Shown: piece by piece, positions 1 through 64,000 of the stretch
Layout of the letters: each line of letters opens with the position of its first letter
How positions within the stretch are numbered: the first letter of the stretch is position 1
NCBI RefSeq assembly: GCF_016793825.1
Contig: NZ_JAEULM010000050.1
Coordinates: 1 to 64,000, forward strand
Length of the DNA stretch: 64,000 nucleotides
Origin: Sphingopyxis sp.
Lineage (GTDB): Bacteria > Pseudomonadota > Alphaproteobacteria > Sphingomonadales > Sphingomonadaceae
Direction: 5' to 3'
Program-made: the position numbers and the translations under genes
Notes under the pieces: model-generated
Databases searched by the model: none
Told to the model about the DNA's origin: nothing
What the model saw: only the letters and a program-made list of their open reading frames with translations

Positions 1-305
1 GCTCGTTCATCGTTCGACTCCTCAGGTAAAGGAGCCGAAAGGGTCTGCCTGTGGCAGCCCGCGTTCAATCAGGCGCGGCGCTCGAAGGGCTGCTTTACAT
101 CGAGGCTAGCGCCAATCCACGAAGTGGTTCGTGCACCGGCCATTACCGATGAAGGGTTTGCAACATATCCGATCGCGATGTCACGCAGCGGCATTGTGCC
201 AAACTGCCAATATCCGGCCGAAGTCCGCGAGTTTGGTGCGGTAGTTAACAAACGCAACTCAGAATTGTGCCAAATGGCGAAAAAGCTGAATAAAATCAGC
301 GTTCA
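1..305. other. Unassigned tRNA flank
   Basis: I recognise no gene in this stretch. A 62-codon open frame on the minus strand (69-257) and a frame on the plus strand that runs through the tRNA are both possible by chance. The composition looks more A+T-rich than most of the window, for example around 130-300. Because it lies directly at the 3' side of a tRNA-Leu, a usual integration site for islands and prophages, it could be the edge of an inserted element whose body is outside the window. That is inference only; no integrase or direct repeat of the tRNA end is visible here. Confidence 0.3.
280..300 (-). terminator. Intrinsic terminator of tRNA-Leu
   Basis: Read on the minus strand, a 5-bp stem GCTGA/TCAGC with a six-base loop is followed at once by five T. 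It begins 6 bases after the encoded CCA end of the tRNA, so it is well placed to end its transcript. The stem is short, which lowers certainty. Confidence 0.6.
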
Positions 306-392
306 TGGTGCGGTCGAGAAGACTCGAACTTCCACGGCCTTTCGGCCACAACGACCTCAACGTTGCGCGTCTACCAGTTCCGCCACGACCGC
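306..392 (-). tRNA. tRNA-Leu (anticodon GAG)
   Basis: The 87-base sequence on the minus strand folds as a class II tRNA. The acceptor stem is GCGGTCG paired with CGACCGC, followed by discriminator A and an encoded CCA. It has the D-loop region GGCGGAACTGGTAGACGC, the anticodon loop around GTTGAGGTC, a long variable arm (TGGCCGAAAGGCCG) and the T-loop GTTCGAGTC. The long variable arm and discriminator A fit leucine, and the GAG anticodon reads CUC/CUU codons. A promoter lies upstream and an intrinsic terminator downstream. Confidence 0.95.
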
Positions 393-436
393 ACATCATG
401 ATGGTCCGAACAGGTCCGGTACCAGGTAGGAGCGGG

Positions 437-465
437 CGCCTAGCAAAGCTTTTCGGGCGATGCAA
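437..465 (-). promoter_or_regulatory. Candidate tRNA-Leu promoter
   Basis: On the minus strand TTGCAT (460-465) and TAGGCG (437-442) are separated by exactly 17 bases, placed about 45 bases before the mature 5' end of the tRNA. The -35 is close to consensus. The -10 is not TATAAT-like, but it resembles the CTAGG elements seen before other genes in this window. Confidence 0.5.
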
Positions 466-525
466 GCAAGCTTCGCCGCTTTTATTTCCTGTTCCCGCGA
501 AGACGCGGGTCCGCGGCTTTGGCGC

Positions 526-587
526 GTGTCACCAAATCGACCTGAAAGAGTCACGCCAGTGTCATCGCTCTGGCGTCAGACGGTCAT
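526..587 (+). promoter_or_regulatory. Candidate tandem PHO boxes before the lipoprotein gene
   Basis: Four heptamers with a GTCA core lie in one 11-bp phase: GTGTCAC (526), GAGTCAC (548), GTGTCAT (559) and CGGTCAT (581). This spacing is that of PhoB half-sites (consensus CTGTCAT, 4-bp gap). Ten bases after the last heptamer comes CCCTAGGTG, the same motif at the same distance as before gspC. A 7-bp inverted repeat ACGCCAG/CTGGCGT (553-576) overlaps it and could instead be another regulator's site. The region 393-698 otherwise holds only the tRNA promoter and an SD-like GGAGAA at 689. Confidence 0.5.
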
Positions 588-698
588 CGAATCACCCTAG
601 GTGCGGCGGCACCGGGGGCGAGGCGGCACTCCTCCTTCGTTTGCCGGTGCTTTTTCACCGCGCCCTTCTGGCGGCGCACACCGGGAACGGAGAATTTC

Positions 699-2327
699 AT
701 GGCGGCTTTCGCACGCATTCGTTTGATCATGCTCACCAGCGTGGCCTGTTCCACTCTCGCGGCCTGCGGTGCCGACGACATCGCGTCGCCCGGTGAGGGG
801 GGCACGATCATCATCAATCCGGCGCCGACCCCGACGCCGACCCCGACTCCCACGCCGACCCCGGCATCGGTGACGCCCGCCGCGGGCTGCCCGACGATCA
901 ATGGCGGGTCGCTCGTCGACAGCGGCACGATCAGCAACACTTCGATCGGCAGCTTCCGCGTCTGCACGCTGCCGGCGCGCATCACCGGCAGCACCACGCT
1001 GCCCAAGATCGCCGGACTGGTCTATCGTATGGACGGCCGCGTCGATGTCGGCGACGACAAGGGGCCGACGACCACCGGGACCACCAACGTCGTGCTCACG
1101 ATCGAGCCGGGCGTCATCATCTATGGCGAATCGGGTCCTTCGTGGCTCAACGTCAACCGCGGCAACTCGATCCAGGCCGTCGGTACGCCGACACGCCCAA
1201 TCATCTTTACCAGCCGCGACAACGTCCAGGGTCTCAATACCGAAAACTCGTCGGGTCAGTGGGGCGGCGTCGTGCTCAGCGGTCGTAGCCAGATCACGAA
1301 CTGCGCCAGCTCCGGCGGTACCACGCCGACGCCGGGAACGTCGGCTTGCGAACGTCAGACCGAAGGGGCCGTCAATCCGGCGCTCTATGGCGGTGCCAAC
1401 AACACCGAAAGCAGTGGCCGGATGAGTTACGTCCAGATCCGCTTCTCGGGCTACATCCTGTCGGGCGCGAACGAGCTTCAGTCGCTGACGCTGCAAGGCG
1501 TCGGGTCGGGCACGCAGCTCGATCACATCATGTCCTACAACAGCTCGGACGACGCGATCGAAGTCTTCGGTGGCCACGCTCATGTGAAGCATTTCATCGC
1601 GGTCGGCGCCGAGGACGACAATCTCGACACCGACGTCGGTGCGAAGTCGAACTGGCAGTATGGCATTGTCGTGCAGCGCCCGAACATTGGCGATGCGTTG
1701 ATCGAAGCGGACTCGGACGATACGTCCGATGGCGACAACCCTCGTCAGAACACCCGCGTCGCCAACTTCGTATTCTACCAGAACACGCAAAACTCCTCGT
1801 CGGATCAGGCATCGATCCTGCTGCGCGGCGGCACCGACTATGGTCTCTACAACTCGGTGGTCGTCAGCCCGACCAACCCCTGCCTGCGGCTCAGCCGCAC
1901 CCAAACCGCGTCGGGCACGCAAAGCACGGCAATCGACGAGTTCGGCGCACCGATCTTCCGTTCGGTCCTCATGCAATGCGCGGGCACCAAATATATCGGC
2001 AGCAACGGCGTGACGGCGGCGGAAGTGCAGGCGATCTTTGGTTCGGGTTCGAATGGCAACAACGATGCCTACACGCCGACACTGACCAGCCTGTACATCA
2101 ACGGTGCGACCGAAACGGCCGTGACGCCGTTCGACGTCTCGACGCTGAACGGTCAGATATTCAACGGCATCGAGCTGACGCGCGCGAGCTTCTTTGAGCG
2201 CACGACCTACATCGGTGCGGTCAAGGATGCGAGCGACACCTGGTACCAGGGTTGGACCTGCAACAGCGGCACCGCGAACTTCGGCACCGGCAATTCGGGT
2301 CTCTGCACTTCGCTGCCGACGACCTGA
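699..2327 (+). CDS. Surface lipoprotein, right-handed beta-helix type (ElpS-like?)
   Basis: A 542-residue protein with a lipoprotein signal: positive start, hydrophobic stretch and lipobox L-A-A-C with Cys23. A Thr-Pro linker of about 12 residues follows (near 45-57). The rest is rich in Gly/Asn/Ser/Thr, with short repeating strands that fit a parallel beta-helix, as in surface lipoproteins found beside TonB-dependent receptors. No catalytic motif is evident. The start is fixed by the GGAGAA ribosome site. It is followed by a strong hairpin and the receptor gene. In Caulobacter a phosphate-starvation lipoprotein, ElpS, lies next to a T2SS; this gene has the same position and a PHO-box-like promoter, so it may be the counterpart. 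I infer this from context, not from sequence identity. Confidence 0.75.
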   Translation: MAAFARIRLIMLTSVACSTLAACGADDIASPGEGGTIIINPAPTPTPTPTPTPTPASVTPAAGCPTINGGSLVDSGTISNTSIGSFRVCTLPARITGSTTLPKIAGLVYRMDGRVDVGDDKGPTTTGTTNVVLTIEPGVIIYGESGPSWLNVNRGNSIQAVGTPTRPIIFTSRDNVQGLNTENSSGQWGGVVLSGRSQITNCASSGGTTPTPGTSACERQTEGAVNPALYGGANNTESSGRMSYVQIRFSGYILSGANELQSLTLQGVGSGTQLDHIMSYNSSDDAIEVFGGHAHVKHFIAVGAEDDNLDTDVGAKSNWQYGIVVQRPNIGDALIEADSDDTSDGDNPRQNTRVANFVFYQNTQNSSSDQASILLRGGTDYGLYNSVVVSPTNPCLRLSRTQTASGTQSTAIDEFGAPIFRSVLMQCAGTKYIGSNGVTAAEVQAIFGSGSNGNNDAYTPTLTSLYINGATETAVTPFDVSTLNGQIFNGIELTRASFFERTTYIGAVKDASDTWYQGWTCNSGTANFGTGNSGLCTSLPTT

Positions 2328-2343
2328 GATCCTTTGTCCCGAT

Positions 2344-2374
2344 GGGAGGGAGCGGCGCCGCGCCGCTCCCTCCC
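2344..2374 (+). terminator. Perfect intercistronic hairpin
   Basis: A 31-base perfect palindrome around one central base: GGGAGGGAGCGGC pairs with its complement across a 5-base loop. It lies 17 bases after the lipoprotein stop and 36 before the receptor start. No T-run follows, so it is more likely an mRNA-stabilising or partly attenuating hairpin that sets lipoprotein versus receptor output than a full terminator. Confidence 0.6.
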
Positions 2375-2409
2375 TGCTTACATATTCGCGTTTCCAAGGG
2401 GTGACTGTC

Positions 2410-5160
2410 ATGTCCAAGCCGATCCGGCTCGCCAGCCTGTTGTTGATTTCCACGGCGCTTGTGGCGCCAGCCGCGGCGATGGCCCAGTCTGATCCGGCGG
2501 CCGAGACCCCCGCCGCTGACCCCACGGTGGATGCGTCCGATACGGCGAGCGGCGCCGCACCCACCGAAGAGGAGGTCGATGTTTCAATCCCCGGCGGCGA
2601 GATCGTCGTTACGGGGCGTCGCAATGCCAATATCGAACGCACCGCGCCGCAGGTCGTCTCCGTCCTCGGCGCCGCCGATATCGCGCGTACGGGCGAAGGC
2701 AATATAGCTGGAGCGCTGGGCCGCGTCACCGGCCTCAGCGTCGTCGGTAACGGGTTCGTCTATGTTCGTGGGCTCGGCGACCGCTATTCGCTCGCACTGC
2801 TCAACGGCTCGCCGCTGCCCAGTCCCGAACCGCTGAAGCGCGTCGTTCCGCTCGACATCTTTCCCAGCAGCATCATTGCCTCGTCGCTCGTCCAGAAAAG
2901 CTATTCGGCGAATTTTCCGGGAGAATTCGGCGGCGGCGTCATCAACCTGACCACCAAGGCGGTCCCGCGCGACGCCTTTCTGCAGGTTGGCGGCAGTATC
3001 GGCGGCAATTCGGAAACCACGGGGCAACTTGGTTACACCTATTACGGCACCGGCAGCGACTGGACGGGCTTTGGCGACGGTGGGCGCAGCTTGCCGTCCG
3101 CATACCGGGCATGGCGGGATTCAGGACTGCGCATCAACGATGTCAGCGTGAACCAGCAGGCGATCGCCGGCCAGTTCGTCACCGCGCGCAACGCGATCGT
3201 TCAGCGCAACGACAATATGCCGGTCAACTGGGGCGCGAATATCACCGGTGGCAAGTCCTGGACGCTCGGCGATACCGAGGTCGGCCTGATCGCAACCGCC
3301 GGTTATACCAGTCGCTGGCGGACGCGGGATGTGACGCAGCAGACGGCCAACGCGCTCGACCTGTCGTCGCTGAACACCGATATCAATCGCGTGATCACCG
3401 ACAATCGCATCGTTGTGAACGGTCTGATCGGGCTAAGCGCCGAATTCGGCGAAAACAAGGTGCGCTGGACCAATCTTTACATCCGCGACACGATCAAGCA
3501 GGCGCGGCTCGGGGCCGAAGAGCGCCCGCTGACCGCCGATGCCAGCCCAGGTGTCAGTTTCATGTACCAGGATACGGCCTGGTTCGCGCGCCAGCTTTTC
3601 AACACTCAGTTTGTGGGGGAATTCCAGCCGTTCGACCAGCTCGATGTCGATGTGCGGGCCGGCTATGCGAATTCGCAGCGTGAGGCGCCCTTTGAACTGA
3701 GCTTCCTCTATAGCCGTTCGAACAGCCCCACCGATCCTTATGGTCAGTTCTTCACGAACACATTGAACACGGGCCAGCGGCCGGGCAGCGCGACGATCGC
3801 CTTTTCCGATCTCAACGAGAATCTCTATTCGGCAGGGATCGACTTCACCTATGAAATTTCGCCCACGGTGAAGGCGGTCTATGGCTATGCCTACAGCGAC
3901 ACGAGCCGCGTGACCGAGCGCCGCGACTTCCTGTTTCAGGGCAACAACAATATTCCGATGGCGATTTCGATCCTGCGCCCGGACCTGCTGCTGTCACAGA
4001 CGGTCATCTGTTTCCCGCCGCTGAACCCGCCGGTCAATCCGAATTGTCCGGCGAATCCCAGCCCTACGGGAATTTCACTGGTGGACAGCACGGGTTCGAA
4101 CCCGACCTTCCGTGCGATCCTGCGGAACCATGCGGCCTATTTCCAGCTTCAGGCCGATCTGTTCGATGGGCTCAATCTCAACCTGGGTGCGCGCTATGAA
4201 ACCGCACTCCAGCGCGTCACGGCGGTTCAGGTCTATGATATCACACCGATCCTGCCGCCCGCGACCAAGCTTGACCGAAGCTATCTGTTGCCCGCCGCGA
4301 CCCTGACCTATGAGATCGATCCGCGGATGCAGGTACGCCTCAGCGCGTCGAAGACGATCGCCCGCCCGCAGTTCCGCGAGCTGGTGTTCCAGACCTATTA
4401 TGATCCGGACAGCAACCGGAATTTCCAGGGCAATCCGCAGCTTGTCGACAGCCAGCTCTACAATGCCGAAGGCCGCGTCGAATGGTATTTCGCGCCCGAG
4501 CAGCGCGTGTCGATCGGTGGCTTCTGGAAGAAGATCAAGAATCCGATCGAAACCTATACCAGCTTCGACGGGAACAGCGTGACGGCACGGTTCGCCAACG
4601 CGCCCGAGGCAATCCTCTACGGGGCCGAGTTCGAGGTGCAGAAGCATTTCGACCTTAGCGGCTGGGGCGACGGGTTCTTCGCGACGCGCCGAGCCGTCCT
4701 GATCGGTAACTACACCTGGTCGAAGTCGGAACTGAAAGTCGGTCCCGATGATCCGGTCCAGGCATTTCCCTTCACCGGGGCGAAATTCGCCAGCCAGTTC
4801 TTCCGCGACGGCGCGCCGCTGACCGGTCAGTCGGATCATCTGGTCAATGTGGAGTTCGGCCTCGAAGACACGGAAAAGCTGTCGCAGCAGACGCTGCTCA
4901 TCTCCTATGCGTCGGATCGCGTCACGCGGCGCGGGCCATCGGGACAGCCCGACATCTTCGAACGTCCGGGCGTTCAGGTCGACTTTGTTGCGCGACAGGG
5001 CGTTCCGCTGTTCGGGAAGGAACTGGAACTGAAGTTCGAAGCGCGCAACATTTTCGGTAACAAATACAAGGAAATGCAGCAGAACGGCGATAACGTCATC
5101 TATTATAATCTGTACAGGACGGGCACCACCTTTTCGCTGGGCGGTTCGCTCAAATTCTAA
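2410..5160 (+). CDS. TonB-dependent outer-membrane receptor
   Basis: A 916-residue outer-membrane receptor. It has a cleavable signal peptide (ending AAAMAQ), a short acidic Ala/Pro-rich linker, and a TonB box EIVVTG at about residue 61-66. The plug domain follows (conserved VYVRGLGDRYSLALLNGSPLP near 118-138 and GGGVINLTTK), then a long beta-barrel ending in phenylalanine. The ATG at 2410 is chosen because AAGGGGTGA lies just upstream and the signal peptide starts there; the frame is open further upstream. It is co-directional with the preceding lipoprotein gene, 82 bases apart, and both lie before the T2SS operon. Its ligand cannot be read from sequence; a phosphate-containing compound is suggested only by the PHO-box-like sites. 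Confidence 0.92.
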   Translation: MSKPIRLASLLLISTALVAPAAAMAQSDPAAETPAADPTVDASDTASGAAPTEEEVDVSIPGGEIVVTGRRNANIERTAPQVVSVLGAADIARTGEGNIAGALGRVTGLSVVGNGFVYVRGLGDRYSLALLNGSPLPSPEPLKRVVPLDIFPSSIIASSLVQKSYSANFPGEFGGGVINLTTKAVPRDAFLQVGGSIGGNSETTGQLGYTYYGTGSDWTGFGDGGRSLPSAYRAWRDSGLRINDVSVNQQAIAGQFVTARNAIVQRNDNMPVNWGANITGGKSWTLGDTEVGLIATAGYTSRWRTRDVTQQTANALDLSSLNTDINRVITDNRIVVNGLIGLSAEFGENKVRWTNLYIRDTIKQARLGAEERPLTADASPGVSFMYQDTAWFARQLFNTQFVGEFQPFDQLDVDVRAGYANSQREAPFELSFLYSRSNSPTDPYGQFFTNTLNTGQRPGSATIAFSDLNENLYSAGIDFTYEISPTVKAVYGYAYSDTSRVTERRDFLFQGNNNIPMAISILRPDLLLSQTVICFPPLNPPVNPNCPANPSPTGISLVDSTGSNPTFRAILRNHAAYFQLQADLFDGLNLNLGARYETALQRVTAVQVYDITPILPPATKLDRSYLLPAATLTYEIDPRMQVRLSASKTIARPQFRELVFQTYYDPDSNRNFQGNPQLVDSQLYNAEGRVEWYFAPEQRVSIGGFWKKIKNPIETYTSFDGNSVTARFANAPEAILYGAEFEVQKHFDLSGWGDGFFATRRAVLIGNYTWSKSELKVGPDDPVQAFPFTGAKFASQFFRDGAPLTGQSDHLVNVEFGLEDTEKLSQQTLLISYASDRVTRRGPSGQPDIFERPGVQVDFVARQGVPLFGKELELKFEARNIFGNKYKEMQQNGDNVIYYNLYRTGTTFSLGGSLKF

Positions 5161-5244
5161 TGAGGGAACCCCTGGCTCGGGCGCCGCTCCGGTTTCGGGC
5201 GGGATGGCGTTTTGCGGCCGTTCGTTGCCGGCGGACTCGCCCGG

Positions 5245-5284
5245 CTGTCAAAAAACTGTAATCTTCCGGTCAACTGATTGTCAT
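5245..5284 (+). promoter_or_regulatory. Tandem PHO boxes before the gsp operon
   Basis: Four heptamers follow each other at exactly 11 bp: CTGTCAA (5245), CTGTAAT (5256), CGGTCAA (5267) and TTGTCAT (5278), each separated by 4 bases, the first spacer being AAAA. This is the layout of two adjacent PhoB boxes (CTGTCAT-N4-CTGTCAT). TCATCGA-N4-CCCTAGGCG follows, and the same block with one change follows the lipoprotein boxes. The ribosome site AGGAAAG and the gspC ATG lie about 50 bases further on. The rest of 5161-5342 shows nothing else clear. Confidence 0.7.
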
Positions 5285-5342
5285 CGACCGCCCCTAGGCG
5301 ATTCGCGACGCAGCCTTTCAGTTGGGGGACAGGAAAGAGTTC

Positions 5343-6227
5343 ATGGCGACGCTGATGTCCGGATCGGCCGTTCGGCTTCCGCGCGCGCTACCGACCTGGT
5401 TGCGCGCGGGCCGGCATTCGCCGCGCGATGTCGCGCCGGTGCTGGGGGTTACGCTGCTCGGCGCCGGGCTTGTCTGGCAGAGCGTCAGTCTGTTGTGGAC
5501 GCTGATTGTGCCGCTGTCGTCCTTTGGCATGTGGCAGCCTCAGACCGCGGTGATCGCATCGCCGGCCGAGCGGCGCGCATTGTTCATCAGCATCGATCCC
5601 TTCTTCCGCTCAGCGGGGCAGGGGGCCGCGACCGCGACCGTGACGTCGGCGGGCCTTACCCTCTTCGGCATCAACATCAACGAAGCGACCGGTGGCGGAT
5701 CGGCGATCATCGCCGGCGAGGACGGAATTCAGAACAGCTATGCGGTCGGCGACGAAATCGCGCCCGGCCTGAAGCTTGTCGGAGTTGCTTTCGACCATGT
5801 CCTGCTCGATCGCGGCGGCGCACGCGAAAGCCTGTTCCTCGACCAGAGCGGCGACGCTGCGACCGCCGGTTCCGGGACACCGCTGCCCGCGCCGACGCCG
5901 GAGATCGGTTCTGTTCCGGCGGGTGGCGGATCGCCGAGCGGCGAATTGTCGCCCGAGGCGCTGAAAGCGGGCGTCGGCTTCACCCCGCGCGCAGAAGCCG
6001 GCAAGGTCACCGGCCTCGTCGTTCAGCCGCAAGGCGACGGCGCCGCGTTCCGCGCCGCAGGGCTCCGCCCCGGCGACGTGATCCGGTCGGTCAACGGGCG
6101 TTCGATCGGTGGGGCTGGTGACGCCGCCTCGCTGGCCGGCCAGCTCGTACCCGGCGCCCGGGTTTCGCTCGAAGTCGAACGCGGCGCCAGTGTCGTTCCC
6201 ATCGCTTTATTTTTGACTAAACAATAG
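5343..6227 (+). CDS. gspC: Type II secretion protein GspC
   Basis: A 294-residue inner-membrane component that links the secretin to the inner-membrane platform. It has one N-terminal membrane helix (about 33-60), a homology region (SAGLTLFGININEATGGGSAIIA, giving the typical small beta-sandwich), a Pro/Gly-rich linker, and a C-terminal PDZ domain (about 215-294, with GLRPGDVIRSVNG). The ATG at 5343 is preceded by AGGAAAG. It opens a 13-gene operon in which nearly every junction overlaps or is a few bases long; gspD starts 5 bases after its stop. The presence of a PDZ rather than a coiled-coil C-terminus resembles the Xcp/Out GspC group. Confidence 0.9.
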   Translation: MATLMSGSAVRLPRALPTWLRAGRHSPRDVAPVLGVTLLGAGLVWQSVSLLWTLIVPLSSFGMWQPQTAVIASPAERRALFISIDPFFRSAGQGAATATVTSAGLTLFGININEATGGGSAIIAGEDGIQNSYAVGDEIAPGLKLVGVAFDHVLLDRGGARESLFLDQSGDAATAGSGTPLPAPTPEIGSVPAGGGSPSGELSPEALKAGVGFTPRAEAGKVTGLVVQPQGDGAAFRAAGLRPGDVIRSVNGRSIGGAGDAASLAGQLVPGARVSLEVERGASVVPIALFLTKQ

Positions 6228-6232
6228 GTTTT

Positions 6233-8449
6233 ATGCGCCTCAAACTGTCCTTGATGCTCGCCGCCGCGCTCGTGTCCGCCACGCCGGGGCCGGCATTCGC
6301 GCAATATACGTTGAATGTCCGCGACGCCGATATTCGCGCCTTCATCCAGGATGCGGCGCGGATCACCGGCCGCACCTTCGTGATCGACGGGCGCGTCAAC
6401 GGCAAGGTTTCGGTCGTTACCGACCGGCCGTTGTCGCGGAGTGAGTATTTCGAAATCTTCCTGTCGACGCTGCGGTCGAACGGCCTCGTCGCGGTGCCCG
6501 GGCCGAACGGCGCCTATCGCATCCAGCCGATCGACGGGGCTGCTGCACAGCCGGGCCGGATCGGCAGCGATCGCGCGGCGCAGAACCAGTTTGTTACCGA
6601 AATCATCCGCCTGAAGCATATCGATGCTGTCGCGGCCGTCGAAACGCTGCGACCGCTGGTCAGTGCGCAAGGATCGTTGACCGCGAACCGGAATGCCAAC
6701 AGTCTGGTCGTTGCGGACTTCGCCGACAATATCCGCCGCATCCGGGCGCTCGCCGCGAGCATCGATCGCGATACCTCGACCAGCCAGATCGTGACGCTGA
6801 AGAACGCCGGCGCGCGCGAAATCGCGGCGGCGCTCCAGGCGCTGGTCCCGGCGGCCGGCGAGGGGGCGAAGGCGCCCGTCGCGATCGTTCCCATCGACAG
6901 CAGCAACGCGATCGCGCTGCGTGGCGATCAGGCGCTGGTCGCGCGCTTTGTCTCGATGGCCCGCGATCTGGACGCCAAGGCGGCGGGCGGCACCGAACTG
7001 CGCGTCTATTGGCTCGACCATGCCAACGCCGAAACGCTGCTCCCGACCTTGCAGCAACTTGTCGGCGGCGGCAGCGACCCGGCGCAGAAGGCGGGCCTGC
7101 CGCCAGCTTCATCGTCCTCCTCGTCGACCTCGTCGTCGGGCGGCAGCGCGATACCGGCGGCAGCGGCAACCACCACCACCCCGACGTCGGTCAGCGGAAG
7201 CGGCGGCAGCATCGCGACGCGCGGACCGGCGATCGTCACCCGCTATGAAGGCGCCAATGCGATCATCGTCGCCGCCAACAGCGAAGTGCAGCGCATGCTG
7301 GGCGAACTGATCCGCCAGCTCGACAGCCGCCGCGAGCAGGTGCTGGTTGAGGCGATCGTTGTCGAGATCGGCGACGATGCGGCAAAGCGCCTTGGCGTCC
7401 AGTTCCTTCTCGGCGGCAAGAATATTCCGTTCGTCGCCACGAACTACAGCAACGCCCAGCCGAACATCTTCACGCTCGGCGGCGCTTATGCCGCGACCAA
7501 GCTGACCGAGGACAAGACCACGGTCGACGGGACCACGGTCGTCACCCAGACATCAAGCGCGCTCGGCAGCACCTTGCAGGAGGCCGCGGCATCGTCGCTC
7601 CTCACCGCAACTGGAGGGTTTGCAGGTTTCGCGGGCGATATCGGCAAGAACACGATCTTTGGCGCGATCATCAACGCCGTGAAGTCCGACACCACCTCGA
7701 ACCTGCTGGCGACCCCGCACATCGTCACGCTGGACAATCAGGCAGCGAAGTTCCTCGTCGGGCAGGAAGTGCCGATCACCACCGGCGAAGCGCTCAGCGG
7801 CAATTTCGACAATGCCTTTCGAACCGTCCAGCGCGAAGAAGTGGGGATCAAGCTGGAGGTCACACCGCAGGTCAATGGCGCGGGCGAGGTCAAGCTGTTC
7901 CTCCGTCAGGAAGTGTCGAGTGTCGCGGGGCCGGTATCGTCGCGCAACAGCGACCTCATCCTTAACAAACGGTCGTTCGAGACGGTGCTGACGGTCGATG
8001 ACGGCGAAATTCTGGCGATCGGCGGCCTGCTCAACGACGATGAACGCAAGACGATCGAGCGGATTCCGTTGCTCAGCGATATCCCGTTGATCGGCGAACT
8101 GTTCAAGTCGCGCAGCCGCAGCCGCTCGAAGACCAACCTGATGGTCTTCATCCGGCCAACGGTTCTGCGCAATCGCGAGGATAATGCCGCGCTGACCGCG
8201 CGCCGCTATGGCTATATCCGCGACTTCCAGCTGCAGCGGAATCCCGATGAAGAGCCCGCGATCGACACGCTGGTGCGCGATTATCTTGGCACCGTTCCGC
8301 CGGTTCCGACGGCACCGAGTGCCGCCGACGTCACTGTCGGCCCGGTCAACCTGCCCGAGTTGCGCGCGCCCGATGGTAAGGTCATCGGCACCGATGTGCC
8401 GCCGTCGGTATCGCAGGCACCCGCGCCTCCGCCCGGAGATTATCCGTGA
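6233..8449 (+). CDS. gspD: Type II secretion outer-membrane secretin GspD
   Basis: A 738-residue secretin, the outer-membrane pore of the T2SS. A signal peptide ends PAFAQ. The N0 domain (YTLNVRDADIRAFIQDAARITGRTFVID) and N1-N3 domains follow, with a Ser/Gly/Ala/Thr-rich low-complexity insert near 288-320. The secretin core covers roughly 370-660 and contains VPITTGEAL and the C-terminal signature GILAIGGLLNDDE-like segment near 585-605. A Pro-rich tail could be the pilotin/S-domain region; no pilotin gene is seen in the window. The stop overlaps the GTG start of gspE. Confidence 0.95.
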   Translation: MRLKLSLMLAAALVSATPGPAFAQYTLNVRDADIRAFIQDAARITGRTFVIDGRVNGKVSVVTDRPLSRSEYFEIFLSTLRSNGLVAVPGPNGAYRIQPIDGAAAQPGRIGSDRAAQNQFVTEIIRLKHIDAVAAVETLRPLVSAQGSLTANRNANSLVVADFADNIRRIRALAASIDRDTSTSQIVTLKNAGAREIAAALQALVPAAGEGAKAPVAIVPIDSSNAIALRGDQALVARFVSMARDLDAKAAGGTELRVYWLDHANAETLLPTLQQLVGGGSDPAQKAGLPPASSSSSSTSSSGGSAIPAAAATTTTPTSVSGSGGSIATRGPAIVTRYEGANAIIVAANSEVQRMLGELIRQLDSRREQVLVEAIVVEIGDDAAKRLGVQFLLGGKNIPFVATNYSNAQPNIFTLGGAYAATKLTEDKTTVDGTTVVTQTSSALGSTLQEAAASSLLTATGGFAGFAGDIGKNTIFGAIINAVKSDTTSNLLATPHIVTLDNQAAKFLVGQEVPITTGEALSGNFDNAFRTVQREEVGIKLEVTPQVNGAGEVKLFLRQEVSSVAGPVSSRNSDLILNKRSFETVLTVDDGEILAIGGLLNDDERKTIERIPLLSDIPLIGELFKSRSRSRSKTNLMVFIRPTVLRNREDNAALTARRYGYIRDFQLQRNPDEEPAIDTLVRDYLGTVPPVPTAPSAADVTVGPVNLPELRAPDGKVIGTDVPPSVSQAPAPPPGDYP

Positions 8450-9939
8450 CAGACATCGAACCGGCGGCGCCTCCCCCGGCGCCGGTCGATATCCCTTACG
8501 CCTTTGCCCGCAGCCATGGGGTGGTGATTGCTCTCGATGGCGACGGCCGCTGGCTGGCTACTCTCCGTGAGGGGAGCGATCCCGCGGTTCTGATCGAAGT
8601 GAAGCGTTATCTCGCGCAGTCGATCTGCGTCGCGACGGCGGGTGCAGCCGATTTCGATCGCCTGCTGTCCGATCACTATGCCGTCGACGCCTCGGCCGCC
8701 GCGATGGCGGGGTCGCTCGACGGTAACGACATCGACTTCAGCCTGCCCAGTGCAGAGGATCTGCTCGATAGCGCCGACGACGCGCCGGCCATCCGCCTGA
8801 TCAACGCGATCATAGCGGAGGCGGTGCGGCAGGGGGTCAGCGATATCCATATCGAACCCTATGAGAGCGGGCTCGTCGTGCGCATGCGCACCGACGGCGT
8901 CCTGCGCGAGCATCTGCGCATGCCGCCGCACGTCGCGCCGGTGGTGGTGAGCCGCATCAAGGTGATGGCGCGGCTCGACATCGCCGAACGCCGGGTGCCG
9001 CAGGATGGTCGCATCGGCCTGACGCTCGCGGGCAAGGGGGTCGATGTCCGCGTGTCCACGCTGCCCAGCCGTGCCGGCGAACGGGTCGTGATGCGTATTC
9101 TCGACAAGGATGCGGCAGGGATCGATTTCGACGTTCTTGGCCTGTCGGGAGAGGCCGACCGCTTCCTGCGCGAAGCGCTGGCCGAACCCAATGGCATCAT
9201 CCTCGTCACGGGCCCGACCGGGTCGGGCAAGACGACGACGCTCTATGCGGCGCTCAAACAGCTCAACGACGGGCGGCGCAACATCCTGACCGTGGAGGAC
9301 CCTGTCGAATATGCCGTCGACGGCGTCGGCCAGACACAGGTGAACAACAAGGTGGGGCTCGACTTTGCGGCCGGTCTGCGCGCGATCCTGCGGCAGGACC
9401 CCGATGTGGTGATGGTCGGCGAAATCCGCGACCGCGAAACCGCCGATATTGCGGTGCAGGCCTCGCTGACCGGCCACCTGGTTCTCTCGACGGTCCACAC
9501 CAACGACGCGGTCGGCGCGATCACGCGCCTCAAGGACCTGAAGGTCGAGCCTTTCCTGCTCGCCTCGACGCTGCGCGCGGTGATCGCCCAGCGCCTCGTT
9601 CGCAGGCTTTGCGAAAACTGCCGCGAGCCGGTTCAGGCGGACAATAGCGTCGCGGCCGTGCTCGGGCTGGATATCGGCACGGTGATCTGGCGCCCGAAAG
9701 GGTGCGACCAGTGCGGCGGCACAGGCTTCAAAGGGCGGGTGGGCGTGTTCGAAGCGATCAAGGTCGATGAAACCGTGCGCCGCTATATCTATGCCGGCGG
9801 CGATGAGGCCATGATCGCGAAACATGCGTTCCTGAAAGCGCCGACGCTCGCTTCGGCGGCGCGTGCGATGGTCGCCAAGGGTTTGACGACGCCCGAAGAA
9901 GCGATCCGCATTGCGCGGCGCGAGGATGTCGATGCCTGA
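8446..9939 (+). CDS. gspE: Type II secretion ATPase GspE
   Basis: A 497-residue cytoplasmic AAA-type ATPase that powers pseudopilus assembly. The Walker A motif GPTGSGKTT lies at 256-264, the Walker B region DPDVVMVGEIRD at 318-327, with Asp and His boxes between (TVEDPVE, TGHLVLSTVHTND). A four-cysteine zinc motif is present: C389/C392 and C420/C423. The start is GTG at 8446, overlapping the gspD stop by four bases. The N-terminal domain is short but adequate for docking to GspL. Confidence 0.95.
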   Translation: MTDIEPAAPPPAPVDIPYAFARSHGVVIALDGDGRWLATLREGSDPAVLIEVKRYLAQSICVATAGAADFDRLLSDHYAVDASAAAMAGSLDGNDIDFSLPSAEDLLDSADDAPAIRLINAIIAEAVRQGVSDIHIEPYESGLVVRMRTDGVLREHLRMPPHVAPVVVSRIKVMARLDIAERRVPQDGRIGLTLAGKGVDVRVSTLPSRAGERVVMRILDKDAAGIDFDVLGLSGEADRFLREALAEPNGIILVTGPTGSGKTTTLYAALKQLNDGRRNILTVEDPVEYAVDGVGQTQVNNKVGLDFAAGLRAILRQDPDVVMVGEIRDRETADIAVQASLTGHLVLSTVHTNDAVGAITRLKDLKVEPFLLASTLRAVIAQRLVRRLCENCREPVQADNSVAAVLGLDIGTVIWRPKGCDQCGGTGFKGRVGVFEAIKVDETVRRYIYAGGDEAMIAKHAFLKAPTLASAARAMVAKGLTTPEEAIRIARREDVDA

Positions 9940-11149
9940 CTATCGCTATGTGGCGATCGATCCGCAGGGCCGCGAGCGGCAGGGACGGCTGACCGCCGCG
10001 AACGATGATGCTGCCCGCGCCGATCTCGTCCGGCGCAGATTTCACATCGTCACGGTCGAGGAGGCCGGAGCAAAGCCGGCGAGTGGCCGCAGCCTGCTTG
10101 CCTTCCGCTCAAGCAGGTTGACCCGCAAGGAACTCGCGCTGTTCACGCGCCAGCTCGCGACGCTTGTGGAGGTGGCGCCGCTGGAAGAGGCGCTGCGCAC
10201 GCTGATGCGCCAGAGCGAGGCCGAGAGCGCACGCGCGATCATCGGCGACGTACACGCGGGTTTGCTCGAAGGCCGACGGCTCGCCGATGCGATGGCGCGC
10301 CAGCCGGGCAGCTTTCCCCCGCTCTATCGCGCGATGGTCGCGGCGGGTGAAACGACCGGCAGCCTGACGACGATCCTGGCCCGTCTGGCTGACCTGCTCG
10401 AGCGGCAGGCCGAGGTGCGCGGCAAGCTGATCGCCGCGCTTGCTTACCCGATTGTGCTCGCGGTCGTCGCGATCGGTGTGGTGACCGCCCTGATGATCTT
10501 TGTCGTACCGCGCGTCGTCGAGCAGTTCACCGATGTCGGGCAGCAACTGCCGTTCCTGACCCGCGCCGTCATCGCAATATCGGGCTTTGCGGCGGGCTGG
10601 TGGTGGTTGATCGGCTTATTCTTGGCCGCCACCACCTTCGGATGGGTCACGGCGATGCGCCGTCCGGCATTCAAGGCCGCGGTCGATGCCCGGCTGCTAC
10701 GCCTGCCGCTCTTCGGCCGCCTGCTTCGCGACCTCTACGCCGCCCGCTTTGCGCGCACCCTTTCGACGATGGTGTCGAGCCGACTGCCGCTGGTCGAGGG
10801 GCTTCGCCTGACGCTCCCGACGATCCGAAACGCGGCATTGGCGTCAGCAACCGCAGGTATTGTCGATCAGGTGCGCGCAGGCGGCAGCCTGTCGGCCGCG
10901 CTCCGCGATGCGGGCGTCTTTCCGCCGCTGCTGGTCTATATGACCGCGAGCGGCGAAAGCGCGGGGCGGCTCGAACAGATGCTTGAGCGTGCGGCCGATT
11001 ATCTCGAACGCGAATTCGACCGTTTTACCGCCGCATCGATGGCGCTTCTCGAACCTGTCATAATTGTCGTTATGGGGTCGTGCGTCGCGCTTATCATTCT
11101 CTCGATCCTGCTTCCGATCCTCCAGTTGCAGAACCTTGCAGGTCTATAA
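9932..11149 (+). CDS. gspF: Type II secretion platform protein GspF
   Basis: A 405-residue polytopic inner-membrane protein, the core of the pseudopilus assembly platform. Two GspF/PilC domains are present: LFTRQLATLVEVAPLEEAL near 67-85 and ARTLSTMVSSRLPLVEGL near 270-290. Three hydrophobic segments lie at about 170-195, 215-240 and near the C-terminus (VIIVVMGSCVALIILSILLPIL). The ATG at 9932 is preferred because GAGG lies 6 bases upstream; an in-frame ATG at 9926 is the alternative. It overlaps gspE by 8 bases. Confidence 0.93.
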   Translation: MPDYRYVAIDPQGRERQGRLTAANDDAARADLVRRRFHIVTVEEAGAKPASGRSLLAFRSSRLTRKELALFTRQLATLVEVAPLEEALRTLMRQSEAESARAIIGDVHAGLLEGRRLADAMARQPGSFPPLYRAMVAAGETTGSLTTILARLADLLERQAEVRGKLIAALAYPIVLAVVAIGVVTALMIFVVPRVVEQFTDVGQQLPFLTRAVIAISGFAAGWWWLIGLFLAATTFGWVTAMRRPAFKAAVDARLLRLPLFGRLLRDLYAARFARTLSTMVSSRLPLVEGLRLTLPTIRNAALASATAGIVDQVRAGGSLSAALRDAGVFPPLLVYMTASGESAGRLEQMLERAADYLEREFDRFTAASMALLEPVIIVVMGSCVALIILSILLPILQLQNLAGL

Positions 11150-11153
11150 TATC

Positions 11154-11642
11154 ATGTCGCTTATGCAGCTCTTCCTTCGCCTGATCCTCGACCCTTCGCG
11201 TCCCACCGGGGCGCGTCGCAAACGCGACGAGCGGGGTTTCACGCTGACCGAACTGATGGTCGTCATCTTCATTATCGGGCTGCTCGCCACCGTGGTGATG
11301 ATCAACGTCCTGCCCGCGCAGGACAAGGCGCTGGTGACCAAGGCGAAGACCGATATCGCGACGCTCGAGGGCGCGCTCGAACAATATCGGCTCGACAATC
11401 TCGTCTATCCGGCGACGACCGACGGGCTCAATGCGCTCGTGACCGCGCCGCCGGCGCTGGCGCAACCCGAACGCTATCGCCGCGGTGGCTATATCAAGAA
11501 GTTGCCGAGCGATCCCTGGGGGCGCCCCTATAATTATCAAGCTCCCGCTGCGAACGGAAAGGCGTTCGACGTCTGGTCGCTGGGGGCTGACGGGGCGCCG
11601 GGCGGAACCGACGACAATGCCGACATCCACGGAGAGGGTTGA
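11154..11642 (+). CDS. gspG: Major pseudopilin GspG
   Basis: A 162-residue major pseudopilin. The prepilin site is G28^FTLTE with Glu at +5, followed by the hydrophobic helix LMVVIFIIGLLATVVMINVLP. The C-terminal domain has the GspG signature YPATTDGLNALV and the calcium-loop region (DPWGRPYNYQ, LGADGAPGGTDDNADI). The leader of 28 residues before the cleavage site is long for the family; the only later in-frame start is at 11163, which would still leave 25. Substrate of GspO, assembled by GspE/GspF. Confidence 0.94.
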   Translation: MSLMQLFLRLILDPSRPTGARRKRDERGFTLTELMVVIFIIGLLATVVMINVLPAQDKALVTKAKTDIATLEGALEQYRLDNLVYPATTDGLNALVTAPPALAQPERYRRGGYIKKLPSDPWGRPYNYQAPAANGKAFDVWSLGADGAPGGTDDNADIHGEG

Positions 11643-12093
11643 GCGGCGCTTCGGCGAACGCGGCTTCACGCTCGTCGAACTGATGGTCGTGCTGGCGATC
11701 ATGGCGCTTGCCGCGACGGTCGTTGTGCTCACGATTCCCGGCGAGGAGCGGACGGTGCGTAGCGAGGCGGACCGGCTCGCGGCACGCCTAGCCGCCGCGC
11801 GCGATATCGCGGTGATCGAAGGACGCAGCGTTTCGGTCAATTTCGTGCCGTCGGGATATGGGTTCGAACGCCGGGTCGAAGGCGCATGGCAGCCGCTTCC
11901 CGGACGCCCTTTCGAACAGCGAAACTGGCCGGGCGGCGTTCGGTTCGTATCGGGCGACGGTCAGGCTGCGGCGCGCATCCTCTTCGACCGCGTCGGCACA
12001 ACCGCGACTCCGCAGACCCTTGTGCTGTCGGGCGGCGACGCGCGCGAGATCGTGCGCGTGTCGGCGATGGGAGAGGTCAGCCGTGGGCAGTGA
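11617..12093 (+). CDS. gspH: Minor pseudopilin GspH
   Basis: A 158-residue minor pseudopilin. The prepilin site is G16^FTLVE, followed by LMVVLAIMALAATVVVLTIPG. The soluble domain is beta-rich, as in GspH/FimT. The chosen ATG lies inside the end of gspG, giving a 26-base overlap, and it has no strong ribosome site, which suggests translational coupling. No nearer in-frame start exists before the cleavage site. Confidence 0.88.
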   Translation: MPTSTERVERRFGERGFTLVELMVVLAIMALAATVVVLTIPGEERTVRSEADRLAARLAAARDIAVIEGRSVSVNFVPSGYGFERRVEGAWQPLPGRPFEQRNWPGGVRFVSGDGQAAARILFDRVGTTATPQTLVLSGGDAREIVRVSAMGEVSRGQ

Positions 12094-12460
12094 CCCGCCC
12101 CGGTCTCGCGAAGGCGGCTTCACGCTGCTGGAAATGCTGGTCGCGCTCAGCATCATCAGCATCGCGGCACTGACGCTCGTCCGCCTCGACGCCTATGCGG
12201 TGCGCACCGCGGGCGATCTTGACGAAAGCACGATGGCGGGAATCGTCGCGCAGAACCGCGCGGTCGAACTCTGGACCGATCCGGCGCCGCCCACCATCGG
12301 CGCCAGCGCGAGCAGCGTCGCCAATGCCGGACGCAATTGGCGTATCGAGCAGCGGGTGGCGAAGACCGCCGATGACAGCCTGCTGCGTGTCGATCTGCTT
12401 GTCCGTCCGGAGAGCGGAAACGGGCAGGCCGCGCTCACGATCATCAGGCCGTCGCGATGA
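12083..12460 (+). CDS. gspI: Minor pseudopilin GspI
   Basis: A 125-residue minor pseudopilin with the site G12^FTLLE and helix MLVALSIISIAALTLVRLDAYA. GspI forms the tip complex with GspJ and GspK. It starts with GTG (12083) after GAGAGG and overlaps gspH by 11 bases. Its stop overlaps the gspJ start as ATGA. The region RNWRIEQRV and C-terminal beta-strands fit the family, and length is normal. Confidence 0.9.
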   Translation: MGSDPPRSREGGFTLLEMLVALSIISIAALTLVRLDAYAVRTAGDLDESTMAGIVAQNRAVELWTDPAPPTIGASASSVANAGRNWRIEQRVAKTADDSLLRVDLLVRPESGNGQAALTIIRPSR

Positions 12461-13071
12461 AGGACGAGCGCGGCTTCACTCTCGTGGAAATGCTCGTCGC
12501 GCTGTCGATCTTCGCGGTGATCGCCGCGATGGGCGTTACCCTGCTGCGCACCAGCGTCGATACGCAGGACGCCGTGCAGGCGCGCCTCAAGGGCATGAGC
12601 GGGATCAATCGTCTTCGGGCCGTGATGGCCAATGATCTTGCACAGGCAGTGCAGCGTTCGACGCGCGGACAGGCGGGCGAGCCGGTTCCGGCCTTCGTCG
12701 GCTCGTCGACCGGCTTTGCGTTGGTCCATGCCGGTGCCGCGCCCTTCGACGGCAACCCGCGCCCCGCCGTCGAGCGTGTCGGGTATGCGATGACCGGCGG
12801 CGAATGGCGCCGCGCGGTGCAGCCGATGCTCGATGGCACGGCGCTGCCCGATGGCGACCGACTGATTGGCGACGTAACGGCCGCAGCGGTGCGCTACCGC
12901 GACGACAAGGGCGATTGGGCCGAAAGCTGGACGAGCGAGCCGGGCGACCGGTTGCCGCGCGCCGTCGAAGTGCGATTGACCCGCGCCGGCCGCGCCTCGC
13001 TGACGATGCTGTTTCTGACCGGACCGACGCCGCCGCCGCCGCCGTTGGTTGCTGCCGGGCCGCAGCCATGA
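12457..13071 (+). CDS. gspJ: Minor pseudopilin GspJ
   Basis: A 204-residue minor pseudopilin with a short leader (site G6^FTLVE) and helix MLVALSIFAVIAAMGVTLL. The fold signature R-x-M-A-x-D-L (RLRAVMANDLAQAV) and VERVGYAMTGGEWRR correspond to the GspJ soluble domain. A Pro-rich C-terminal tail is slightly longer than usual. It overlaps gspI and gspK by ATGA, so all pseudopilin genes are translationally linked. Confidence 0.9.
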   Translation: MKDERGFTLVEMLVALSIFAVIAAMGVTLLRTSVDTQDAVQARLKGMSGINRLRAVMANDLAQAVQRSTRGQAGEPVPAFVGSSTGFALVHAGAAPFDGNPRPAVERVGYAMTGGEWRRAVQPMLDGTALPDGDRLIGDVTAAAVRYRDDKGDWAESWTSEPGDRLPRAVEVRLTRAGRASLTMLFLTGPTPPPPPLVAAGPQP

Positions 13072-14075
13072 CGCGCCGGCGTGAAAACGAACGCGGAGCG
13101 GCGCTGCTCACCGTGCTGCTCCTCGTCGCGGTGATGGCGGTGATCGCGGCCACGGCGCTCGACCGGCTGACGCTGGCGACGCGGATCGCCGGCAGCGCGG
13201 CGACGGTCGATCAGGGGCGCGCTTATACGTTCGCGGCCGAACAGATCGCGCTGCGCCGCGTATCCAGCCTCGTGTCGCGCGACACCGCCCGGCTGACGCT
13301 GACCGGCGACTGGCTGGGCCGGGATTTCATCCTGCCGCTGCCGGGCGGGCAGGGGCGGGCACGGCTCACCGATGCGAACAATTGCTTCAACCTCAACAGC
13401 CTCGCCGCCGAAGTGACACCGGGCAAATTCAGCCAGCGGTCGGGGGCGGTGGGCCAGTTTGTCGAATTGATGAAGCTGGTCGGCGTTGCCGACGGACAGG
13501 CGCAGCAGATTGCCGGAGCGGCCGCCGACTGGATCGACAGCGACAGCAACGATGGCCCGCTTGGCGCGGAAGACGATGTCTATCGTGCAATGCCGGCAAG
13601 CTATCTCGCTGCCAACCGCAAGATGGTCGATGTCAGCGAACTTCGCGCCGTTCGCGGGATGACGCCGAAGATCTATGCGCAGCTCAAACCATGGATATGC
13701 GTGCTGCCCGTCGCCGAGCCGGTAAAGCTCAACGTCAATACGCTGACGCCCGAGCAGGCGCCGCTGATCGCGATGCTGCTGCCTGGACAGATCAGCCTTT
13801 CCGCAGCGCGGGCGGCGCTGGCGGTGCGGCCTGCGGGCGGCTATGGCAGCAGCGTGCGATTCTGGGAGGGACGGGCGTTCGAAGGGCTCGACCCCCCTCA
13901 GGACGTCGCCGAGCAGGCCGGCGTGAACAGCCGATGGTTTGCGCTGACGACCAACGTGACGATGGGGGACGGGGTTTTGACGGCTAGATCGCTCATCGAC
14001 GCCCAAGGCGGCGCGGCCGGAGCCGGGCAGGCGGCACCAGCGATCGTCCGCCGCGATTGGGGCGACGTCGACTGA
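13068..14075 (+). CDS. gspK: Minor pseudopilin GspK
   Basis: A 335-residue tip pseudopilin, the largest of the set. The prepilin site is G10^AALLT; the missing Glu at +5 is normal for GspK and allows it to cap the pseudopilus. The alpha-domain inserted in the pilin fold is visible: DANNCFNLNSL, AAADWIDSDSNDGPLGAEDDVY and DVSELRAVRGM. The ATG at 13068 overlaps the gspJ stop; one base separates its stop from gspL. Confidence 0.92.
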   Translation: MTRRRENERGAALLTVLLLVAVMAVIAATALDRLTLATRIAGSAATVDQGRAYTFAAEQIALRRVSSLVSRDTARLTLTGDWLGRDFILPLPGGQGRARLTDANNCFNLNSLAAEVTPGKFSQRSGAVGQFVELMKLVGVADGQAQQIAGAAADWIDSDSNDGPLGAEDDVYRAMPASYLAANRKMVDVSELRAVRGMTPKIYAQLKPWICVLPVAEPVKLNVNTLTPEQAPLIAMLLPGQISLSAARAALAVRPAGGYGSSVRFWEGRAFEGLDPPQDVAEQAGVNSRWFALTTNVTMGDGVLTARSLIDAQGGAAGAGQAAPAIVRRDWGDVD

Positions 14076-14076
14076 C

Positions 14077-15219
14077 ATGGGGCATGTCTTGCTTCTCTGG
14101 CTGCCGCGCGTGGCGGCGCTTTCGGGTAACGAGGAAGCGCGTCCGGCATGGCTTCGCGTCGATGACGGCGTGATCGTCGATTCGGGGCAGGATGACGGTT
14201 GGGTCGATACGTGGGAGACGTCACGCGGCGATATCGACAACCGGCTGATTGCTCTGGCGCCCGCAGCCGACGTGCCGATGCACTGGCGTTACTATCCCGA
14301 CGCGCCGCCAGCGCAGGCGGCCGCCGCGGCGCGCATCGATACGATCAGGGATAGCCTTGGCGACTCCGCGGCGCTGCATATCGTCGCGGGCCAGCCTGCG
14401 GTAGCCGGGCAGGCCGTCCCTGTCGCCGTGACGACGCACGCCGCCATGACGGCGTGGACCGACTGGCTGACGACGCGCGGACTGTCCGCTGCCGCGATCG
14501 TTCCGTCGGCGGCGATCGTGCCACCGCCTGATTCCGAAGCGCTTTGGGTTGCCGAGGTGGGCGGAGAGGCAATCGTCCGTACCGCCGATCGCGCCTTCCT
14601 GTCGGATCCCGAAATCGACCGACTGATCGCGGGCGAACGGTCGATCGCGCCGCTCGATGCGGCACAGATGCGCGATTCACTGTTGCTTTCGCTTGCGGCG
14701 CCTCCGCTTGACCTGTTGAGTGGCGCGTGGAAGCCCAAGCATGGCTGGGTGGTCGATGCCGGGCTGCTGCGTCTTGCGAAGCGTTTGCTGGTCGCGCTCG
14801 TGATCGTCAGCCTGTTGATCCCGATCATCCATGCCGTACGCCTGGCGGCCGACACGAAGCGTGCCGACGAAGCCGCTGTCGCGATCGCGAAAAAGGCCGG
14901 CGTGATCGCCAGCGATGCGGGAACGGCAGAAGCCGAACTCGACCGCCGCCTCGCCAGCGCGGGGGGCGGCCCGCTCGCTTTCTCCGTGCCGGCTTCGGCG
15001 CTGTATGATGCGATGCGTGATGCGCCAGGCGTGTCGTTGAAAACGCTGGCGCACCGGGTCGACGGCACGCTGACGACCACCCTCGCGGCGCCGCGCGTTG
15101 ATGATATCAATCAGGTGCTGCTTGCTCTGCAAGCGCGCGGTTACCGCATTACGGCGCAGCCGATGGCAGGCGCCGACGGACAGCAGATGGCCAATGTAAC
15201 CATCCGGGCGGTACCATGA
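14077..15219 (+). CDS. gspL: Type II secretion protein GspL
   Basis: A 380-residue bitopic inner-membrane protein. The N-terminal cytoplasmic half has an actin-like fold that docks GspE. One membrane helix lies at about 240-262 (LLVALVIVSLLIPIIHAV). The periplasmic ferredoxin-like domain is near 300-380 (FSVPASALYDAMRDAPGVSLKTL and DDINQVLLALQARGY). Length is normal for the family. It overlaps gspM by ATGA. Confidence 0.88.
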   Translation: MGHVLLLWLPRVAALSGNEEARPAWLRVDDGVIVDSGQDDGWVDTWETSRGDIDNRLIALAPAADVPMHWRYYPDAPPAQAAAAARIDTIRDSLGDSAALHIVAGQPAVAGQAVPVAVTTHAAMTAWTDWLTTRGLSAAAIVPSAAIVPPPDSEALWVAEVGGEAIVRTADRAFLSDPEIDRLIAGERSIAPLDAAQMRDSLLLSLAAPPLDLLSGAWKPKHGWVVDAGLLRLAKRLLVALVIVSLLIPIIHAVRLAADTKRADEAAVAIAKKAGVIASDAGTAEAELDRRLASAGGGPLAFSVPASALYDAMRDAPGVSLKTLAHRVDGTLTTTLAAPRVDDINQVLLALQARGYRITAQPMAGADGQQMANVTIRAVP

Positions 15220-15698
15220 TGGAGGGTCTGAAAAGCTGGTGGAGCGGGCTGTCGACGCGCGAGCGCTGGCTGGTCGGCGTTGCGGCTGTTCTGGCCGCCG
15301 CAGTACTGGGCTGGGCGGCTGGCAAACCGTTGCTTTCCGGGCTCTCCGATCTCGACGACCGCCACCGCGCCGCTGTCGAACGCGAAGGCCGCGTCGCTGC
15401 CAAAGTCCGGCTGCTGGCCCAGCGTCCGGCGAAATCGGTTGCGGCAGCGGTCGATGCCGTGGCGATCGACCAGTATCTCGCGCAGTCGGCCAGCGAGATC
15501 GGACTGACGCTCGACCGTAACGAGGCGCGGGGTGACCGGCAGGTGACGATCGCCATCGCCACCGCCAAGGCGCCGGTACTGACTGACTGGCTCGCCGGGC
15601 TTGAAGATCAGGGTTTCGTTGTCGATCAACTCACCATTACCCCCGCCGCTGATGGCACGGTCGGAATGACGGCCGAGCTCCGGAAGGGCGGGCGATGA
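15216..15698 (+). CDS. gspM: Type II secretion protein GspM
   Basis: A 160-residue bitopic inner-membrane protein. A short amphipathic start with the family signature STRERWLVG is followed by one membrane helix (about 19-36). A periplasmic coiled stretch and a small ferredoxin-like domain with VLTDWLAGLEDQGFVVDQLTI complete it. It pairs with GspL in the assembly platform, and overlaps gspL and gspN by four bases each. Confidence 0.88.
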   Translation: MMEGLKSWWSGLSTRERWLVGVAAVLAAAVLGWAAGKPLLSGLSDLDDRHRAAVEREGRVAAKVRLLAQRPAKSVAAAVDAVAIDQYLAQSASEIGLTLDRNEARGDRQVTIAIATAKAPVLTDWLAGLEDQGFVVDQLTITPAADGTVGMTAELRKGGR

Positions 15699-16411
15699 CC
15701 GAACGCCGACGCTGGATCGTCGCGGTTGCGCTGTTCGCGTTGCTGCTGATCGTCGCGACTTTCCCGATGCGTCTGGCGCTGTCGCTATCGGGGGCCGCCG
15801 AGGCCGGCATTGCCGCCCGCGAAATTCGGGGGTCGATCTGGTCGGGAACTTTGGTCGATGCACGGCTTGGCGCGTTGCCGCTCGGGACCGTGCGCGCCGG
15901 CCTGTCGCCGCTTGCCCTGCTTGGTGGCGGTACCGAACTTGACTTTCAGCGCGCCGACGAACGGCTGGGTGCGTTGACCGGACGTTTATATGGGAGCAGT
16001 CCGCGCGGCATGTCGGACGTTACCGGCACGGCGTCCCTCACCGCAGGACTTGGCCCGATCCCTGCCGATGTGATCCGCTTTGAAGGCGCTGCGCTGCGCT
16101 TTGACGAAAGTTGGAAATGCGTTGCGGCGGCCGGGCGCGTCCAGATCTCGGTCGCGGCACCGATCGCCGGTCTGGATCTGTCGCAGGGGCTTTCTGGGCC
16201 CCTGAGCTGCGCGGGCGGACGCGCGCAGGCGGCGCTCGCGAGCCAGTCGGGAATGGAGAGGTTGACGCTGTCGTTCGACGGCAAGGGTCATTATCGCGCG
16301 CTGTTCGCGATCAATGTCGATCGCGACCCCACCATGGCCGCCGCATTGGCGGTGCTGGGTTTCAAGCCGGGAGCGGGCGGGTTCGTGTTGGCAACCTCTG
16401 GCCGATTCTGA
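15695..16411 (+). CDS. gspN: Type II secretion protein GspN
   Basis: A 238-residue protein with one N-terminal membrane helix (about 8-28) and a periplasmic beta-rich domain. The family signature GSIWSGTL occurs near 46-53. GspN is present only in some T2SS and its role is not well defined. Its place between gspM and gspO supports the call. Two bases after its stop the GTG of gspO follows. Confidence 0.85.
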   Translation: MTERRRWIVAVALFALLLIVATFPMRLALSLSGAAEAGIAAREIRGSIWSGTLVDARLGALPLGTVRAGLSPLALLGGGTELDFQRADERLGALTGRLYGSSPRGMSDVTGTASLTAGLGPIPADVIRFEGAALRFDESWKCVAAAGRVQISVAAPIAGLDLSQGLSGPLSCAGGRAQAALASQSGMERLTLSFDGKGHYRALFAINVDRDPTMAAALAVLGFKPGAGGFVLATSGRF

Positions 16412-16412
16412 G

Positions 16413-17183
16413 GTGACGATCCTCGACGCCTTGCCCATCGGCGCGGGCGTCGGTCTGGCCGGGCTGGTCGGCCTTGTCGCCGGCAGCTTTATCGCCACGC
16501 TTGTACTGCGCTGGCCGGTAGGGCGTTCGGTTCTCGGACGGTCGGAATGCGATGGCTGCGGCCGGACGCTTCGTATCCGCGATCTGATTCCGCTGCTGTC
16601 GGCATTGCTCGCGCGCGGTTCGTGCCGGTCATGCGGAGGGCAGATCGATCCGTTTCACTGGCGGGTCGAAGCAGCAGCGGCCCTTGTCGGCGTCATCGCC
16701 CTGGCGACGCTGCCAGGAACAACGGGTTGGCTTTGGGCGCTCTTCGGCTGGCTGCTTCTTCCCCTGGCGCTGCTGGATGCACGGCATTTCTGGCTGCCTG
16801 ACAGGTTGAACGCGGCCTTGGCGGTCGTGGGGATTTTGGTCGCCGGGCCCTTGCTGGGGGCGCCGCTGATCGACCGCTGGATCGGCGCGCTTGCGGGCGG
16901 AGCGATCCTCGCAGCGATCGCATGGATTTACCGGCGAATGCGCGGGGTCGAGGGAATGGGTGGCGGCGATCCGAAACTGGTCGCGGCGGTGGGGACGTGG
17001 ATCGGATGGCAGGCGCTGCCGCTGATGCTGTTGCTGGCCAGTGTTGGCGGGATCGTCTGGGCGGTCGCCGCCCAACGAAAAGGGGACCAGACGCTCGGCG
17101 AGCGACGGGTCCCCTTCGGTCTTTTCCTGTGCACTGCGGCATGGGCCGCGGTGCCGTTATGGCCGCTGATCAGCGCGAGATGA
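16413..17183 (+). CDS. gspO: Prepilin peptidase GspO/PilD
   Basis: A 256-residue polytopic aspartic protease that cleaves and N-methylates the pseudopilins encoded just upstream. Two CxxC pairs of the cytoplasmic zinc site are present (C46/C49, C71/C74). The catalytic aspartates are D122 (LDARHFWLPD) and D186 (GGGDPKL). About seven to eight membrane segments can be seen. The GTG start at 16413 follows the gspN stop. Its last 14 bases overlap the 3' end of pal on the other strand, so the two operons converge with no terminator between them. Confidence 0.93.
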   Translation: MTILDALPIGAGVGLAGLVGLVAGSFIATLVLRWPVGRSVLGRSECDGCGRTLRIRDLIPLLSALLARGSCRSCGGQIDPFHWRVEAAAALVGVIALATLPGTTGWLWALFGWLLLPLALLDARHFWLPDRLNAALAVVGILVAGPLLGAPLIDRWIGALAGGAILAAIAWIYRRMRGVEGMGGGDPKLVAAVGTWIGWQALPLMLLLASVGGIVWAVAAQRKGDQTLGERRVPFGLFLCTAAWAAVPLWPLISAR

Positions 17184-17682
17184 CGACGGTCACCGCGCGG
17201 CGATTTTGGGCCCAGGCCTCTTCATTCGACCCGAGTGCCGCCGGGCGTTCCTTGCCATAGCTGATCACCTGAATCCGGTTTGAATCCACACCCAGCGAAG
17301 CGAGGTAATTCTTGGCTGCATTGGCGCGCCGCTCGCCCAGCGCGATGTTATAATCGCGCGTGCCGCGTTCGTCCGCATGGCCTTCCAGCGTGACGCGCAC
17401 GGCGGGATAGCGTGCCAGCCACTGTGCCTGGCTCTGCAACGTCGTCTGATCCTGTGCGTCGACATTATATTGGTCGAGATCGAAGAAGATGCGATCCGAC
17501 GAAACGTTGGCAACGAAATCCTCCTGCGATCCGGGAACGACGCCGGTTCCAGTTCCGGTGCCGGTATCGCCGCCCGATCCTTCGGGGGCCGGCGGCAGCG
17601 TATCGGGTGCTTTCTTTGCACAAGCCCCAACAGTCAGCATGGTGATCGCCGCGATCATCGCGGTTGTTTTGCGTATCGTCAT
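17170..17682 (-). CDS. pal: Peptidoglycan-associated lipoprotein Pal
   Basis: A 170-residue outer-membrane lipoprotein. Its signal peptide ends V-G-A-C with Cys21 as the lipidated residue. A Gly/Thr-rich linker follows, then the OmpA-like peptidoglycan-binding domain (about 60-168): FDLDQYNVD, the typical Pal segment LEGHADERGTRDYNIALGERRA, and NRRAVTVVI. It is the last gene of ybgC-tolQRAB-pal, 94 bases after tolB, with its own GAGGAC ribosome site. It anchors the outer membrane to the wall and binds TolB. Confidence 0.96.
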   Translation of the reverse strand: MTIRKTTAMIAAITMLTVGACAKKAPDTLPPAPEGSGGDTGTGTGTGVVPGSQEDFVANVSSDRIFFDLDQYNVDAQDQTTLQSQAQWLARYPAVRVTLEGHADERGTRDYNIALGERRANAAKNYLASLGVDSNRIQVISYGKERPAALGSNEEAWAQNRRAVTVVISR

Positions 17683-17776
17683 GGTTTCTGTCCTCTTGTT
17701 GTTGCGTCTTCAGTCGTGCGTGTACGGGATGAACCTATGTTGAACCCCGGCGGACTTCCTTTGGTTTCACCATCGT

Positions 17777-19147
17777 TCAGGGAAGGATCGGACCCCAGCT
17801 TGGATCCGATCCGTCCTGCGGTGTGGGTAGCCGGCGAAGGTTCACGCCGGTCAGATCGACCTGCCAGAGCTGCGATTTGCCGTCCTTGCCGGGCGAGGTG
17901 CGGAAGAATTGGATGACGCGGCCGTTCGGCGACCATGTCGGTGCCTCATCCTGCCAGCTGTTGGTCAACATGCGCGCGCCGCCGCCCGACGGGGTCATGA
18001 CCCCTATGCGGAACTCGCCGCCGCCCATTTTGGTGAAAGCGATCAGGTCGCCGCGTGGCGACCATTCCGGGGTTGCGTAGCGCCCGCCGCCGAAGCTGAT
18101 CCGCTGCTGGTTCGATCCATCGATGTTCATCGTGTATATCTGCTGGCTGCCCGACCGATCGCTCTCGAACACGATCTTCTTGCCATCCGGCGAAAAGCTG
18201 CCGCCGACGTCGATACCCGGCGTGCTCGTCAGCCGGACGGGCGTGCCGCCGTCGGCCGAGATGCGATAGATGTCGGTGTTGCCGCCTACTGCCATCGAAT
18301 AGAGGATCTGACGTCCGTCGGGGGACCAGCGGGGCGCAAAGGTCGCGTTGGCGCTTTCGGTGACGAGCTTCTGGCTGCCCGACGTCACGTCGTAGATGAA
18401 GACACGAACGCGGTTGTTCAAATAGCTGACGTACACGATCTTCTTGTAGTCGGGAGAGAAACGCGGGCTGATCGCGAGCGCCTGACCGTTGGTCACGAAA
18501 CGGTGATTGCCGCCGTCGCTGTCCATGATCGCAAGCCGCTTGATGCGATTTCCCTTGGGGCCGCTCTCGGCGATATAGGCGACGCGGCTGTCGAAGAAGG
18601 GCGACTCCCCGGACAGGCGAGAATAAATGGCGTCGGCGCACTTGTGCGCGGCGCGGCGCCAGTCGCCCGGCTGAATCTCGAAGCCTTGCCGGACCAGTTC
18701 GGTACCGAGCGCGGTGTCGTAGAGGTAGCAGCCGACGACCAGCCCACCCGTGCCGCTTGCCTGCACGAAGCCATGGACGACATTGTCGGCGTTCTTTGCT
18801 TGCCAGTCGGCAAAATTCGGTGCCCGGACTTCGGTCATGCTGATCGCGCGGACGCTGCCCGGGCCGAGCGGCGCGTAAAGGCCGCTGCGTTCAAGGTCGG
18901 CGGCGATGACTTCGGCGACCTGGCGGCCAAGCGTGTCGGTGCGGAGGCCCGCGACATTGGTGACGGCGGGCGTTGCAAAGGCGGGCACGGCTATGACGGT
19001 GCGCTCGGTCGAAACCTCGGCCACGACTTCTGCGGTCCGCGGCGCTTCGGTCGCGGTCGCGGGTGGGGTCTGTGCCGCAGCGGGAAGCGCAGAAACGGCG
19101 CCAAGTGCCGAAGCGACGAGGGCTATCCGGAGGGGCAGCGGTTTCAT
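17777..19147 (-). CDS. tolB: Tol-Pal system periplasmic protein TolB
   Basis: A 456-residue periplasmic protein. A signal peptide ends LPAAAQ, and the N-terminal domain (about 50-165) binds TolA. The six-bladed beta-propeller shows the repeated pattern xxSPDGxKI (IVYVSYLNN, RWSPDGRQILY, SFSPDGKKIVFES, EWSPRGDLIAFT, TWSPNGRVIQF). The ATG at 19147 is preferred to an upstream in-frame start because AAAGGA precedes it and the signal peptide begins there. Its start overlaps the tolA stop (TGATG). Confidence 0.95.
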   Translation of the reverse strand: MKPLPLRIALVASALGAVSALPAAAQTPPATATEAPRTAEVVAEVSTERTVIAVPAFATPAVTNVAGLRTDTLGRQVAEVIAADLERSGLYAPLGPGSVRAISMTEVRAPNFADWQAKNADNVVHGFVQASGTGGLVVGCYLYDTALGTELVRQGFEIQPGDWRRAAHKCADAIYSRLSGESPFFDSRVAYIAESGPKGNRIKRLAIMDSDGGNHRFVTNGQALAISPRFSPDYKKIVYVSYLNNRVRVFIYDVTSGSQKLVTESANATFAPRWSPDGRQILYSMAVGGNTDIYRISADGGTPVRLTSTPGIDVGGSFSPDGKKIVFESDRSGSQQIYTMNIDGSNQQRISFGGGRYATPEWSPRGDLIAFTKMGGGEFRIGVMTPSGGGARMLTNSWQDEAPTWSPNGRVIQFFRTSPGKDGKSQLWQVDLTGVNLRRLPTPQDGSDPSWGPILP

Positions 19148-19980
19148 CACATTCCTTTCGCGCGGAAGGTCACGTCCCAGACCTTCCATTGATCATAATA
19201 TTCGTCGGGCAAATCGAAGGGCGAGGCCTGGCGGATGGAGCGTTCCGCGCGTTCGATAAAGAGCTTTTGCTGCGGGGTATTGCTGTCGGTCTTGCCGGTA
19301 AGCTCGCCAACCTGGTTGACGCTGGTTACGCGCCCGTCGCGGCTGAGCTGAATACGCAGCACAACGCGCAACTGGTCGATATCGACCCCTGACGGCACGT
19401 TGCGCCGCCAATAAGGCAGAATCTTGCCGTCTATCGCGACGTCGATCGATCGTTTGACCTCGGCAGCGCTTACGGCCGCAGGGGCACCCTTGGTCTGGGT
19501 CGACTTGGTCGGAGCCTTGCTGAGGCCATCGACGATCCCGTCGAGCCGTCCGGTCGGGCGTGTCGCCGTCTTTTTCGGCGGCGTGTTTGCCTTTGGTGTC
19601 GCCTTGGGGGCTGCCTTCTGAGCGGCGGGCGGGGTCTGCTTCGGGGTCACTACCGGCCGCGCGACCTGCTTGAGCGCTGGCGCCGGCGTCGGGCGTACGA
19701 CCGGTTCGGGCACCGGGGGCGTCGGCACGGGCTCGGGCACGGCGATATCATCAGAATATTCATCGCCCAACCGCGCGGCCGGCGGCGTTTCGGTAATCAC
19801 CGGCGCTGATGATTGCGGCGCGGTCTCCGCGACCAGGTCGACCTCCATCGGCGGATTGTCGAAGCGGCGGTCGCCGCTGGTCCATTGCACCGACAGCAGA
19901 CCGATCACCGCAATATGCAACAGCACCGCGATCGCGATGCCGGCATTCTGGTTCCCCCTGGATGCTGTGGTGGCAGCCAT
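19147..19980 (-). CDS. tolA: Tol-Pal system protein TolA
   Basis: A 277-residue inner-membrane protein spanning the periplasm. One N-terminal membrane helix (about 13-32) is followed by a Pro/Ala/Lys/Thr-rich extended domain (about 70-165) in place of the long helix of enterobacterial TolA. The C-terminal TonB/TolA-like domain (about 170-277) includes YWRRNVPSGVD and RVVLRIQLSRDGRV. It lies between tolR (10-base gap) and tolB (one-base overlap). Confidence 0.9.
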   Translation of the reverse strand: MAATTASRGNQNAGIAIAVLLHIAVIGLLSVQWTSGDRRFDNPPMEVDLVAETAPQSSAPVITETPPAARLGDEYSDDIAVPEPVPTPPVPEPVVRPTPAPALKQVARPVVTPKQTPPAAQKAAPKATPKANTPPKKTATRPTGRLDGIVDGLSKAPTKSTQTKGAPAAVSAAEVKRSIDVAIDGKILPYWRRNVPSGVDIDQLRVVLRIQLSRDGRVTSVNQVGELTGKTDSNTPQQKLFIERAERSIRQASPFDLPDEYYDQWKVWDVTFRAKGM

Positions 19981-19990
19981 GATCCGGAGC

Positions 19991-20499
<509 letters not shown>

Positions 20500-20500
<1 letters not shown>

Positions 20501-21198
20501 CAGGCGTCGACCTCCAGCTCGCGGCTGAAGGTTGCATGAAGTCCGTCTGCAAAGCGGCCGAGCCGCGATTCGAGGCGATTCAGGCGCTGCGAAAAGGCGT
20601 TGTATGCAATGACGGCGGGGATCGCGGCGAACAGGCCGATCGCGGTCGCGAACAGGGCTTCCGCGATACCGGGGGCGACGACGGCGAGGCTGCTGTTATT
20701 TTCCGCCGCGATCGCGGTGAAGCTGCGCATGATACCCCACACGGTTCCGAACAGGCCGACGAAGGGCGCGACGGCACCGATGGTGGCCAGCGTACCGATC
20801 TTGTCGGCAAGTCGGTCGACTTCGCCCTCGGCCGCGGCATTCATCGCGATGCCCAGGCGTTCGCGGGTTCCCTCGCGATCGATGGTCTTGCCCTTGGTCG
20901 AACGGCGCCATTCGCCGATTCCGGCGGCCAGCACCTTGGCGCTGGGCAGGTCTTCGCCGCTGTTCTTGTCATAGAATTTGTCGATATTGTCGGCGCGCCA
21001 GAAATCGCGCTCGAACTGGTCAGACGCGCGCATCATCTTGCCGACGCCGCGCCCGTGCGTAAAGATCACCGCCCAGACATAGACCGATGCGAGCAGCAGC
21101 CCGATCATCACGCCTCTCACGATCCAGTCGGCCTGGATGAAAAGCGCCACGGGGGACAGCGTCGCCGCGTCGGCGGCCAGCTTGATATTGTCTAACAA
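20500..21198 (-). CDS. tolQ: Tol-Pal system protein TolQ (ExbB family)
   Basis: A 232-residue inner-membrane protein with three membrane helices (about 15-38, 135-158, 170-195). The MotA/TolQ/ExbB signature is visible in ATIGAVAPFVGLFGTVWGIM and ALFATAIGLFAAIPAVIAYN. The start codon is TTG at 21198, supported by GGAGAG eight bases upstream; it overlaps the ybgC stop by seven bases. With TolR it uses the proton gradient to drive TolA. Confidence 0.94.
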
Positions 21199-21656
21199 GG
21201 GATGGTCTCTCCATTCATGATGGCGGTAAAGCGTTCGGCCCAGCCCACAGGCTGGCGGCGAGGCCGGCCTTCGGGCGACAGGAAGGCTGCGGTAACACGC
21301 CCATCGGTTAACTCGTCCTGACCGCGAAGGATGCGCTGTGCGATAATGACGCTCGCGCCGCGGACCGCCTCGACGGTGCTGACGACAAGGATGTCGTCGT
21401 CGAGTTTCGCAGGGCTGCGATATTTGATGGCCAGGTCGGTGACCGCCCAGGCGCCTTCGCCGGCTCCCATCGCCGCGCGCTGGTCGATGCCGGCAAGGCG
21501 CAGCATGTCCGATCGCGCACGCTCCATATAGCGCAGGTAATTGGCGTGATAGACGATGCCCGACAGGTCGGTGTCCTCGAAATAGACGCGCGCGCGATAA
21601 TGGTGCGCTGCCCCGAGGAAGGCGCCAGGTACGAAGGGTGGGGGGACATCAGCCAT
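21192..21656 (-). CDS. ybgC: Tol-associated acyl-CoA thioesterase YbgC
   Basis: A 154-residue hot-dog-fold thioesterase, first gene of the tol-pal operon. The active-site segment FEDTDLSGIVYHANYLRYMERARSD contains the conserved Asp and His-Ala-Asn. The ATG at 21656 gives the usual length, but its nearest purine run lies too close to be an ideal ribosome site, so the start is not certain; the frame is open to 21773. Confidence 0.88.
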   Translation of the reverse strand: MADVPPPFVPGAFLGAAHHYRARVYFEDTDLSGIVYHANYLRYMERARSDMLRLAGIDQRAAMGAGEGAWAVTDLAIKYRSPAKLDDDILVVSTVEAVRGASVIIAQRILRGQDELTDGRVTAAFLSPEGRPRRQPVGWAERFTAIMNGETIPC

Positions 21657-21784
21657 CCTTGAGACCGATAGCGGGTGGGGGACTCGCCGCAAACCCCTCT
21701 TCAACGGTTCGTCGCACCTTGCGGCCGGCTGGCGGAGAAAAATACCGGTTTTCGGTCGAATCTTCGCCTGCAAAAGAGTTTGAC

Positions 21785-21826
21785 ATATGTAACCTATAAG
21801 TTACATATATAACCTATAGGTTACAT
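21785..21826 (+). promoter_or_regulatory. Two tandem palindromic operators
   Basis: Two near-perfect palindromes of about 20 bp have centres 20 bp apart: TGTAACCTATAAGTTACA (21788-21805) and a second with the perfect core AACCTATAGGTT (21811-21822). TTGACA lies at 21780-21785, so both sites would cover the -10 region and start of transcription; AGAAGG follows as ribosome site for the gene at 21840. The XRE-type regulator two genes downstream is the obvious candidate to bind here. The A+T-rich sequence stands out from its surroundings. Confidence 0.75.
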
Positions 21827-21839
21827 TCGGAGAAGGCAG

Positions 21840-22286
21840 ATGACGACATCGGACGATATCGAGGCCGCGGATCGGGCAGGGCGCCGGCGCGCGCGCATGA
21901 CATCGGCGCTGGCCGTCATTTTTCTGCTTCAGCAGGCCGTGTTCTTCGTCGCGCCGCCCGTTCATCTTGCCCGTCCGGTCGATCAGGTGAAGGTAGGGGC
22001 GTGGGTTTGCCTTTCTGTGGTCCTCATCGCCTTTCTCGCGACCGGCGGCATGTGGCGCCACCGCAGTTCGGTGCGCGCCCTGCTCAACGATGATGCCGTC
22101 CGCGCCAATCGGGCCGAGGCGATGTCGCTCGGCTTTCTGGTGGCGATGGCTACGGCTCTCCTGCTGTATGTCTTTGCCGGAGTGACGGAGACCGGACTGC
22201 GTGAGGCGATCCATCTGATCGTCAGTGGCGGTATCGTCGCGGCCCTGCTGCGGTTCGGTTTTCTGGAACGACGCGGGTTCGACTAG
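21840..22286 (+). CDS. Small four-helix membrane protein, XRE partner
   Basis: A 148-residue protein of unknown function. It has a charged, Arg-rich N-terminus (about 1-20) and four probable membrane helices (about 22-42, 52-70, 98-117, 125-141). No enzymatic motif is visible. A small polytopic protein followed nine bases later by a short Cro/CI-type regulator is a recurring bacterial pair in which the regulator represses its own operon. The operators just upstream fit that. The function of the membrane protein is unknown. Confidence 0.8.
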   Translation: MTTSDDIEAADRAGRRRARMTSALAVIFLLQQAVFFVAPPVHLARPVDQVKVGAWVCLSVVLIAFLATGGMWRHRSSVRALLNDDAVRANRAEAMSLGFLVAMATALLLYVFAGVTETGLREAIHLIVSGGIVAALLRFGFLERRGFD

Positions 22287-22295
22287 GGTTCAACG

Positions 22296-22502
22296 GTGAG
22301 CGACAGGCTGTCAAACAATCTGCGTGTGGAGCGCGATCGGCTCGGCTGGACGCAGGCCGAGCTCGCGGAGCGCGTCGGTGTCAGTCGCAAGACGATCAAC
22401 ACGATCGAGAACGGTGTGTTCATGCCGTCGACGCTGGTCGCGCTGAAGCTTTCGCGCGTGCTGGGGCGGCCCGTCGAGGCGCTATTTGCCCTGGTCGAAT
22501 AG
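22296..22502 (+). CDS. XRE-family transcriptional regulator
   Basis: A 68-residue protein made almost entirely of one Cro/CI helix-turn-helix. [23 protein letters not shown] covers helices 2-3, followed by the family C-terminus [12 protein letters not shown]. The start is GTG at 22296. Such short members bind palindromes as dimers, and the two palindromes before the first gene of this operon are likely targets. Its last 21 bases overlap the end of ruvB on the opposite strand. Confidence 0.9.
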
Positions 22503-23510
22503 CCCGTCCTGAACTCCGGCGGGGGGATTGAGACCCAGATGCTTCCATGCGCTCGCGTTGAGCATGCGTCCGCGCGCGGTACGCGCGATCAGGCCCGCCT
22601 GCAGCAGATAGGGTTCGATCACATCCTCGATCGTATCGCGCGGTTCCGACAATCCCGCGGCGAGCGTTTCGACCCCGACCGGGCCGCCGCGGTAGATGTC
22701 GGCGATCATCGTCAGATAGCGGCGATCCATTGCGTCGAGCCCCAGCGCATCGACCTCCAGTCGATTGAGCGCGGAATCGGCGGCCTTGGCATCGACGACA
22801 TCATGCCCCGCGACGGTCGCGAAATCGCGCACCCGGCGCAGCAGGCGTCCGGCGATACGCGGCGTGCCGCGCGACCGCCGGGCGATCTCCAAAGCGCCGT
22901 CGGATGCGATGGGCAGCGAAAGCAGGCGGGCTGCGCGCGTGATCACCTGTTCCAGTTCGCCATGCGTGTAAAAATTGAGCCGCACCGGAATGCCGAAGCG
23001 GTCGCGCAGCGGTGTCGTCAGCAATCCCTGCCGTGTCGTGGCGCCGACGAGGGTGAATTTCGGCAGGTCTATGCGGACGCTGCGCGCCGACGGTCCTTCG
23101 CCAATCATGATGTCGAGCGCGCGATCTTCCATCGCCGGATAGAGGATTTCCTCGACCGCAGGCGACAGGCGGTGAATCTCGTCGATGAACAGGACGTCGC
23201 CGTCCTCGAGGTTGGTGAGCAGGGCGGCGAGGTCGCCGGCCTTGGCGATCACCGGCCCCGACGTGGAGCGGAACCCGACGCCCAACTCGCGCGCGACGAT
23301 CTGCGCCAGCGTCGTCTTGCCAAGTCCGGGCGGACCATAGAAGAGCACATGGTCGAGCGCATCCGACCGGGTCTTCGCCGCTTCGATGAAGATGCGCAGA
23401 TTCTCGCGCGCCGCCGCCTGTCCGACAAATTCGGCGAGCGACTTCGGCCGCAGCGCGGCATCGGCGTCCTCGGGCGTGCGGATGGGAGTGGTGAGGGCCG
23501 GCTCAGTCAT
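22482..23510 (-). CDS. ruvB: Holliday junction helicase motor RuvB
   Basis: A 342-residue AAA+ ATPase that drives branch migration with RuvA. Walker [10 protein letters not shown] lies at about 60-68 and Walker B LFIDEIHR near 106-113. Sensor 1 is GATTRQG, the arginine finger region LRDRFG, and a winged-helix C-terminal domain carries [15 protein letters not shown]. Length and order are normal. It is the third gene of ruvA-gfa-ruvB, overlapping the middle gene by 8 bases. Confidence 0.97.
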
Positions 23511-23913
23511 AATGCTCTATTGCCTCGCCGGTGATCGAAACCCAAGGCTCTTGGCGCCCCTCATAAACCGAATAATCCGGCACGAAGCTATGGCCGGGTT
23601 CGAAATTGCCGAGCGGTATCGCATAGGCGTCATGATAGGGCCGCGCGCGATACCACACGCCCGAACCGCAGGTACCGCAAAAGAAAAAGTCGGCGATATT
23701 GCCGCTGTCACCGGTGTACTGCCACATCTTCGCTTCCGCTCCGCCATCGATGCGGACCTGTTCGGCGGGAAAGCGAACCTGCGCGGCAAAGGCGCTGCCG
23801 CTCCGCGCCTTGCACTCGCGGCAATGGCACACCGACACGCGGATCGGTTCGCCCACACAGGCGACGCGAATCTGGCCGCAGCGGCAGGCGGCGTTGCGGA
23901 CGCGGTCCGTCAT
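23503..23913 (-). CDS. GFA/CENP-V family zinc protein
   Basis: A 136-residue protein with the zinc-binding pattern of the glutathione-dependent formaldehyde-activating (GFA) family: CRCG near 10-13, [12 protein letters not shown] near 29-40 and [10 protein letters not shown] near 79-88. Family members bind glutathione adducts or only zinc; activity cannot be assigned. It is placed between ruvA (overlap ATGA) and ruvB (overlap 8 bases), an unusual position that makes its expression follow the Ruv proteins. Confidence 0.88.
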
Positions 23914-24512
23914 TTCGCGGCCTTTTTGAGCGCCGCGCGCACCAGAGCATCGAGGCTTGCCCCGGCGCCCAAATCCTCGCTGGCTGCCGCAACCGCCGCA
24001 CTCGCTTCACCGGGCTTGAAGCCCAGGCCGGTGAGGGCGGCGACAGCGTCGGCGAGCGGGCCGGATGCTCCGGGCAGTGCTGAACGTCCGCCGCCCGCGA
24101 TACCGCCCAGCGCGCCCGCCTTGTCCTTCAGCTCGTGTGTGATCCGTTGCGCGAGTTTAGGCCCGACACCGTTGGCGCGCGCGACCATCGCGCTGTCGCC
24201 GCTGGCGAGCGCGCGTTGCAGGTCGCCGATCTCGAGTGCCGAGAGGATCGCGAGCGCGACCTTCGCGCCGACGCCCTGCACACTGGTGAGCAGGCGGAAC
24301 CAGTCGCGTTCCTCGGCCTTGGCAAAGCCGAGCAGGCGCAGGAAATCCTCGCCGACGAGCATTTCGGTATGGATGGTGACGTCGCCGCCGATGGGGCCCA
24401 GCGCGTCCAGCGTGCGCGCCGATGCTTCGACCAGATAACCGACGCCGCCCACGTCGATCACCGCATGGCCTGCGGTGCTGCTGTCGAGCCGTCCGGTCAG
24501 TTTCGCTATCAT
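23910..24512 (-). CDS. ruvA: Holliday junction DNA-binding protein RuvA
   Basis: A 200-residue protein. Domain I is an OB-fold ([29 protein letters not shown]), domain II has helix-hairpin-helix motifs ([17 protein letters not shown] and [16 protein letters not shown]), and C-terminal domain III contacts RuvB ([15 protein letters not shown]). It starts the ruvA-gfa-ruvB operon. An oppositely oriented lipoprotein gene separates it from ruvC. Confidence 0.96.
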
Positions 24513-24617
24513 GGCGAGGGTGATAGCGAAGCGGGAACGAAAAGGGAATCTTCCTCTTTGATCTGTCCATCGCCGGTGCTGCGGGTTAGCATGGCGGGAC
24601 GAGGGAGGGTTTTATCC

Positions 24618-25181
24618 ATGAACAAGGCGATGATTTTTGCAGCGCTGGCGTGCCTGCCCATGGTGGCGGGGTGTAGTGGCGGCGGCGAGGGCGGACGCAA
24701 TGACAAGGCCGCCTCCGGATCGGCGGCCGCGGGTGGCGCGCCCGCCGGCTGGGACGCAACCGACGCCTGTTCGATCGTGACCCGTGCCGAAATGGCCGAG
24801 GTGATGAAGTCCGAGGTTTCCGAGGCGACGGTTGGCCTGGTCAACGAAGCGGCGGGCAGCAATGCCGCCACGTCCGAATGCACCTATGTCTTTAAGGATG
24901 GCGGGCGGGCCAGCGTGATGACGCGCTGGTCGCCGATCAACGATAATACTGATCAGGCGATCAGCGGTGCCAGATCGACCGTCGCCGCAACGGTCAAGGC
25001 GTTCACCGATCGCCCGGTCGAAGATGTGGGCGGCGTCGGCAAGGCGGCATTTTTCGTTCCCAAAATCAACCAGCTCAACGTCTATCTGGACGACGCCCGG
25101 ATGGTGATGATCACCATCGCCAGCGCGCCCGACGCAACCGCGAAAGATCAGGCGATCGCGCTCGCGCGCAAGGCGATGTGA
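24618..25181 (+). CDS. Putative lipoprotein
   Basis: A 187-residue exported protein. The signal peptide MNKAMIFAALACLPMVAGC ends in a lipobox with Cys19, followed by a Gly/Ser/Ala linker. The mature domain begins DACSIVTRAEMAEVM, includes a second Cys in SECTYVF, and is about 140 residues; its pattern resembles DUF3558-like lipoproteins, but I cannot assign a role. It is a single gene inserted between ruvC and ruvA on the opposite strand, five bases from the ruvC stop. Confidence 0.82.
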   Translation: MNKAMIFAALACLPMVAGCSGGGEGGRNDKAASGSAAAGGAPAGWDATDACSIVTRAEMAEVMKSEVSEATVGLVNEAAGSNAATSECTYVFKDGGRASVMTRWSPINDNTDQAISGARSTVAATVKAFTDRPVEDVGGVGKAAFFVPKINQLNVYLDDARMVMITIASAPDATAKDQAIALARKAM

Positions 25182-25185
25182 GGCC

Positions 25186-25671
25186 CTAGCGCTGGCGATC
25201 TTCCCGGCCGCCATGGTTTGCGTGGCAGATCGCGACCGCCAGCGCATCTGCCGCATCCGCCCCGGCGATCTTTGCGCCGGGGAGCAGCACGCGGAGCATC
25301 GCCTGCACCTGCTCCTTCGCCGCGCCGCCGGTGCCGACGATCGCTTTCTTGACGAGGCGAGGGGCATATTCGGCGACCGTCAGCCCACCGCGCGCGCAGG
25401 CGAGCAGCGCAACCCCGCGGGCGTGCGCCAGCTTGAGCGTCGATTGCGGATTGTCGTTGACGAAAACCTCTTCAACCGCCGCGCAGGTCGGCGCGTGATC
25501 GGCAATCACGGCTGCCAGCACCGTGTCGAGATGCGCAAGCCGGTCGGGCAGTGGGGCCTTGGCGTCGGTCTTTACCTGCCCATTGGCGATATGGCTGATC
25601 CGACTGCCCTCGACGCGGATGACTCCCCAGCCGGTGCAACTGAGCGACGGATCGAGGCCGAGGACGATCAT
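25186..25671 (-). CDS. ruvC: Holliday junction resolvase RuvC
   Basis: A 161-residue endonuclease that cleaves Holliday junctions. Acidic active-site residues are visible: D7 ([13 protein letters not shown]), Glu in AAVEEVFV, and Asp in [15 protein letters not shown]. The ATG at 25671 matches the usual family start, although GGGAAG directly touches it, which is too close for a normal ribosome site. The open frame continues 39 codons upstream through the repeat element at 25679-25808, which is not coding. The element has probably replaced the original leader. Confidence 0.94.
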
Positions 25672-25678
25672 CTTCCCG

Positions 25679-25808
25679 ATCCTCCCTGTGCCGCAGGCAT
25701 GGGGAGGTGGCAGCCCGCAGGGCTGACGGAGGGGCGATGGCGCACCGGCCCCTCCACCACCGGCTTCGCCGGCGGTCCCCCTCCCCATCGCTGCGCGACA
25801 GGGAGGAT
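25679..25808. repeat. 130-bp cloverleaf-like intergenic repeat
   Basis: The ends are perfect inverted repeats ATCCTCCCTGT / ACAGGGAGGAT. The pairing continues inward as CGCAG and ATGGGGAGG with short mismatches, about 29 bp in all. Inside are three further hairpins: CAGCCC/GGGCTG (25711-25725), GGAGGGGC/GCCCCTCC (25728-25755) and ACCaCCGGC/GCCGGcGGT (25756-25776). This multi-arm design is that of a non-autonomous palindromic repeat. It fills nearly the whole gap between the ruvC start and the yebC stop. No second copy is seen in this window. Confidence 0.75.
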
Positions 25809-25813
25809 TTGGC

Positions 25814-26560
25814 TCAACCCAGTTTCTCCATCACCGCGTCGGGAATTTCGTAATTGCCCCATACGGTCTGGACGTCGTCGTCGTCGTCGAGCGTGTCGAT
25901 CAGCTTGAACAGCGTCTGCGCCAGCGCTTCGTCGGTAATTTCGCTCTTCAGCGTGGGCTTCCACGCCAGCTTCACGCCTTCGGCTTCGCCCAGCTTGCTC
26001 TCCAGCGCTTTCGCGACTTCGTGCAGGCTATCGACGCTGGTCCAGATGTCGTGGCCGTCCTCCGACGATTCGACGTCGTCGGCGCCGGCGTCGAGCGCGG
26101 CCTCGAATACGGTGTCGGCGTCGCCGGCCTTGGCAGGGTAATTGATCAGGCCGAGGCGGTCGAAGCCGTGGCTGACGCTGCCCGAGGTGCCGAGGTTGCC
26201 GCCATTCTTGCTGAACGCGGTGCGGACGTTGGTTGCCGTGCGGTTGCGGTTGTCGGTCAGTGCTTCGACGATCAGCGACACGCCGCCGGGGCCATAGCCT
26301 TCATAGCGGATTTCTTCGTAATTGTCGCCTTCGCCGCCGGCCGCCTTGTCGATCGCGCGCTGGATGTTGTCCTTTGGCATCGATTGCGCCTTGGCGGCGT
26401 TGACCGCTGCGCGCAGACGTGCGTTGGCGTCGGGATCGGGCAAGCCCATCTTCGCGGCAACCGTGACTTCCCGCGCGAGCTTGGAAAAAAGCGCGCTGCG
26501 CTTTTTGTCCTGCGCGCCCTTGCGGTGCATGATGTTCTTGAATTTGCTATGGCCGGCCAA
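25814..26560 (-). CDS. yebC: YebC/PmpR-family regulatory/translation factor
   Basis: A 248-residue protein of the YebC/TACO1 family, which affects transcription and relieves ribosome stalling at proline runs. Conserved start [37 protein letters not shown] and [23 protein letters not shown]. The start is placed at the TTG at 26560, since homologues begin (M)AGHSK and GGAGGG lies six bases upstream; an ATG at 26572 is the alternative. An acidic run DDDDD occurs near the C-terminus. It lies upstream of ruvC, a common alphaproteobacterial order. Confidence 0.93.
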
Positions 26561-26617
26561 GCCACCCTCCATCGGTAATTTTGAAAGCTGGCGCCGCCCC
26601 TAGCGCGGTGCCGCGAG

Positions 26618-26935
26618 TCAGACAACCACAGCGGTGCCCGACGCGCTGACCATCAGCATCGAGCCATTCTGACCCAGCACTTCATAATCGAGGTCGACCC
26701 CGACCACCGCGTTGCCGCCAAGCCGCGCGGCCTCGGCTTCCATTTCCTGGATCGCCTCCTTGCGAGCGCGGGCGAGCACGTCCTCATATTTGCCCGAACG
26801 GCCGCCGACGATGTCGGTGATGCTGGCGAAAAGATCACGGAACAGGTTGGCGCCGACGATCACCTCGCCGGTAACAATGCCCAGATACTCGCGGACCGGG
26901 CGGCCTTCGACAGTGTTGGTCGTGGTGCTGAACAT
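26618..26935 (-). CDS. YbjQ family (DUF74) protein
   Basis: A 105-residue YbjQ/DUF74 protein. Conserved [52 protein letters not shown] and the end [15 protein letters not shown] are all present. Members assemble as pentamers; the physiological role is unknown. The ATG at 26935 is chosen because AGGAG lies eight bases upstream, whereas the ATG at 26941 would be only two bases from it. Confidence 0.9.
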
Positions 26936-26978
26936 CGTCATTCTCCTGTCGGATGGAACTCGGGCCTGTCGGGCGGGC

Positions 26979-27221
26979 TCAGGCGATTCCGAGCGCCGAC
27001 TTGTAAACGTCCAGGATCGCTTCCATTTCCTTGCGGTCGTGGATGGGCATTTTGCGCAGGCGAACGATCTGACGCATGATCTTGGGATCATAGCCCTGCG
27101 ATTTCGATTCAAGATAGACGTCGCGAATGTCGTCGGCGATGCCTTTCTTTTCCTCTTCCAGCCGCTCGATGCGCTCGATGAAAAGGCGCAGTTGTTCGTC
27201 GGACACGGTGGCTTCGCTCAT
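26979..27221 (-). CDS. gapR: GapR-family nucleoid protein (DUF2312)
   Basis: An 80-residue basic, helical protein of the GapR/DUF2312 family. The long coiled-coil part [40 protein letters not shown] is followed by RQIVRLRKM and [12 protein letters not shown]. In Caulobacter GapR encircles overtwisted DNA and supports topoisomerases ahead of replication and transcription. The ATG at 27221 begins the conserved part; the frame is open to 27275. It lies between ybjQ and a DUF1244 gene on the same strand. Confidence 0.9.
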
Positions 27222-27284
27222 TTTGGACTCCGCTGAAGAATGGATTTGCGTGGCGAGAATCGCCTCGGCGCCCACCTAGCGGGG

Positions 27285-27605
27285 TCAGGGATTCTTGGCC
27301 ATGCTTTCTTCCATCCGCGACAGTTGTTCGGGCGTGGCGGCGACATGAAAGCGCGCTTTCCAGTCCGCGGTCGGCATGCCGTGAACGATCGCGCGGCCTG
27401 TTTCCTTGTCCATGCTGCCCGCTTCGGCGATCCAGTCGCCGAGGCAGTTGCGGCAAAATCCGGCGAGGCCCATCAGGTCGATGTTGGCGGCATCGCTGCG
27501 ATGCTGGAGCAGCCGGACGAGGCGGCGGAAGGCTGTGGCGGCGACCGCATCGTCAAGCGCGTCGAGGGCGTCGTTCGGGGTGGCGTGATCGTCGCTGCAC
27601 GACAT
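27285..27605 (-). CDS. DUF1244 family protein
   Basis: A 106-residue protein with the DUF1244 core: AFRRLVRLLQHRSDAANIDLMGLAGFCRNCLGDWI and IVHGMP-AWKARFH. Cys residues in GFCRNCL are conserved. The family is small, helical and widespread in Proteobacteria, with no known role. First gene of a minus-strand group continuing with gapR and ybjQ. Confidence 0.85.
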   Translation of the reverse strand: MSCSDDHATPNDALDALDDAVAATAFRRLVRLLQHRSDAANIDLMGLAGFCRNCLGDWIAEAGSMDKETGRAIVHGMPTADWKARFHVAATPEQLSRMEESMAKNP

Positions 27606-27630
27606 GGCGGCTTTCCTTTGGCTGCGCTAT

Positions 27631-27692
27631 GAATAGCTATACGCCGCTTGCCTAGGCGCGGACAGTGCGCCTAGGCAAGCGGTCAGCTATTC
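27631..27692. repeat. Long inverted repeat between DUF1244 and pyk
   Basis: A perfect 16-bp stem CCGCTTGCCTAGGCGC (27644-27659) pairs with 27667-27682 across a 7-base loop. After small bulges an outer 8-bp stem GAATAGCT/AGCTATTC (27631-27638, 27685-27692) follows. It ends 20 bases before the pyk GTG and lies 25 bases from the DUF1244 start, so it sits in both leaders. CCTAGGCG, resembling the CTAGG promoter element seen elsewhere here, occurs on both strands within the stem. It may be an overlapping divergent promoter, a protein site or an RNA hairpin. Confidence 0.7.
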
Positions 27693-27712
27693 CCCAGTCA
27701 TGCGGAGCATCC

Positions 27713-29167
27713 GTGGTCCAGAGTTTCACTCCCCGCCAGCGCAAGGTGCGCATTCTTGCGACGCTTGGCCCTGCCAGTGCCAACCCCGAGATGATTGCCG
27801 CGCTTCATCGCGCCGGCGCGGACGCCTTTCGCGTCAACATGAGCCATGGCGATCATGCCGGCCACGCCAAAGTGATCGCGGCGATCCGCGCGCTGGAAAA
27901 GGAAACCGGTCGCCCGACGACGATCCTCGTCGATCTGCAAGGCCCGAAATTGCGCGTCGGCACCTTCAAGGACGGACCCGCCGAGTTGGTGAAGGGCAAG
28001 GTTTTCGTCCTCGATGCCGACAAGGCGCCGGGCGATGCGACGCGCGTCCACCTGCCCCACCCGGAGCTGTTCGCGGCGCTGGAACCCGGAACGCGGTTGC
28101 TGATCGACGACGGCAAGCTGGTGCTGCGCGTGAAGAGCGTCTCGGACGGGCGCATCGAAACGATTGTCGAGGTTGGCGGCAAGATTTCCGACCGCAAGGG
28201 CGTCAATGTCCCCGACGTCGTCGTTCCGCTGGCAGCGCTGACCGAAAAGGATCGCAAGGACCTGGCGTTCGCGCTCGAACAACATGTCGACTGGATCGCA
28301 CTGTCGTTCGTCCAACGTCCCGAAGATGTCGCCGAAGCCCGCCGGCTGATTGGGGGCAAGGCGGCACTGCTCGTCAAGTTCGAAAAGCCGTCGGGGGTTC
28401 AACGCCTCGAAGAGATCCTCGAGATCGCCGATGCCGCGATGGTGGCTCGCGGCGACCTTGGGGTGGAATTGCCGCCCGAAGCGGTCCCTCCGCTTCAGAA
28501 GCGCATCGTCGCGACGGCGCGGGCGATGGGCAAGCCGGTGGTCGTCGCGACGCAGATGCTCGAATCGATGATCGTGTCGCCTTCGCCCACACGCGCCGAA
28601 GTGTCCGACGTCGCCACCGCCGTCTATGACGGGGCCGACGCTATCATGCTGTCGGCCGAAACCGCAGCAGGCGCGTGGCCGGTCGAGGCGGTAACGATGA
28701 TGGATTCGATCGCCCGCTCGGTCGAAAGCGACCCCGACTATTTTCGCCGCCTGCATTTTACCGAGACGACGCCCGACGCTACGACGGCCGATGCACTTGC
28801 CGAAGCGGCGGGCAGCATCATCACGACGATCGACGCCGATGCGATCATCTGTTTTACCGCATCCGGTTCGACCGCACGCCGCGTCGCACGCGAGCGCCCC
28901 GGCGCCCCGCTCCTGGTGTTGACGCCGAAACGCGACGCCGCGCGGCGTATGGGCTTGCTGTGGGGTGCGCATGCCGTGCCGACCAAGGATATCGGCAGCT
29001 TCGAAGAGATGATCGCAAAGGGCAAGCGCATGGCGCTGCGCCATGGTATCGGGCGGGCGGGCGCGAAGCTGGTCATGATGGCTGGGGTCCCTTTCGGCAC
29101 ACCGGGATCGACCAACGTGCTGCACGTCGCGACCCTCACCGGCGACGAACTGCGCGGTTATAGCTGA
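27713..29167 (+). CDS. pyk: Pyruvate kinase
   Basis: A 484-residue enzyme of lower glycolysis that converts phosphoenolpyruvate and ADP to pyruvate and ATP. The barrel shows RKVRILATLGPAS, RVNMSHGD, the signature region KFEKPSGVQRLEEI with the catalytic Lys, MVARGDLGVELP and GADAIMLSAETAAGAWPVEAV. The lid domain and C-terminal allosteric domain are complete. The start is GTG at 27713 with GGAG six bases upstream. The leader holds the hairpin at 27631-27692. Confidence 0.95.
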   Translation: MVQSFTPRQRKVRILATLGPASANPEMIAALHRAGADAFRVNMSHGDHAGHAKVIAAIRALEKETGRPTTILVDLQGPKLRVGTFKDGPAELVKGKVFVLDADKAPGDATRVHLPHPELFAALEPGTRLLIDDGKLVLRVKSVSDGRIETIVEVGGKISDRKGVNVPDVVVPLAALTEKDRKDLAFALEQHVDWIALSFVQRPEDVAEARRLIGGKAALLVKFEKPSGVQRLEEILEIADAAMVARGDLGVELPPEAVPPLQKRIVATARAMGKPVVVATQMLESMIVSPSPTRAEVSDVATAVYDGADAIMLSAETAAGAWPVEAVTMMDSIARSVESDPDYFRRLHFTETTPDATTADALAEAAGSIITTIDADAIICFTASGSTARRVARERPGAPLLVLTPKRDAARRMGLLWGAHAVPTKDIGSFEEMIAKGKRMALRHGIGRAGAKLVMMAGVPFGTPGSTNVLHVATLTGDELRGYS

Positions 29168-29370
29168 TGGCGTCCCTGCGCGCTTTTTGATTCAGCACGG
29201 TACAGAAGTTACCGGGCGATTCAGGAAATTCCACTTCTGAGTCAGATCGGGACGCGCAAAAATGGTAAATCCTCTTTGCACCATTGACGCAGGACGGCAT
29301 AACCGCTGCATGTAGCGCGTCGGACCCGCGTCGGGGGGCTCCGCTTCGCCAACCCGGAGGTTCCTCTCGC

Positions 29371-30144
29371 GTGTCCGCACCGTTTCGTTTTCCGCGCTTT
29401 TTTGTAACCAGCCCGGCGCCGTGCCCCTATCTGGAGGGCAAGACGGAACGGAAGGTGTTTACCGAACTCAGCGGGAACAACGCGACCGAACTCAACGACG
29501 CATTGGGGCGCATCGGATTTCGCCGCAGCCAGTCGGTTGCCTATCGACCAAGCTGTGCCGATTGCTCAGCCTGCGTATCGGTGCGCGTTTGTGCGGGGGA
29601 GTTTGCGGCGAGCAATTCGCAGAAGCGCACGATCCGTCGCAACCGTGACCTGGTGGCGACCGCGTGCAAGCCCTGGGCGACCGAGGAGCAATATGCGCTG
29701 CTGCGCGCCTATCTCGGCTCGCGCCATCCCAATGGCGGCATGGCGGATATGGACGAGCAGGATTTTGCCGACATGGTCGAACAAAGTCCGGTCGATAGCT
29801 ACATGATCGAATATCGCGAGCCGACGACCGACGGCAGCCGCGGCCGCCTCGTCGGTTGCTGTCTGACCGACCGCCAGGGCGATGGTCTGTCGATGATCTA
29901 CAGCTTCTTCGACGCCGCGCATCCGCTGCGCGAGGGCCTCGGCACCTACATCATAGCCGATCATGTGCTCCGCGCCGCGAAGGCGGGCCTTCCATACGTC
30001 TATCTCGGATACTGGATCGAAGGGTCCAGCCGCATGGCCTACAAGGCGCGTTTTCGTCCGCTTGAAAAGCTCGGCCCCGACGGCTGGTCGCGTTTCGAGC
30101 CGGCGACCTCGGACCGCATCGCCGCGATGTTCGAACTGGCGTAA
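29371..30144 (+). CDS. bpt: Aspartate/glutamate leucyltransferase (Bpt)
   Basis: A 257-residue N-end-rule transferase that adds Leu from Leu-tRNA to N-terminal Asp or Glu of proteins and so marks them for ClpS/ClpAP. Cysteine motifs in the N-terminal domain (APCPYLEGK and [13 protein letters not shown]) and the GNAT-like C-terminal part ([46 protein letters not shown]) are typical. GTG at 29371 with GGAGG about 10 bases upstream is taken as start. In the 203 bases after pyk I see repeated GATTCAG but no clear gene or terminator. Confidence 0.92.
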
Positions 30145-30195
30145 ATCCGCGCTATTGCGAACGTCTCGCAGCAGGTGAAATCTCCGCCTCGCCGG

Positions 30196-30224
30196 TTGAC
30201 CTTTTCCCGCTTTCAAGGGCATAG
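30196..30224 (+). promoter_or_regulatory. Candidate promoter of the redox gene cluster
   Basis: TTGACC (30196-30201) and GCATAG (30219-30224) are spaced 17 bases apart, in the 223-base gap after bpt. The -35 is good, the -10 weak. No CRP-type TGTGA-N6-TCACA palindrome is visible in the gap, and no PHO-box-like heptamers. Confidence 0.3.
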
Positions 30225-30299
30225 CTCTTCGTCCAGGACATAAGTCCGGGTCGCATCCATATTGTGGTCGCCTAGGGGTAGGCGATTGGGGGGAATAGG

Positions 30300-30371
30300 A
30301 TGCCCGTTCGCGCGTTCGTCAGCATCAGGGCCGAAGACAGGCGCACGCGCTGCGGGGACACGCGCGCATGA
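30300..30371 (+). CDS. Candidate 23-residue leader peptide
   Basis: An ATG at 30300 has an excellent ribosome site (GGGGGGAATAGG). It opens a 23-codon frame (Arg-rich, one Cys) whose TGA overlaps the ATG of the following large gene as ATGA. The large gene itself has only a distant GGGGA. This fits a leader ORF that delivers ribosomes to the main gene by coupling. The product is too short to assign a function, and the frame could still be fortuitous. Confidence 0.4.
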   Translation: MPVRAFVSIRAEDRRTRCGDTRA

Positions 30372-32803
30372 GCGAGCCGGTCAAGGTTGCGATTATCGGT
30401 TCGGGTCCTGCGGGGCTCAGCGCGGCCTCGCGCGCGGGGCAGCTTGGGCTCAGCCATGTCTTGCTCGAAAAGACCGATCATCTGTCCGACACCATCTTCA
30501 AATACCAGAAGGGCAAGCGCGTGCTGGCAACGCCCGAACGGCTCGACCTTCGATCGGATTGCCGTTTTGCGGAGGGCGCGCGCGAATATATCCTCGGCAA
30601 CTGGGACGAGGACGCGGCGAACAACAAGGTCAACGTCGTCAAACATGCCGAAGTCGCCGCGGTGACCGGCGAGAAGGGCGCTTTCGAAATCAAGACCGCC
30701 AGCGGCGATGTCTATCATGCGGAGAACATCGTCCTCGCGATCGGGACGCAGGGCAATCCGAACCGGATGCGCTGTGGCGGCGCGGACCTGCCGCACATCA
30801 TCTATCAGGTCGACGATCCCGAGGATTTCAAGGACAAGCACATCACGGTCGTCGGATCGGGTGATGCCGGGATCGAAAATGCGCTTGGCGTTGCCGAAGA
30901 GGCGCTGGAAAACACCGTTACGATCCTCAACCGTTCAAAGGATTTTGCGCGCGCAAAGGCGAAGAATGTCTCCGACATGATGGAGGCCGGCGAGAACGGC
31001 TTCATGTCGATCCGGACCGAAACGCAGCCGAAACTTGTCGAACCCGGCTGGCTGACGCTGGAGACGCCGACGGGCGATGAAAAGATCCAGTGCGATGTCA
31101 TTGTCGCGCGCCTCGGTTCGGTCGCGCCGCGCGGCTTCGTCGAATCGATGGGGATCGAATTCACCGGCCCGGACCGCGAAGCGTTTCCAAAGCTGTCGCC
31201 GACCTTTGAATCGACCGTGCCCGGCATCTTCGTGATCGGCGCTCTCGCGGGCTATCCGCTGATCAAGCATTGCATGAACCAGGGCTATGACGTCGTCGAG
31301 TTCATCAACGGCAACACCGGCCTGACCCCCGCCGATGAAAAGGACCTTGCGGCGATCTTCGCCAATCTGCCGCAGCAGAAGTCGGTCAGCGAATGGCTGG
31401 AATATCTGCGCGAGCGGGTTCGCATCTTCGCCGATGTATCGCCGCTGCAGATGCGCGAGTTCATGCTCGATTCGAAGGTCGCTTATTATCGCAAGGGCGA
31501 TGTGGTGTTCGAGAAGGGCGAGCCCGGATCGTCGCTGTTCGCCATCGCCGACGGCCATGCGGAGGTCGAGGTGGCGCCCGACGTCACCGTGCCGATCGAG
31601 CAGGGATCGATCTTTGGCGAAGTTGGCCTGATTTCGGGGCGCAAGCGCGGCGCGACCATTCGCGCGGGCGAAGACAGCATCTTTGTCGAGGTGTCGCGGA
31701 CGGCTGCGCTCAAGCTGATGGCGGCGGTTCCGGGTGCGAAGCGTGTGATCAACCGCATCTCGCTGGAGCGGCAATTGCTCCAGATCTTCAAGGGTGGGTT
31801 GACCGTCGAGGATCTGGGCCCGGTCGTCGACACCGCTGAGGTTGAGCGCATCCCGGCCGGCAAGGTGGTGGTGACCGAGGGCGAGCAGGGCGATGACGTC
31901 TATGTCATTCGATCGGGATCGATGGTGGTCGAGAAGGATATCGGCGGCAAGTCGATCTTCCTCCGCTACCTCCCCGCCGGCAGCTTCTTTGGCGAAATGG
32001 GCGTGCTGAGCGGAGCGCCCCGCAACGCGACGGTCAAGGCCGCGGTCGGCAGCGAGGTCATCAAACTGACCGGCGAAAGCTTCCGCAAGATGCTCGCGGC
32101 GCGGCCCAAGGTGCGCGAGGCGACCGAGGCCGCCGTTGCGGAGCGCGCGCAGATGAACAGCTTCATCGAATCGCGCAAGGCCAGCTATTCGAGCGCGGTC
32201 GACCTCTATTCCGACACCGCGGGCTTCATCATGAAGGAGGGCCTTGGCGAAGCGACCGACGCGCTGCTGATCGACGAAAATCTCTGCGTCGGCTGCGACA
32301 ATTGCGAAAAGGCCTGTGCCGACAGCCATGAAGGCCTGTCGCGGCTCGACCGCGAGGCGGGGAAGACCTTCGCGCACCTGCACGTACCGACAAGCTGCCG
32401 CCATTGCGAGCATCCGCACTGCATGGCCGACTGTCCGCCCAACGTCATCCACCGCGGCCCCGATGGCGAAGTGTTCATGGAACCGGGGTGCATCGGTTGC
32501 GGCAATTGCATGCGCAATTGCCCCTATGGTGTCATCCGCATGGAGGCGGCGCCGCCGCAAAAACCCAGCCTGCTGCGCTGGCTGCTCACTGGCTTCGGGC
32601 CCGGCCCGGGCGAGCCGTCGCCCAAATGGACCAAGAAGCAATTGGGTGAGGAAAAGCCCAAGAAGATCGCGGTGAAGTGCGACATGTGCAAGGGCATCGC
32701 CGGCGGCCCCGCATGCGTGCGCGCCTGTCCGACCGGCGCCGCGATCCGCGTGTCGCCCGAGGAATTCCTGTCGATCGCGCGGCTTCAGGAGGATGCGGGC
32801 TGA
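30368..32803 (+). CDS. FAD/NAD(P) oxidoreductase - two cNMP-binding domains - 4x[4Fe-4S] ferredoxin fusion
   Basis: An 811-residue cytoplasmic fusion of three modules. Residues 1-325 form a TrxR/YpdA-like flavoprotein with FAD motif GSGPAG (11-16) and NAD(P) motif GSGDAG (163-168); the CxxC of thioredoxin reductase is absent. Residues about 355-465 and 485-595 are two cyclic-nucleotide-binding domains; both keep the phosphate cassette (FGEVGLISGRKRGAT and FGEMGVLSGAPRNAT, with R427 and R552). Residues 630-800 form a ferredoxin with 16 Cys in four CxxC groups (640-650, 677-689, 708-718, 771-787), as in DmsB/HybA-type subunits. The expected flow is NAD(P)H to FAD to four clusters, gated by cAMP or cGMP. 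Its stop overlaps the start of the membrane cytochrome gene. Substrate and ligand are inferred. Confidence 0.88.
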   Translation: MSEPVKVAIIGSGPAGLSAASRAGQLGLSHVLLEKTDHLSDTIFKYQKGKRVLATPERLDLRSDCRFAEGAREYILGNWDEDAANNKVNVVKHAEVAAVTGEKGAFEIKTASGDVYHAENIVLAIGTQGNPNRMRCGGADLPHIIYQVDDPEDFKDKHITVVGSGDAGIENALGVAEEALENTVTILNRSKDFARAKAKNVSDMMEAGENGFMSIRTETQPKLVEPGWLTLETPTGDEKIQCDVIVARLGSVAPRGFVESMGIEFTGPDREAFPKLSPTFESTVPGIFVIGALAGYPLIKHCMNQGYDVVEFINGNTGLTPADEKDLAAIFANLPQQKSVSEWLEYLRERVRIFADVSPLQMREFMLDSKVAYYRKGDVVFEKGEPGSSLFAIADGHAEVEVAPDVTVPIEQGSIFGEVGLISGRKRGATIRAGEDSIFVEVSRTAALKLMAAVPGAKRVINRISLERQLLQIFKGGLTVEDLGPVVDTAEVERIPAGKVVVTEGEQGDDVYVIRSGSMVVEKDIGGKSIFLRYLPAGSFFGEMGVLSGAPRNATVKAAVGSEVIKLTGESFRKMLAARPKVREATEAAVAERAQMNSFIESRKASYSSAVDLYSDTAGFIMKEGLGEATDALLIDENLCVGCDNCEKACADSHEGLSRLDREAGKTFAHLHVPTSCRHCEHPHCMADCPPNVIHRGPDGEVFMEPGCIGCGNCMRNCPYGVIRMEAAPPQKPSLLRWLLTGFGPGPGEPSPKWTKKQLGEEKPKKIAVKCDMCKGIAGGPACVRACPTGAAIRVSPEEFLSIARLQEDAG

Positions 32804-33696
32804 TGGCGAGCCTGTTTCCCAAAAGACTCTTGAGCCGCCGGTCGAAGGCGACCCAGACCGAGCGCGTCCGCGAACGGCGACACGAGGGTTTCCTGCGTTA
32901 TGCCAATTTCCGCTGGGCAAAGATTTCGGGCGGGCTGTGCCTGCTGATCATCGTCAGCTATGCGCTGATCGACGTGACGCCGCGCCCGAACGGCGGAAGC
33001 TGGTACGGATATACGCTCGGCACGATCGGAGCCCTGTTGATCCTGTGGCTGACCGCGCTTGGTTATCGCAAGCGCAAGATGACAAGCGATTACTGGTCGC
33101 TCAAGGCGTGGACCTCAGCGCATGTGTATCTGGGGCTCAGCCTGATCGTCATCGGTACCTGGCACACGGGGTTCCAGCTCGGCTGGAATGTCCACACGCT
33201 CGCGTGGGTGCTGATGATGCTGGTGATCCTGTCGGGGCTATATGGCGTGATCGCCTATGCGACGCTGCCGGCCGCGCTTTCGAACAATCGCGACGAGATG
33301 ACGCAGATGCAGATGCTCGAGGCGATCCGGGCCTTCGACCGTCAGCTTCATGCTGCCGCACAGCCGCTGACGCCGGAAGATACCGCACCGGTGCTGGCGG
33401 CGCTCGACGAGGATCCTTTCGCGGGCGGAATCGCGGCGCGGTTGTCGGGACGCTATCCGCGCTGCGCCACTTCCGCCGCGCTCGTCGCTCTTGCGACTTC
33501 GCGGAGCAGTAACGCCGACGCGCGCGATAAGGTGGTCGGGCTGTTGAAACAGAAGGAAGCGGCGCTTGCGCGCCTGCGCCAGCATCTCAAGATACGGGCG
33601 CTGCTCGAAGTCTGGCTTTACGTGCATGTGCCGCTGACCTTTGCGCTGATTGCGGCGCTGTCGGCGCACATCATCAGCGTCTTTTTCTACTGGTAA
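32803..33696 (+). CDS. Membrane protein, probable di-heme cytochrome b
   Basis: A 297-residue inner-membrane protein with five probable helices (about 40-58, 65-87, 102-122, 131-155, 266-293) and a cytoplasmic or periplasmic loop of about 110 residues between the last two. H107 and H121 lie on helix 3 and H275 and H289 on helix 5, each pair 14 residues apart. This is the spacing of bis-His ligands for two stacked b hemes; H131 is an extra candidate. The start overlaps the previous stop (TGATG) with AGGAGG upstream. In context it would take electrons from the ferredoxin module and pass them across the membrane to the decaheme protein. I do not recognise a named family; the heme assignment is inference from His placement. 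Confidence 0.72.
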   Translation: MASLFPKRLLSRRSKATQTERVRERRHEGFLRYANFRWAKISGGLCLLIIVSYALIDVTPRPNGGSWYGYTLGTIGALLILWLTALGYRKRKMTSDYWSLKAWTSAHVYLGLSLIVIGTWHTGFQLGWNVHTLAWVLMMLVILSGLYGVIAYATLPAALSNNRDEMTQMQMLEAIRAFDRQLHAAAQPLTPEDTAPVLAALDEDPFAGGIAARLSGRYPRCATSAALVALATSRSSNADARDKVVGLLKQKEAALARLRQHLKIRALLEVWLYVHVPLTFALIAALSAHIISVFFYW

Positions 33697-33711
33697 GGCG
33701 GGGAGCGAACC

Positions 33712-35649
33712 ATGAGCTTCATCCTGCGCCGAATCTCGACGACGAAGACGGGCAAGCAGATCGTTCGCGACCAGCCGCTGCCGGGCGACACGATCACGCT
33801 TGGCCGCGAAGGCGGCAATACGATCCATATCGCCGATCTGGCGGTGAACCCGCAACACGCGACGATTACCAGCGCTGATGGACGACATGTCCGCGTGCTG
33901 GCGAGCGAGGGGCTGGGTTTCGACTTCAACGGGCGTACCGTCGATGTCGCGGACGTCGATAGCGCCGCCGGGGCCGAACTGCGTTTCGGTGGGCACCGCC
34001 TGACGATCGCGCGCGAAGGCGACAATGTCATCCTGCTGGTCGAGCGCATCGACGAGTTGTCGCAATCTTCGAAGGATGTTGACGAAGCGAAGGCCTTCTC
34101 GCTGCAAGGGGTGATGCCCGGCAAGCGCATGGGCGCCTGGGCTTTCGGAATATTGGTGCTGCTGGCCTTCCTGATCGGACCGATCTGGGCGTGGAGCAGC
34201 TTCAAGTCGGTCGATGAACGGCCCCAAGGCTATCACGCCGACAAGGCGTGGATGTCGGGACCGCTGTCGAGCGCGCACGCCAGTCTCAAGAATGATTGCC
34301 AATCCTGCCATGTCGAGCCGTTCGTGGCGGTGACCGACAAGGCGTGCGTCGGCTGCCACACCGGCGAACACAAGGCGATGAGCATGGCGCACGCCAACGC
34401 GCCGACCGCGATGCTGCTCGCCGCGCGGCATCCGCCGGGGGTGGGTGAGCGCATTCTCGCGGGCTTCGCGAAGACGTTCAACAAGCCGCAGGGGCGCTGC
34501 GTCGCCTGTCATACCGAACATGAAGGCGCCGGACCGATGCTGGCGACACCGCAGAAATTCTGCGCCGATTGCCATGACGGCATGTCGGCGCGGTTGCTGA
34601 AGGCGGGGTTCAAGCCGACGGTGGCCGATGCCGCCGATTTTGGCACCAGTCACCCCGAATTCCGCCCGATGGTCCGTACGGCGCCGGGTGCAAAGCCCGT
34701 CCGCGCGATGCCGGGCAAGGGGGCGCTCACCGATTTCGACGGGCTGAAATTCCCGCACGACGTACATTTGCAGGCGACCGGCGGCGTCGCGCGCATGGCG
34801 GCAAGCTTCCGCGGCCGGTACGACTTCGGCAAGAAGCTGGAGTGCGGGAATTGCCATCGCCCCGAGGCCGACGGGGTGCGGATCAAGCCGGTCGAGATGG
34901 AGCGCGACTGTGCGATGTGCCACAGCCTCGCGTTCGAGACCGTCGGCGGGGTCACGCGCACACTGCGCCATGGCGAGCCCGATCAGGTCGTCGCCGACCT
35001 CACCGCCTATTACCGCTCGACACCGCCGTCGCGTCCGCTGCAACTCGGCGGCATGGAGCGTCGTCGTCCCGGCGACTATGCCCAAGGCCAGGTGTATAAT
35101 ATCTATTTCCGCGAAGTTGCGATGCGCCCTAACCGGGCAGAGGATGCGGTGCGCGCTGTCTTTTCAAAGGGCGGCGCCTGTTACGACTGCCATACCATCT
35201 TCGCCCCGCAGGCCGGCAACAAGTGGCGCGTTCAGGCGGTCGACCAGACGCCGCGCTTCCTGACCAAGGGCTGGTTCGACCACGACGCGCACAAGGAAAC
35301 CGACTGCGCCGACTGCCACACCGCTGCGCCGGCGTCGAAGGCGGCGACGGATCTGCTCGTTCCCGGACTGCGCCAGTGCCGCGATTGCCATGTCGGGGAG
35401 ACGGGCGCGCGGGTGGTCAAGGTCGAAACCGCGACCGAATCGCCCTGCGCCATGTGTCATGAATATCATTCGGATGGCGGCAAACCGTGGATGCCGCAGC
35501 GACAGCGCAAAAAAAATGTCGCGTCGGTTACCGATCGTCCACCCCGGAACGTCTATGGTGTGACGCAGGTCACAGGTGGGGATTGGCGAAGCCTTTATGA
35601 TGTGACCTGGCGCACACCGGCGCTGGCGGCCGCAAGGCGGGGTGGATGA
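33712..35649 (+). CDS. FHA domain - membrane helix - decaheme cytochrome c
   Basis: A 645-residue protein. Residues about 5-110 resemble a forkhead-associated domain (LGREGGNTIHIADLAVNPQHATI), although the usual Ser-Arg before the His is Pro-Gln here, so phosphothreonine binding may be altered. A single membrane helix (141-163) follows. The periplasmic part has ten CxxCH heme-c motifs starting at 196, 212, 263, 284, 378, 400, 490, 532, 556 and 579, with many further His as distal ligands. No signal peptidase site is apparent, so it stays anchored. It starts 15 bases after the cytochrome b-like gene with GGGGAG. It is the likely periplasmic end of the electron path; the acceptor is unknown. 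Confidence 0.88.
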   Translation: MSFILRRISTTKTGKQIVRDQPLPGDTITLGREGGNTIHIADLAVNPQHATITSADGRHVRVLASEGLGFDFNGRTVDVADVDSAAGAELRFGGHRLTIAREGDNVILLVERIDELSQSSKDVDEAKAFSLQGVMPGKRMGAWAFGILVLLAFLIGPIWAWSSFKSVDERPQGYHADKAWMSGPLSSAHASLKNDCQSCHVEPFVAVTDKACVGCHTGEHKAMSMAHANAPTAMLLAARHPPGVGERILAGFAKTFNKPQGRCVACHTEHEGAGPMLATPQKFCADCHDGMSARLLKAGFKPTVADAADFGTSHPEFRPMVRTAPGAKPVRAMPGKGALTDFDGLKFPHDVHLQATGGVARMAASFRGRYDFGKKLECGNCHRPEADGVRIKPVEMERDCAMCHSLAFETVGGVTRTLRHGEPDQVVADLTAYYRSTPPSRPLQLGGMERRRPGDYAQGQVYNIYFREVAMRPNRAEDAVRAVFSKGGACYDCHTIFAPQAGNKWRVQAVDQTPRFLTKGWFDHDAHKETDCADCHTAAPASKAATDLLVPGLRQCRDCHVGETGARVVKVETATESPCAMCHEYHSDGGKPWMPQRQRKKNVASVTDRPPRNVYGVTQVTGGDWRSLYDVTWRTPALAAARRGG

Positions 35650-35700
35650 TTTGATACGGCGGTCGGGGAGACGTGGCCGGAGCAGGGGCAGGGAACCGAC

Positions 35701-36552
35701 ATGCTGATCGCCCAGATCACCGATATCCACATCGGTTTCGACCCGGATAATCCGGCCGAATATAACCGCAAGCGGCTCGACGACGTGCTCGATGTGCTGA
35801 TCGAGGGGCCGAACCGGCCCGACCTGCTGCTTGCAACCGGCGACATCACCGATCGTGGAGACTCCGACAGTTACCGGCGCCTCGCGACCGCTTTTTCACG
35901 CTGCCCCTTTCCGGTCTGGCCAAGCGTCGGGAACCACGACCTCCGCGACAATTTTCATGCCCAGTTTCCGGGCTTCGACGACGGCAACGGCTTTATCCAG
36001 TACACGGTCGAACTGCCCGAATTGCGGCTGGTGACGATTGACACGCTGGAGGAGGGGCGTCACGGCGGCGCCTTCTGCGAACAGCGCGCCGCGTGGCTCG
36101 ACGCCGAGCTATCCAAAGATCCTGCGAAGCCGACCTATGTCGTCATGCACCATCCGCCGGTCGAAAGCGGGATCGAGTGGATGAACACCGACCCCGATGA
36201 GCCGTGGGTCGCGGTGTTTACCGACGTCATTTCGCGCCATCCGCAGGTGCGCGGCCTTATCTGCGGTCATCTGCATCGCAGCGTCACGGTCGCGTGGGAA
36301 GGGCGGACAGTCGCGATCTGCTCCTCGACCGCGCCGCAGGTGTCGCTCGACCTGCGTCCGATCGACGAAAACCGGCCCGACGACCGACCGATGATTGTCG
36401 CCGAAGATCCCGCCTATGCCCTGCATCGCTGGAACGGGCGCGAGCTTGTGAGTTTTTACGACCACGCCGGTGCGCACACGATGCTCGCCAAATATGACGA
36501 ACGGCTCCAGCCGCTGGTCCGCGAATTGAAAGCTGAGCGGCCGGGTCAGTAG
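35701..36552 (+). CDS. CpdA-like class III cyclic-nucleotide phosphodiesterase
   Basis: A 283-residue cytoplasmic calcineurin-like phosphoesterase. All metal-site motifs are present: D8-x-H10 (ITDIHIG), GDITD with D48, GNHD (77-80), MHHPP (149-153) and GHLH (189-192). This set and length are those of the CpdA/Rv0805 group that hydrolyses 3',5'-cAMP. It lies 51 bases after the FHA-decaheme gene on the same strand, with AGGG upstream. Hydrolysis of the ligand sensed by the two cNMP-binding domains of the first gene would close a feedback loop; other phosphodiester substrates cannot be excluded. Its last seven bases overlap the dehydrogenase gene on the opposite strand. Confidence 0.85.
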   Translation: MLIAQITDIHIGFDPDNPAEYNRKRLDDVLDVLIEGPNRPDLLLATGDITDRGDSDSYRRLATAFSRCPFPVWPSVGNHDLRDNFHAQFPGFDDGNGFIQYTVELPELRLVTIDTLEEGRHGGAFCEQRAAWLDAELSKDPAKPTYVVMHHPPVESGIEWMNTDPDEPWVAVFTDVISRHPQVRGLICGHLHRSVTVAWEGRTVAICSSTAPQVSLDLRPIDENRPDDRPMIVAEDPAYALHRWNGRELVSFYDHAGAHTMLAKYDERLQPLVRELKAERPGQ

Positions 36553-37484
36553 CCGAGCGTCAGGTCGACCCGCGGTTCGACCGGTTCTCCCCTGTGCCAG
36601 CGATCCAGATTTTCGAGGAAGCGCTCGGCGGAGCGGATGAACATCTTGTCCTGCGCCCGGCCCGACAGGTGCATCGTGATGTGCGCGTTGTCGAGGCTCC
36701 ACAGCGGGTCGTCGGCGGGCAGCGGCTCGACCGTGGTCACGTCGAGGAACGCCGACCCGATCCGCTTTGCATCGAGCGCGGCGACCAGCGCGTCCTGATC
36801 GACGACGGCGCCGCGCGCGATGTTGACCAGCGTCGCGGTCGGCTTCATCGCCGCGAGTTCGGCTGCTCCGATCATCCCGTCGGTTTCGGGGGTCGCGGGA
36901 ACCGCAAGGATAACCCAGTCATATTCGCCCAGCCGACCGCGCCATTGGTCGGGCGTCAGTGTATCGGGTCCCGGCGAGCGCCGCACGACCGTAACGTCGA
37001 CGGCGAACGCCTTCAGCCGCTCTTCGATCAGCTTGCCGATCGCGCCATAGCCGAGCAGCAGTGCCTTCGACCCGTAAAGTTCGACCTTTCCGGGCGAATC
37101 CATCAGCCAGTCGCGCCGCTCCTGCGCGCGGACGACGTCGCGATAGCCCTTGGCGACCGTCAGCATTCCCATCACGACATATTCGGCGATGGTGATCGCG
37201 TTGATCCCCGCGCCATTGGTGACGACGGTGCCGCGCTCCTGCAAGAGGTCGAGCGGCAGGCCGTCGATCCCGGCGTAGATCGAGTTCAACCATTTGAGCT
37301 TCGCTGCCGCCGTGATTGCCGCGGCCATGTCGCGCTTTTCGTACATGTCGAACCAGCCGATCTCGGCCTCGGGCGCCAGGCTCATCGCCTCTTCCTTCGA
37401 CTGGAAGAAACGCGGTTCGACCCAGTCGGGCAATCTCCCCTCGACAAGCGGACGGATCAGGCCGGACAGGACGGTGACAGTCAT
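36546..37484 (-). CDS. D-2-hydroxyacid dehydrogenase family protein
   Basis: A 312-residue NAD(P)-dependent dehydrogenase. The dinucleotide motif is LLLGYGAIGKLI, and the catalytic triad is present as Arg in VNIARGAVVDQDAL, Glu in VTTVEPLPADDPLW and His in ITMHLSG. It belongs to the GhrA/phosphoglycerate-dehydrogenase superfamily; glyoxylate or hydroxypyruvate reduction is plausible, but the substrate cannot be read from sequence. Converges with the CpdA-like gene. Confidence 0.88.
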   Translation of the reverse strand: MTVTVLSGLIRPLVEGRLPDWVEPRFFQSKEEAMSLAPEAEIGWFDMYEKRDMAAAITAAAKLKWLNSIYAGIDGLPLDLLQERGTVVTNGAGINAITIAEYVVMGMLTVAKGYRDVVRAQERRDWLMDSPGKVELYGSKALLLGYGAIGKLIEERLKAFAVDVTVVRRSPGPDTLTPDQWRGRLGEYDWVILAVPATPETDGMIGAAELAAMKPTATLVNIARGAVVDQDALVAALDAKRIGSAFLDVTTVEPLPADDPLWSLDNAHITMHLSGRAQDKMFIRSAERFLENLDRWHRGEPVEPRVDLTLGY

Positions 37485-37491
37485 GGGACTC

Positions 37492-37848
37492 CTAGTGCTG
37501 AAAGGCGTGCGAGCCCGCCCAGGCGAGCGGCAGCAGGCCGGCGAGGTCGACGATGGCGATACTTCTCAGCGAAGCCGGACGTCCATACAAGCCATAAAGC
37601 AGCAGGAAGCCCAGCATGCTGATTGCCGCAACGACGGTTGCGAGCGGGCGACCGGTGGGATCGAAAGCGGCCCACACGCAGGCGACGAGCACAGCCAGGA
37701 ACAGCGCGGCGCGGTGATGCATCAGAGGAAACAGGGGGTCGTCAGCGGACAGACCGTAAAGGCGCGTGATGAGCGCCGGCCGGACCAGAGCCACCGCCGG
37801 GATCAGGTGGACCAGCGCAAGGAGAAGCCAGCAGATCAGTTGCGACAT
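37492..37848 (-). CDS. Small four-helix membrane protein
   Basis: A 118-residue hydrophobic protein with about four membrane helices (5-22, 43-62, 70-88, 95-112). A conserved-looking RLYGLSADDPLFPLMHHRAALF segment with two adjacent His lies between helices 1 and 2. I recognise no function. It lies seven bases upstream of the dehydrogenase on the same strand, so the two may be co-transcribed. Confidence 0.7.
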   Translation of the reverse strand: MSQLICWLLLALVHLIPAVALVRPALITRLYGLSADDPLFPLMHHRAALFLAVLVACVWAAFDPTGRPLATVVAAISMLGFLLLYGLYGRPASLRSIAIVDLAGLLPLAWAGSHAFQH

Positions 37849-37885
37849 GCAACGAAGCTAGCACCAAGTCCTTCGCCAACAAGCC

Positions 37886-39346
37886 CTAAAAACCATCAAG
37901 ACGCCACTCCCAGCCGAGGGCGTCGCCGTCCATCACCTCGATCCCAGCGGCGACAAGGTCATCGCGAAGAGCGTCCGAGGTCGCAAAATCCTTCGCTTCC
38001 CGTGCGTCTTTGCGGCGCTTGAGCGTGGCTTCGATGTCGTCTTCCGCGATTGTCGCTGCCTTCGGCCTGACGCGGAGATTTTCGCGCGACACCGTCAGCA
38101 ACTGCAACCCCAACACGGCGTCCATCGTGTCGAGCACGGAGCGCTTTTGCCCGGCGTCGACCTTCTTCATGGCCGCGACCTCTTCCACCAGCGTCAACGC
38201 AACGGCGGTATTGAGATCGTCCGACATGGCGGCGTCGAATTTCGCGAGCAGGTCGGTGAGCCGGTGATCCGCAACCTCGGTTGCCGCGGCGTCACGCACC
38301 GGCGTTGCGGTCATCACCAGCCGTTTCAGCCGCGTCAGCGTGGCATTGAGGCCTTCCCAACTGAATTCCAGTTCCGACCGATAATGCGCTTGCAGACACA
38401 TCATGCGATAGGCGAGGGGGTGATAGCCACGGTCAACCAGCAACTGCAGGCGCAGAAACTCGCCCGAACTCTTCGACATCTTGCCGCCGCGGTCGATCAG
38501 GAAATTATTGTGCATCCACATCCGGGCGCCTGAGTGCTCGGCACAGTCCAGGCTGCCGCAGCCGTGATACGCCTGGTTCTGCGCGATCTCGTTCGGATGA
38601 TGGATCTCGCGATGATCGATGCCGCCGGTATGGATGTCGAATGGCATGCCAAGTTCGGCTTCGCCCATCACCGAACATTCGAGATGCCAGCCGGGCGCGC
38701 CGCGCCCCCAGGGTGAATCCCATTCCATCTGCCGCGTCTCACCCGGCGGGGTCTTGCGCCAGATCGCGAAGTCGGCGGCGTGGCGCTTTCCTTCGACCTC
38801 TTCGATCCGGGCTTCGCCCTCATCGGTGACGGCGCGCGCGAGGCGGCCGTAATCGGCGACGGTCGAGACGTCGAAATAGAGGCCGCTATCGAGTTCATAG
38901 CAGTGGGTGTCTGCGATGCGCTTCGCGAATTCGATCATCCGCGGCACATAGTCGGTCGCGACGGTCCATTTGGCGGGGTCGCGGACCCCCAGCCAGCCGA
39001 GGTCGCGCTTGAACTCGGTGGTGTAGAAGGCGGCGATGTCCCACGCCGACTTGCCCTGCGACGCTGCGGCCTTTTCCATCTTGTCGTCGCCCGCATCGGC
39101 GTCGGAGATCAGGTGGCCGACGTCGGTGATGTTGATGATGTGGCGCAGCTTGTAACCCTTGAAGGATAACGTGCGGCCTAGCGTGTCGGCAAAGACATAA
39201 GCGCGCATGTTGCCGACATGCTGGTAGTTATAGACGGTGGGCCCACAGCTATAGACGCGCGCTTCGCCAGCGTGGACGGGCTGGAAGTCTTCCAGTTGGC
39301 GCGTCAGGCTGTTGAACAGCCGTAGAGGGGCAGGGACGTCGGTCAT
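37886..39346 (-). CDS. cysS: Cysteinyl-tRNA synthetase
   Basis: A 486-residue class I synthetase charging tRNA-Cys. Present are the zinc/cysteine site YSCGPTVYN, the HIGH-type motif QHVGNMR, WHLECSVMG, HHPNEIAQNQAYHGC and KMSKS in GGKMSKSSGEFL, then the helical anticodon-binding domain and a C-terminal segment. The ATG at 39346 (MTDVPAP) is the usual family start; an in-frame ATG four codons upstream (39358), with GAGAG before it, is possible. It lies 46 bases downstream of the large exoprotein gene. Confidence 0.95.
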   Translation of the reverse strand: MTDVPAPLRLFNSLTRQLEDFQPVHAGEARVYSCGPTVYNYQHVGNMRAYVFADTLGRTLSFKGYKLRHIINITDVGHLISDADAGDDKMEKAAASQGKSAWDIAAFYTTEFKRDLGWLGVRDPAKWTVATDYVPRMIEFAKRIADTHCYELDSGLYFDVSTVADYGRLARAVTDEGEARIEEVEGKRHAADFAIWRKTPPGETRQMEWDSPWGRGAPGWHLECSVMGEAELGMPFDIHTGGIDHREIHHPNEIAQNQAYHGCGSLDCAEHSGARMWMHNNFLIDRGGKMSKSSGEFLRLQLLVDRGYHPLAYRMMCLQAHYRSELEFSWEGLNATLTRLKRLVMTATPVRDAAATEVADHRLTDLLAKFDAAMSDDLNTAVALTLVEEVAAMKKVDAGQKRSVLDTMDAVLGLQLLTVSRENLRVRPKAATIAEDDIEATLKRRKDAREAKDFATSDALRDDLVAAGIEVMDGDALGWEWRLDGF

Positions 39347-39392
39347 GACCGCGCCCATGCCTTGCTCTCATGCATGCCGTCAACCGAAAGGC

Positions 39393-42300
39393 TCAGGGCT
39401 GCTGCGTGTCGGTCGCCGGCGTCCACAGGTCGTCGTTGCCCGCGCCGGTCACTGGATCGTCGAGCAGCGGCTCGCCAGAGAGCGGGTCGAGATCGCGCAT
39501 CGTGATCAGCGCCGTCGGCAGGCTGATGCCGTCACCGTCGCTTCCGTCGCCGTCTTCGTCCTCGATCACATCCTGCACGGGGAACATCCGGTCTATTTCG
39601 ATCGTGACGCTCGTACACGCCCCGGTGTTGGCGATGAAGCAGCCGTTGAGCGTCGATCGGGGATCGAAGCCCAGCCCGCTCGCCGTGCCGCCGCTGGGGA
39701 CCGGCGAGCCGGCGATGGTGAGCAACTGGATGGTGTCGAGTCCGGTGACGAGGCCGTTCGCGCCAAGGTGGACGCCGTTGAGCACGATGCGCGGTGTTCC
39801 CCTCGGCAGGACATCTAGTCCTCCGGCGCCGAACGTGAGGCCCCGCCGCTGGCTGAAGTCGGTGCCTGAACCACTGTTCTGGACATAGGCTCCGCCGCCG
39901 ACTTCGAAAGCGATGCGGCGAGCGAGCAGCGCACCCTCGTCAAGGACGATGCCGTCATTCTGCGCGAGCCGCGCGCTGATCGCGTCGATCGAGTTCGCGT
40001 TTCGGACGTCGGTGATTGCGGCGGGCGTGGCGACGATGACGTCGTCGGATACCATGCGCAATATACCGCCGGGCGCATCATTGGCGCCGAGCAGGCGGAC
40101 CGTGCCTTGACCCAGAATGACCTCCAGCGCGTCGTTGGCGACCAGATTCAGGGCATTGGAGTCGGACAGGCCGGTCAACCGGACGTTGCCGAGCACGCGC
40201 ATCTTGCCGGGCGTGGTGATCGTCAATGACCCGCCGGGGCCAATGTTCGATCCCGGCGAGCCCCCGGTCATCGTGAACGTATCGACGATGACATCGGGTG
40301 GAGCGGCGCTGCCGACCGATCCGCCACCCACGGTATTGACCTCGGGCGCGAAGATCTGGATGTCGGCGGCGAACAGGCGCGTCAGTTCGTCGGCATCGAT
40401 ATGATAGCCGTTCTTGCTGCCGGTACCGCCGACGAAGGTCTGCTGTTCATCGTCGTTGTTGACGACTTCCAGGCTCCGCGTTCGTTCGGCGGTCCCCACG
40501 CGGCCGCTGGAGGCGATCGAGATGTCGGCCGACGCCAGCGAGATATCGAGGCCTGTCACGGTGCCGTCGATTGCGATGGTAGTTCCCGCGTTGGCATCCA
40601 GATCGCCCACCACGCTGACGTTCGTCATCGACAGCATTTCGTTGGCGTCGAAATCGGCGGCTCCGGCAGTGAGGTCGCGAATGATGATATGCTCGCCAGT
40701 GTCGCTGAAGCGCGCCGTGCCCGCAATATTGGCGGCGTTGATGATCAGGCGGTTGTTTGCCCGGATCGCCGCGTCGCCGACGTCGGTCACGATATTCGCG
40801 AACTCGACCGGGCCATTGGTTCCGATGTCCAGGCTGTCGGCATCGACGCTGACGGTATCGCGCACGCTGAGGCTGCCGACCCGTACGGCGCCTGCGTCGC
40901 TGGTCAACGTCATCACGCCGCGGCTGCGCAAAATGTTCGCATCGATGCCGTCCACGCCGGTCAGCGTCAATTCCGCGTCTTCGCCGCTCGCGGCCTCATC
41001 GATGGCGATGGCGCCGTCGGCGGTCAGGGTCAGGCTGCCCCCGGCCGTCAGCGCGCCGCCTGTGATGTCGGTCGCGGACGTAACGCCGATGTTGCCGCCG
41101 GCGCTGATCGTGTCGATGGTCTGACCTCCCGGCGTCACGAGATTGGCGAGGGTCACGGCGTCGGCGTTGATCGAGACGTTCCGGCCCGCGATGACGGTGC
41201 CCGTGACATCCGCCGTACCGGTCGAATCGATCAGGACGTCACTGAATGCGTTCAATCCCGAAATGCTGGTGTCGCCGCCGGTGGTGCGGATGCTGCTGTC
41301 GCCGCCCGTGATGCCGACGCCGAACGTCGTCGCGCCGTTCAGGGCAATCGTCGCTGCGGACAGGAAGATGTCGTCGCCGGCGTATAGTTCGGCCGCATTG
41401 ATCGATCCGCCAGAGGAGCGAATGTCGATATCGGCGCCATCCAGCGTCGAAGATCCTTCGCCCTGGTTGATGGTGAAGCCACTCGAAGGCGAGTAGTTGA
41501 GCTGGAAGCCGTCGGGACCGAGACCCGTCGCGCGCACATTGGTCGCCCGGATGTTACCGGCGGCCCGCACGTCGATGTCATCGCCCACCGTGACGTTGGC
41601 CAGCGTTGCCGTGCCCTGCGCGAGGACAAGCATATCCTCGCCGACCGTTGCGCCGTCGATGCTGGCCGATCCGCCAGCGTTGACGCCGAACATTCCCGAG
41701 GCCTGGTTGTCGGTCAGCGAAATGTTGCCACCCGCTTCGGCGTATACGCTCGCCGCGACGGGGGAGCCGCTGCTACTGCTGCTGCCGTCGCCGATGGCTC
41801 TGGCGGACGCGACGATGTCGCCGTCGGCTTGCAGGAACACGTCTTCGCCCCCTGCATAGACGCCTGTGATGTTACCCTGTGCCCGTATGTCGATGCTTTG
41901 CGCGAGGCTCGCCTGATCAATCGCTACATTGCCGCCTGACGCGAAGGCCGACAGATATCCATCCGCGGTGATCGAATCGATGTCGATGCTGTTCCCGTTC
42001 AGCAAGACATTGCCGTCGCCTGTTATCGTCCCGCCACGGATGCCCTCGAAACCGGGGCTGGTTCCTGTCGCGGTCAAACCGATGAAGAAGCCTCCGTCGA
42101 TGTTGGTGAAGTCGATCGACTGGCCGATCACAGAGACGAAGCCGCCTGCGGTCGAGTTACCGAGATTCACCGCGCCGGCGGCCGTAATCTGGATGTCGCC
42201 GCCGGTGATGATCGAGTTGCGACCTGTGCGGAAGCTGCCGACTTCGGCGCGAAGACTGTCGTCTGCTTCGGCATGTTCGACGTCCGCGTGGCCGGCGGTG

Positions 42301-45300
42301 TTGATGACGATTTCGCCGCCTTTTATGCGATCGACGTCGATATAGGCATTCGCGTTTGTGGTGTTCAGCTGAAGCCTTCCGTCTGCATCCAGCGATGAGC
42401 CGTCCGCGCCGCTGATGCTGTTGCCCGCCGTGATCAGGAAATCGCCGCCCGTGGACACGGTCGGATTCCCGGTTTGACCCCGCAGATCGACCTGATCGTC
42501 GGCCGCCATGGTCAGGTTTCCTCCGGCGCTCACAAGCCCGCCGTCCTGACCGTAAACGCCGATGGATCCGCTGGCGCGCAGCGTCATCTCGCCGGTCGTG
42601 CTGATCGTCCCACCGTTGGTCTCAAGAAAGATGCCCTGTGCGATTTCACTCGTATTGTTATTGGTGGGGAAGGAAAAACCGAAGGTGTCGGCGACCAGGC
42701 TCGACATCGTGATGTTGCCGCCGGCGTGCATTTCGATGCGTCCCGCCGCGCCGCCACTCGCCTCGATCGTCGTGTCACCCAGTGAAATCCGCCCCGCGCC
42801 GGCCGAGGTCGTCAGCGTTTCGAAAATGACGCGACCGCCGAAATCGATAAAGGACGAACAACAATTCCCGACGCCGCCCGATCCAGTACCGCCGGCGCCG
42901 CCATCTCCCGACATGCCGGCCACCGAGATTTCGACGGCTGCACCTCCCGACGTGATTGTTCCGCCGGCCGCAGACAGGCGAACGGTCCCGCCGCTTCCTT
43001 CGCCGCCAATGCCTCCGTTACCACCCTGCAATCCCTGGATGATGTCGTCCGGCGTTCCGAGGACAAGGTCGTCACCGGGCAGCGTTATCGTGCCCGGATT
43101 GTCGGCGCCGCGCCCGCCGTCACCACCCGTTCCGGTACTGGTAAACAGGTTGCCGCCGGAACGGCCGATGCCCAATCCCACGGTTCCGCGATCGGTCGCG
43201 ACGATTTCGATTTCGCCGCCCATGCCGAAACCGCCGTTGCCGCCAGTGGCGCCGGTCCGGGGGCGCGAGGAGGATGCCGTGCCTGCGGAACCGCCATTGC
43301 CGCCGACGGCGCTGTTTTCGAAGTTCGCCTGCGATACGGTGATCGAGGCGCCTTCGCCCGTCGCTTCGATCCGCGAGCGCCCGCCGATCGCATCGCCGCC
43401 ATTGCCGCCGTTGCCGTCGCTTCCATCGCCGCCATTGCCGCCGCGCGCCGATGTGTCGAGCAACAGTGCGAGGTCGCCGGCATCATAATTATCGACGATC
43501 GCCTGCGCGAGGCCTCCCGTACCGGCGCCCCCGCTGCCCCCGATCGAACCGTCGCCGCCGTTTCCTCCGGCGCCTGATGCCCGGCTCGACAGGCTTTCGC
43601 TGATGTCGAGCAGCGTGGAGCCGATGTTGATCGTGGCGAAGCCACCATTACCGTCGCCGCCTTTTCCGCCCACGCTGGCGCCGATTGGGGAACCCGAACT
43701 GGAGGAATCCACCAGGCTGCCGCCGCTGCCACCGAAACCGCCGGCATCGGCAACTATCGCGTCGCTGTTGACCTCGCCCGACAGAAGGTTGATGTCGGCA
43801 TTGCCGCCACGACCGCTGCCGCCATCGGCGCCCGAACCCGCGATACCATTGTAGGAATAGAAATCGCCGCCGGCGGCGCCGGTGCCGCTTGCATAGGCGG
43901 CGAGCACGGCCGTGTTGACGACGGCGTCGTTTTCGACCCGGATCAGGGCATTGCCGCCGCGTCCATCCCCGCCGGCTCCCGCCGCAAGGATGTTGGAAGA
44001 ATCGAAATCATCGCCGTCGAACGCGGATCCACCCGTCCCGTTCGCCGTCACGCTGACGTCGCCGCCTGTGAAGACGCCGCCGGAGAAAATCATCGATGCG
44101 TCGCCGCCGATGCCTTCGCCCGAGCGACCTTCCATCTGGCCGCCAATGCCGTTGGCGCTGAGCTGGATGTTGCCGACGTTGACGTCCCCGGCGATCTGCG
44201 TGAAGGTCGCTGATCCTCCGCGACCGGTGGCGCTGGTTCCGCCAAGGCCGCCGTAGCCGTTGGCCGTCAGGTTCGCTCCCCCCGAGATTGTGAAATCGGC
44301 GCCGTTCGCCTCAATGGCGATGGTGCCGCCCTGGCCGTCGCCGGAAGGCTCGAAATTTCCACCACCGCTGCCTTCGACAAAGGCCAGCGTGCGTCCATCG
44401 GCGCTGCCGCTGAAGGTCACGATGTTCATTTGACTGGCCGAACTGAACCCGGTCCGGATGACGATATTGCCGCCCAGGCCGACGGGTTGCTCTTCACCCG
44501 GGACGAGTGCGCCGCCCGATAAGCCGCTGGCGCTCAGGATGAGATTGGCAAGGCGGATCGTCCCTTCGTTCGCGAACAGGGTGATGTCCCCGCCGGTTGC
44601 CGAGCTGCCGCCCTGACTATAGCCGGTTTGAGCGTTGACGCCCATGAAGTCGAGGCCGTCGCTGAGCGATTCGACCAGGCCGCCGTTCAGCGCGGTCATG
44701 GTTATCCGCCCGCCGCGTGCGATGCCGTTGTTTCCGTTTGCGTTGACGACATTGGCCCGCGCGTCGAGGTCGTAGTAGGCGGCACCGATCGAGCCGCTGG
44801 TGTCGGCAAGAATAGTCACGGTGCCGCCAGTGCCGCTGCCAACCGTTTGCGGGAGGCCGCTCGACAGGCTGCCGCCAAAGGCGTTCACGCTGACGCCGTC
44901 GCTAAACGTTATCGCGCCGCCGCTCAGCGCCGACACTGTGACGTTGCCGCCAGTACCGCTCCCGATGTTCTCGCTGGCCGCAGACAGGCCCGCGACGTCG
45001 ATCGTCGCATTTCCGCCGACTTGCAGGGCTGATCCGCCCCTGGCCGTGACGTTGATACTGCCGCCCTGCGCATTCCCCGAAAGCGCGGTCAGACCGGTCG
45101 GGCTGGTCGATCCGCCGCTATCGGCGCGACTATTCAGCGACAGGTTGCTGATGAACGGCGTGGCCCCGCCATCGATCGTTACATTGATGGTTCCGCCGGC
45201 CGCGTTACCACCGATCGTATTTTCGGAGTTGCCGGCACCGCCGCCGCTCGCCGCCGCGTTCAGCCCGACGTCGCCGAGGTTGAGCCCCGAATAGGCACCG

Positions 45301-47255
45301 CCGGTGATCAGCAGGTCAGCGGTGCCGCCTCTGCCACTGCCTCCGCGCGCCGAATATATTTCGCTTGGCGACCGCTGCGATATGCCGCCGCCGAAGCCGG
45401 CCGCATTGATCGTGAGAAAGGCCGTCGAGGTGAGACCCGGCGTTCCGTTGATAGAGACACGGGCCGTGCCGCCGGTGCCGCTTCCCGATTGTACGTTGCC
45501 GATTTCGCCAAAGCCATAAGCGCTGACATCGATTCCCGCGCTTGTGATCAGGCTGCCTGCGTTTCCTATGGTCAGCAGCGCTGTGCCGCCTTGGCCGTTG
45601 CCGGAGGCGTCTGCGGCGGATGTCACGCCACTGGCGTTGGTCGACAGGCCTCCTCCGAAACCGCTGGCATCGAGGCTGACCGTTCCGGCAACAAGTTGCG
45701 AGCCGGCGTCGCTGATCGTCAGGCCGGCCGTGCCGCCTGTTCCGGTGCCGCCCGCACCCGACGCGCCGATTGCGCCGGTGGACGCGGCCGAGACCTGCAG
45801 CGCGGACGTCTGTACGCGGCCACCGGACGTGATCGAGACCGCAGCATTACCCCCGCGGCGGTTTCCCGTCGCGGCGTCGACCGGGCCGCCCGCGACGACC
45901 GATAGGCCGCCGACGGTCAATATGCCGCCGCCATTGTCGACGTTGACGGCGGCGTTCCCGACGCTTGTCCCGCTGCCGTCCGACTGGATCGTGAGTGTTC
46001 CCGTGGCGCCGGCAATGCGATTGCCGCTGATATTCAGCGTCGAACTCGTATCGCCTATGAAGGTGCCGTCGCCCTCGACAAGGAAGCGCCCGAGGTGTGG
46101 CGGCGGAACGACAGAGACCGGGCCGCCCGGCGTCGGCAGCGTCGCCAGCGGCTGACCGAGAAAGGCCCCGCTGGCATGAGCGGTCACGCTGCTGCGAAAG
46201 ATGACGTCGTTCACGGTGATGTCGGCGCCGACGGCGCTGACGGGCGCCGCATTGATAACGCCCTCGGTAACATTATAGCCCGCCGACAGGACGACCGAGC
46301 CGTCCGAATCGGTGGTCGCGGTGATCGCGCCGTCCTGATAGCCGACCTGACCCGATACCAGCATGCCGACGGCGACATTTTTCGGGATGGCGACCATATA
46401 GATGCGCTGTGCCGGCGCGGTCGAGCCTGCCTGCTGTTCGGGGCCGGTCGTCGTGCCGGTATGCGTGATGACGTTGCCGCCCTCGGCACCGACCAGCACA
46501 TTGATGTCGAAGAGGCCACCATTGATACGGATATCGGCCTGTTCGGCGCCCACATAAGCGGCCGAGCCATAGACACCGACGTTGCCTGCCTGCACGACGC
46601 GCGGCGCGACGAGCGCTACATAACTTGTGCCGGGGTTCGCCACATTGTCCGCATTGATCGTACCGAGGACCGTTACGGGCGCCACATTGCCAGATACCCC
46701 TCTGAATCGGATCGTATTTCCGGGGCCAAGAAGGCCGTCGGTGGTATCAATGGCATTGCTGGTCAGAACGAGGCTGCCGACATTGAACACCGCATCGGGG
46801 CCGATCAGGATGCCGCCCGCGTTGTAGAACCAGATATTGCCTTCCTGCCGGTTGCCGACCCCAGGGACGTTCAGGAAGCTGTTAACTTCGCCATTGATCC
46901 CGACCTGGTTGCTCCCCGTGCCGACAAAGCGGTTGAGAACGATGTAATCGGGGGTGTTGCCGACGAACGTCAGCGAATTGGTTGTGGGCAGGAAATCGAT
47001 AACACCGCTGACTGGCGAATTGGACGGTGTCCAGTCGATGATGGTCTGCGCGCCGCTGACGTTTACTGTTGACGGGTTCACGCCTGTATTGGACGTGGGG
47101 CCGCTGGGAAGGGGCGTGATCGTGCCGGAACCGGCGACCTGCGCCAACGCCGGCCCGCCATGGGCCAGCGCCACTATTCCCGCAGCGATCGCGCAACTGC
47201 TCAGCAGGCGGCGCTTGCCCTTGCGGATGGGCGAGGGGGTGACAGTGGCACGCAT
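39393..47255 (-). CDS. Giant two-partner secretion exoprotein (TpsA)
   Basis: A 2620-residue filamentous-haemagglutinin-type exoprotein. A signal peptide ends HGGPALAQ. The TPS secretion domain covers about 40-300, with FYNAGGILIGPDAVFNVGSL in place of the NPNG-type motif. A very long beta-helical body follows, rich in Gly, Ser, Asn and Thr. From about 900 to 1300 it carries GGNGGDG-like Gly-rich loops, then strands with ITA/AGGNI patterns. Four Cys are notable (an adjacent pair near GVGNCCSS and two near the C-terminus, GCFIANTGAC). The ATG at 47255 is preferred because GAGGA lies eight bases upstream and the signal peptide begins there; an ATG at 47282 is in frame. Adhesin or contact function is inferred; no toxin domain is recognised. 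Confidence 0.88.
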   Translation of the reverse strand: MRATVTPSPIRKGKRRLLSSCAIAAGIVALAHGGPALAQVAGSGTITPLPSGPTSNTGVNPSTVNVSGAQTIIDWTPSNSPVSGVIDFLPTTNSLTFVGNTPDYIVLNRFVGTGSNQVGINGEVNSFLNVPGVGNRQEGNIWFYNAGGILIGPDAVFNVGSLVLTSNAIDTTDGLLGPGNTIRFRGVSGNVAPVTVLGTINADNVANPGTSYVALVAPRVVQAGNVGVYGSAAYVGAEQADIRINGGLFDINVLVGAEGGNVITHTGTTTGPEQQAGSTAPAQRIYMVAIPKNVAVGMLVSGQVGYQDGAITATTDSDGSVVLSAGYNVTEGVINAAPVSAVGADITVNDVIFRSSVTAHASGAFLGQPLATLPTPGGPVSVVPPPHLGRFLVEGDGTFIGDTSSTLNISGNRIAGATGTLTIQSDGSGTSVGNAAVNVDNGGGILTVGGLSVVAGGPVDAATGNRRGGNAAVSITSGGRVQTSALQVSAASTGAIGASGAGGTGTGGTAGLTISDAGSQLVAGTVSLDASGFGGGLSTNASGVTSAADASGNGQGGTALLTIGNAGSLITSAGIDVSAYGFGEIGNVQSGSGTGGTARVSINGTPGLTSTAFLTINAAGFGGGISQRSPSEIYSARGGSGRGGTADLLITGGAYSGLNLGDVGLNAAASGGGAGNSENTIGGNAAGGTINVTIDGGATPFISNLSLNSRADSGGSTSPTGLTALSGNAQGGSINVTARGGSALQVGGNATIDVAGLSAASENIGSGTGGNVTVSALSGGAITFSDGVSVNAFGGSLSSGLPQTVGSGTGGTVTILADTSGSIGAAYYDLDARANVVNANGNNGIARGGRITMTALNGGLVESLSDGLDFMGVNAQTGYSQGGSSATGGDITLFANEGTIRLANLILSASGLSGGALVPGEEQPVGLGGNIVIRTGFSSASQMNIVTFSGSADGRTLAFVEGSGGGNFEPSGDGQGGTIAIEANGADFTISGGANLTANGYGGLGGTSATGRGGSATFTQIAGDVNVGNIQLSANGIGGQMEGRSGEGIGGDASMIFSGGVFTGGDVSVTANGTGGSAFDGDDFDSSNILAAGAGGDGRGGNALIRVENDAVVNTAVLAAYASGTGAAGGDFYSYNGIAGSGADGGSGRGGNADINLLSGEVNSDAIVADAGGFGGSGGSLVDSSSSGSPIGASVGGKGGDGNGGFATINIGSTLLDISESLSSRASGAGGNGGDGSIGGSGGAGTGGLAQAIVDNYDAGDLALLLDTSARGGNGGDGSDGNGGNGGDAIGGRSRIEATGEGASITVSQANFENSAVGGNGGSAGTASSSRPRTGATGGNGGFGMGGEIEIVATDRGTVGLGIGRSGGNLFTSTGTGGDGGRGADNPGTITLPGDDLVLGTPDDIIQGLQGGNGGIGGEGSGGTVRLSAAGGTITSGGAAVEISVAGMSGDGGAGGTGSGGVGNCCSSFIDFGGRVIFETLTTSAGAGRISLGDTTIEASGGAAGRIEMHAGGNITMSSLVADTFGFSFPTNNNTSEIAQGIFLETNGGTISTTGEMTLRASGSIGVYGQDGGLVSAGGNLTMAADDQVDLRGQTGNPTVSTGGDFLITAGNSISGADGSSLDADGRLQLNTTNANAYIDVDRIKGGEIVINTAGHADVEHAEADDSLRAEVGSFRTGRNSIITGGDIQITAAGAVNLGNSTAGGFVSVIGQSIDFTNIDGGFFIGLTATGTSPGFEGIRGGTITGDGNVLLNGNSIDIDSITADGYLSAFASGGNVAIDQASLAQSIDIRAQGNITGVYAGGEDVFLQADGDIVASARAIGDGSSSSSGSPVAASVYAEAGGNISLTDNQASGMFGVNAGGSASIDGATVGEDMLVLAQGTATLANVTVGDDIDVRAAGNIRATNVRATGLGPDGFQLNYSPSSGFTINQGEGSSTLDGADIDIRSSGGSINAAELYAGDDIFLSAATIALNGATTFGVGITGGDSSIRTTGGDTSISGLNAFSDVLIDSTGTADVTGTVIAGRNVSINADAVTLANLVTPGGQTIDTISAGGNIGVTSATDITGGALTAGGSLTLTADGAIAIDEAASGEDAELTLTGVDGIDANILRSRGVMTLTSDAGAVRVGSLSVRDTVSVDADSLDIGTNGPVEFANIVTDVGDAAIRANNRLIINAANIAGTARFSDTGEHIIIRDLTAGAADFDANEMLSMTNVSVVGDLDANAGTTIAIDGTVTGLDISLASADISIASSGRVGTAERTRSLEVVNNDDEQQTFVGGTGSKNGYHIDADELTRLFAADIQIFAPEVNTVGGGSVGSAAPPDVIVDTFTMTGGSPGSNIGPGGSLTITTPGKMRVLGNVRLTGLSDSNALNLVANDALEVILGQGTVRLLGANDAPGGILRMVSDDVIVATPAAITDVRNANSIDAISARLAQNDGIVLDEGALLARRIAFEVGGGAYVQNSGSGTDFSQRRGLTFGAGGLDVLPRGTPRIVLNGVHLGANGLVTGLDTIQLLTIAGSPVPSGGTASGLGFDPRSTLNGCFIANTGACTSVTIEIDRMFPVQDVIEDEDGDGSDGDGISLPTALITMRDLDPLSGEPLLDDPVTGAGNDDLWTPATDTQQP

Positions 47256-47285
47256 GGCATGGGTCCTCGATGCAAACGTCATGGC

Positions 47286-49112
47286 TCAGCGCGCCTTCAC
47301 GCCGAATTGGGTCGTCAATGAAATCAGGAAGCGCGGATCGGGCTTCTGGGCCAGAAAGCCGCCGCGGTTGAGCGGCACGGCAAGCGTCATGTCCACCCGC
47401 GCGACATCGCCATAGGCGACCCGCACACCGCCGCCTGCCGAATAGAGCTTTTGCGGGTCGAGTCCGTTAAACGCCGTGTCCTTGTTCCACACCCAGGCAG
47501 CGTCGAAGAAGGCGAAGGGCTGAACAGCGAAGCTTTGGGTGTTGGCCGGGACGAACGAACCATAGCGAGCCTCGACCGCAACCGCGACGCCGCTGTCGCC
47601 GATGATCGTGCCGGGATCGAAGCCGCGTCCGACGGTGAAGTTGCCGCCCGAAAATTCTTCATAGGCGACGAGCGGATCGCTGGACCATTGCGCGCGCGGC
47701 GAAACGGCCAGCGTGAACAGCTTGTGCGGGCGCCATTCGGCCTGCGCCGTAGCGCGGAGCAGAAAGGCGTCGGGCTTAGCTTCGACGCGAGTGAGGGGCA
47801 CCGCGCCGGGCAGGAAGCAGGTGGCGCCGCCGGGGCCGCAGTCATCGCTCGCACCCAGGAAATTGACGCCCTGCCGTGCCTCGATCGAGGTTGCTATGCC
47901 CCAATGTGGTTCGGATGGGCTATAGCCGCTCTTGCCGGCTACCGAAGCGGGGTCCACCCAGTTCGCGTCGGCGCGCAGGTTGAAAACGCGGATGCGGTCG
48001 CGGTTCAGCGGTATGCCGCCGAGGCCGATGTCCTGGTCGATGATATCGAGTCCGCCGCCCAGCGTGACGCGCCGCGCTTGCGTCAGGACAAGCGGATAAG
48101 ATGCAAAGAGGCTGACGATCTGGGTCGTCGATTTCACCGGGAAATTGGCTAGATCGGGCCGGGTCCAGGCATAGGTATAGCTGGCGCCGAGGCGCAGACC
48201 TTCGCCGCCAACGCGGAATTCATGTGCGAGTTGCAGCACATTCTGTTCGTCGAAGTCAGGGGTCGAATAAAAGCTCGCGGTGGAGAGGTCGCCCATCCCG
48301 GTCAGGCCCGCGAAGCGGACCCGCGCGACACCGCCCCAGCGGCCGACATCCTTCGATCCGAAGTTCTGGATATTGGCATCGAGCAGGATCGGGGTGCGAT
48401 TGACGGTAACTTCGCCAACGACCTCGCCTGGCACCGCACCCGGACGCAGCGTGAGGCGCGCATCCATGCCCGGAATGTCACGGGCAAGCAGCAGGTAGCG
48501 TTCGGCATCGACGATGTTGAACACCGGCTGGTCGTCCAGTCGCGACAGGTATCGTTGCAGCAGTCCCTCGTTGGCGCCGGCATCGCCGCGTACCTCGATC
48601 CGCGTCATGCGTGCCGACAGAATGTCCAGCCGCACGACGCCGTCGTTGCCGATCGTCTGCGGCGGGACGCGGACGGCGGCAAGATAGCCCTTGGCGCGCA
48701 GGATGGTGGCCGCGCGGTCGCGAATGTCGCAAACGACCGCAATCGGCAGGTCCTGCCCGACCTTGTCGCGCCAGCTTGCATCGAGCATCGCGGAGTCGAT
48801 GCCCTCGACCTGAGAAAACTGTACGTCGCGCACCGTCACGCGGACATTGGCGAATTCGGGGTTGGCGAGCGGGCAGGGCGCGCGTTCGATATTGTCGTCC
48901 GCCGTCACCACCTGTTCGCCGGGCGGGGTCGCGGGGGGCAGGTTCGGGCGCTGGATTTCTTCGCGCGTCGGGACCGAAGGCGCAATCTGCGCTTGTGCTG
49001 CAAATGAGATTGAGAGAGCGGCCAGCCCAGCCGAACAGGCTAGCGTCCTGTGCATGGCGGTTCGCGCCCGCGCCGCGAATCCGATGGCGTCGAAAGGCCC
49101 CTTGTCGGTCAT
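47286..49112 (-). CDS. Two-partner secretion outer-membrane transporter TpsB
   Basis: A 608-residue Omp85-superfamily pore of the FhaC/ShlB type. The N-terminal export signal (SAGLAALSISFAAQAQ) is preceded by an extended start. Two POTRA domains lie at about 85-240 (VTVRDVQFSQVEGID, VDILSARMTRIEVRGDAGANEG). A 16-strand barrel contains the VRGF-type motif VGRGFDPGTIIGDSG, and the protein ends QFGVKAR. The ATG at 49112 with AAGGGG is the start. The exoprotein gene begins 30 bases after its stop, so this is a classic TpsB-TpsA pair. Confidence 0.92.
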   Translation of the reverse strand: MTDKGPFDAIGFAARARTAMHRTLACSAGLAALSISFAAQAQIAPSVPTREEIQRPNLPPATPPGEQVVTADDNIERAPCPLANPEFANVRVTVRDVQFSQVEGIDSAMLDASWRDKVGQDLPIAVVCDIRDRAATILRAKGYLAAVRVPPQTIGNDGVVRLDILSARMTRIEVRGDAGANEGLLQRYLSRLDDQPVFNIVDAERYLLLARDIPGMDARLTLRPGAVPGEVVGEVTVNRTPILLDANIQNFGSKDVGRWGGVARVRFAGLTGMGDLSTASFYSTPDFDEQNVLQLAHEFRVGGEGLRLGASYTYAWTRPDLANFPVKSTTQIVSLFASYPLVLTQARRVTLGGGLDIIDQDIGLGGIPLNRDRIRVFNLRADANWVDPASVAGKSGYSPSEPHWGIATSIEARQGVNFLGASDDCGPGGATCFLPGAVPLTRVEAKPDAFLLRATAQAEWRPHKLFTLAVSPRAQWSSDPLVAYEEFSGGNFTVGRGFDPGTIIGDSGVAVAVEARYGSFVPANTQSFAVQPFAFFDAAWVWNKDTAFNGLDPQKLYSAGGGVRVAYGDVARVDMTLAVPLNRGGFLAQKPDPRFLISLTTQFGVKAR

Positions 49113-49246
49113 TACCACCCCTTGTGTACACGCACGTCCGCGAGCGGCGGACGCGCCAAAATTCCGGTGCCCGCCGCTGGTCCGGCAGTGCGAATTTTCG
49201 ACCCAAGGAAAGGACTTACCGCTTTGTTGCGGTTGCTTTTGTCCGA

Positions 49247-49275
49247 TTGTTATCAGATGGCCCGAAACGGTTCAA
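49247..49275 (-). promoter_or_regulatory. Candidate promoter of tpsB-tpsA
   Basis: On the minus strand TTGAAC (49270-49275) and TAACAA (49247-49252) lie 17 bases apart in the 179-base gap between the FecR-like gene and tpsB. This is the only promoter-like pair seen there, giving a leader of about 130 bases. The secretion pair may therefore be transcribed apart from the CHAT/cyclase genes. Confidence 0.4.
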
Positions 49276-49291
49276 TGCAAACCGGATTCCG

Positions 49292-50056
49292 TTAACCACC
49301 CGCTGTTTCAGTTTCTGACATCGTGTCGACAAGGCGGTTTAACTGCGGTGAGCAACCCTTGGCCATCAGCATGTCGACCGACCCTTCGACCGTGTCGGGG
49401 ACAGTGCCCATCGCGGCGAAACGGACCGTCACGGGCCTGGCAAGGCCGGCGCCCGACAGGCGATAATCCACCCCATATTGCACCGGCAGCGTGTCGGTCG
49501 GCCATTTGCGGAAATTGGCGCCATCGACGATCGCGACCGTCGCCTTCTTGCCAGCGCTTTCGATCTCGAGTGCTGTGTCGCCTTCCATGTTGGGGCGCCA
49601 CAGCATCAACGTTGCGGGATCGACGACACAGAAGGTGCCGGCCTCGCGATAATCGAGCAGCCACAGGTTCGGCGCCCGCACGTTGATCGGGGTATCGGTC
49701 TCGGCGCCGCGAGAGAACCCGCCGCGCGACCGCATCGTCGGGCCGGTCGAAAGCATGCGGGTCACCGTGGCGCCCATGTTCTGGTTTGCCTGGATCTGGC
49801 CCGTCGCGCCGAACGTACCCGGCCCCGACAGCGTCCGGGTCTTGCCCGACTGCATCAGGACGACCTTGTCGCCGGCGACCAGCGACAATTTGTCGGTCGA
49901 CTTGAGTTTGGTGCCAGTCGGATATTTTCCGGCCGACGGGCCCGTCGAACGGACGACCATCGACTGGGCGGCAGCGGTACCGGCGAAGGCAATCGCCGCG
50001 ACGGCTGCGGCGGCAGTCAGGCCGATGCGGCGCATCGAGAAATCAGGAAAGGACAT
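49292..50056 (-). CDS. Exported FecR-like protein
   Basis: A 254-residue secreted or periplasmic protein. Signal peptide MRRIGLTAAAAVAAIAFAGTAAAQ is preceded by about seven residues. The next 60 residues (TGTKLKSTDKLSLVAGDKVVLM, KTRTLSGPGTFGATG) resemble a FecR-type beta domain. The C-terminal half is unassigned, with two Cys. The ATG at 50056 has GGAGAAAG upstream and overlaps the cyclase stop by 14 bases, so translation is coupled to the cyclase. Function unknown; it belongs to the CHAT/CHASE2 group by position. Confidence 0.72.
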   Translation of the reverse strand: MSFPDFSMRRIGLTAAAAVAAIAFAGTAAAQSMVVRSTGPSAGKYPTGTKLKSTDKLSLVAGDKVVLMQSGKTRTLSGPGTFGATGQIQANQNMGATVTRMLSTGPTMRSRGGFSRGAETDTPINVRAPNLWLLDYREAGTFCVVDPATLMLWRPNMEGDTALEIESAGKKATVAIVDGANFRKWPTDTLPVQYGVDYRLSGAGLARPVTVRFAAMGTVPDTVEGSVDMLMAKGCSPQLNRLVDTMSETETAGG

Positions 50057-52118
50057 AGCTTTCTCCACTTTCGGTCTCGTTCAGGCGTTCTATCAGGAAC
50101 ATTATGGATGGATCCTGACTAAATTCGCGAACCAGCGCTGTGGCGCAGGTCACATAGGCGTTTTTATCTCCGGCGGCGTGCGCCGCGACCAGTTCGGCGA
50201 TGCGCGCACGCTGAGCGGGCGGCAGGTCGGGACGCGGGGTCAAGGCATCGACCGGCTGCGCGCGGCCGCGCAGCGTGACGCGGCCCATCGGTACAAGGTC
50301 GTCGCGGTCGGCCCGCGCGGCGGCCTCCGCCGAAATCAGCACGCCGGTCTTGAGGCTCTTGTTCGCCGATTCGAGGCGCGAGGCGGTGTTCATGCTGTCG
50401 CCAAGCGCGGTGTACTGGATTCGATCCTCGCCGCCAAAATTGCCGACGATCGCGTCGCCGACGTGCAGGCCGACACGCGTCATGCCGAGCGGAGGGACAT
50501 CCTCGGCCGCCAGGTCGACGCGGAATTTTTCACCCGCTTCGTACATGGCGAGCGCCGCAGCCGCAGCTTGCGGTCCGTCGTTCGGGCGGCTGAGCGGGGC
50601 GCCCCAGAAGGCAACGACCGCGTCGCCGACGAACTTGTCGATCGTCCCGCCATGTTCGAGCACGACGTCCGACAGGCGGTCGAGATATTCGTTGAGCAGG
50701 CGCGCGACGGTTTCAGGCGTCACCGCATGACTGAGTTTCGTGAAACCTTCGAGATCGGTGAATACGCAGAAGATGTTGCGGCGCTCCCCGTGGAGCGACA
50801 ATTGGTCGGGGTCGCGCATGATCTGCGCCGCGACGTCGGCGGGCAGATATTTGCCGAGCGCCGATTGCGCGAAAGCGCGCTGACGCGACCCGATCGTGCG
50901 CGCGGCGGTGCCGACTGCAGCATAACCCAGCAGCCATCCGAGCGCCCAGCCGAAGGCGGGAAGGGTCGTCGTATCGACACCATGACCCTGCAGCCAGAAA
51001 GGGAAGGCGACGAAGAAGGCCATCTGGCCCAGAAAGGCGACGGCCACCCAGCGCGCGCGCATGTCGACGAGGCTGGTGAGCCCGCCGGCCAGGACGACGA
51101 GGACGGCAAGCGCCCACAGCGCGGCGCCGGGCAGGGGATTGGACCAGTCGTTGTCGAGTTGCTGCGCCAGCATATGCGCATGCACTTCCAACCCGATCAT
51201 CGTTTCGTGCTGGCCGGTGATCGGATCGGTGAAGCGGCTGAGCGGGATGTTGAACTGGTCGTTGTCGATGACGTCGCCGCCGATCAGGACATAGCGATCC
51301 TTGACCAGTTCCGCAAAACCCGCGCGCGTTTCAGCGTCCATCGGCATCGCGAAGGTGTCGATCGGAATATTCGCGAATACAGGCTCTTCCTGCCCCTTGG
51401 CGACGCGGGCAGGCACGAGAAAGCGAATATTGCCCCGATAGTTGGCATGTCCGGGATCGACGGGCGCGAGCGCGTTCGCCATCAGCGGCGGCAGGTTCTT
51501 CGGCCGGTCGGGCCAATTGCGGATGACCCCGTCGCCGTCGGTGCGGAACAGCACGCTGGTCGGCTTCGTCCTGTCGGTCGTGACGTCGGCCAGATAGGAT
51601 TCGAGATATTTCTGCTGCTCATAAAAGATTGTGTTCGGATTGCTCGCCTGCTCGGCATAGGCCAGCCATGTCGGCGTCTTCATCGCGCGGAGCTGCGCCT
51701 TCAGGAGGTCGTCGTCGGGGCGTGGTGAATCGAACACGATATCGATACCGATCGCCTTCGGGCCCATCTGGTCGAGGTTGGCGAGCGCGTTCGCCAGCAG
51801 CGTCCGGTCGAGCGGCGATCGAATGCCGGTGTTGAACAGGGTTTCGTCATTATAGGTGACCATGACGATACGCTTGTCCTGTTCGACATGCGGCGCCATC
51901 ACCATCGCGCGCGCATCGTACAGCGCACGTTCGGCGTCGCCGACGAGCGGCATCTGCCAGCTGAAGCGCGCGAACAGCGTGGCGACGATCAGGAACAACA
52001 TCGTGGCGACCATCCGCGACGGGCCGAGTTCCATGACCAGCCGACGGATGCGCTTGCCGAGCGGCACCGCCGCGGCGCGCGCCTCTTCCGTCGCGGGTTC
52101 GATCGCAGGTGTCGTCAT
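50043..52118 (-). CDS. CHASE2 sensor - class III adenylate/guanylate cyclase
   Basis: A 691-residue inner-membrane receptor cyclase. One membrane helix (about 38-60) is followed by an extracytoplasmic CHASE2 domain (about 65-335; AIGIDIVFDSPRPDD and YVLIGGDVIDNDQF are typical). Three closely spaced helices (near 350-430) lead to the catalytic domain (about 465-640). Metal-binding Asp (FCVFTDLEGFTKL and GDAVVAFWGAP), the purine-selecting Lys (IDKFVGD) and Asn/Arg of the transition-state site (LGDSMNTASRLES) are all there, so it should be active, probably making cAMP. It starts four bases after the CHAT gene stop. Confidence 0.92.
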   Translation of the reverse strand: MTTPAIEPATEEARAAAVPLGKRIRRLVMELGPSRMVATMLFLIVATLFARFSWQMPLVGDAERALYDARAMVMAPHVEQDKRIVMVTYNDETLFNTGIRSPLDRTLLANALANLDQMGPKAIGIDIVFDSPRPDDDLLKAQLRAMKTPTWLAYAEQASNPNTIFYEQQKYLESYLADVTTDRTKPTSVLFRTDGDGVIRNWPDRPKNLPPLMANALAPVDPGHANYRGNIRFLVPARVAKGQEEPVFANIPIDTFAMPMDAETRAGFAELVKDRYVLIGGDVIDNDQFNIPLSRFTDPITGQHETMIGLEVHAHMLAQQLDNDWSNPLPGAALWALAVLVVLAGGLTSLVDMRARWVAVAFLGQMAFFVAFPFWLQGHGVDTTTLPAFGWALGWLLGYAAVGTAARTIGSRQRAFAQSALGKYLPADVAAQIMRDPDQLSLHGERRNIFCVFTDLEGFTKLSHAVTPETVARLLNEYLDRLSDVVLEHGGTIDKFVGDAVVAFWGAPLSRPNDGPQAAAAALAMYEAGEKFRVDLAAEDVPPLGMTRVGLHVGDAIVGNFGGEDRIQYTALGDSMNTASRLESANKSLKTGVLISAEAAARADRDDLVPMGRVTLRGRAQPVDALTPRPDLPPAQRARIAELVAAHAAGDKNAYVTCATALVREFSQDPSIMFLIERLNETESGESYVLS

Positions 52119-52122
52119 CGGA

Positions 52123-55100
52123 TCAGCGGGCGCCGCGGCCTGCAGCCTCCCCGTTTTGCGCGGTGGAGGTCGGGCCGTGCAGCAACGCCTGACCGCCATC
52201 GCCGATGATGGCGAAGCCCGCCCAGTAATAGGGGTGCGAAGTCTGCTTTTGGTCCATCAGCTTTGCCTGCGTCGCCCATAGCGCGTCGGCGATGCTCTCT
52301 CCCTGCCTTGCGGCAAAGAGTCCGCCGATCAGCCGCTTGGTCGCATCGAAGTCGTCGGGCGCGGGCCAATGGCTTGCGATGATCGATCGGCCGCCCGCGC
52401 CGATGAAGCTGCGGACCAGTCCGTCGAGGGCATTGCCGCCGCCGCTGGCGACGCCGGCTTCGCGCGTCGCGGCGACCGAGGCCGCGCCGGCAGTATCGCA
52501 GGCCGACAGAATGACCAGATCGGCATCGATCTTGAGGTCGAAGATTTCCTGGAAGGTAAGGAGGCCATCCGAATCCTGATCGCCGAACGAGGTCACCAGC
52601 GCGGGACGCGCGGGGCACGAGGGGTGGGGCGCTGTGACGAGGCCGTGCGTCGCGAAGTGGATGATGCGATAGTCGGACAGGTCGCCGCGGTTTTTCACGG
52701 CGGTATCGGTGAAGGCGCCGCCGGTAAGCAGCGTCGCCGCACCGCGATCCATCGTGTTGCTCGCGGTGACAAGCTCCTCGGCCGAGATCGGTCGGCTCCA
52801 CTGGGTGACGTCCCACTGGCAACTGCCGTCGGCCGCACCCCCGGCCACGCCGCGCGTCCCGGTCGACGGCAAGACGCCCCCGACCACGGGTAGATTTTGA
52901 CCTAGCCCGAAATATTCGCGGCTGCCGTTCGATGGCGGCGTCTGGCGGGCATTGCGGAACGAGAGCGCCGAAACCGCGGTGCTCGGTCGCGTTGCCCGGC
53001 CCAGCCAGGCGATCTGGCGCATGTCGAAGGCATCGGCATTGGGATCGTTGACCCGCTGCTCATAGGCGGCAAGTCCGGTATCCGATGTGATCAGCAGGTT
53101 GATCGGCAATCGCAGCATTGCGCCATCGGGTTCGAAGATCAGGTGCGGAACGCCGGGCAGCCGGTCGGCGACGGGGGCGAAGAGCTGCGTATAGAGTTTG
53201 CGCGCGGTGATCGCGTCGAAGGGATAGGTAACGCGCTTGCCGTTTTCGACGATCGAGATCGTCGACCGGATGCTGTCGACGGCGTTTTCGAGGCCCTGAT
53301 TGCTGACGTCGGTGCGCCACAATTGTGCGGCTTTGCTGTCGATCAACATGGCATAGACGGCATCGCCAACGACAAGCATCTTCAGATAGGCTTCGTCGGG
53401 ACGCAACACCTGTTGCAGTTCGGCCAGATCGAGCTTGCCCGATGCGACGACGCGGTATTGCGGATAGGCCGACAGCTTCGCGACCGTTTCCGCCTGCTGA
53501 AACGACAGGTTGTCGATCTGGGTCTTGAGGTCGGCGCGCATCGCGTTGACCTCGGGCGTGACGGGAAGCTGTGCGAGGCGAGCATCCTCGATCCGCGCGC
53601 GCTCGATATCGCGATTGAGCGTCGTCGCCTGCCGGAACAGGCGTGCGCCGTCGCCGTCGCCTGCCGACAATTCGCGGGCGAGAACCGCCTGCGTGTCGGC
53701 AACGCCGGGGCGCACCTGCAACTGGCTGGCGACGAAGAAGTCGCTTACCGCCGTGGGATCTGTCGCCGAGCGGTTTGCGAGCAACCGGTAATAGGGCGCC
53801 ATCATGTTCGCCATTCCGGTCGTCGAACGTTGCGATCCCGCCAGCGCCGCGACGACGTCGCGATAAATGCCGAGCGCCTTGTCGTCCTGTCCGTGGCGGG
53901 TGAGGAATGCCGCATAGCGTGCGCGCGCGGAGGCGAGGGCATTTGTTTCGGGATATTCCACCGCGAGCGCGCCGATCGACTCCTGAAAGCGCGCGTCGGC
54001 TGCGGCCGTGTCGCCGACCGCCTCCTCGGCCAGCGCAAGTTCGCCGAGCATTTGCGAGCGGAGCCGGACGATCGAGGTCACACGGCCTTCGCGCACTGCG
54101 ATTGCGTCGGCCAGCCCCTTGATCTGTGCGGCCTTTGCCGCCTCTGGATTACCGCGCAGCCGTTCGACGGTGCCGAGCAGGTGAACGGCCTGCGCATCGA
54201 TGATCTGGGCGCGTTCAAGTGGGGTCAAGCGCTCGCGGTCGCCGGTCTGGCGGACGGCTCGGGCGTTGTTGCCGCTGTTCACGCCGGCCACGATCTCGGG
54301 AGTCAGCGTCACTGCGCCGGCTTCGACCGTCACCGCGTTCGTCAGTGGCGGGATCGGCGTCTGGAGCAACGCCGCCGCGCCGTCATAGTCGCGCTGATTG
54401 AGTGCGTGGATCGCCCGGAAATTGCGACGGAGGCGAAGCTGTACCGGGTCGCCGGTCGGGATCGCCTCGACCTCGGCGAACAGCCGTTCGGCTTCGGCAA
54501 ATTCGCCGAGGTTCGATCGCTGAAGTGCGCGGTTCAGAGTGAATTCGGTGGGATCGAGATCGCCAGCGGCCTGATCTTCGACGGCGCGGCGCGACAGCGC
54601 TTCGAAAAATTCGGCGGCTTCGGCGTAATCGCCGCTGTGGTTGCGGCGATATCCCTCGGCCAGCGCCTTGTCGACGTCGATCGTTCCCGCGAGGGTACGC
54701 GCAAACCCGTCGTTGCCGCCGACGGACGTCGTTGCGACCCTGATCTGGCCGGAGGCGACCTTGTGATCGCGGATGGATTCGAGCGCAAGGTTCAGCGCGT
54801 CGTCATAGGCGGTGAAACCCTCTGCGGTGTAAGTAGTATCGCCGGCCTCCTCGATCCGGGTGGTCCAGCCGACATTGCTGTCCTTGACCGTGCAGGTGCC
54901 GTCGGCGGCGCACAGAATGGTTCCGGCGCGGCCCTGCTCGATGCGCGCCCGCGCCTCGGCAGGCGGGGCGCGGAGGACGCGGACATAGCCGATCGGCTGA
55001 CTCGCATCGCGGCAGACGATCGTCCAGGCGCGATCGAACATGCCCTTGACCACGGAATCGCGAACCGTCGCCTGCACTTCGCAAAGCGAGCCGCCCTGAT

Positions 55101-55230
55101 CGCCGATCGAGAAACTGTCGCGCAGCGTCGGGTCGCCGACCTGTGCCTGTACGGTTCCCGGCGCAACCAAACCCAGCATGGGCGGTAATGCGGCAAGAAC
55201 CGACAGAAAATGCGGACGTCGAGCGGTCAT
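52123..55230 (-). CDS. Exported TPR-CHAT domain peptidase
   Basis: A 1035-residue protein with signal peptide (ending GTVQAQ). The N-terminal domain has several Cys (about 30-130). Helical TPR-like repeats occupy about 170-560 (GDYAEAAEFFEAL, GEFAEAERLFAEVEAI, GQDDKALGIYRDVVAAL) and a coiled helix follows. The C-terminal caspase-like CHAT domain spans about 590-1020. The catalytic dyad is visible as His862 (HFATHGL) and Cys911 (LSACDTAG), followed by GLVRSFIGAGGRSIIASHW. The ATG at 55230 has GGGGGA six bases upstream. Export places this protease outside the cytoplasm, unlike Craspase-type CHAT proteins. The neighbouring exoprotein is a conceivable substrate; this is inference. Confidence 0.9.
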   Translation of the reverse strand: MTARRPHFLSVLAALPPMLGLVAPGTVQAQVGDPTLRDSFSIGDQGGSLCEVQATVRDSVVKGMFDRAWTIVCRDASQPIGYVRVLRAPPAEARARIEQGRAGTILCAADGTCTVKDSNVGWTTRIEEAGDTTYTAEGFTAYDDALNLALESIRDHKVASGQIRVATTSVGGNDGFARTLAGTIDVDKALAEGYRRNHSGDYAEAAEFFEALSRRAVEDQAAGDLDPTEFTLNRALQRSNLGEFAEAERLFAEVEAIPTGDPVQLRLRRNFRAIHALNQRDYDGAAALLQTPIPPLTNAVTVEAGAVTLTPEIVAGVNSGNNARAVRQTGDRERLTPLERAQIIDAQAVHLLGTVERLRGNPEAAKAAQIKGLADAIAVREGRVTSIVRLRSQMLGELALAEEAVGDTAAADARFQESIGALAVEYPETNALASARARYAAFLTRHGQDDKALGIYRDVVAALAGSQRSTTGMANMMAPYYRLLANRSATDPTAVSDFFVASQLQVRPGVADTQAVLARELSAGDGDGARLFRQATTLNRDIERARIEDARLAQLPVTPEVNAMRADLKTQIDNLSFQQAETVAKLSAYPQYRVVASGKLDLAELQQVLRPDEAYLKMLVVGDAVYAMLIDSKAAQLWRTDVSNQGLENAVDSIRSTISIVENGKRVTYPFDAITARKLYTQLFAPVADRLPGVPHLIFEPDGAMLRLPINLLITSDTGLAAYEQRVNDPNADAFDMRQIAWLGRATRPSTAVSALSFRNARQTPPSNGSREYFGLGQNLPVVGGVLPSTGTRGVAGGAADGSCQWDVTQWSRPISAEELVTASNTMDRGAATLLTGGAFTDTAVKNRGDLSDYRIIHFATHGLVTAPHPSCPARPALVTSFGDQDSDGLLTFQEIFDLKIDADLVILSACDTAGAASVAATREAGVASGGGNALDGLVRSFIGAGGRSIIASHWPAPDDFDATKRLIGGLFAARQGESIADALWATQAKLMDQKQTSHPYYWAGFAIIGDGGQALLHGPTSTAQNGEAAGRGAR

Positions 55231-55444
55231 CACCAATCCCCCAAGCCAAACCTCAAGGCACCACGTCCGCTATTCCGGCGGCATGGCGCAGTCTTTACAG
55301 TGCTGCGGTACGACCCATTCCCGTCGGCGCGGACCCTAAACCCATCGTTTGAAAAAGGGAAGTGATCTGCGGCACAGCGCCTTGCGCGCGTCCGCGCCCC
55401 GACCTATTTGGGGACAGACCCTTAATATCCGACGAGGAACAAAG

Positions 55445-55771
55445 ATGAGCGCATTCGACGATCGTGAACGGGCCTTTGAAGCGAAATATGCCCGCGATCA
55501 GGACATCCAGTTCCGTATCACGGCCCGCCGCAACCGGCTTGTCGGTGAATGGGCGGCGCAGCGTATGGGCCTGACGCCCGAGGAAACCGACGCTTATGCA
55601 AAGGCGGTCGTCCAGGCCGATTTCGAGGAAGCGGGGGACGAGGATGTGATCCGCAAGCTGGCGGGCGACCTCACCGCTGCGCAGGTTGAAATCAGCGATG
55701 CGGAAATTCGGGCCGTTCTCAACGAAAAAACCGCCGAGGCGCGGCGGCAGTTCATCGACAGCCAGAACTGA
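55445..55771 (+). CDS. F1-ATPase inhibitor zeta subunit (DUF1476)
   Basis: A 108-residue helical protein matching the alphaproteobacterial ATPase inhibitor zeta family. It starts MSAFDDRERAFEAKYARDQDIQFRI, with the inhibitory N-terminal segment, and contains RRNRLVGEWAAQRMGLTPEETDAYAKAVV and the helical end. In Paracoccus it blocks reverse rotation of F1. GAGGAAC is the ribosome site. The 215-base gap to the divergent CHAT gene holds both promoters; none is clear by eye. Confidence 0.9.
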   Translation: MSAFDDRERAFEAKYARDQDIQFRITARRNRLVGEWAAQRMGLTPEETDAYAKAVVQADFEEAGDEDVIRKLAGDLTAAQVEISDAEIRAVLNEKTAEARRQFIDSQN

Positions 55772-55781
55772 GGCTGCCGCC

Positions 55782-56015
55782 ATGGGGATGCGCGAACAGG
55801 ACCTGAAAGGGATGATCGAGGCGGCGTTTCCGGACGCGGTCGTGACCATCACCGATCTGGCCGGCGACAACGAGCATTATTCGGCGCATGTCGTCAGCGA
55901 ATCCTTTCGCGGCATGGCCCGCGTGGCGCAGCACAAGGCGGTCTATGCCGCGCTCGGCGGGCGCATGGGCGGCGAACTTCATGCCTTGCAATTGACCACC
56001 GCCGTTCCTTCATAG
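55782..56015 (+). CDS. BolA/IbaG family protein
   Basis: A 77-residue class II KH-fold protein with the BolA signature (VTITDLAGDNEHYSAHVVSESFRGMARVAQHKAVYAAL) including the conserved His residues used to hold a [2Fe-2S] cluster with a monothiol glutaredoxin. The partner gene follows 50 bases later. The start could be 55782 or the ATG two codons later. Ten bases separate it from the zeta gene. Confidence 0.93.
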   Translation: MGMREQDLKGMIEAAFPDAVVTITDLAGDNEHYSAHVVSESFRGMARVAQHKAVYAALGGRMGGELHALQLTTAVPS

Positions 56016-56065
56016 GAACGAGATGCAAACCTTGTTCGGCGCCGCAGCGCCACCGGAGACTGTAC

Positions 56066-56398
56066 ATGAGCGACCCTGCCACCCACGACCGCATTGCCAA
56101 GCTCGTCGGCGACCATCCCGTCCTGCTTTTCATGAAGGGCACGCCGCTGTTTCCGCAGTGCGGTTTTTCGTCGCGCGCGATTGCGATGCTCGACCGGCTG
56201 GGGATCGAATATGACACCGTCGATGTGTTGCAGGACATGGAGGTCCGTCAGGGGATCAAGGAGTTTTCGGACTGGCCGACGATTCCCCAGCTTTACGTGA
56301 AGGGCGAATTCATCGGCGGCAGCGACATCATGATGGAGATGTGGGAGGCCGGCGAGTTGCACCAGCTCATGGACGGCGTCCCGACGCGCGCGGAATAG
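56066..56398 (+). CDS. grxD: Monothiol glutaredoxin Grx4
   Basis: A 110-residue monothiol glutaredoxin. The active site PQCGFSSRA carries the single Cys of the CGFS motif, with KGTPLFP before it, WPTIPQLYVKGEFIGGSDI and EMWEAGELHQLM following. It binds and transfers [2Fe-2S] clusters with glutathione and BolA, whose gene precedes it. Normal length. Confidence 0.96.
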   Translation: MSDPATHDRIAKLVGDHPVLLFMKGTPLFPQCGFSSRAIAMLDRLGIEYDTVDVLQDMEVRQGIKEFSDWPTIPQLYVKGEFIGGSDIMMEMWEAGELHQLMDGVPTRAE

Positions 56399-56499
56399 GC
56401 CGGTCGCGCGCCGAATAGGCGCGTGCGGGTGACCTCTCGACGAGCGGCCTTACATCTGGAACATAGGCGCCGGTTCCTGCCGCGGGGATATGGTGCATC

Positions 56500-58227
56500 A
56501 TGATCCTGTTTCTTCTTGCGTATCTGGGTGGCGCGCTGACGATCGTCAGCCCGTGCATCCTGCCTGTGCTACCCTTCGTCTTCGCGCGCGCGGATCAGCC
56601 GTTCGTGCGCAGCGGGCTACCGATGCTCCTGGGGATGGCGGTGACGTTCGCGGGCGTCGCAACGCTTGCGGTGGTCGGTGGCGGATGGGTTGTCGAGGCC
56701 AATAATTATGGCCGTCTGGCCGCACTCGTCATTCTGGGCCTGTTCGGATTGCTGCTGTTGTTTCCAGCGCTTGCCGACCGTGCGACGCGGCCGCTGGTCG
56801 CGCTGGGGTCGCGGCTGTCGCAGAACGCTTCGGGCGGTCATGCGCGATCTTCCTTTCTCTCGTCCCTGCTGCTCGGCGTTGCTACGGGGCTGCTCTGGGC
56901 CCCCTGTGCAGGGCCGGTGCTCGGCCTGTTGCTGACGGGCGCAGCGCTGCAGGGGGCGAGCGCCCAGACGTCGCTACTGTTGCTGGCCTATGCGCTCGGC
57001 GCAGCGACGTCGCTTGCGCTCGCACTGCTGGTCGGCGGACGGGTGTTCGCGGCGATGAAGCGGTCGATCCGGGCGGGCGAATGGGTGCGCAAGGCGTTGG
57101 GAGCGGCTGTGCTGGCCGGGGTCGTCGCCATCGGGCTGGGCCTCGACACTGGATTGTTGACCCGTCTGTCGCTCGCCAGTACCGCGCGCTTCGAACAATC
57201 GCTGTTGGAACGTCTGCACCCTGATGGCGCCATGCCGAAGGCCATGCCGGGCGGCGATACGCTCGCGGACATGGGGCCATTCCCCTCACTGGCCGGCGCA
57301 ACCGGCTGGATGAATTCGCCGCCGCTGACGGCCGAGGGGCTGCGCGGCAAGGTGGTGCTGATCGATTTCTGGACCTATTCGTGCATCAACTGTCTGCGCA
57401 CCATCCCTTATGTAAAGGCTTGGGAGGCGAAGTATCGCGACAAGGGGCTGGTCGTTATCGGTGTTCATACGCCCGAATTCGCCTTCGAGCGCGATCCGGA
57501 CAATGTCGCGAAGGCGATCAAGGATCTGGGCATCACCTATCCTGTCGCGCTCGACAATCGCTATGCGATCTGGCGCGGCTTCGACAATCGATATTGGCCC
57601 GCGCATTATTTCATCGATGCCAAGGGGCGCGTTCGCGCCGCCCGTTTCGGCGAGGGGCATCAGGCGGAATCGGAAAAGATCATCCAGCGCCTGATCGCCG
57701 AAAATGGCGTCGCTCTGGGGGCGATGGATACGGCGGTGGTCGAAGCGCAGGGGGTTGGCGAGGGGGAGAGTACCCGCAGGGATCGATCACCCGAAACCTA
57801 TCTCGGTTATGACCGCGCACAGCATTTCGCATCGCCCGGCGGTTTCGTCCGCGATGCGCGGCATGACTATGTGCTGCCGGTGCTGGCCGTCCGCAACGAC
57901 TGGGCGCTTGGCGGCGCATGGATCGTCGGCGGCGAGCATGCTGTGTCGGCGGCTCCCGGCGCGCGGATCGCCTTCCGCTTTCGCGGCCGCGACCTCCATC
58001 TTGTCCTTGGTGCCGGGGACGGCACGCAACCCGTCCGATTCCGCATCACGATCGACGGCAAGGCGCCCGGTACCGATCACGGTCTCGATATCGACGCCGG
58101 GGGCAATGGGACGGTGACCAGCCAGCGGCTCTACCAGCTCGTTCGCCAACAGGGTCCGCAGGAGCGTGTGTTCCAGATCGAGTTTCTCGATCCCGGCGCT
58201 CAGGCTTTTGCCTTCACTTTCGGCTGA
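56500..58227 (+). CDS. DipZ-type CcdA-thioredoxin fusion
   Basis: A 575-residue inner-membrane protein. Residues 1-235 form the CcdA-like reductant carrier with six helices and the Cys pair SPCILP and APCAGP. Residues about 265-410 form a periplasmic TlpA/thioredoxin domain with WTYSCINCLRTIPY, the CxxC being Cys-Ile-Asn-Cys. The last 140 residues are a beta-rich C-terminal domain as in mycobacterial DipZ (LGYDRAQHFASPGGFVRDARHDY). It moves electrons from cytoplasmic thioredoxin to periplasmic disulfides. The abundant c-type hemes of the cluster at 30-36 kb would need such reduction of CxxCH thiols, though no direct link is shown. Confidence 0.9.
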   Translation: MILFLLAYLGGALTIVSPCILPVLPFVFARADQPFVRSGLPMLLGMAVTFAGVATLAVVGGGWVVEANNYGRLAALVILGLFGLLLLFPALADRATRPLVALGSRLSQNASGGHARSSFLSSLLLGVATGLLWAPCAGPVLGLLLTGAALQGASAQTSLLLLAYALGAATSLALALLVGGRVFAAMKRSIRAGEWVRKALGAAVLAGVVAIGLGLDTGLLTRLSLASTARFEQSLLERLHPDGAMPKAMPGGDTLADMGPFPSLAGATGWMNSPPLTAEGLRGKVVLIDFWTYSCINCLRTIPYVKAWEAKYRDKGLVVIGVHTPEFAFERDPDNVAKAIKDLGITYPVALDNRYAIWRGFDNRYWPAHYFIDAKGRVRAARFGEGHQAESEKIIQRLIAENGVALGAMDTAVVEAQGVGEGESTRRDRSPETYLGYDRAQHFASPGGFVRDARHDYVLPVLAVRNDWALGGAWIVGGEHAVSAAPGARIAFRFRGRDLHLVLGAGDGTQPVRFRITIDGKAPGTDHGLDIDAGGNGTVTSQRLYQLVRQQGPQERVFQIEFLDPGAQAFAFTFG

Positions 58228-58253
58228 ATTCGGTCGCGATGGGTAAAAGCATC

Positions 58254-58289
58254 CGGGGGGCGGGGCCTTGAAGGCCGCTCCGCCCCCCG
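58254..58289 (+). terminator. Hairpin after dipZ
   Basis: A 10-bp G+C stem CGGGGGGCGG/CCGCCCCCCG encloses a second stem GGCC-TTGAA-GGCC; TTT follows. It starts 27 bases after the dipZ stop and is the best terminator in the 400-base gap 58228-58627. Confidence 0.6.
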
Positions 58290-58329
58290 TTTGCATCGGG
58301 GGCAAGTGGGGATTTCCGGAGTGAGGGCA

Positions 58330-58377
58330 GGGGGCATCAGGGACCAGACCGATGCCCCCCACCGCTCGATTGAGCGG
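58330..58377. repeat. Two further hairpins before blaI
   Basis: GGGGGCATC (58330-58338) pairs with GATGCCCCC (58351-58359), and just after it CCGCTC pairs with GAGCGG (58362-58377) across a four-base loop. With the terminator at 58254 this makes three hairpins in 125 bases without a gene. They may serve transcripts from both sides or belong to a small RNA; nothing else is recognised until the BlaI operator. Confidence 0.45.
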
Positions 58378-58574
58378 AACACTCGGGAACATCCATATCC
58401 ATACAAGCGGCGTGCCAATTTGCCGCCTTCACGGATTACCGGGGCAGACGCTGGTTAGCGAATCGTTACCTGCGCTTGCCTCTGTCAAAATTCCCGACAC
58501 ATGCCGAGCCTCCCGATCTTCGCGACGGGAGCGAAAGGCGCCTCCATTTTTGTTCAGGAAGCGTTCAGCAGAAT

Positions 58575-58590
58575 GACTACATTTGTAGTC
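58575..58590 (+). promoter_or_regulatory. BlaI/MecI-type operator
   Basis: A perfect 7-bp palindrome GACTACA-TT-TGTAGTC lies 37 bases before the blaI-like start. It contains the core TACA-N2-TGTA bound by BlaI/MecI/CopY repressors, so the operon is very probably autorepressed. Confidence 0.85.
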
Positions 58591-58627
58591 GCATTGCAGA
58601 TCAGCGCCAACGGGAGGGGTTTCCAGC

Positions 58628-58996
58628 ATGGCGGAACGAGCAAGCGATTCGGAAATGCAGGTGCTGTCGGCCTTGTGGGACAAGGCCCCGCAGACCGCGG
58701 CCGACCTCACGCAGCGTATAGGAAAGATCAACGGCTGGACCCAGGCGACGGTCAAGACGCTGCTCGCCCGGCTGGTCCAGAAAGGCGCGGTCACGGCGGA
58801 GGCCGACGGGCGGCGTTATCTCTATCGCCCGGCAGTCGCGCGGGCCGAGGCCGTCGGCGAGGAATCGCAGCGGTTCGTCGATCGGTTGTTCGGCGGTCGC
58901 GTGAGCCCGCTGATCGCGCATCTTGCCGAGCGGGAGGCGTTGACCGACACCGATATCGCCGAGATCGAAGCCCTGCTGCGGAAGCTCAAGTCATGA
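58628..58996 (+). CDS. BlaI/MecI/CopY-family repressor
   Basis: A 122-residue winged-helix repressor. SDSEMQVLSALWDKAPQTAADL, WTQATVKTLLARLVQKGAV and GRRYLYRPAV are the family core; the C-terminal part dimerises and, in classic systems, is cleaved by the M56 partner. Its stop overlaps the following peptidase gene by four bases and a matching operator lies just upstream. No beta-lactamase of class A or D is next to it in this window. Confidence 0.93.
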   Translation: MAERASDSEMQVLSALWDKAPQTAADLTQRIGKINGWTQATVKTLLARLVQKGAVTAEADGRRYLYRPAVARAEAVGEESQRFVDRLFGGRVSPLIAHLAEREALTDTDIAEIEALLRKLKS

Positions 58997-60696
58997 GCGC
59001 CGACATGATCCTTCAGGCCTGGGGTGACACGATGATCACCACGGCTGCTCTCGTCCTTGCGGTTCTGGTGATCCGCAAACCGTTCGCGCGTCATTTCGGT
59101 CCGCACCTCACCTATATGCTGTGGCTTGTCCCGGCGTTGCGCATGGTGCTTCCGCCTTTGCCGTTCGCCGATCCGGCGCAGCCGGCGCCCATGCTGCCGG
59201 CGAACGAGGCACTGTATCTGGTACCAGTCGATGCCCTCACAGAAACGCCGGTGCCGGCCGCAGCGCCCTGGTCCTTCGTCGACTTTCTTCCCCATGTCTT
59301 TGCGCTATGGGCGGCAGGCGTCGCGTTTGTCCTCGTCGCGGCGTGGATTTCGCACCGGCGTTTTCGCCGTGCTGTGCTGGCCGAGGGCGTCGAGCTCGAA
59401 CCGATCGGTCGGGTTCGGCTGGTCATGACCGGCGCCGTCGATGGCCCCGTCGCTTTCGGTCTTGCGCGTCGCTTCGTCGCCGTGCCGCGCGACTTTTTCG
59501 GTCGCTATGCGGCGGAGGAGCGCGCGCTCGCGATCGATCACGAGCTTGCGCATCATCGTCACGGCGATCTTTGGGCCAATGCTGCCGCGCTGCTGATGCT
59601 CGCGTCGCAATGGTTCAATCCCTTGGCCTGGCGCGCGATCCGCGCCTTCCGTTTTGATCAGGAGGCGGCGTGCGATGCGCGGGTTCTGACGATGACCGAC
59701 GATGCGCCCCGCGATCTGCGCACCGCCCGCTATGCCATCGCGATCGCCAAGGCCGCCGTCGGCTCACGGTTGTCGCTCGCCGCGCCGATGGCCGTCCACG
59801 ACAATTTGCAGGAGAGACTGACGATGCTCATGAGGCAGGATATTTCGAAGAAGCGCGGCCTGGTCGGCAAGCTGCTGGTCGGCGGCGCGGCGCTCGCCGT
59901 GCTCGCGACCACCGCGACGCTGGTGCCCGCCGCTACCGCCAGCGCGCAGGCGGACATCGCCGAGCCGCCGGCCCCGCCGACGCCGCCGACGCCGCCGTCG
60001 GTGCCGGACGCGCCGCTGCCGCCCGAGGCCCCCGCTGCGCCCGGCGTGATGATCTTTACCGACGAACAAAGTGGTGGAGCCACGGAAGCGGACGGCAAGG
60101 CGCGCGAAGTCCATCGCATCGTCATTCGCCGCGACGGCGAAGGCGACGGCAAGGGTCATCCGTCGATGATGCTTGCCCCCGTCGATGGCAAGGCGAGGCG
60201 AATTGAACTCCGCACACCTGGCCTGTCGCGGGACGACGTGATCGCGACGCTGAAGGAACAGGGCATTACTGGCGCCAAGGCAGAAGCCATTGCCGACAAG
60301 CTGGAGGCAAGGCGCCGCGAACACATGCGTACCGCGATGACTTCGATGGCCCCGTTGCCGCCGATGCCGCCCCTCCCGCCAACGGCCGTGATACCATATG
60401 GTGCGTGGAGTTCGGTTGACGGCAAGGCGATGGTCGTCGGTAAATGCGCCGACGGATCGAAGACGGCGCCTATCGTCAATCGCGAGGAGGCCGACGGTAA
60501 TCAGCGCCAACGGATCGTGATGATCCGCTGCGGCGACACGGCCGAGAGCAAGGCGGCCCGCCTTTCGGCGCTGAAAAAGGCGCGCGACAGCTTCACCAAG
60601 GGCGTAGCGGCGCGAGGACTGTCAGAGGATATGCGTGCGAAGGTCGCCAGCGACCTCGATAAAGCGATCGCGGATATCGAGAAATCGGCCGACTAA
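58993..60696 (+). CDS. M56 (BlaR1-like) membrane metallopeptidase
   Basis: A 567-residue protein. Membrane helices occur at about 12-28, 40-55 and 98-118, with a cytoplasmic zinc-protease domain (HELAHHRHGD, catalytic HExxH near 184) and a downstream FRFDQEAACDARVL. A further helix near 295-315 leads to an unrelated periplasmic tail of about 250 residues: Pro-rich linker, charged helices and KCADGSKTAPIVNREE. The penicillin-binding sensor of BlaR1 is absent, so the signal is not evidently a beta-lactam. It presumably inactivates the co-encoded repressor. Confidence 0.9.
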   Translation: MSADMILQAWGDTMITTAALVLAVLVIRKPFARHFGPHLTYMLWLVPALRMVLPPLPFADPAQPAPMLPANEALYLVPVDALTETPVPAAAPWSFVDFLPHVFALWAAGVAFVLVAAWISHRRFRRAVLAEGVELEPIGRVRLVMTGAVDGPVAFGLARRFVAVPRDFFGRYAAEERALAIDHELAHHRHGDLWANAAALLMLASQWFNPLAWRAIRAFRFDQEAACDARVLTMTDDAPRDLRTARYAIAIAKAAVGSRLSLAAPMAVHDNLQERLTMLMRQDISKKRGLVGKLLVGGAALAVLATTATLVPAATASAQADIAEPPAPPTPPTPPSVPDAPLPPEAPAAPGVMIFTDEQSGGATEADGKAREVHRIVIRRDGEGDGKGHPSMMLAPVDGKARRIELRTPGLSRDDVIATLKEQGITGAKAEAIADKLEARRREHMRTAMTSMAPLPPMPPLPPTAVIPYGAWSSVDGKAMVVGKCADGSKTAPIVNREEADGNQRQRIVMIRCGDTAESKAARLSALKKARDSFTKGVAARGLSEDMRAKVASDLDKAIADIEKSAD

Positions 60697-60757
60697 GGTC
60701 GCCGACAGCTTCGACGTCGGCCCCCAATCCCCGGTGGGGTCGGCGGCAGGGGCGGGG

Positions 60758-60786
60758 AAAGGGAGGCGCCATGCGGCTCCCTTTTT
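60758..60786 (+). terminator. Intrinsic terminator of the blaI-M56 operon
   Basis: AAAGGGAG (60758-60765) pairs with CTCCCTTT (60777-60784), with two extra inner pairs, and ends in TTTTT. It lies 61 bases after the peptidase stop. Confidence 0.8.
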
Positions 60787-60835
60787 CGCGTTCGCGCCCC
60801 TTTTCCTTTCGCCGGCGCGATGCCACATGGGCGCG

Positions 60836-61753
60836 ATGAGCGAAGAAAAGCCCTGGCCCGATACGATCCATGCCGGCGATTGCGAACAGCATGAGCCACT
60901 GGTGCGCCGCGTCCTCGCGCCGAACCCGTCGCCTTACACCTTCACCGGCACGCAGACCTGGATCGTCGGTGCCGGCGATGACGTCGCGGTGGTCGATCCG
61001 GGGCCCACCGGATCGGGAATGAGCATCGGCGATCCCCCCGATGCGAACGGCGCCGGCCATGTCGATGCGATCCTGCGCGCCACCCGGGGGCGGCGCATTG
61101 CCGCAATCCTGTGCACCCACACGCACCGGGACCATTCGCCCGCCGCCGCGCCGCTCAAGGAAGCGACGGGCGCGCCGATCATCGGTTGCGCGCCGCTTGC
61201 CCTGCGCGACGATGGGCCGCGCGCGGATTCCGCGTTCGACCCCGATTATGCGCCCGACGGCGTCCTTGCCGACGGTGAGCGGATCGGCGGCGATGGCTGG
61301 ACGCTGGAGGCCGTGGCGACGCCCGGGCATACCTCGAACCACCTTTGCTTCGGGTTGCTCGAAAGCGGCGCGCTGTTCACGGGCGACCATGTGATGGCCT
61401 GGTCGACCAGCGTGGTCAGCCCGCCCGATGGTAATATGGCGGCCTATATGGCGAGCCTGTCGAAACTCTATGGCCGCGACGACCGCGTCTATTATCCGGC
61501 GCATGGCCCGGCGGTGACCAAGCCCCGGCAGCTGGTGCGCGGCATGCTCGGTCACCGGAAGCAGCGTGAACGGCAGATTTTGCGGGAACTTGAAAAAGGC
61601 ACGCGCGTAATCCCGGAGATGGTGACGCATATGTACAAAGGGCTCGACCCGCGACTGACCGGCGCCGCCGGCCGTTCGGTGCTCGCGCACCTGCTCGACC
61701 TCAAGGAGCGCGGGGTCGTGCGGACCGAGGGTGATGAATGGTGGCTTGGCTGA
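60836..61753 (+). CDS. LACTB2-like metallo-beta-lactamase-fold hydrolase
   Basis: A 305-residue metallo-beta-lactamase-fold protein. It shows the early segment NPSPYTFTGTQTWIVG, the metal motif THTHRDHSP (HxHxDH), ATPGHTSNHLCF, TGDHVMAW and the far His in YPAHGP. The C-terminal winged-helix-like domain (RKQRERQILRELEKGTRVIPEMV) is that of LACTB2-type proteins, which include ribonucleases and hydrolases. The start is taken at 60836; an ATG three codons upstream is equally possible and neither has a strong ribosome site. Confidence 0.87.
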   Translation: MSEEKPWPDTIHAGDCEQHEPLVRRVLAPNPSPYTFTGTQTWIVGAGDDVAVVDPGPTGSGMSIGDPPDANGAGHVDAILRATRGRRIAAILCTHTHRDHSPAAAPLKEATGAPIIGCAPLALRDDGPRADSAFDPDYAPDGVLADGERIGGDGWTLEAVATPGHTSNHLCFGLLESGALFTGDHVMAWSTSVVSPPDGNMAAYMASLSKLYGRDDRVYYPAHGPAVTKPRQLVRGMLGHRKQRERQILRELEKGTRVIPEMVTHMYKGLDPRLTGAAGRSVLAHLLDLKERGVVRTEGDEWWLG

Positions 61754-61865
61754 TGCTGCTGCCGCTGTTGTTCGCCGCCGCCGCGCCTGCCCGACATGGT
61801 GCTCGCGCCATCCCCGGCGGACGATCGGTCGATCCATGCGATGCTTGTTCGGATTGTACCGCGCC

Positions 61866-62507
61866 ATGACTGATGCTCCTGCCGCACCGCGTCTCCTGCC
61901 GCGTGTCATTCTGCTCGCTGCGGCGGCATTGTTCGCGCTGGCCGCCTGGTGGGTTGTCGCGGCGTGGCGTGACTGGCAGCGGGGCTATGACCCCGAAACC
62001 GTCGTTGCGGCCAGCTTGCAGGGATTGCAGGAACAGAATGTCCTTGTGCCCTTCACCGCGCGCTATGTTGCGGTGGTGACCTCCACGCAGAGCCGGCTGG
62101 GGCTGAGTGCCAAGAAGACGCTGATCATGCCCGGCACGGTCCGTTACGAGCTAGACCTTGCCAGGCTGAGGCAGGCCGACCTCGATTGGGACGCGGCGAC
62201 CAATGCGCTGACCGTCACCTTGCCGCCGCTGCGGCTGGCGGGGCCGGAGATCGATCTCGACGCAATCAGCGAATATCGCGACGGCGAAATCCTGCTGACC
62301 CTCACCGATGCCGAAAAGACGCTCGACGCCGCGAACCGCAAGGCGGCACAGGAGGAGTTGATCAGGCAGGCGAAGGGCGCGACTCCGATGCGTCTTGCCC
62401 GGGGCGCGGCGCGCACCGCCGTTGAGCAGAGTTTTGCAATGCCGCTGAAGGCCGCAGGAATCGACGCCAGGGTGACGGCACGCTTTGCCGATACGCCTGC
62501 GGGATAA
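61866..62507 (+). CDS. DUF4230 family protein
   Basis: A 213-residue protein with one N-terminal membrane helix (about 12-30) and an extracytoplasmic domain of the DUF4230 type (LQEQNVLVPFTARYVAVVTSTQSRLGLSAKKTLIMPGTVRYELDL, then a beta-rich segment and a helical end). Role unknown. It starts 112 bases after the metallo-hydrolase gene on the same strand. Confidence 0.8.
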   Translation: MTDAPAAPRLLPRVILLAAAALFALAAWWVVAAWRDWQRGYDPETVVAASLQGLQEQNVLVPFTARYVAVVTSTQSRLGLSAKKTLIMPGTVRYELDLARLRQADLDWDAATNALTVTLPPLRLAGPEIDLDAISEYRDGEILLTLTDAEKTLDAANRKAAQEELIRQAKGATPMRLARGAARTAVEQSFAMPLKAAGIDARVTARFADTPAG

Positions 62508-62573
62508 TTCGCGGCTTTCGGCACCCGCTTAGCTGGGTTATCTTGCGCGGGTGTCCGGGAGGGGAACAGGGAC

Positions 62574-63344
62574 GTGGCAAGCTTGGCGCAGAAGCCGCTC
62601 GATGCAGCGGGCAACGATAGTTTCTATTTTCGCAGCGCCGCCGCGATGTCGGTCATCATCGTCTTGGGTTTCGCCATGCAATGGGCGATGGGGCGCTCGA
62701 CTTTTGCGGTGCGCCCGCTCGTTCACGTCCATGCGCTCGTGTTCATGGGCTGGGTTGCCATATTTGTGACGCAGAGCTGGCTCGGGTCTCGCGGCGGTGC
62801 GAAGCTCCATCGTCGACTGGGGCAGGTCGCGGCGCTGTGGGTGCTGATGATGGTCGTGTTCGGCTTCTGGATCACGATCGACGTCGTCCAGCGCGGCACC
62901 GCGCCCTTCTTTTTTCAGCCGCAGCATTTTTTGATCGCCAATCCGGCGAACATCATCTGTTTCGCGCTCCTCGTCGCTGCGGCGCTCGCTTTACGTCACA
63001 GTCGCGACTGGCACATGCGCCTCCAGCTTTGCGCGATGGCGGCCATCCTCGGGCCGGCCTTCGGTCGATTGTTGCCTATGCCGCTGATGACGCCCCACGC
63101 CTGGAATATTGCGGCGCTCTGCGGGCTTGTCTTTCCTCTCATCGGCGCGTTTCGTGATTGGCGACGCGACGGGCACGTCCATCCCGCGTGGTGGCTCGGG
63201 GCGATGGGTATCGTCGCGCCCGTCCTGATCGCTCATCTTGTCGCTTTCTCGCTCATAGGGGAGGCCATCTACGCTTGGGTCACCGCAGGACATCCGGGTG
63301 CGTCGCTGTCGGGTCTTGCCTTTGGTCCGCCACCGCCCATGTGA
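62574..63344 (+). CDS. Seven-helix membrane protein, unknown
   Basis: A 256-residue polytopic protein with about seven membrane helices. An N-terminal stretch LVHVHALVFMGWVAIFVTQ with two His and LHRRLGQVAALWV near 80 resemble heme- or metal-binding membrane families (DUF2306-like), but I cannot assign function. The start is GTG at 62574 with GGAGGGG nine bases before it. Confidence 0.72.
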   Translation: MASLAQKPLDAAGNDSFYFRSAAAMSVIIVLGFAMQWAMGRSTFAVRPLVHVHALVFMGWVAIFVTQSWLGSRGGAKLHRRLGQVAALWVLMMVVFGFWITIDVVQRGTAPFFFQPQHFLIANPANIICFALLVAAALALRHSRDWHMRLQLCAMAAILGPAFGRLLPMPLMTPHAWNIAALCGLVFPLIGAFRDWRRDGHVHPAWWLGAMGIVAPVLIAHLVAFSLIGEAIYAWVTAGHPGASLSGLAFGPPPPM

Positions 63345-63435
63345 GAGACTTGGTGACGGTGCGCGCCGCGAATTGCCCTCTTGGCAGGTGCGGTGTAGAG
63401 GGGCGCCCAAGGCAAAAGCCACATAAGGAAAAGCG

Positions 63436-64000
63436 ATGACTGCTCCCATTCGCGAGAATCTCTCGGGTCTCGACCTGCGCGCCGAAATCGAGCGCCTTCG
63501 CAAGGAGCGGAACGCCGTTATCCTTGCGCATTATTATCAGAAGCCCGAGATACAGGATCTGGCCGATTTCGTCGGTGACTCGCTGGAACTGTCGCGCAAG
63601 GCCGCCGATACCGATGCCGATGTAATTGCCTTCTGCGGCGTGAAATTCATGGCCGAGACCGCAAAGATACTGAGTCCGCAAAAGACGGTGATCCTGCCCG
63701 ACATGGACGCCGGATGCAGTCTTGAGGACAGCTGCCCGCCCGAACAGTTCAAAAGATTCCGCGAAGCGCACCCCGACCATATCGCGCTGACCTACATCAA
63801 CTGCTCGGCGGCGGTGAAGGCGCTCAGCGACATTATCGTCACATCGTCCAGCGCCGAGACGATCATCAGCCAGATCCCGGAAAGCCAGAAGATCATCTTC
63901 GGCCCGGACCGCCATCTCGGCGGCTATCTCAACCGCAAGTTCGGGCGCGAAATGCTGCTGTGGCCGGGAGTGTGCATTGTCCATGAGGCCTTCAGCGAGA
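63436..64000 (+). CDS. nadA: Quinolinate synthase NadA (5' part)
   Basis: The first 188 residues of quinolinate synthase; the gene runs off the right edge of the window. The enzyme condenses iminoaspartate with dihydroxyacetone phosphate in NAD synthesis and holds one [4Fe-4S] cluster. Family motifs are [61 protein letters not shown] (first cluster Cys, residue 94), [10 protein letters not shown] and [19 protein letters not shown] is the ribosome site. Confidence 0.95.

Follow-up and report, generated by a model that had tools for sequence, protein, structure and literature searches.

The closest described counterpart of the locus analysed here is PCC4, a putative system proposed in 2017 in Fe(II)- and Mn(II)-oxidizer contexts (He et al. 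2017, PMC5566968). As described in the main text of that paper, PCC4 has an inner-membrane protein with five transmembrane helices, carrying an SGXXG motif on the fourth and WX3HX13H motifs on the third and fifth, together with a 10-heme periplasmic cytochrome, 4-heme and 5-heme cytochromes and a porin, with no extracellular multiheme cytochrome; in its subgroup II, a gene for an Fe-S protein (pfam13247) lies upstream of the membrane-protein gene. The same main text does not contain the terms 'FHA', 'cyclic nucleotide', 'LVIVD' or 'pyridine', and an architecture like that of the protein we call P1 may be given in its Supplementary Figure 4, a display of domain architectures. A table in PMC10734462 lists Gallionellaceae cluster 403, a 'Forkhead-associated protein' with 10 CXXCH motifs present in 27 of 87 iron-oxidizer genomes.

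In the window (the whole 64,000-nucleotide stretch of Sphingopyxis sp. DNA that was analysed), positions 30368-36552 contain four ORFs that run in one direction:

30368..32803, plus strand, P1 (811 aa): TrxR/YpdA-like FAD-NAD(P)H domain, tandem cNMP-binding domains and 16-Cys 4x[4Fe-4S] ferredoxin domain
32803..33696, plus strand, P2 (297 aa): five-helix inner-membrane protein, putative di-heme b
33712..35649, plus strand, P3 (645 aa): N-terminal FHA-like domain, one TM helix and decaheme c-type cytochrome domain
35701..36552, plus strand, P4 (283 aa): calcineurin-like (CpdA/SpdA-related) phosphoesterase, accessory

The positions and domains assigned to these ORFs in a preliminary description were confirmed, with Pfam, motif or model evidence for each product, and the gaps of 15 and 51 bases that it gave are exact; its gap of 0 bases is really a 1-base overlap (TGATG). 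Median dN/dS against 13 congeners was 0.064, 0.123, 0.143 and 0.068 for P1 to P4, and 56 genomes out of 60 in the genus, that of the window counted among them, gave a strong P1 match, which argues that the locus is more than a chance arrangement. A promoter scan returned 0 promoter-like sites, and a terminator scan (7 terminator-like sites, 4.9 expected) led nowhere. A two-partner-secretion cluster adjoins the cassette; its possible membership of the system we mention as an aside, since its position is a matter of synteny in the genus, and its similarity to genes close to the Sphingobium outer module is distant.

P1 starts with the FAD-NAD(P)H domain (residues about 1-310; Pyr_redox_3, E 2.4e-30), followed by the tandem cNMP domains (about 350-600; two cNMP_binding matches, E 1.8e-33) and the ferredoxin domain (about 633-800; Fer4_7, E 1.2e-13), and its 16 cysteines form four 4-Cys groups. 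Profile matches in the PDB were to YpdA/FNR, to PKA/PKG regulatory domains and to the Fe-S subunit of formate hydrogenlyase. Both cNMP domains keep the Glu and Arg of the phosphate-binding cassette (E418/R427 and E543/R552), and both pairs are invariant in 21 P1 sequences, one of which is incomplete. The analysis supports the earlier proposal that the locus encodes a module for electron transfer in the inner membrane, one subunit of which binds cNMP. Of the three core proteins, P1 shows the strongest conservation, at 63-65% in the window's family and 44-63% elsewhere, with lower values for P2 and P3, so the cytoplasmic side looks central.

In P2, numbered as in P0002 with the codon preceding the ATG as residue 1, we found the motifs W104-x3-H108-x13-H122, S145-G-x-x-G149 and W272-x3-H276-x13-H290. 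The protein has five invariant histidines, and the two HX13H motifs and the other motif residues are invariant in 55 sequences. Its AlphaFold model has five membrane helices (pLDDT 89.3). A b561 match was sub-threshold (E 3e-4, 21 bits, cut-off 30.1), and no Pfam match to the Ferric_reduct/FRD domain (PF01794) was obtained at E<=0.1. The best hit of a PDB sequence search had E 0.053, with no convincing solved relative, and Foldseek returned no match to the model at E<=0.001; the two-heme assignment therefore draws on motif spacing. These data agree with the initial reading of P2 as a five-helix protein with the histidine spacing of a di-heme cytochrome b, the hemes being putative.

P3 contains exactly ten CXXCH motifs, as do all 61 P3-like ORFs longer than 500 aa in the named loci, and from its TM helix (about 140-158) the decaheme domain is expected on the periplasmic side. 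It scored 20.5 bits against the DmsE-family decaheme model, below the cut-off of 192.2. The FHA match was only E 0.029 in the window's P3 and reached E<=0.01 in 38 of the 45 family members scanned (of 62 sequences). By its table entry, cluster 403 (PMC10734462) resembles P3 in its FHA name and ten hemes. Phosphothreonine-binding FHA domains carry a Gly-Arg and a Ser in their recognition loops, and the Ser contacts the phosphothreonine. In the P3 family, G31/R32 are invariant and the Ser is not conserved, so the phosphoprotein input that had been suggested through this domain is doubtful.

To see how far the arrangement extends, we compared related loci. P1-P2-P3 form a core common to Alpha-, Beta- and Gammaproteobacteria. 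Among class-level loci fetched for a P3 match, P2 was adjacent in all 20 and P1 was present too in 17; among 80 named loci fetched for P1, P2 was found in 65 and P3 in 69. The neighbourhood is conserved in relatives; the preliminary description would have been refuted had its genes not been kept together in any related genome, and it survives that test. P1 itself was detected in 20 of 240 genomes of the class and, across the phylum, in 15 out of 398 genomes sampled, 8 of these 15 belonging to the window's own family. Partial arrangements also occur: one genome (G224) has P2 and P3 with no P1 match, in the Thiomargarita and Thiotrichales loci L129 and L136 the stretch examined carries P1 and no heme genes, and in L147 the core is present with no outer genes in the next 7 kb. 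No further conserved neighbours of the core were found among the recurring extra ORFs, which, judged by eye, looked like ORFs lying out of frame within known genes and like genes of ordinary synteny.

The core co-occurs with an outer-membrane module of two types. The type A set consists of an HbpS-like protein, an outer-membrane barrel and a decaheme LVIVD cytochrome of ~1270 aa; the type B set consists of a pentaheme cytochrome and another barrel. At least one type A gene was found in 62 of the 80 named loci and type B in 7, and the two were never found in one locus. All 15 of the class genomes with a strong LVIVD match (E<1e-50; 240 searched) fall within the 20 that bear P1, and two congeners at 99% completeness (G254, G256) lack both halves; another genome (G293, 99% complete) has P1 and P3 with no match to the LVIVD cytochrome or the barrel. 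The window's genome has the type A set on a different contig from the core and a 484-aa tetraheme cytochrome on contig C8. The LVIVD cytochrome has a signal-like N-terminus and a large non-heme LVIVD part, and the HbpS-like partner has no CXXCH. An AlphaFold model of the barrel, from a relative, shows about 19 strands, and its matches include AlgE and porins (best E 3.1e-17); because the model is AlgE-like, with no MtrB among the best 50 matches listed, we rejected an MtrB-type barrel, and any ability of the barrel to hold a cytochrome is hypothetical. Given this co-occurrence, the electron path, which had been drawn as ending in the periplasm, probably goes further.

These results place the locus close to PCC4 as its main text describes it (PMC5566968). 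P2 shares the five helices, the SGXXG and the two WX3HX13H motifs, P3 the ten hemes, and P1, encoded immediately upstream of P2, the PF13247 domain (E 8.5e-10); the 4-heme component corresponds to the tetraheme cytochrome on C8, compared by heme count only. Type B loci have the 4-, 5- and 10-heme cytochromes described for PCC4, and a barrel. Because the type B set and the membrane-protein motifs match putative PCC4, the kind of system is already known, and the earlier view that none had been described has to be given up: a five-helix protein with these motifs had been put forward in 2017, along with a 10-heme cytochrome and an Fe-S partner, as belonging to PCC4. In contrast to PCC4, type A loci (the window's lineage and most relatives) have the LVIVD decaheme, the HbpS-like protein and a different barrel, and the window's genome carries its two halves on different contigs; in the stretches L064 and L065 of this genome we found no pentaheme cytochrome with its porin, and a different barrel lies on C8. 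Literature searches found no published account of the LVIVD variant; PCC4 itself is mentioned once, in passing, in a 2026 paper. CbcL/MtrH/MtoC, as presented in PMC6295460, likewise ties a di-heme b part to a multiheme c domain with a link to an outer-membrane conduit, but as one fused protein working with the quinone pool, in a text without the terms 'NADH' or 'cyclic nucleotide'. MtrCAB, MtoAB and PioAB share the logic of a decaheme cytochrome with an outer-membrane barrel, whereas P3 is anchored in the inner membrane and below the DmsE-family cut-off, and the barrel model is AlgE-like.

P4 is a Metallophos protein (E 8.4e-17), as described originally, but as a CpdA-like phosphodiesterase it falls below the NCBIfam equivalog cut-offs for both SpdA (136 bits, cut-off 400) and CpdA (78.4 bits, cut-off 225). 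It adjoins the core in all 13 congeneric loci fetched, in L041, L174 and L180, and in the three Sphingobium plasmids viewed (3/3). No P4 relative was found in any of the 80 named loci, which hold no sphingomonads; the unit is therefore not one of four genes, as first supposed, and we rejected it for groups other than sphingomonads. P4 is an accessory gene, mostly added in the window's own family. The catalytic domain of a cyclase, with an adjoining gene, lies some 17.5 kb from P1:

50043..52199, minus strand: CHASE2-type class III nucleotide cyclase (PF05226, E 1.8e-25; PF00211, E 2.4e-17), presumed partner
49292..50068, minus strand: small protein with signal-like N-terminus and no Pfam match, adjoining the cyclase

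Of the 16 cassette genomes that have no more than five cyclases, 8 carry one of class III at 25 kb or less from the core, where 0.71 would be expected; this threshold was set post hoc, when some of the data were already known, and four of these eight are from one family; at 5 kb the count was 1 of 16 (P 0.14), and a cyclase ORF was present in the examined stretch of only 5 of the 80 named loci. Neither P4 nor the cyclase is universal. L174 comes from a genome with a single cyclase, which stands at the head of a close-packed run of cyclase, small protein, c554, HbpS-like, barrel and LVIVD genes, the small protein between cyclase and c554 being a relative (33%) of the one in the window. In L175 a P4 relative (39%) lies 3 bases from a CHASE2 cyclase, both between the inner and outer modules, with about 4.7 kb of unrelated genes between P3 and the P4 relative. 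The linked cyclase in half of the testable genomes and the invariant cassette residues favour the suggested second-messenger sensor, for which the CHASE2 cyclase is a candidate source of the cNMP signal.

On balance we favour, by a modest degree, a reading in which P1-P2-P3 make up the inner-membrane half of an electron conduit across the envelope, similar in kind to putative PCC4, which cNMP may switch and whose outer half would be the LVIVD module. Domains, conserved ligands, gene linkage and co-occurrence are seen in the sequence; cofactor content, route, direction, ligand, gating and the site of the outer proteins are our inference. Electrons would pass in the cytoplasm from NAD(P)H to FAD and the four [4Fe-4S] clusters of P1, then to two b hemes of P2 and ten c hemes of P3 in the periplasm, and on through the tetraheme c554 to the outer-membrane barrel and LVIVD decaheme, which would meet an acceptor or donor on the cell surface or beyond it. 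With NAD(P)H as the source, flow out of the cell would be the downhill default, and the reverse may also occur. In P1 the tandem cNMP domains sit between the flavin domain and the Fe-S domain, so that binding of a nucleotide could act as a switch for the electrons passing through; the CHASE2 cyclase, an expected envelope sensor, would make the nucleotide and a P4-type phosphoesterase would clear it where present. A fuller version, in which an envelope-sensing CHASE2 cyclase supplies cAMP or cGMP to a PKA-regulator-like tandem cNMP module, part of an NAD(P)H:Fe-S oxidoreductase, that would gate a wire of about 26 hemes leading from cytoplasmic NAD(P)H to the outside, with phosphodiesterase reset in some lineages, is one that we advance tentatively and consider somewhat doubtful.

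Alternatively, the conduit could serve electron uptake, with Fe(II), Mn(II) or another outside donor feeding the outer module, P3, P2 and finally quinone, and P1 as a side branch. An inward route with quinone reduction is drawn for PCC4, itself proposed from metal-oxidizer contexts (He et al. 2017, PMC5566968), and P2 has the same motif set. We consider this unlikely, since neither of the other core proteins is conserved as well as P1, an NAD(P)H-type flavoprotein, and the named hosts are mostly aerobic heterotrophs and not metal oxidizers. Less likely again is a reading of the LVIVD cytochrome as an enzyme, in the periplasm or at the surface, that acts on a single soluble compound, with the barrel as substrate pore, the rest as its reductase chain and no conduit across the outer membrane. 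The nearness of the barrel model to the alginate exporter and porins, the absence of CXXCH from the HbpS-like partner and the large non-heme part of the cytochrome would fit such an enzyme, but type B loci keep the core and change the cytochrome/barrel pair, as expected for interchangeable outer conduits.

A bacterial counterpart of NADPH oxidase or ferric reductase, sending NADPH electrons out to ferric iron for uptake or to surface O2, seems to us the most improbable of these readings. The HX13H pairs are spaced as in FRD/NOX di-heme proteins (PMC5566968, main text), and a flavin and NAD(P)H domain for electron input is encoded in the operon; here, however, the subunits are separate, with four Fe-S clusters and a multiheme output, P2 has no Ferric_reduct match at that same E<=0.1, three or more multiheme cytochromes seem too many, and no iron-uptake gene was seen among the recurring neighbours, judged by eye. 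Compatible with the conduit is the idea that the cNMP domains persist as structural remnants and that the cyclase lies close by for incidental reasons, to which we give an appreciable, though minority, chance: half of the 16 tested genomes have no cyclase within 25 kb and P4 was not found in the 80 named loci, but the Glu/Arg pairs are invariant and L174 and L175 link the genes in runs.

If the favoured reading of a cNMP-switchable conduit is correct, a conduit proposed mainly from iron-oxidizer genomes would be much more widespread, would be fed by NAD(P)H and not by quinol only, and would come under direct cyclic-nucleotide control. Aerobic soil and water bacteria would gain an unrecognised electron exchange with their surroundings and an easily tested switch. 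Were the second-messenger-gated valve also true, aerobic heterotrophs such as sphingomonads would have a pathway of extracellular electron transfer under post-translational control.

The four adjacent plus-strand genes in the preliminary description were borne out at 30368-36552; the gaps of 15 and 51 bases matched, but the gap of 0 proved to be a 1-base overlap. These genes and a cyclase gene in the window are as follows.

P1, plus strand: 811 aa; a TrxR/YpdA-like FAD-NAD(P)H domain, then tandem cNMP-binding domains, then a ferredoxin domain
P2, plus strand: membrane protein with five helices (AlphaFold model, pLDDT 89.3)
P3, plus strand: FHA-like domain, single TM helix and ten CXXCH motifs
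P4, plus strand: calcineurin-like phosphoesterase
50043-52199: CHASE2 cyclase

A profile built from 12 P1 relatives matched structures of YpdA/FNR, the regulatory tandem domains of PKA/PKG and the Fe-S subunit of formate hydrogenlyase. The ferredoxin domain has 16 cysteines in four groups, both cNMP domains retain the cassette Glu and Arg, and many relatives carry NRRDEFARAK as a second Rossmann motif, which is similar to the NADPH site of thioredoxin reductase. Five P2 histidines (H108, H122, H132, H276 and H290) were kept in 24/24 sequences and again in 55/55 of a second set. H108/H122 and H276/H290 form HX13H pairs, and their motif spacing resembles that of the pairs coordinating two b-type hemes in cytochrome b and in FRD proteins, as argued by He et al. 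(PMC5566968). P3 has nine invariant histidines besides those of its CXXCH motifs. The conserved Ser is missing from its FHA domain, which makes binding of phosphothreonine doubtful, and with it the phosphoprotein input previously proposed through this domain. Median dN/dS against 13 congeners was 0.064 for P1, 0.123 for P2, 0.143 for P3 and 0.068 for P4.

The conserved core is three genes, P1-P2-P3, rather than four. A survey of 240 genomes of the class found P1 (E<=1e-60) in 20 and P3 (E<=1e-3) in 22. We fetched 20 of the 21 P3 loci outside the window's genome, leaving out G037 (a weak, short match); P2 adjoined P3 in all 20 and P1 also in 17. P1 sits on a separate contig from P2/P3 in G178 and G120, and G224 has P2/P3 with no P1 match in the genome at E<=1e-60. 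When named genomes were scanned with an alignment of P1, at least 499 relatives emerged; the best 80, ranked by their match to an alphaproteobacterial P1, include Rhodospirillaceae, other Alphaproteobacteria, Dokdonella, Tahibacter, Lysobacter, Solimonas and betaproteobacterial genomes. Of these best 80 loci, 65 contain P2 and 69 contain P3, and for many of the misses the sequence stops short of the expected gene position; the kilobases examined beside P1 in L129 and L136 contained neither. All 61 P3-like ORFs of more than 500 aa in the named loci have exactly ten CXXCH. P1 (E<=1e-100) occurred in 15 of 398 genomes drawn across the phylum, eight of them from the window's family. P4 adjoins the core in 13/13 congeneric loci and in L041, L174, L180 and three Sphingobium plasmids, and L175 has a relative (39%), but P4 was in 0/80 named loci (the best 80 of at least 499, with no sphingomonad among them). 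The four-gene neighbourhood originally described thus holds for P1-P2-P3, with P4 mainly an addition in the window's own family.

Several loci showed other arrangements. The P1 relatives of L129, L136 and L154 (57-59% to the query; Thiomargarita, Thiotrichales and a contig whose title reads Mycobacteriaceae) had no multiheme or P2 genes within the sequence examined, and the protein perhaps has a different partner there. L143 (4266-15133) carries a pair of P1 genes in facing orientation with two ORFs of ~820 aa between them, and a tetraheme c554 gene precedes each P1; this layout suggests that the module was duplicated. L145, L148, L158 and L164 are titled Klebsiella pneumoniae or Bordetella parapertussis; the records are MAG contigs whose loci look like those from environmental Pseudomonadota, and the species names are probably wrong. 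A P2 search of PLSDB matched 12 of 72,556 plasmids, all Sphingobium; Sphingobium plasmid genes are 62-70% to P1 and P2 of the window, which points to Sphingomonadaceae as the window's family. The Sphingobium loci L069-L071 carry the whole system on replicons that measure 0.96-1.28 Mb. PLSDB types one of these three as conjugative, so transfer between strains may be possible.

Two kinds of outer-membrane gene sets lie near the core. At least one of three type A genes was present in 62 of the 80 named loci (HbpS-like protein 58, barrel 55, large LVIVD-repeat decaheme cytochrome 53), and type B (a pentaheme cytochrome and a different barrel) in seven; none had both and 11 had neither. A tetraheme c554 gene is a frequent companion. 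Pfam recognized LVIVD (E 1.1e-10) and HbpS-like (E 3.5e-18) domains but gave no match to the type A barrel; the AlphaFold model of the Oceanibacterium barrel (51 sequences) has about 19 strands (pLDDT 79.6) and matches AlgE and porins structurally (best E 3.1e-17). In the window's genome, another contig, C8, encodes in a single direction a c554-like tetraheme protein, an HbpS-like protein with a lipobox, a barrel and an LVIVD cytochrome of 1439 aa with 10 CXXCH. The two halves adjoin and converge in L041, L174 and the three Sphingobium plasmids examined. In L147 (Tahibacter aquaticus) P1-P2-P3 is present, with no outer-membrane genes recognized over the next 7 kb.

The LVIVD cytochrome also largely co-occurred with P1 across genomes. 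All 15 genomes of the class with a strong LVIVD match were among the 20 with P1; five further genomes had weak partial matches only. Of the five P1 genomes without a strong match, three (G060, G105 and G120) carry genes of type B, the G025 sequence ends inside the HbpS-like gene, and G052 has only c554 close to the core. In the window's genus, P1 was found in 56/60 genomes and LVIVD in 57/60. G254 and G256 (99% complete) have neither; G257 (85%; P3 at a contig edge) and G270 (73%) have LVIVD and no P1. The clear exception in the genus is G293, with P1 and P3 and no LVIVD or barrel match. Because the genomes surveyed are related, this co-occurrence is support, not proof.

A cyclase encoded near P1 may be the source of the cyclic nucleotide. 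Among 32 cassette genomes searched for PF00211, we used all 16 with at most five matches; eight had a cyclase within 25 kb of P1 (G000 17.5, G145 20.9, G579 17.9, G627 14.1, G539 9.6, G648 23.6, G299 4.2 and G641 21.7 kb), against 0.71 expected from random placement, and none of 2 million simulated placements gave as many as eight. No cyclase lay within 25 kb in G412, G623, G668, G052, G126, G230, G226 or G438. The 25-kb threshold was chosen with some of the results already in view; other distances gave 1/16 at 5 kb (P 0.14), 2/16 at 10 kb (P 0.03) and 8/16 at 50 kb (P 5e-6). Outside the window's family the cyclase was linked in 4/9 genomes (0.51 expected, P 0.0007). Pfam scans of seven of the eight linked cyclases (all but that of G579) identified six of the CHASE2 type (window, L174, L175, L167, L176 and L178) and one of the FIST type (L182). 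In L174 (G627), the sole cyclase of the genome heads a tight same-strand run of six genes, followed by a small protein, c554, HbpS-like protein, barrel and LVIVD cytochrome. In L175 (G539), the P4 relative ends 3 bases ahead of a CHASE2 cyclase, the pair lying between the inner and outer modules, though some 4.7 kb away from P3. Counting against linkage, only 5/80 named loci had a cyclase ORF within the sequence examined, a figure that cyclase-rich genomes may reach by chance. A cyclic-nucleotide circuit around the core is plausible on this genomic evidence.

Other genes lie in the same part of the window. A CHAT-domain protein (52123-55236) adjoins the CHASE2 cyclase, and a set of CHAT, CHASE2 cyclase, small protein, ShlB and exoprotein genes recurs in L183 on a contig separate from that of P1. 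An ORF of 2629 aa of secreted type, without a Pfam match, lies with a ShlB/FhaC-type transporter gene at 39393-49118; its C-terminal part has a distant relative (34-39%) upstream of the c554 gene in L069-L071.

The preliminary description knew of no described system with this gene set. He et al. (2017, PMC5566968) proposed PCC4, a putative conduit made up of a porin, 4-, 5- and 10-heme periplasmic cytochromes and other redox proteins; its five-helix inner-membrane protein carries SGXXG and a pair of WX3HX13H motifs, and in one subgroup a pfam13247 Fe-S protein lies upstream of it. As PCC4 is described there, P1-P2-P3 fits its inner part and the type B loci fit PCC4 as such; the words 'FHA', 'cyclic nucleotide', 'LVIVD' and 'pyridine' are absent from the main text. 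A Gallionellaceae pangenome (PMC10734462) lists a 10-heme 'Forkhead-associated protein' in 27/87 genomes. Our search of mostly open-access literature, without bioRxiv preprints, turned up no description of either the type A module or control by cNMP. The original observation is confirmed, but its interpretation was right only in part: judged from sequence, P1-P2-P3 probably makes up the inner half of a putative, widespread conduit resembling PCC4, here as a variant whose outer module differs.
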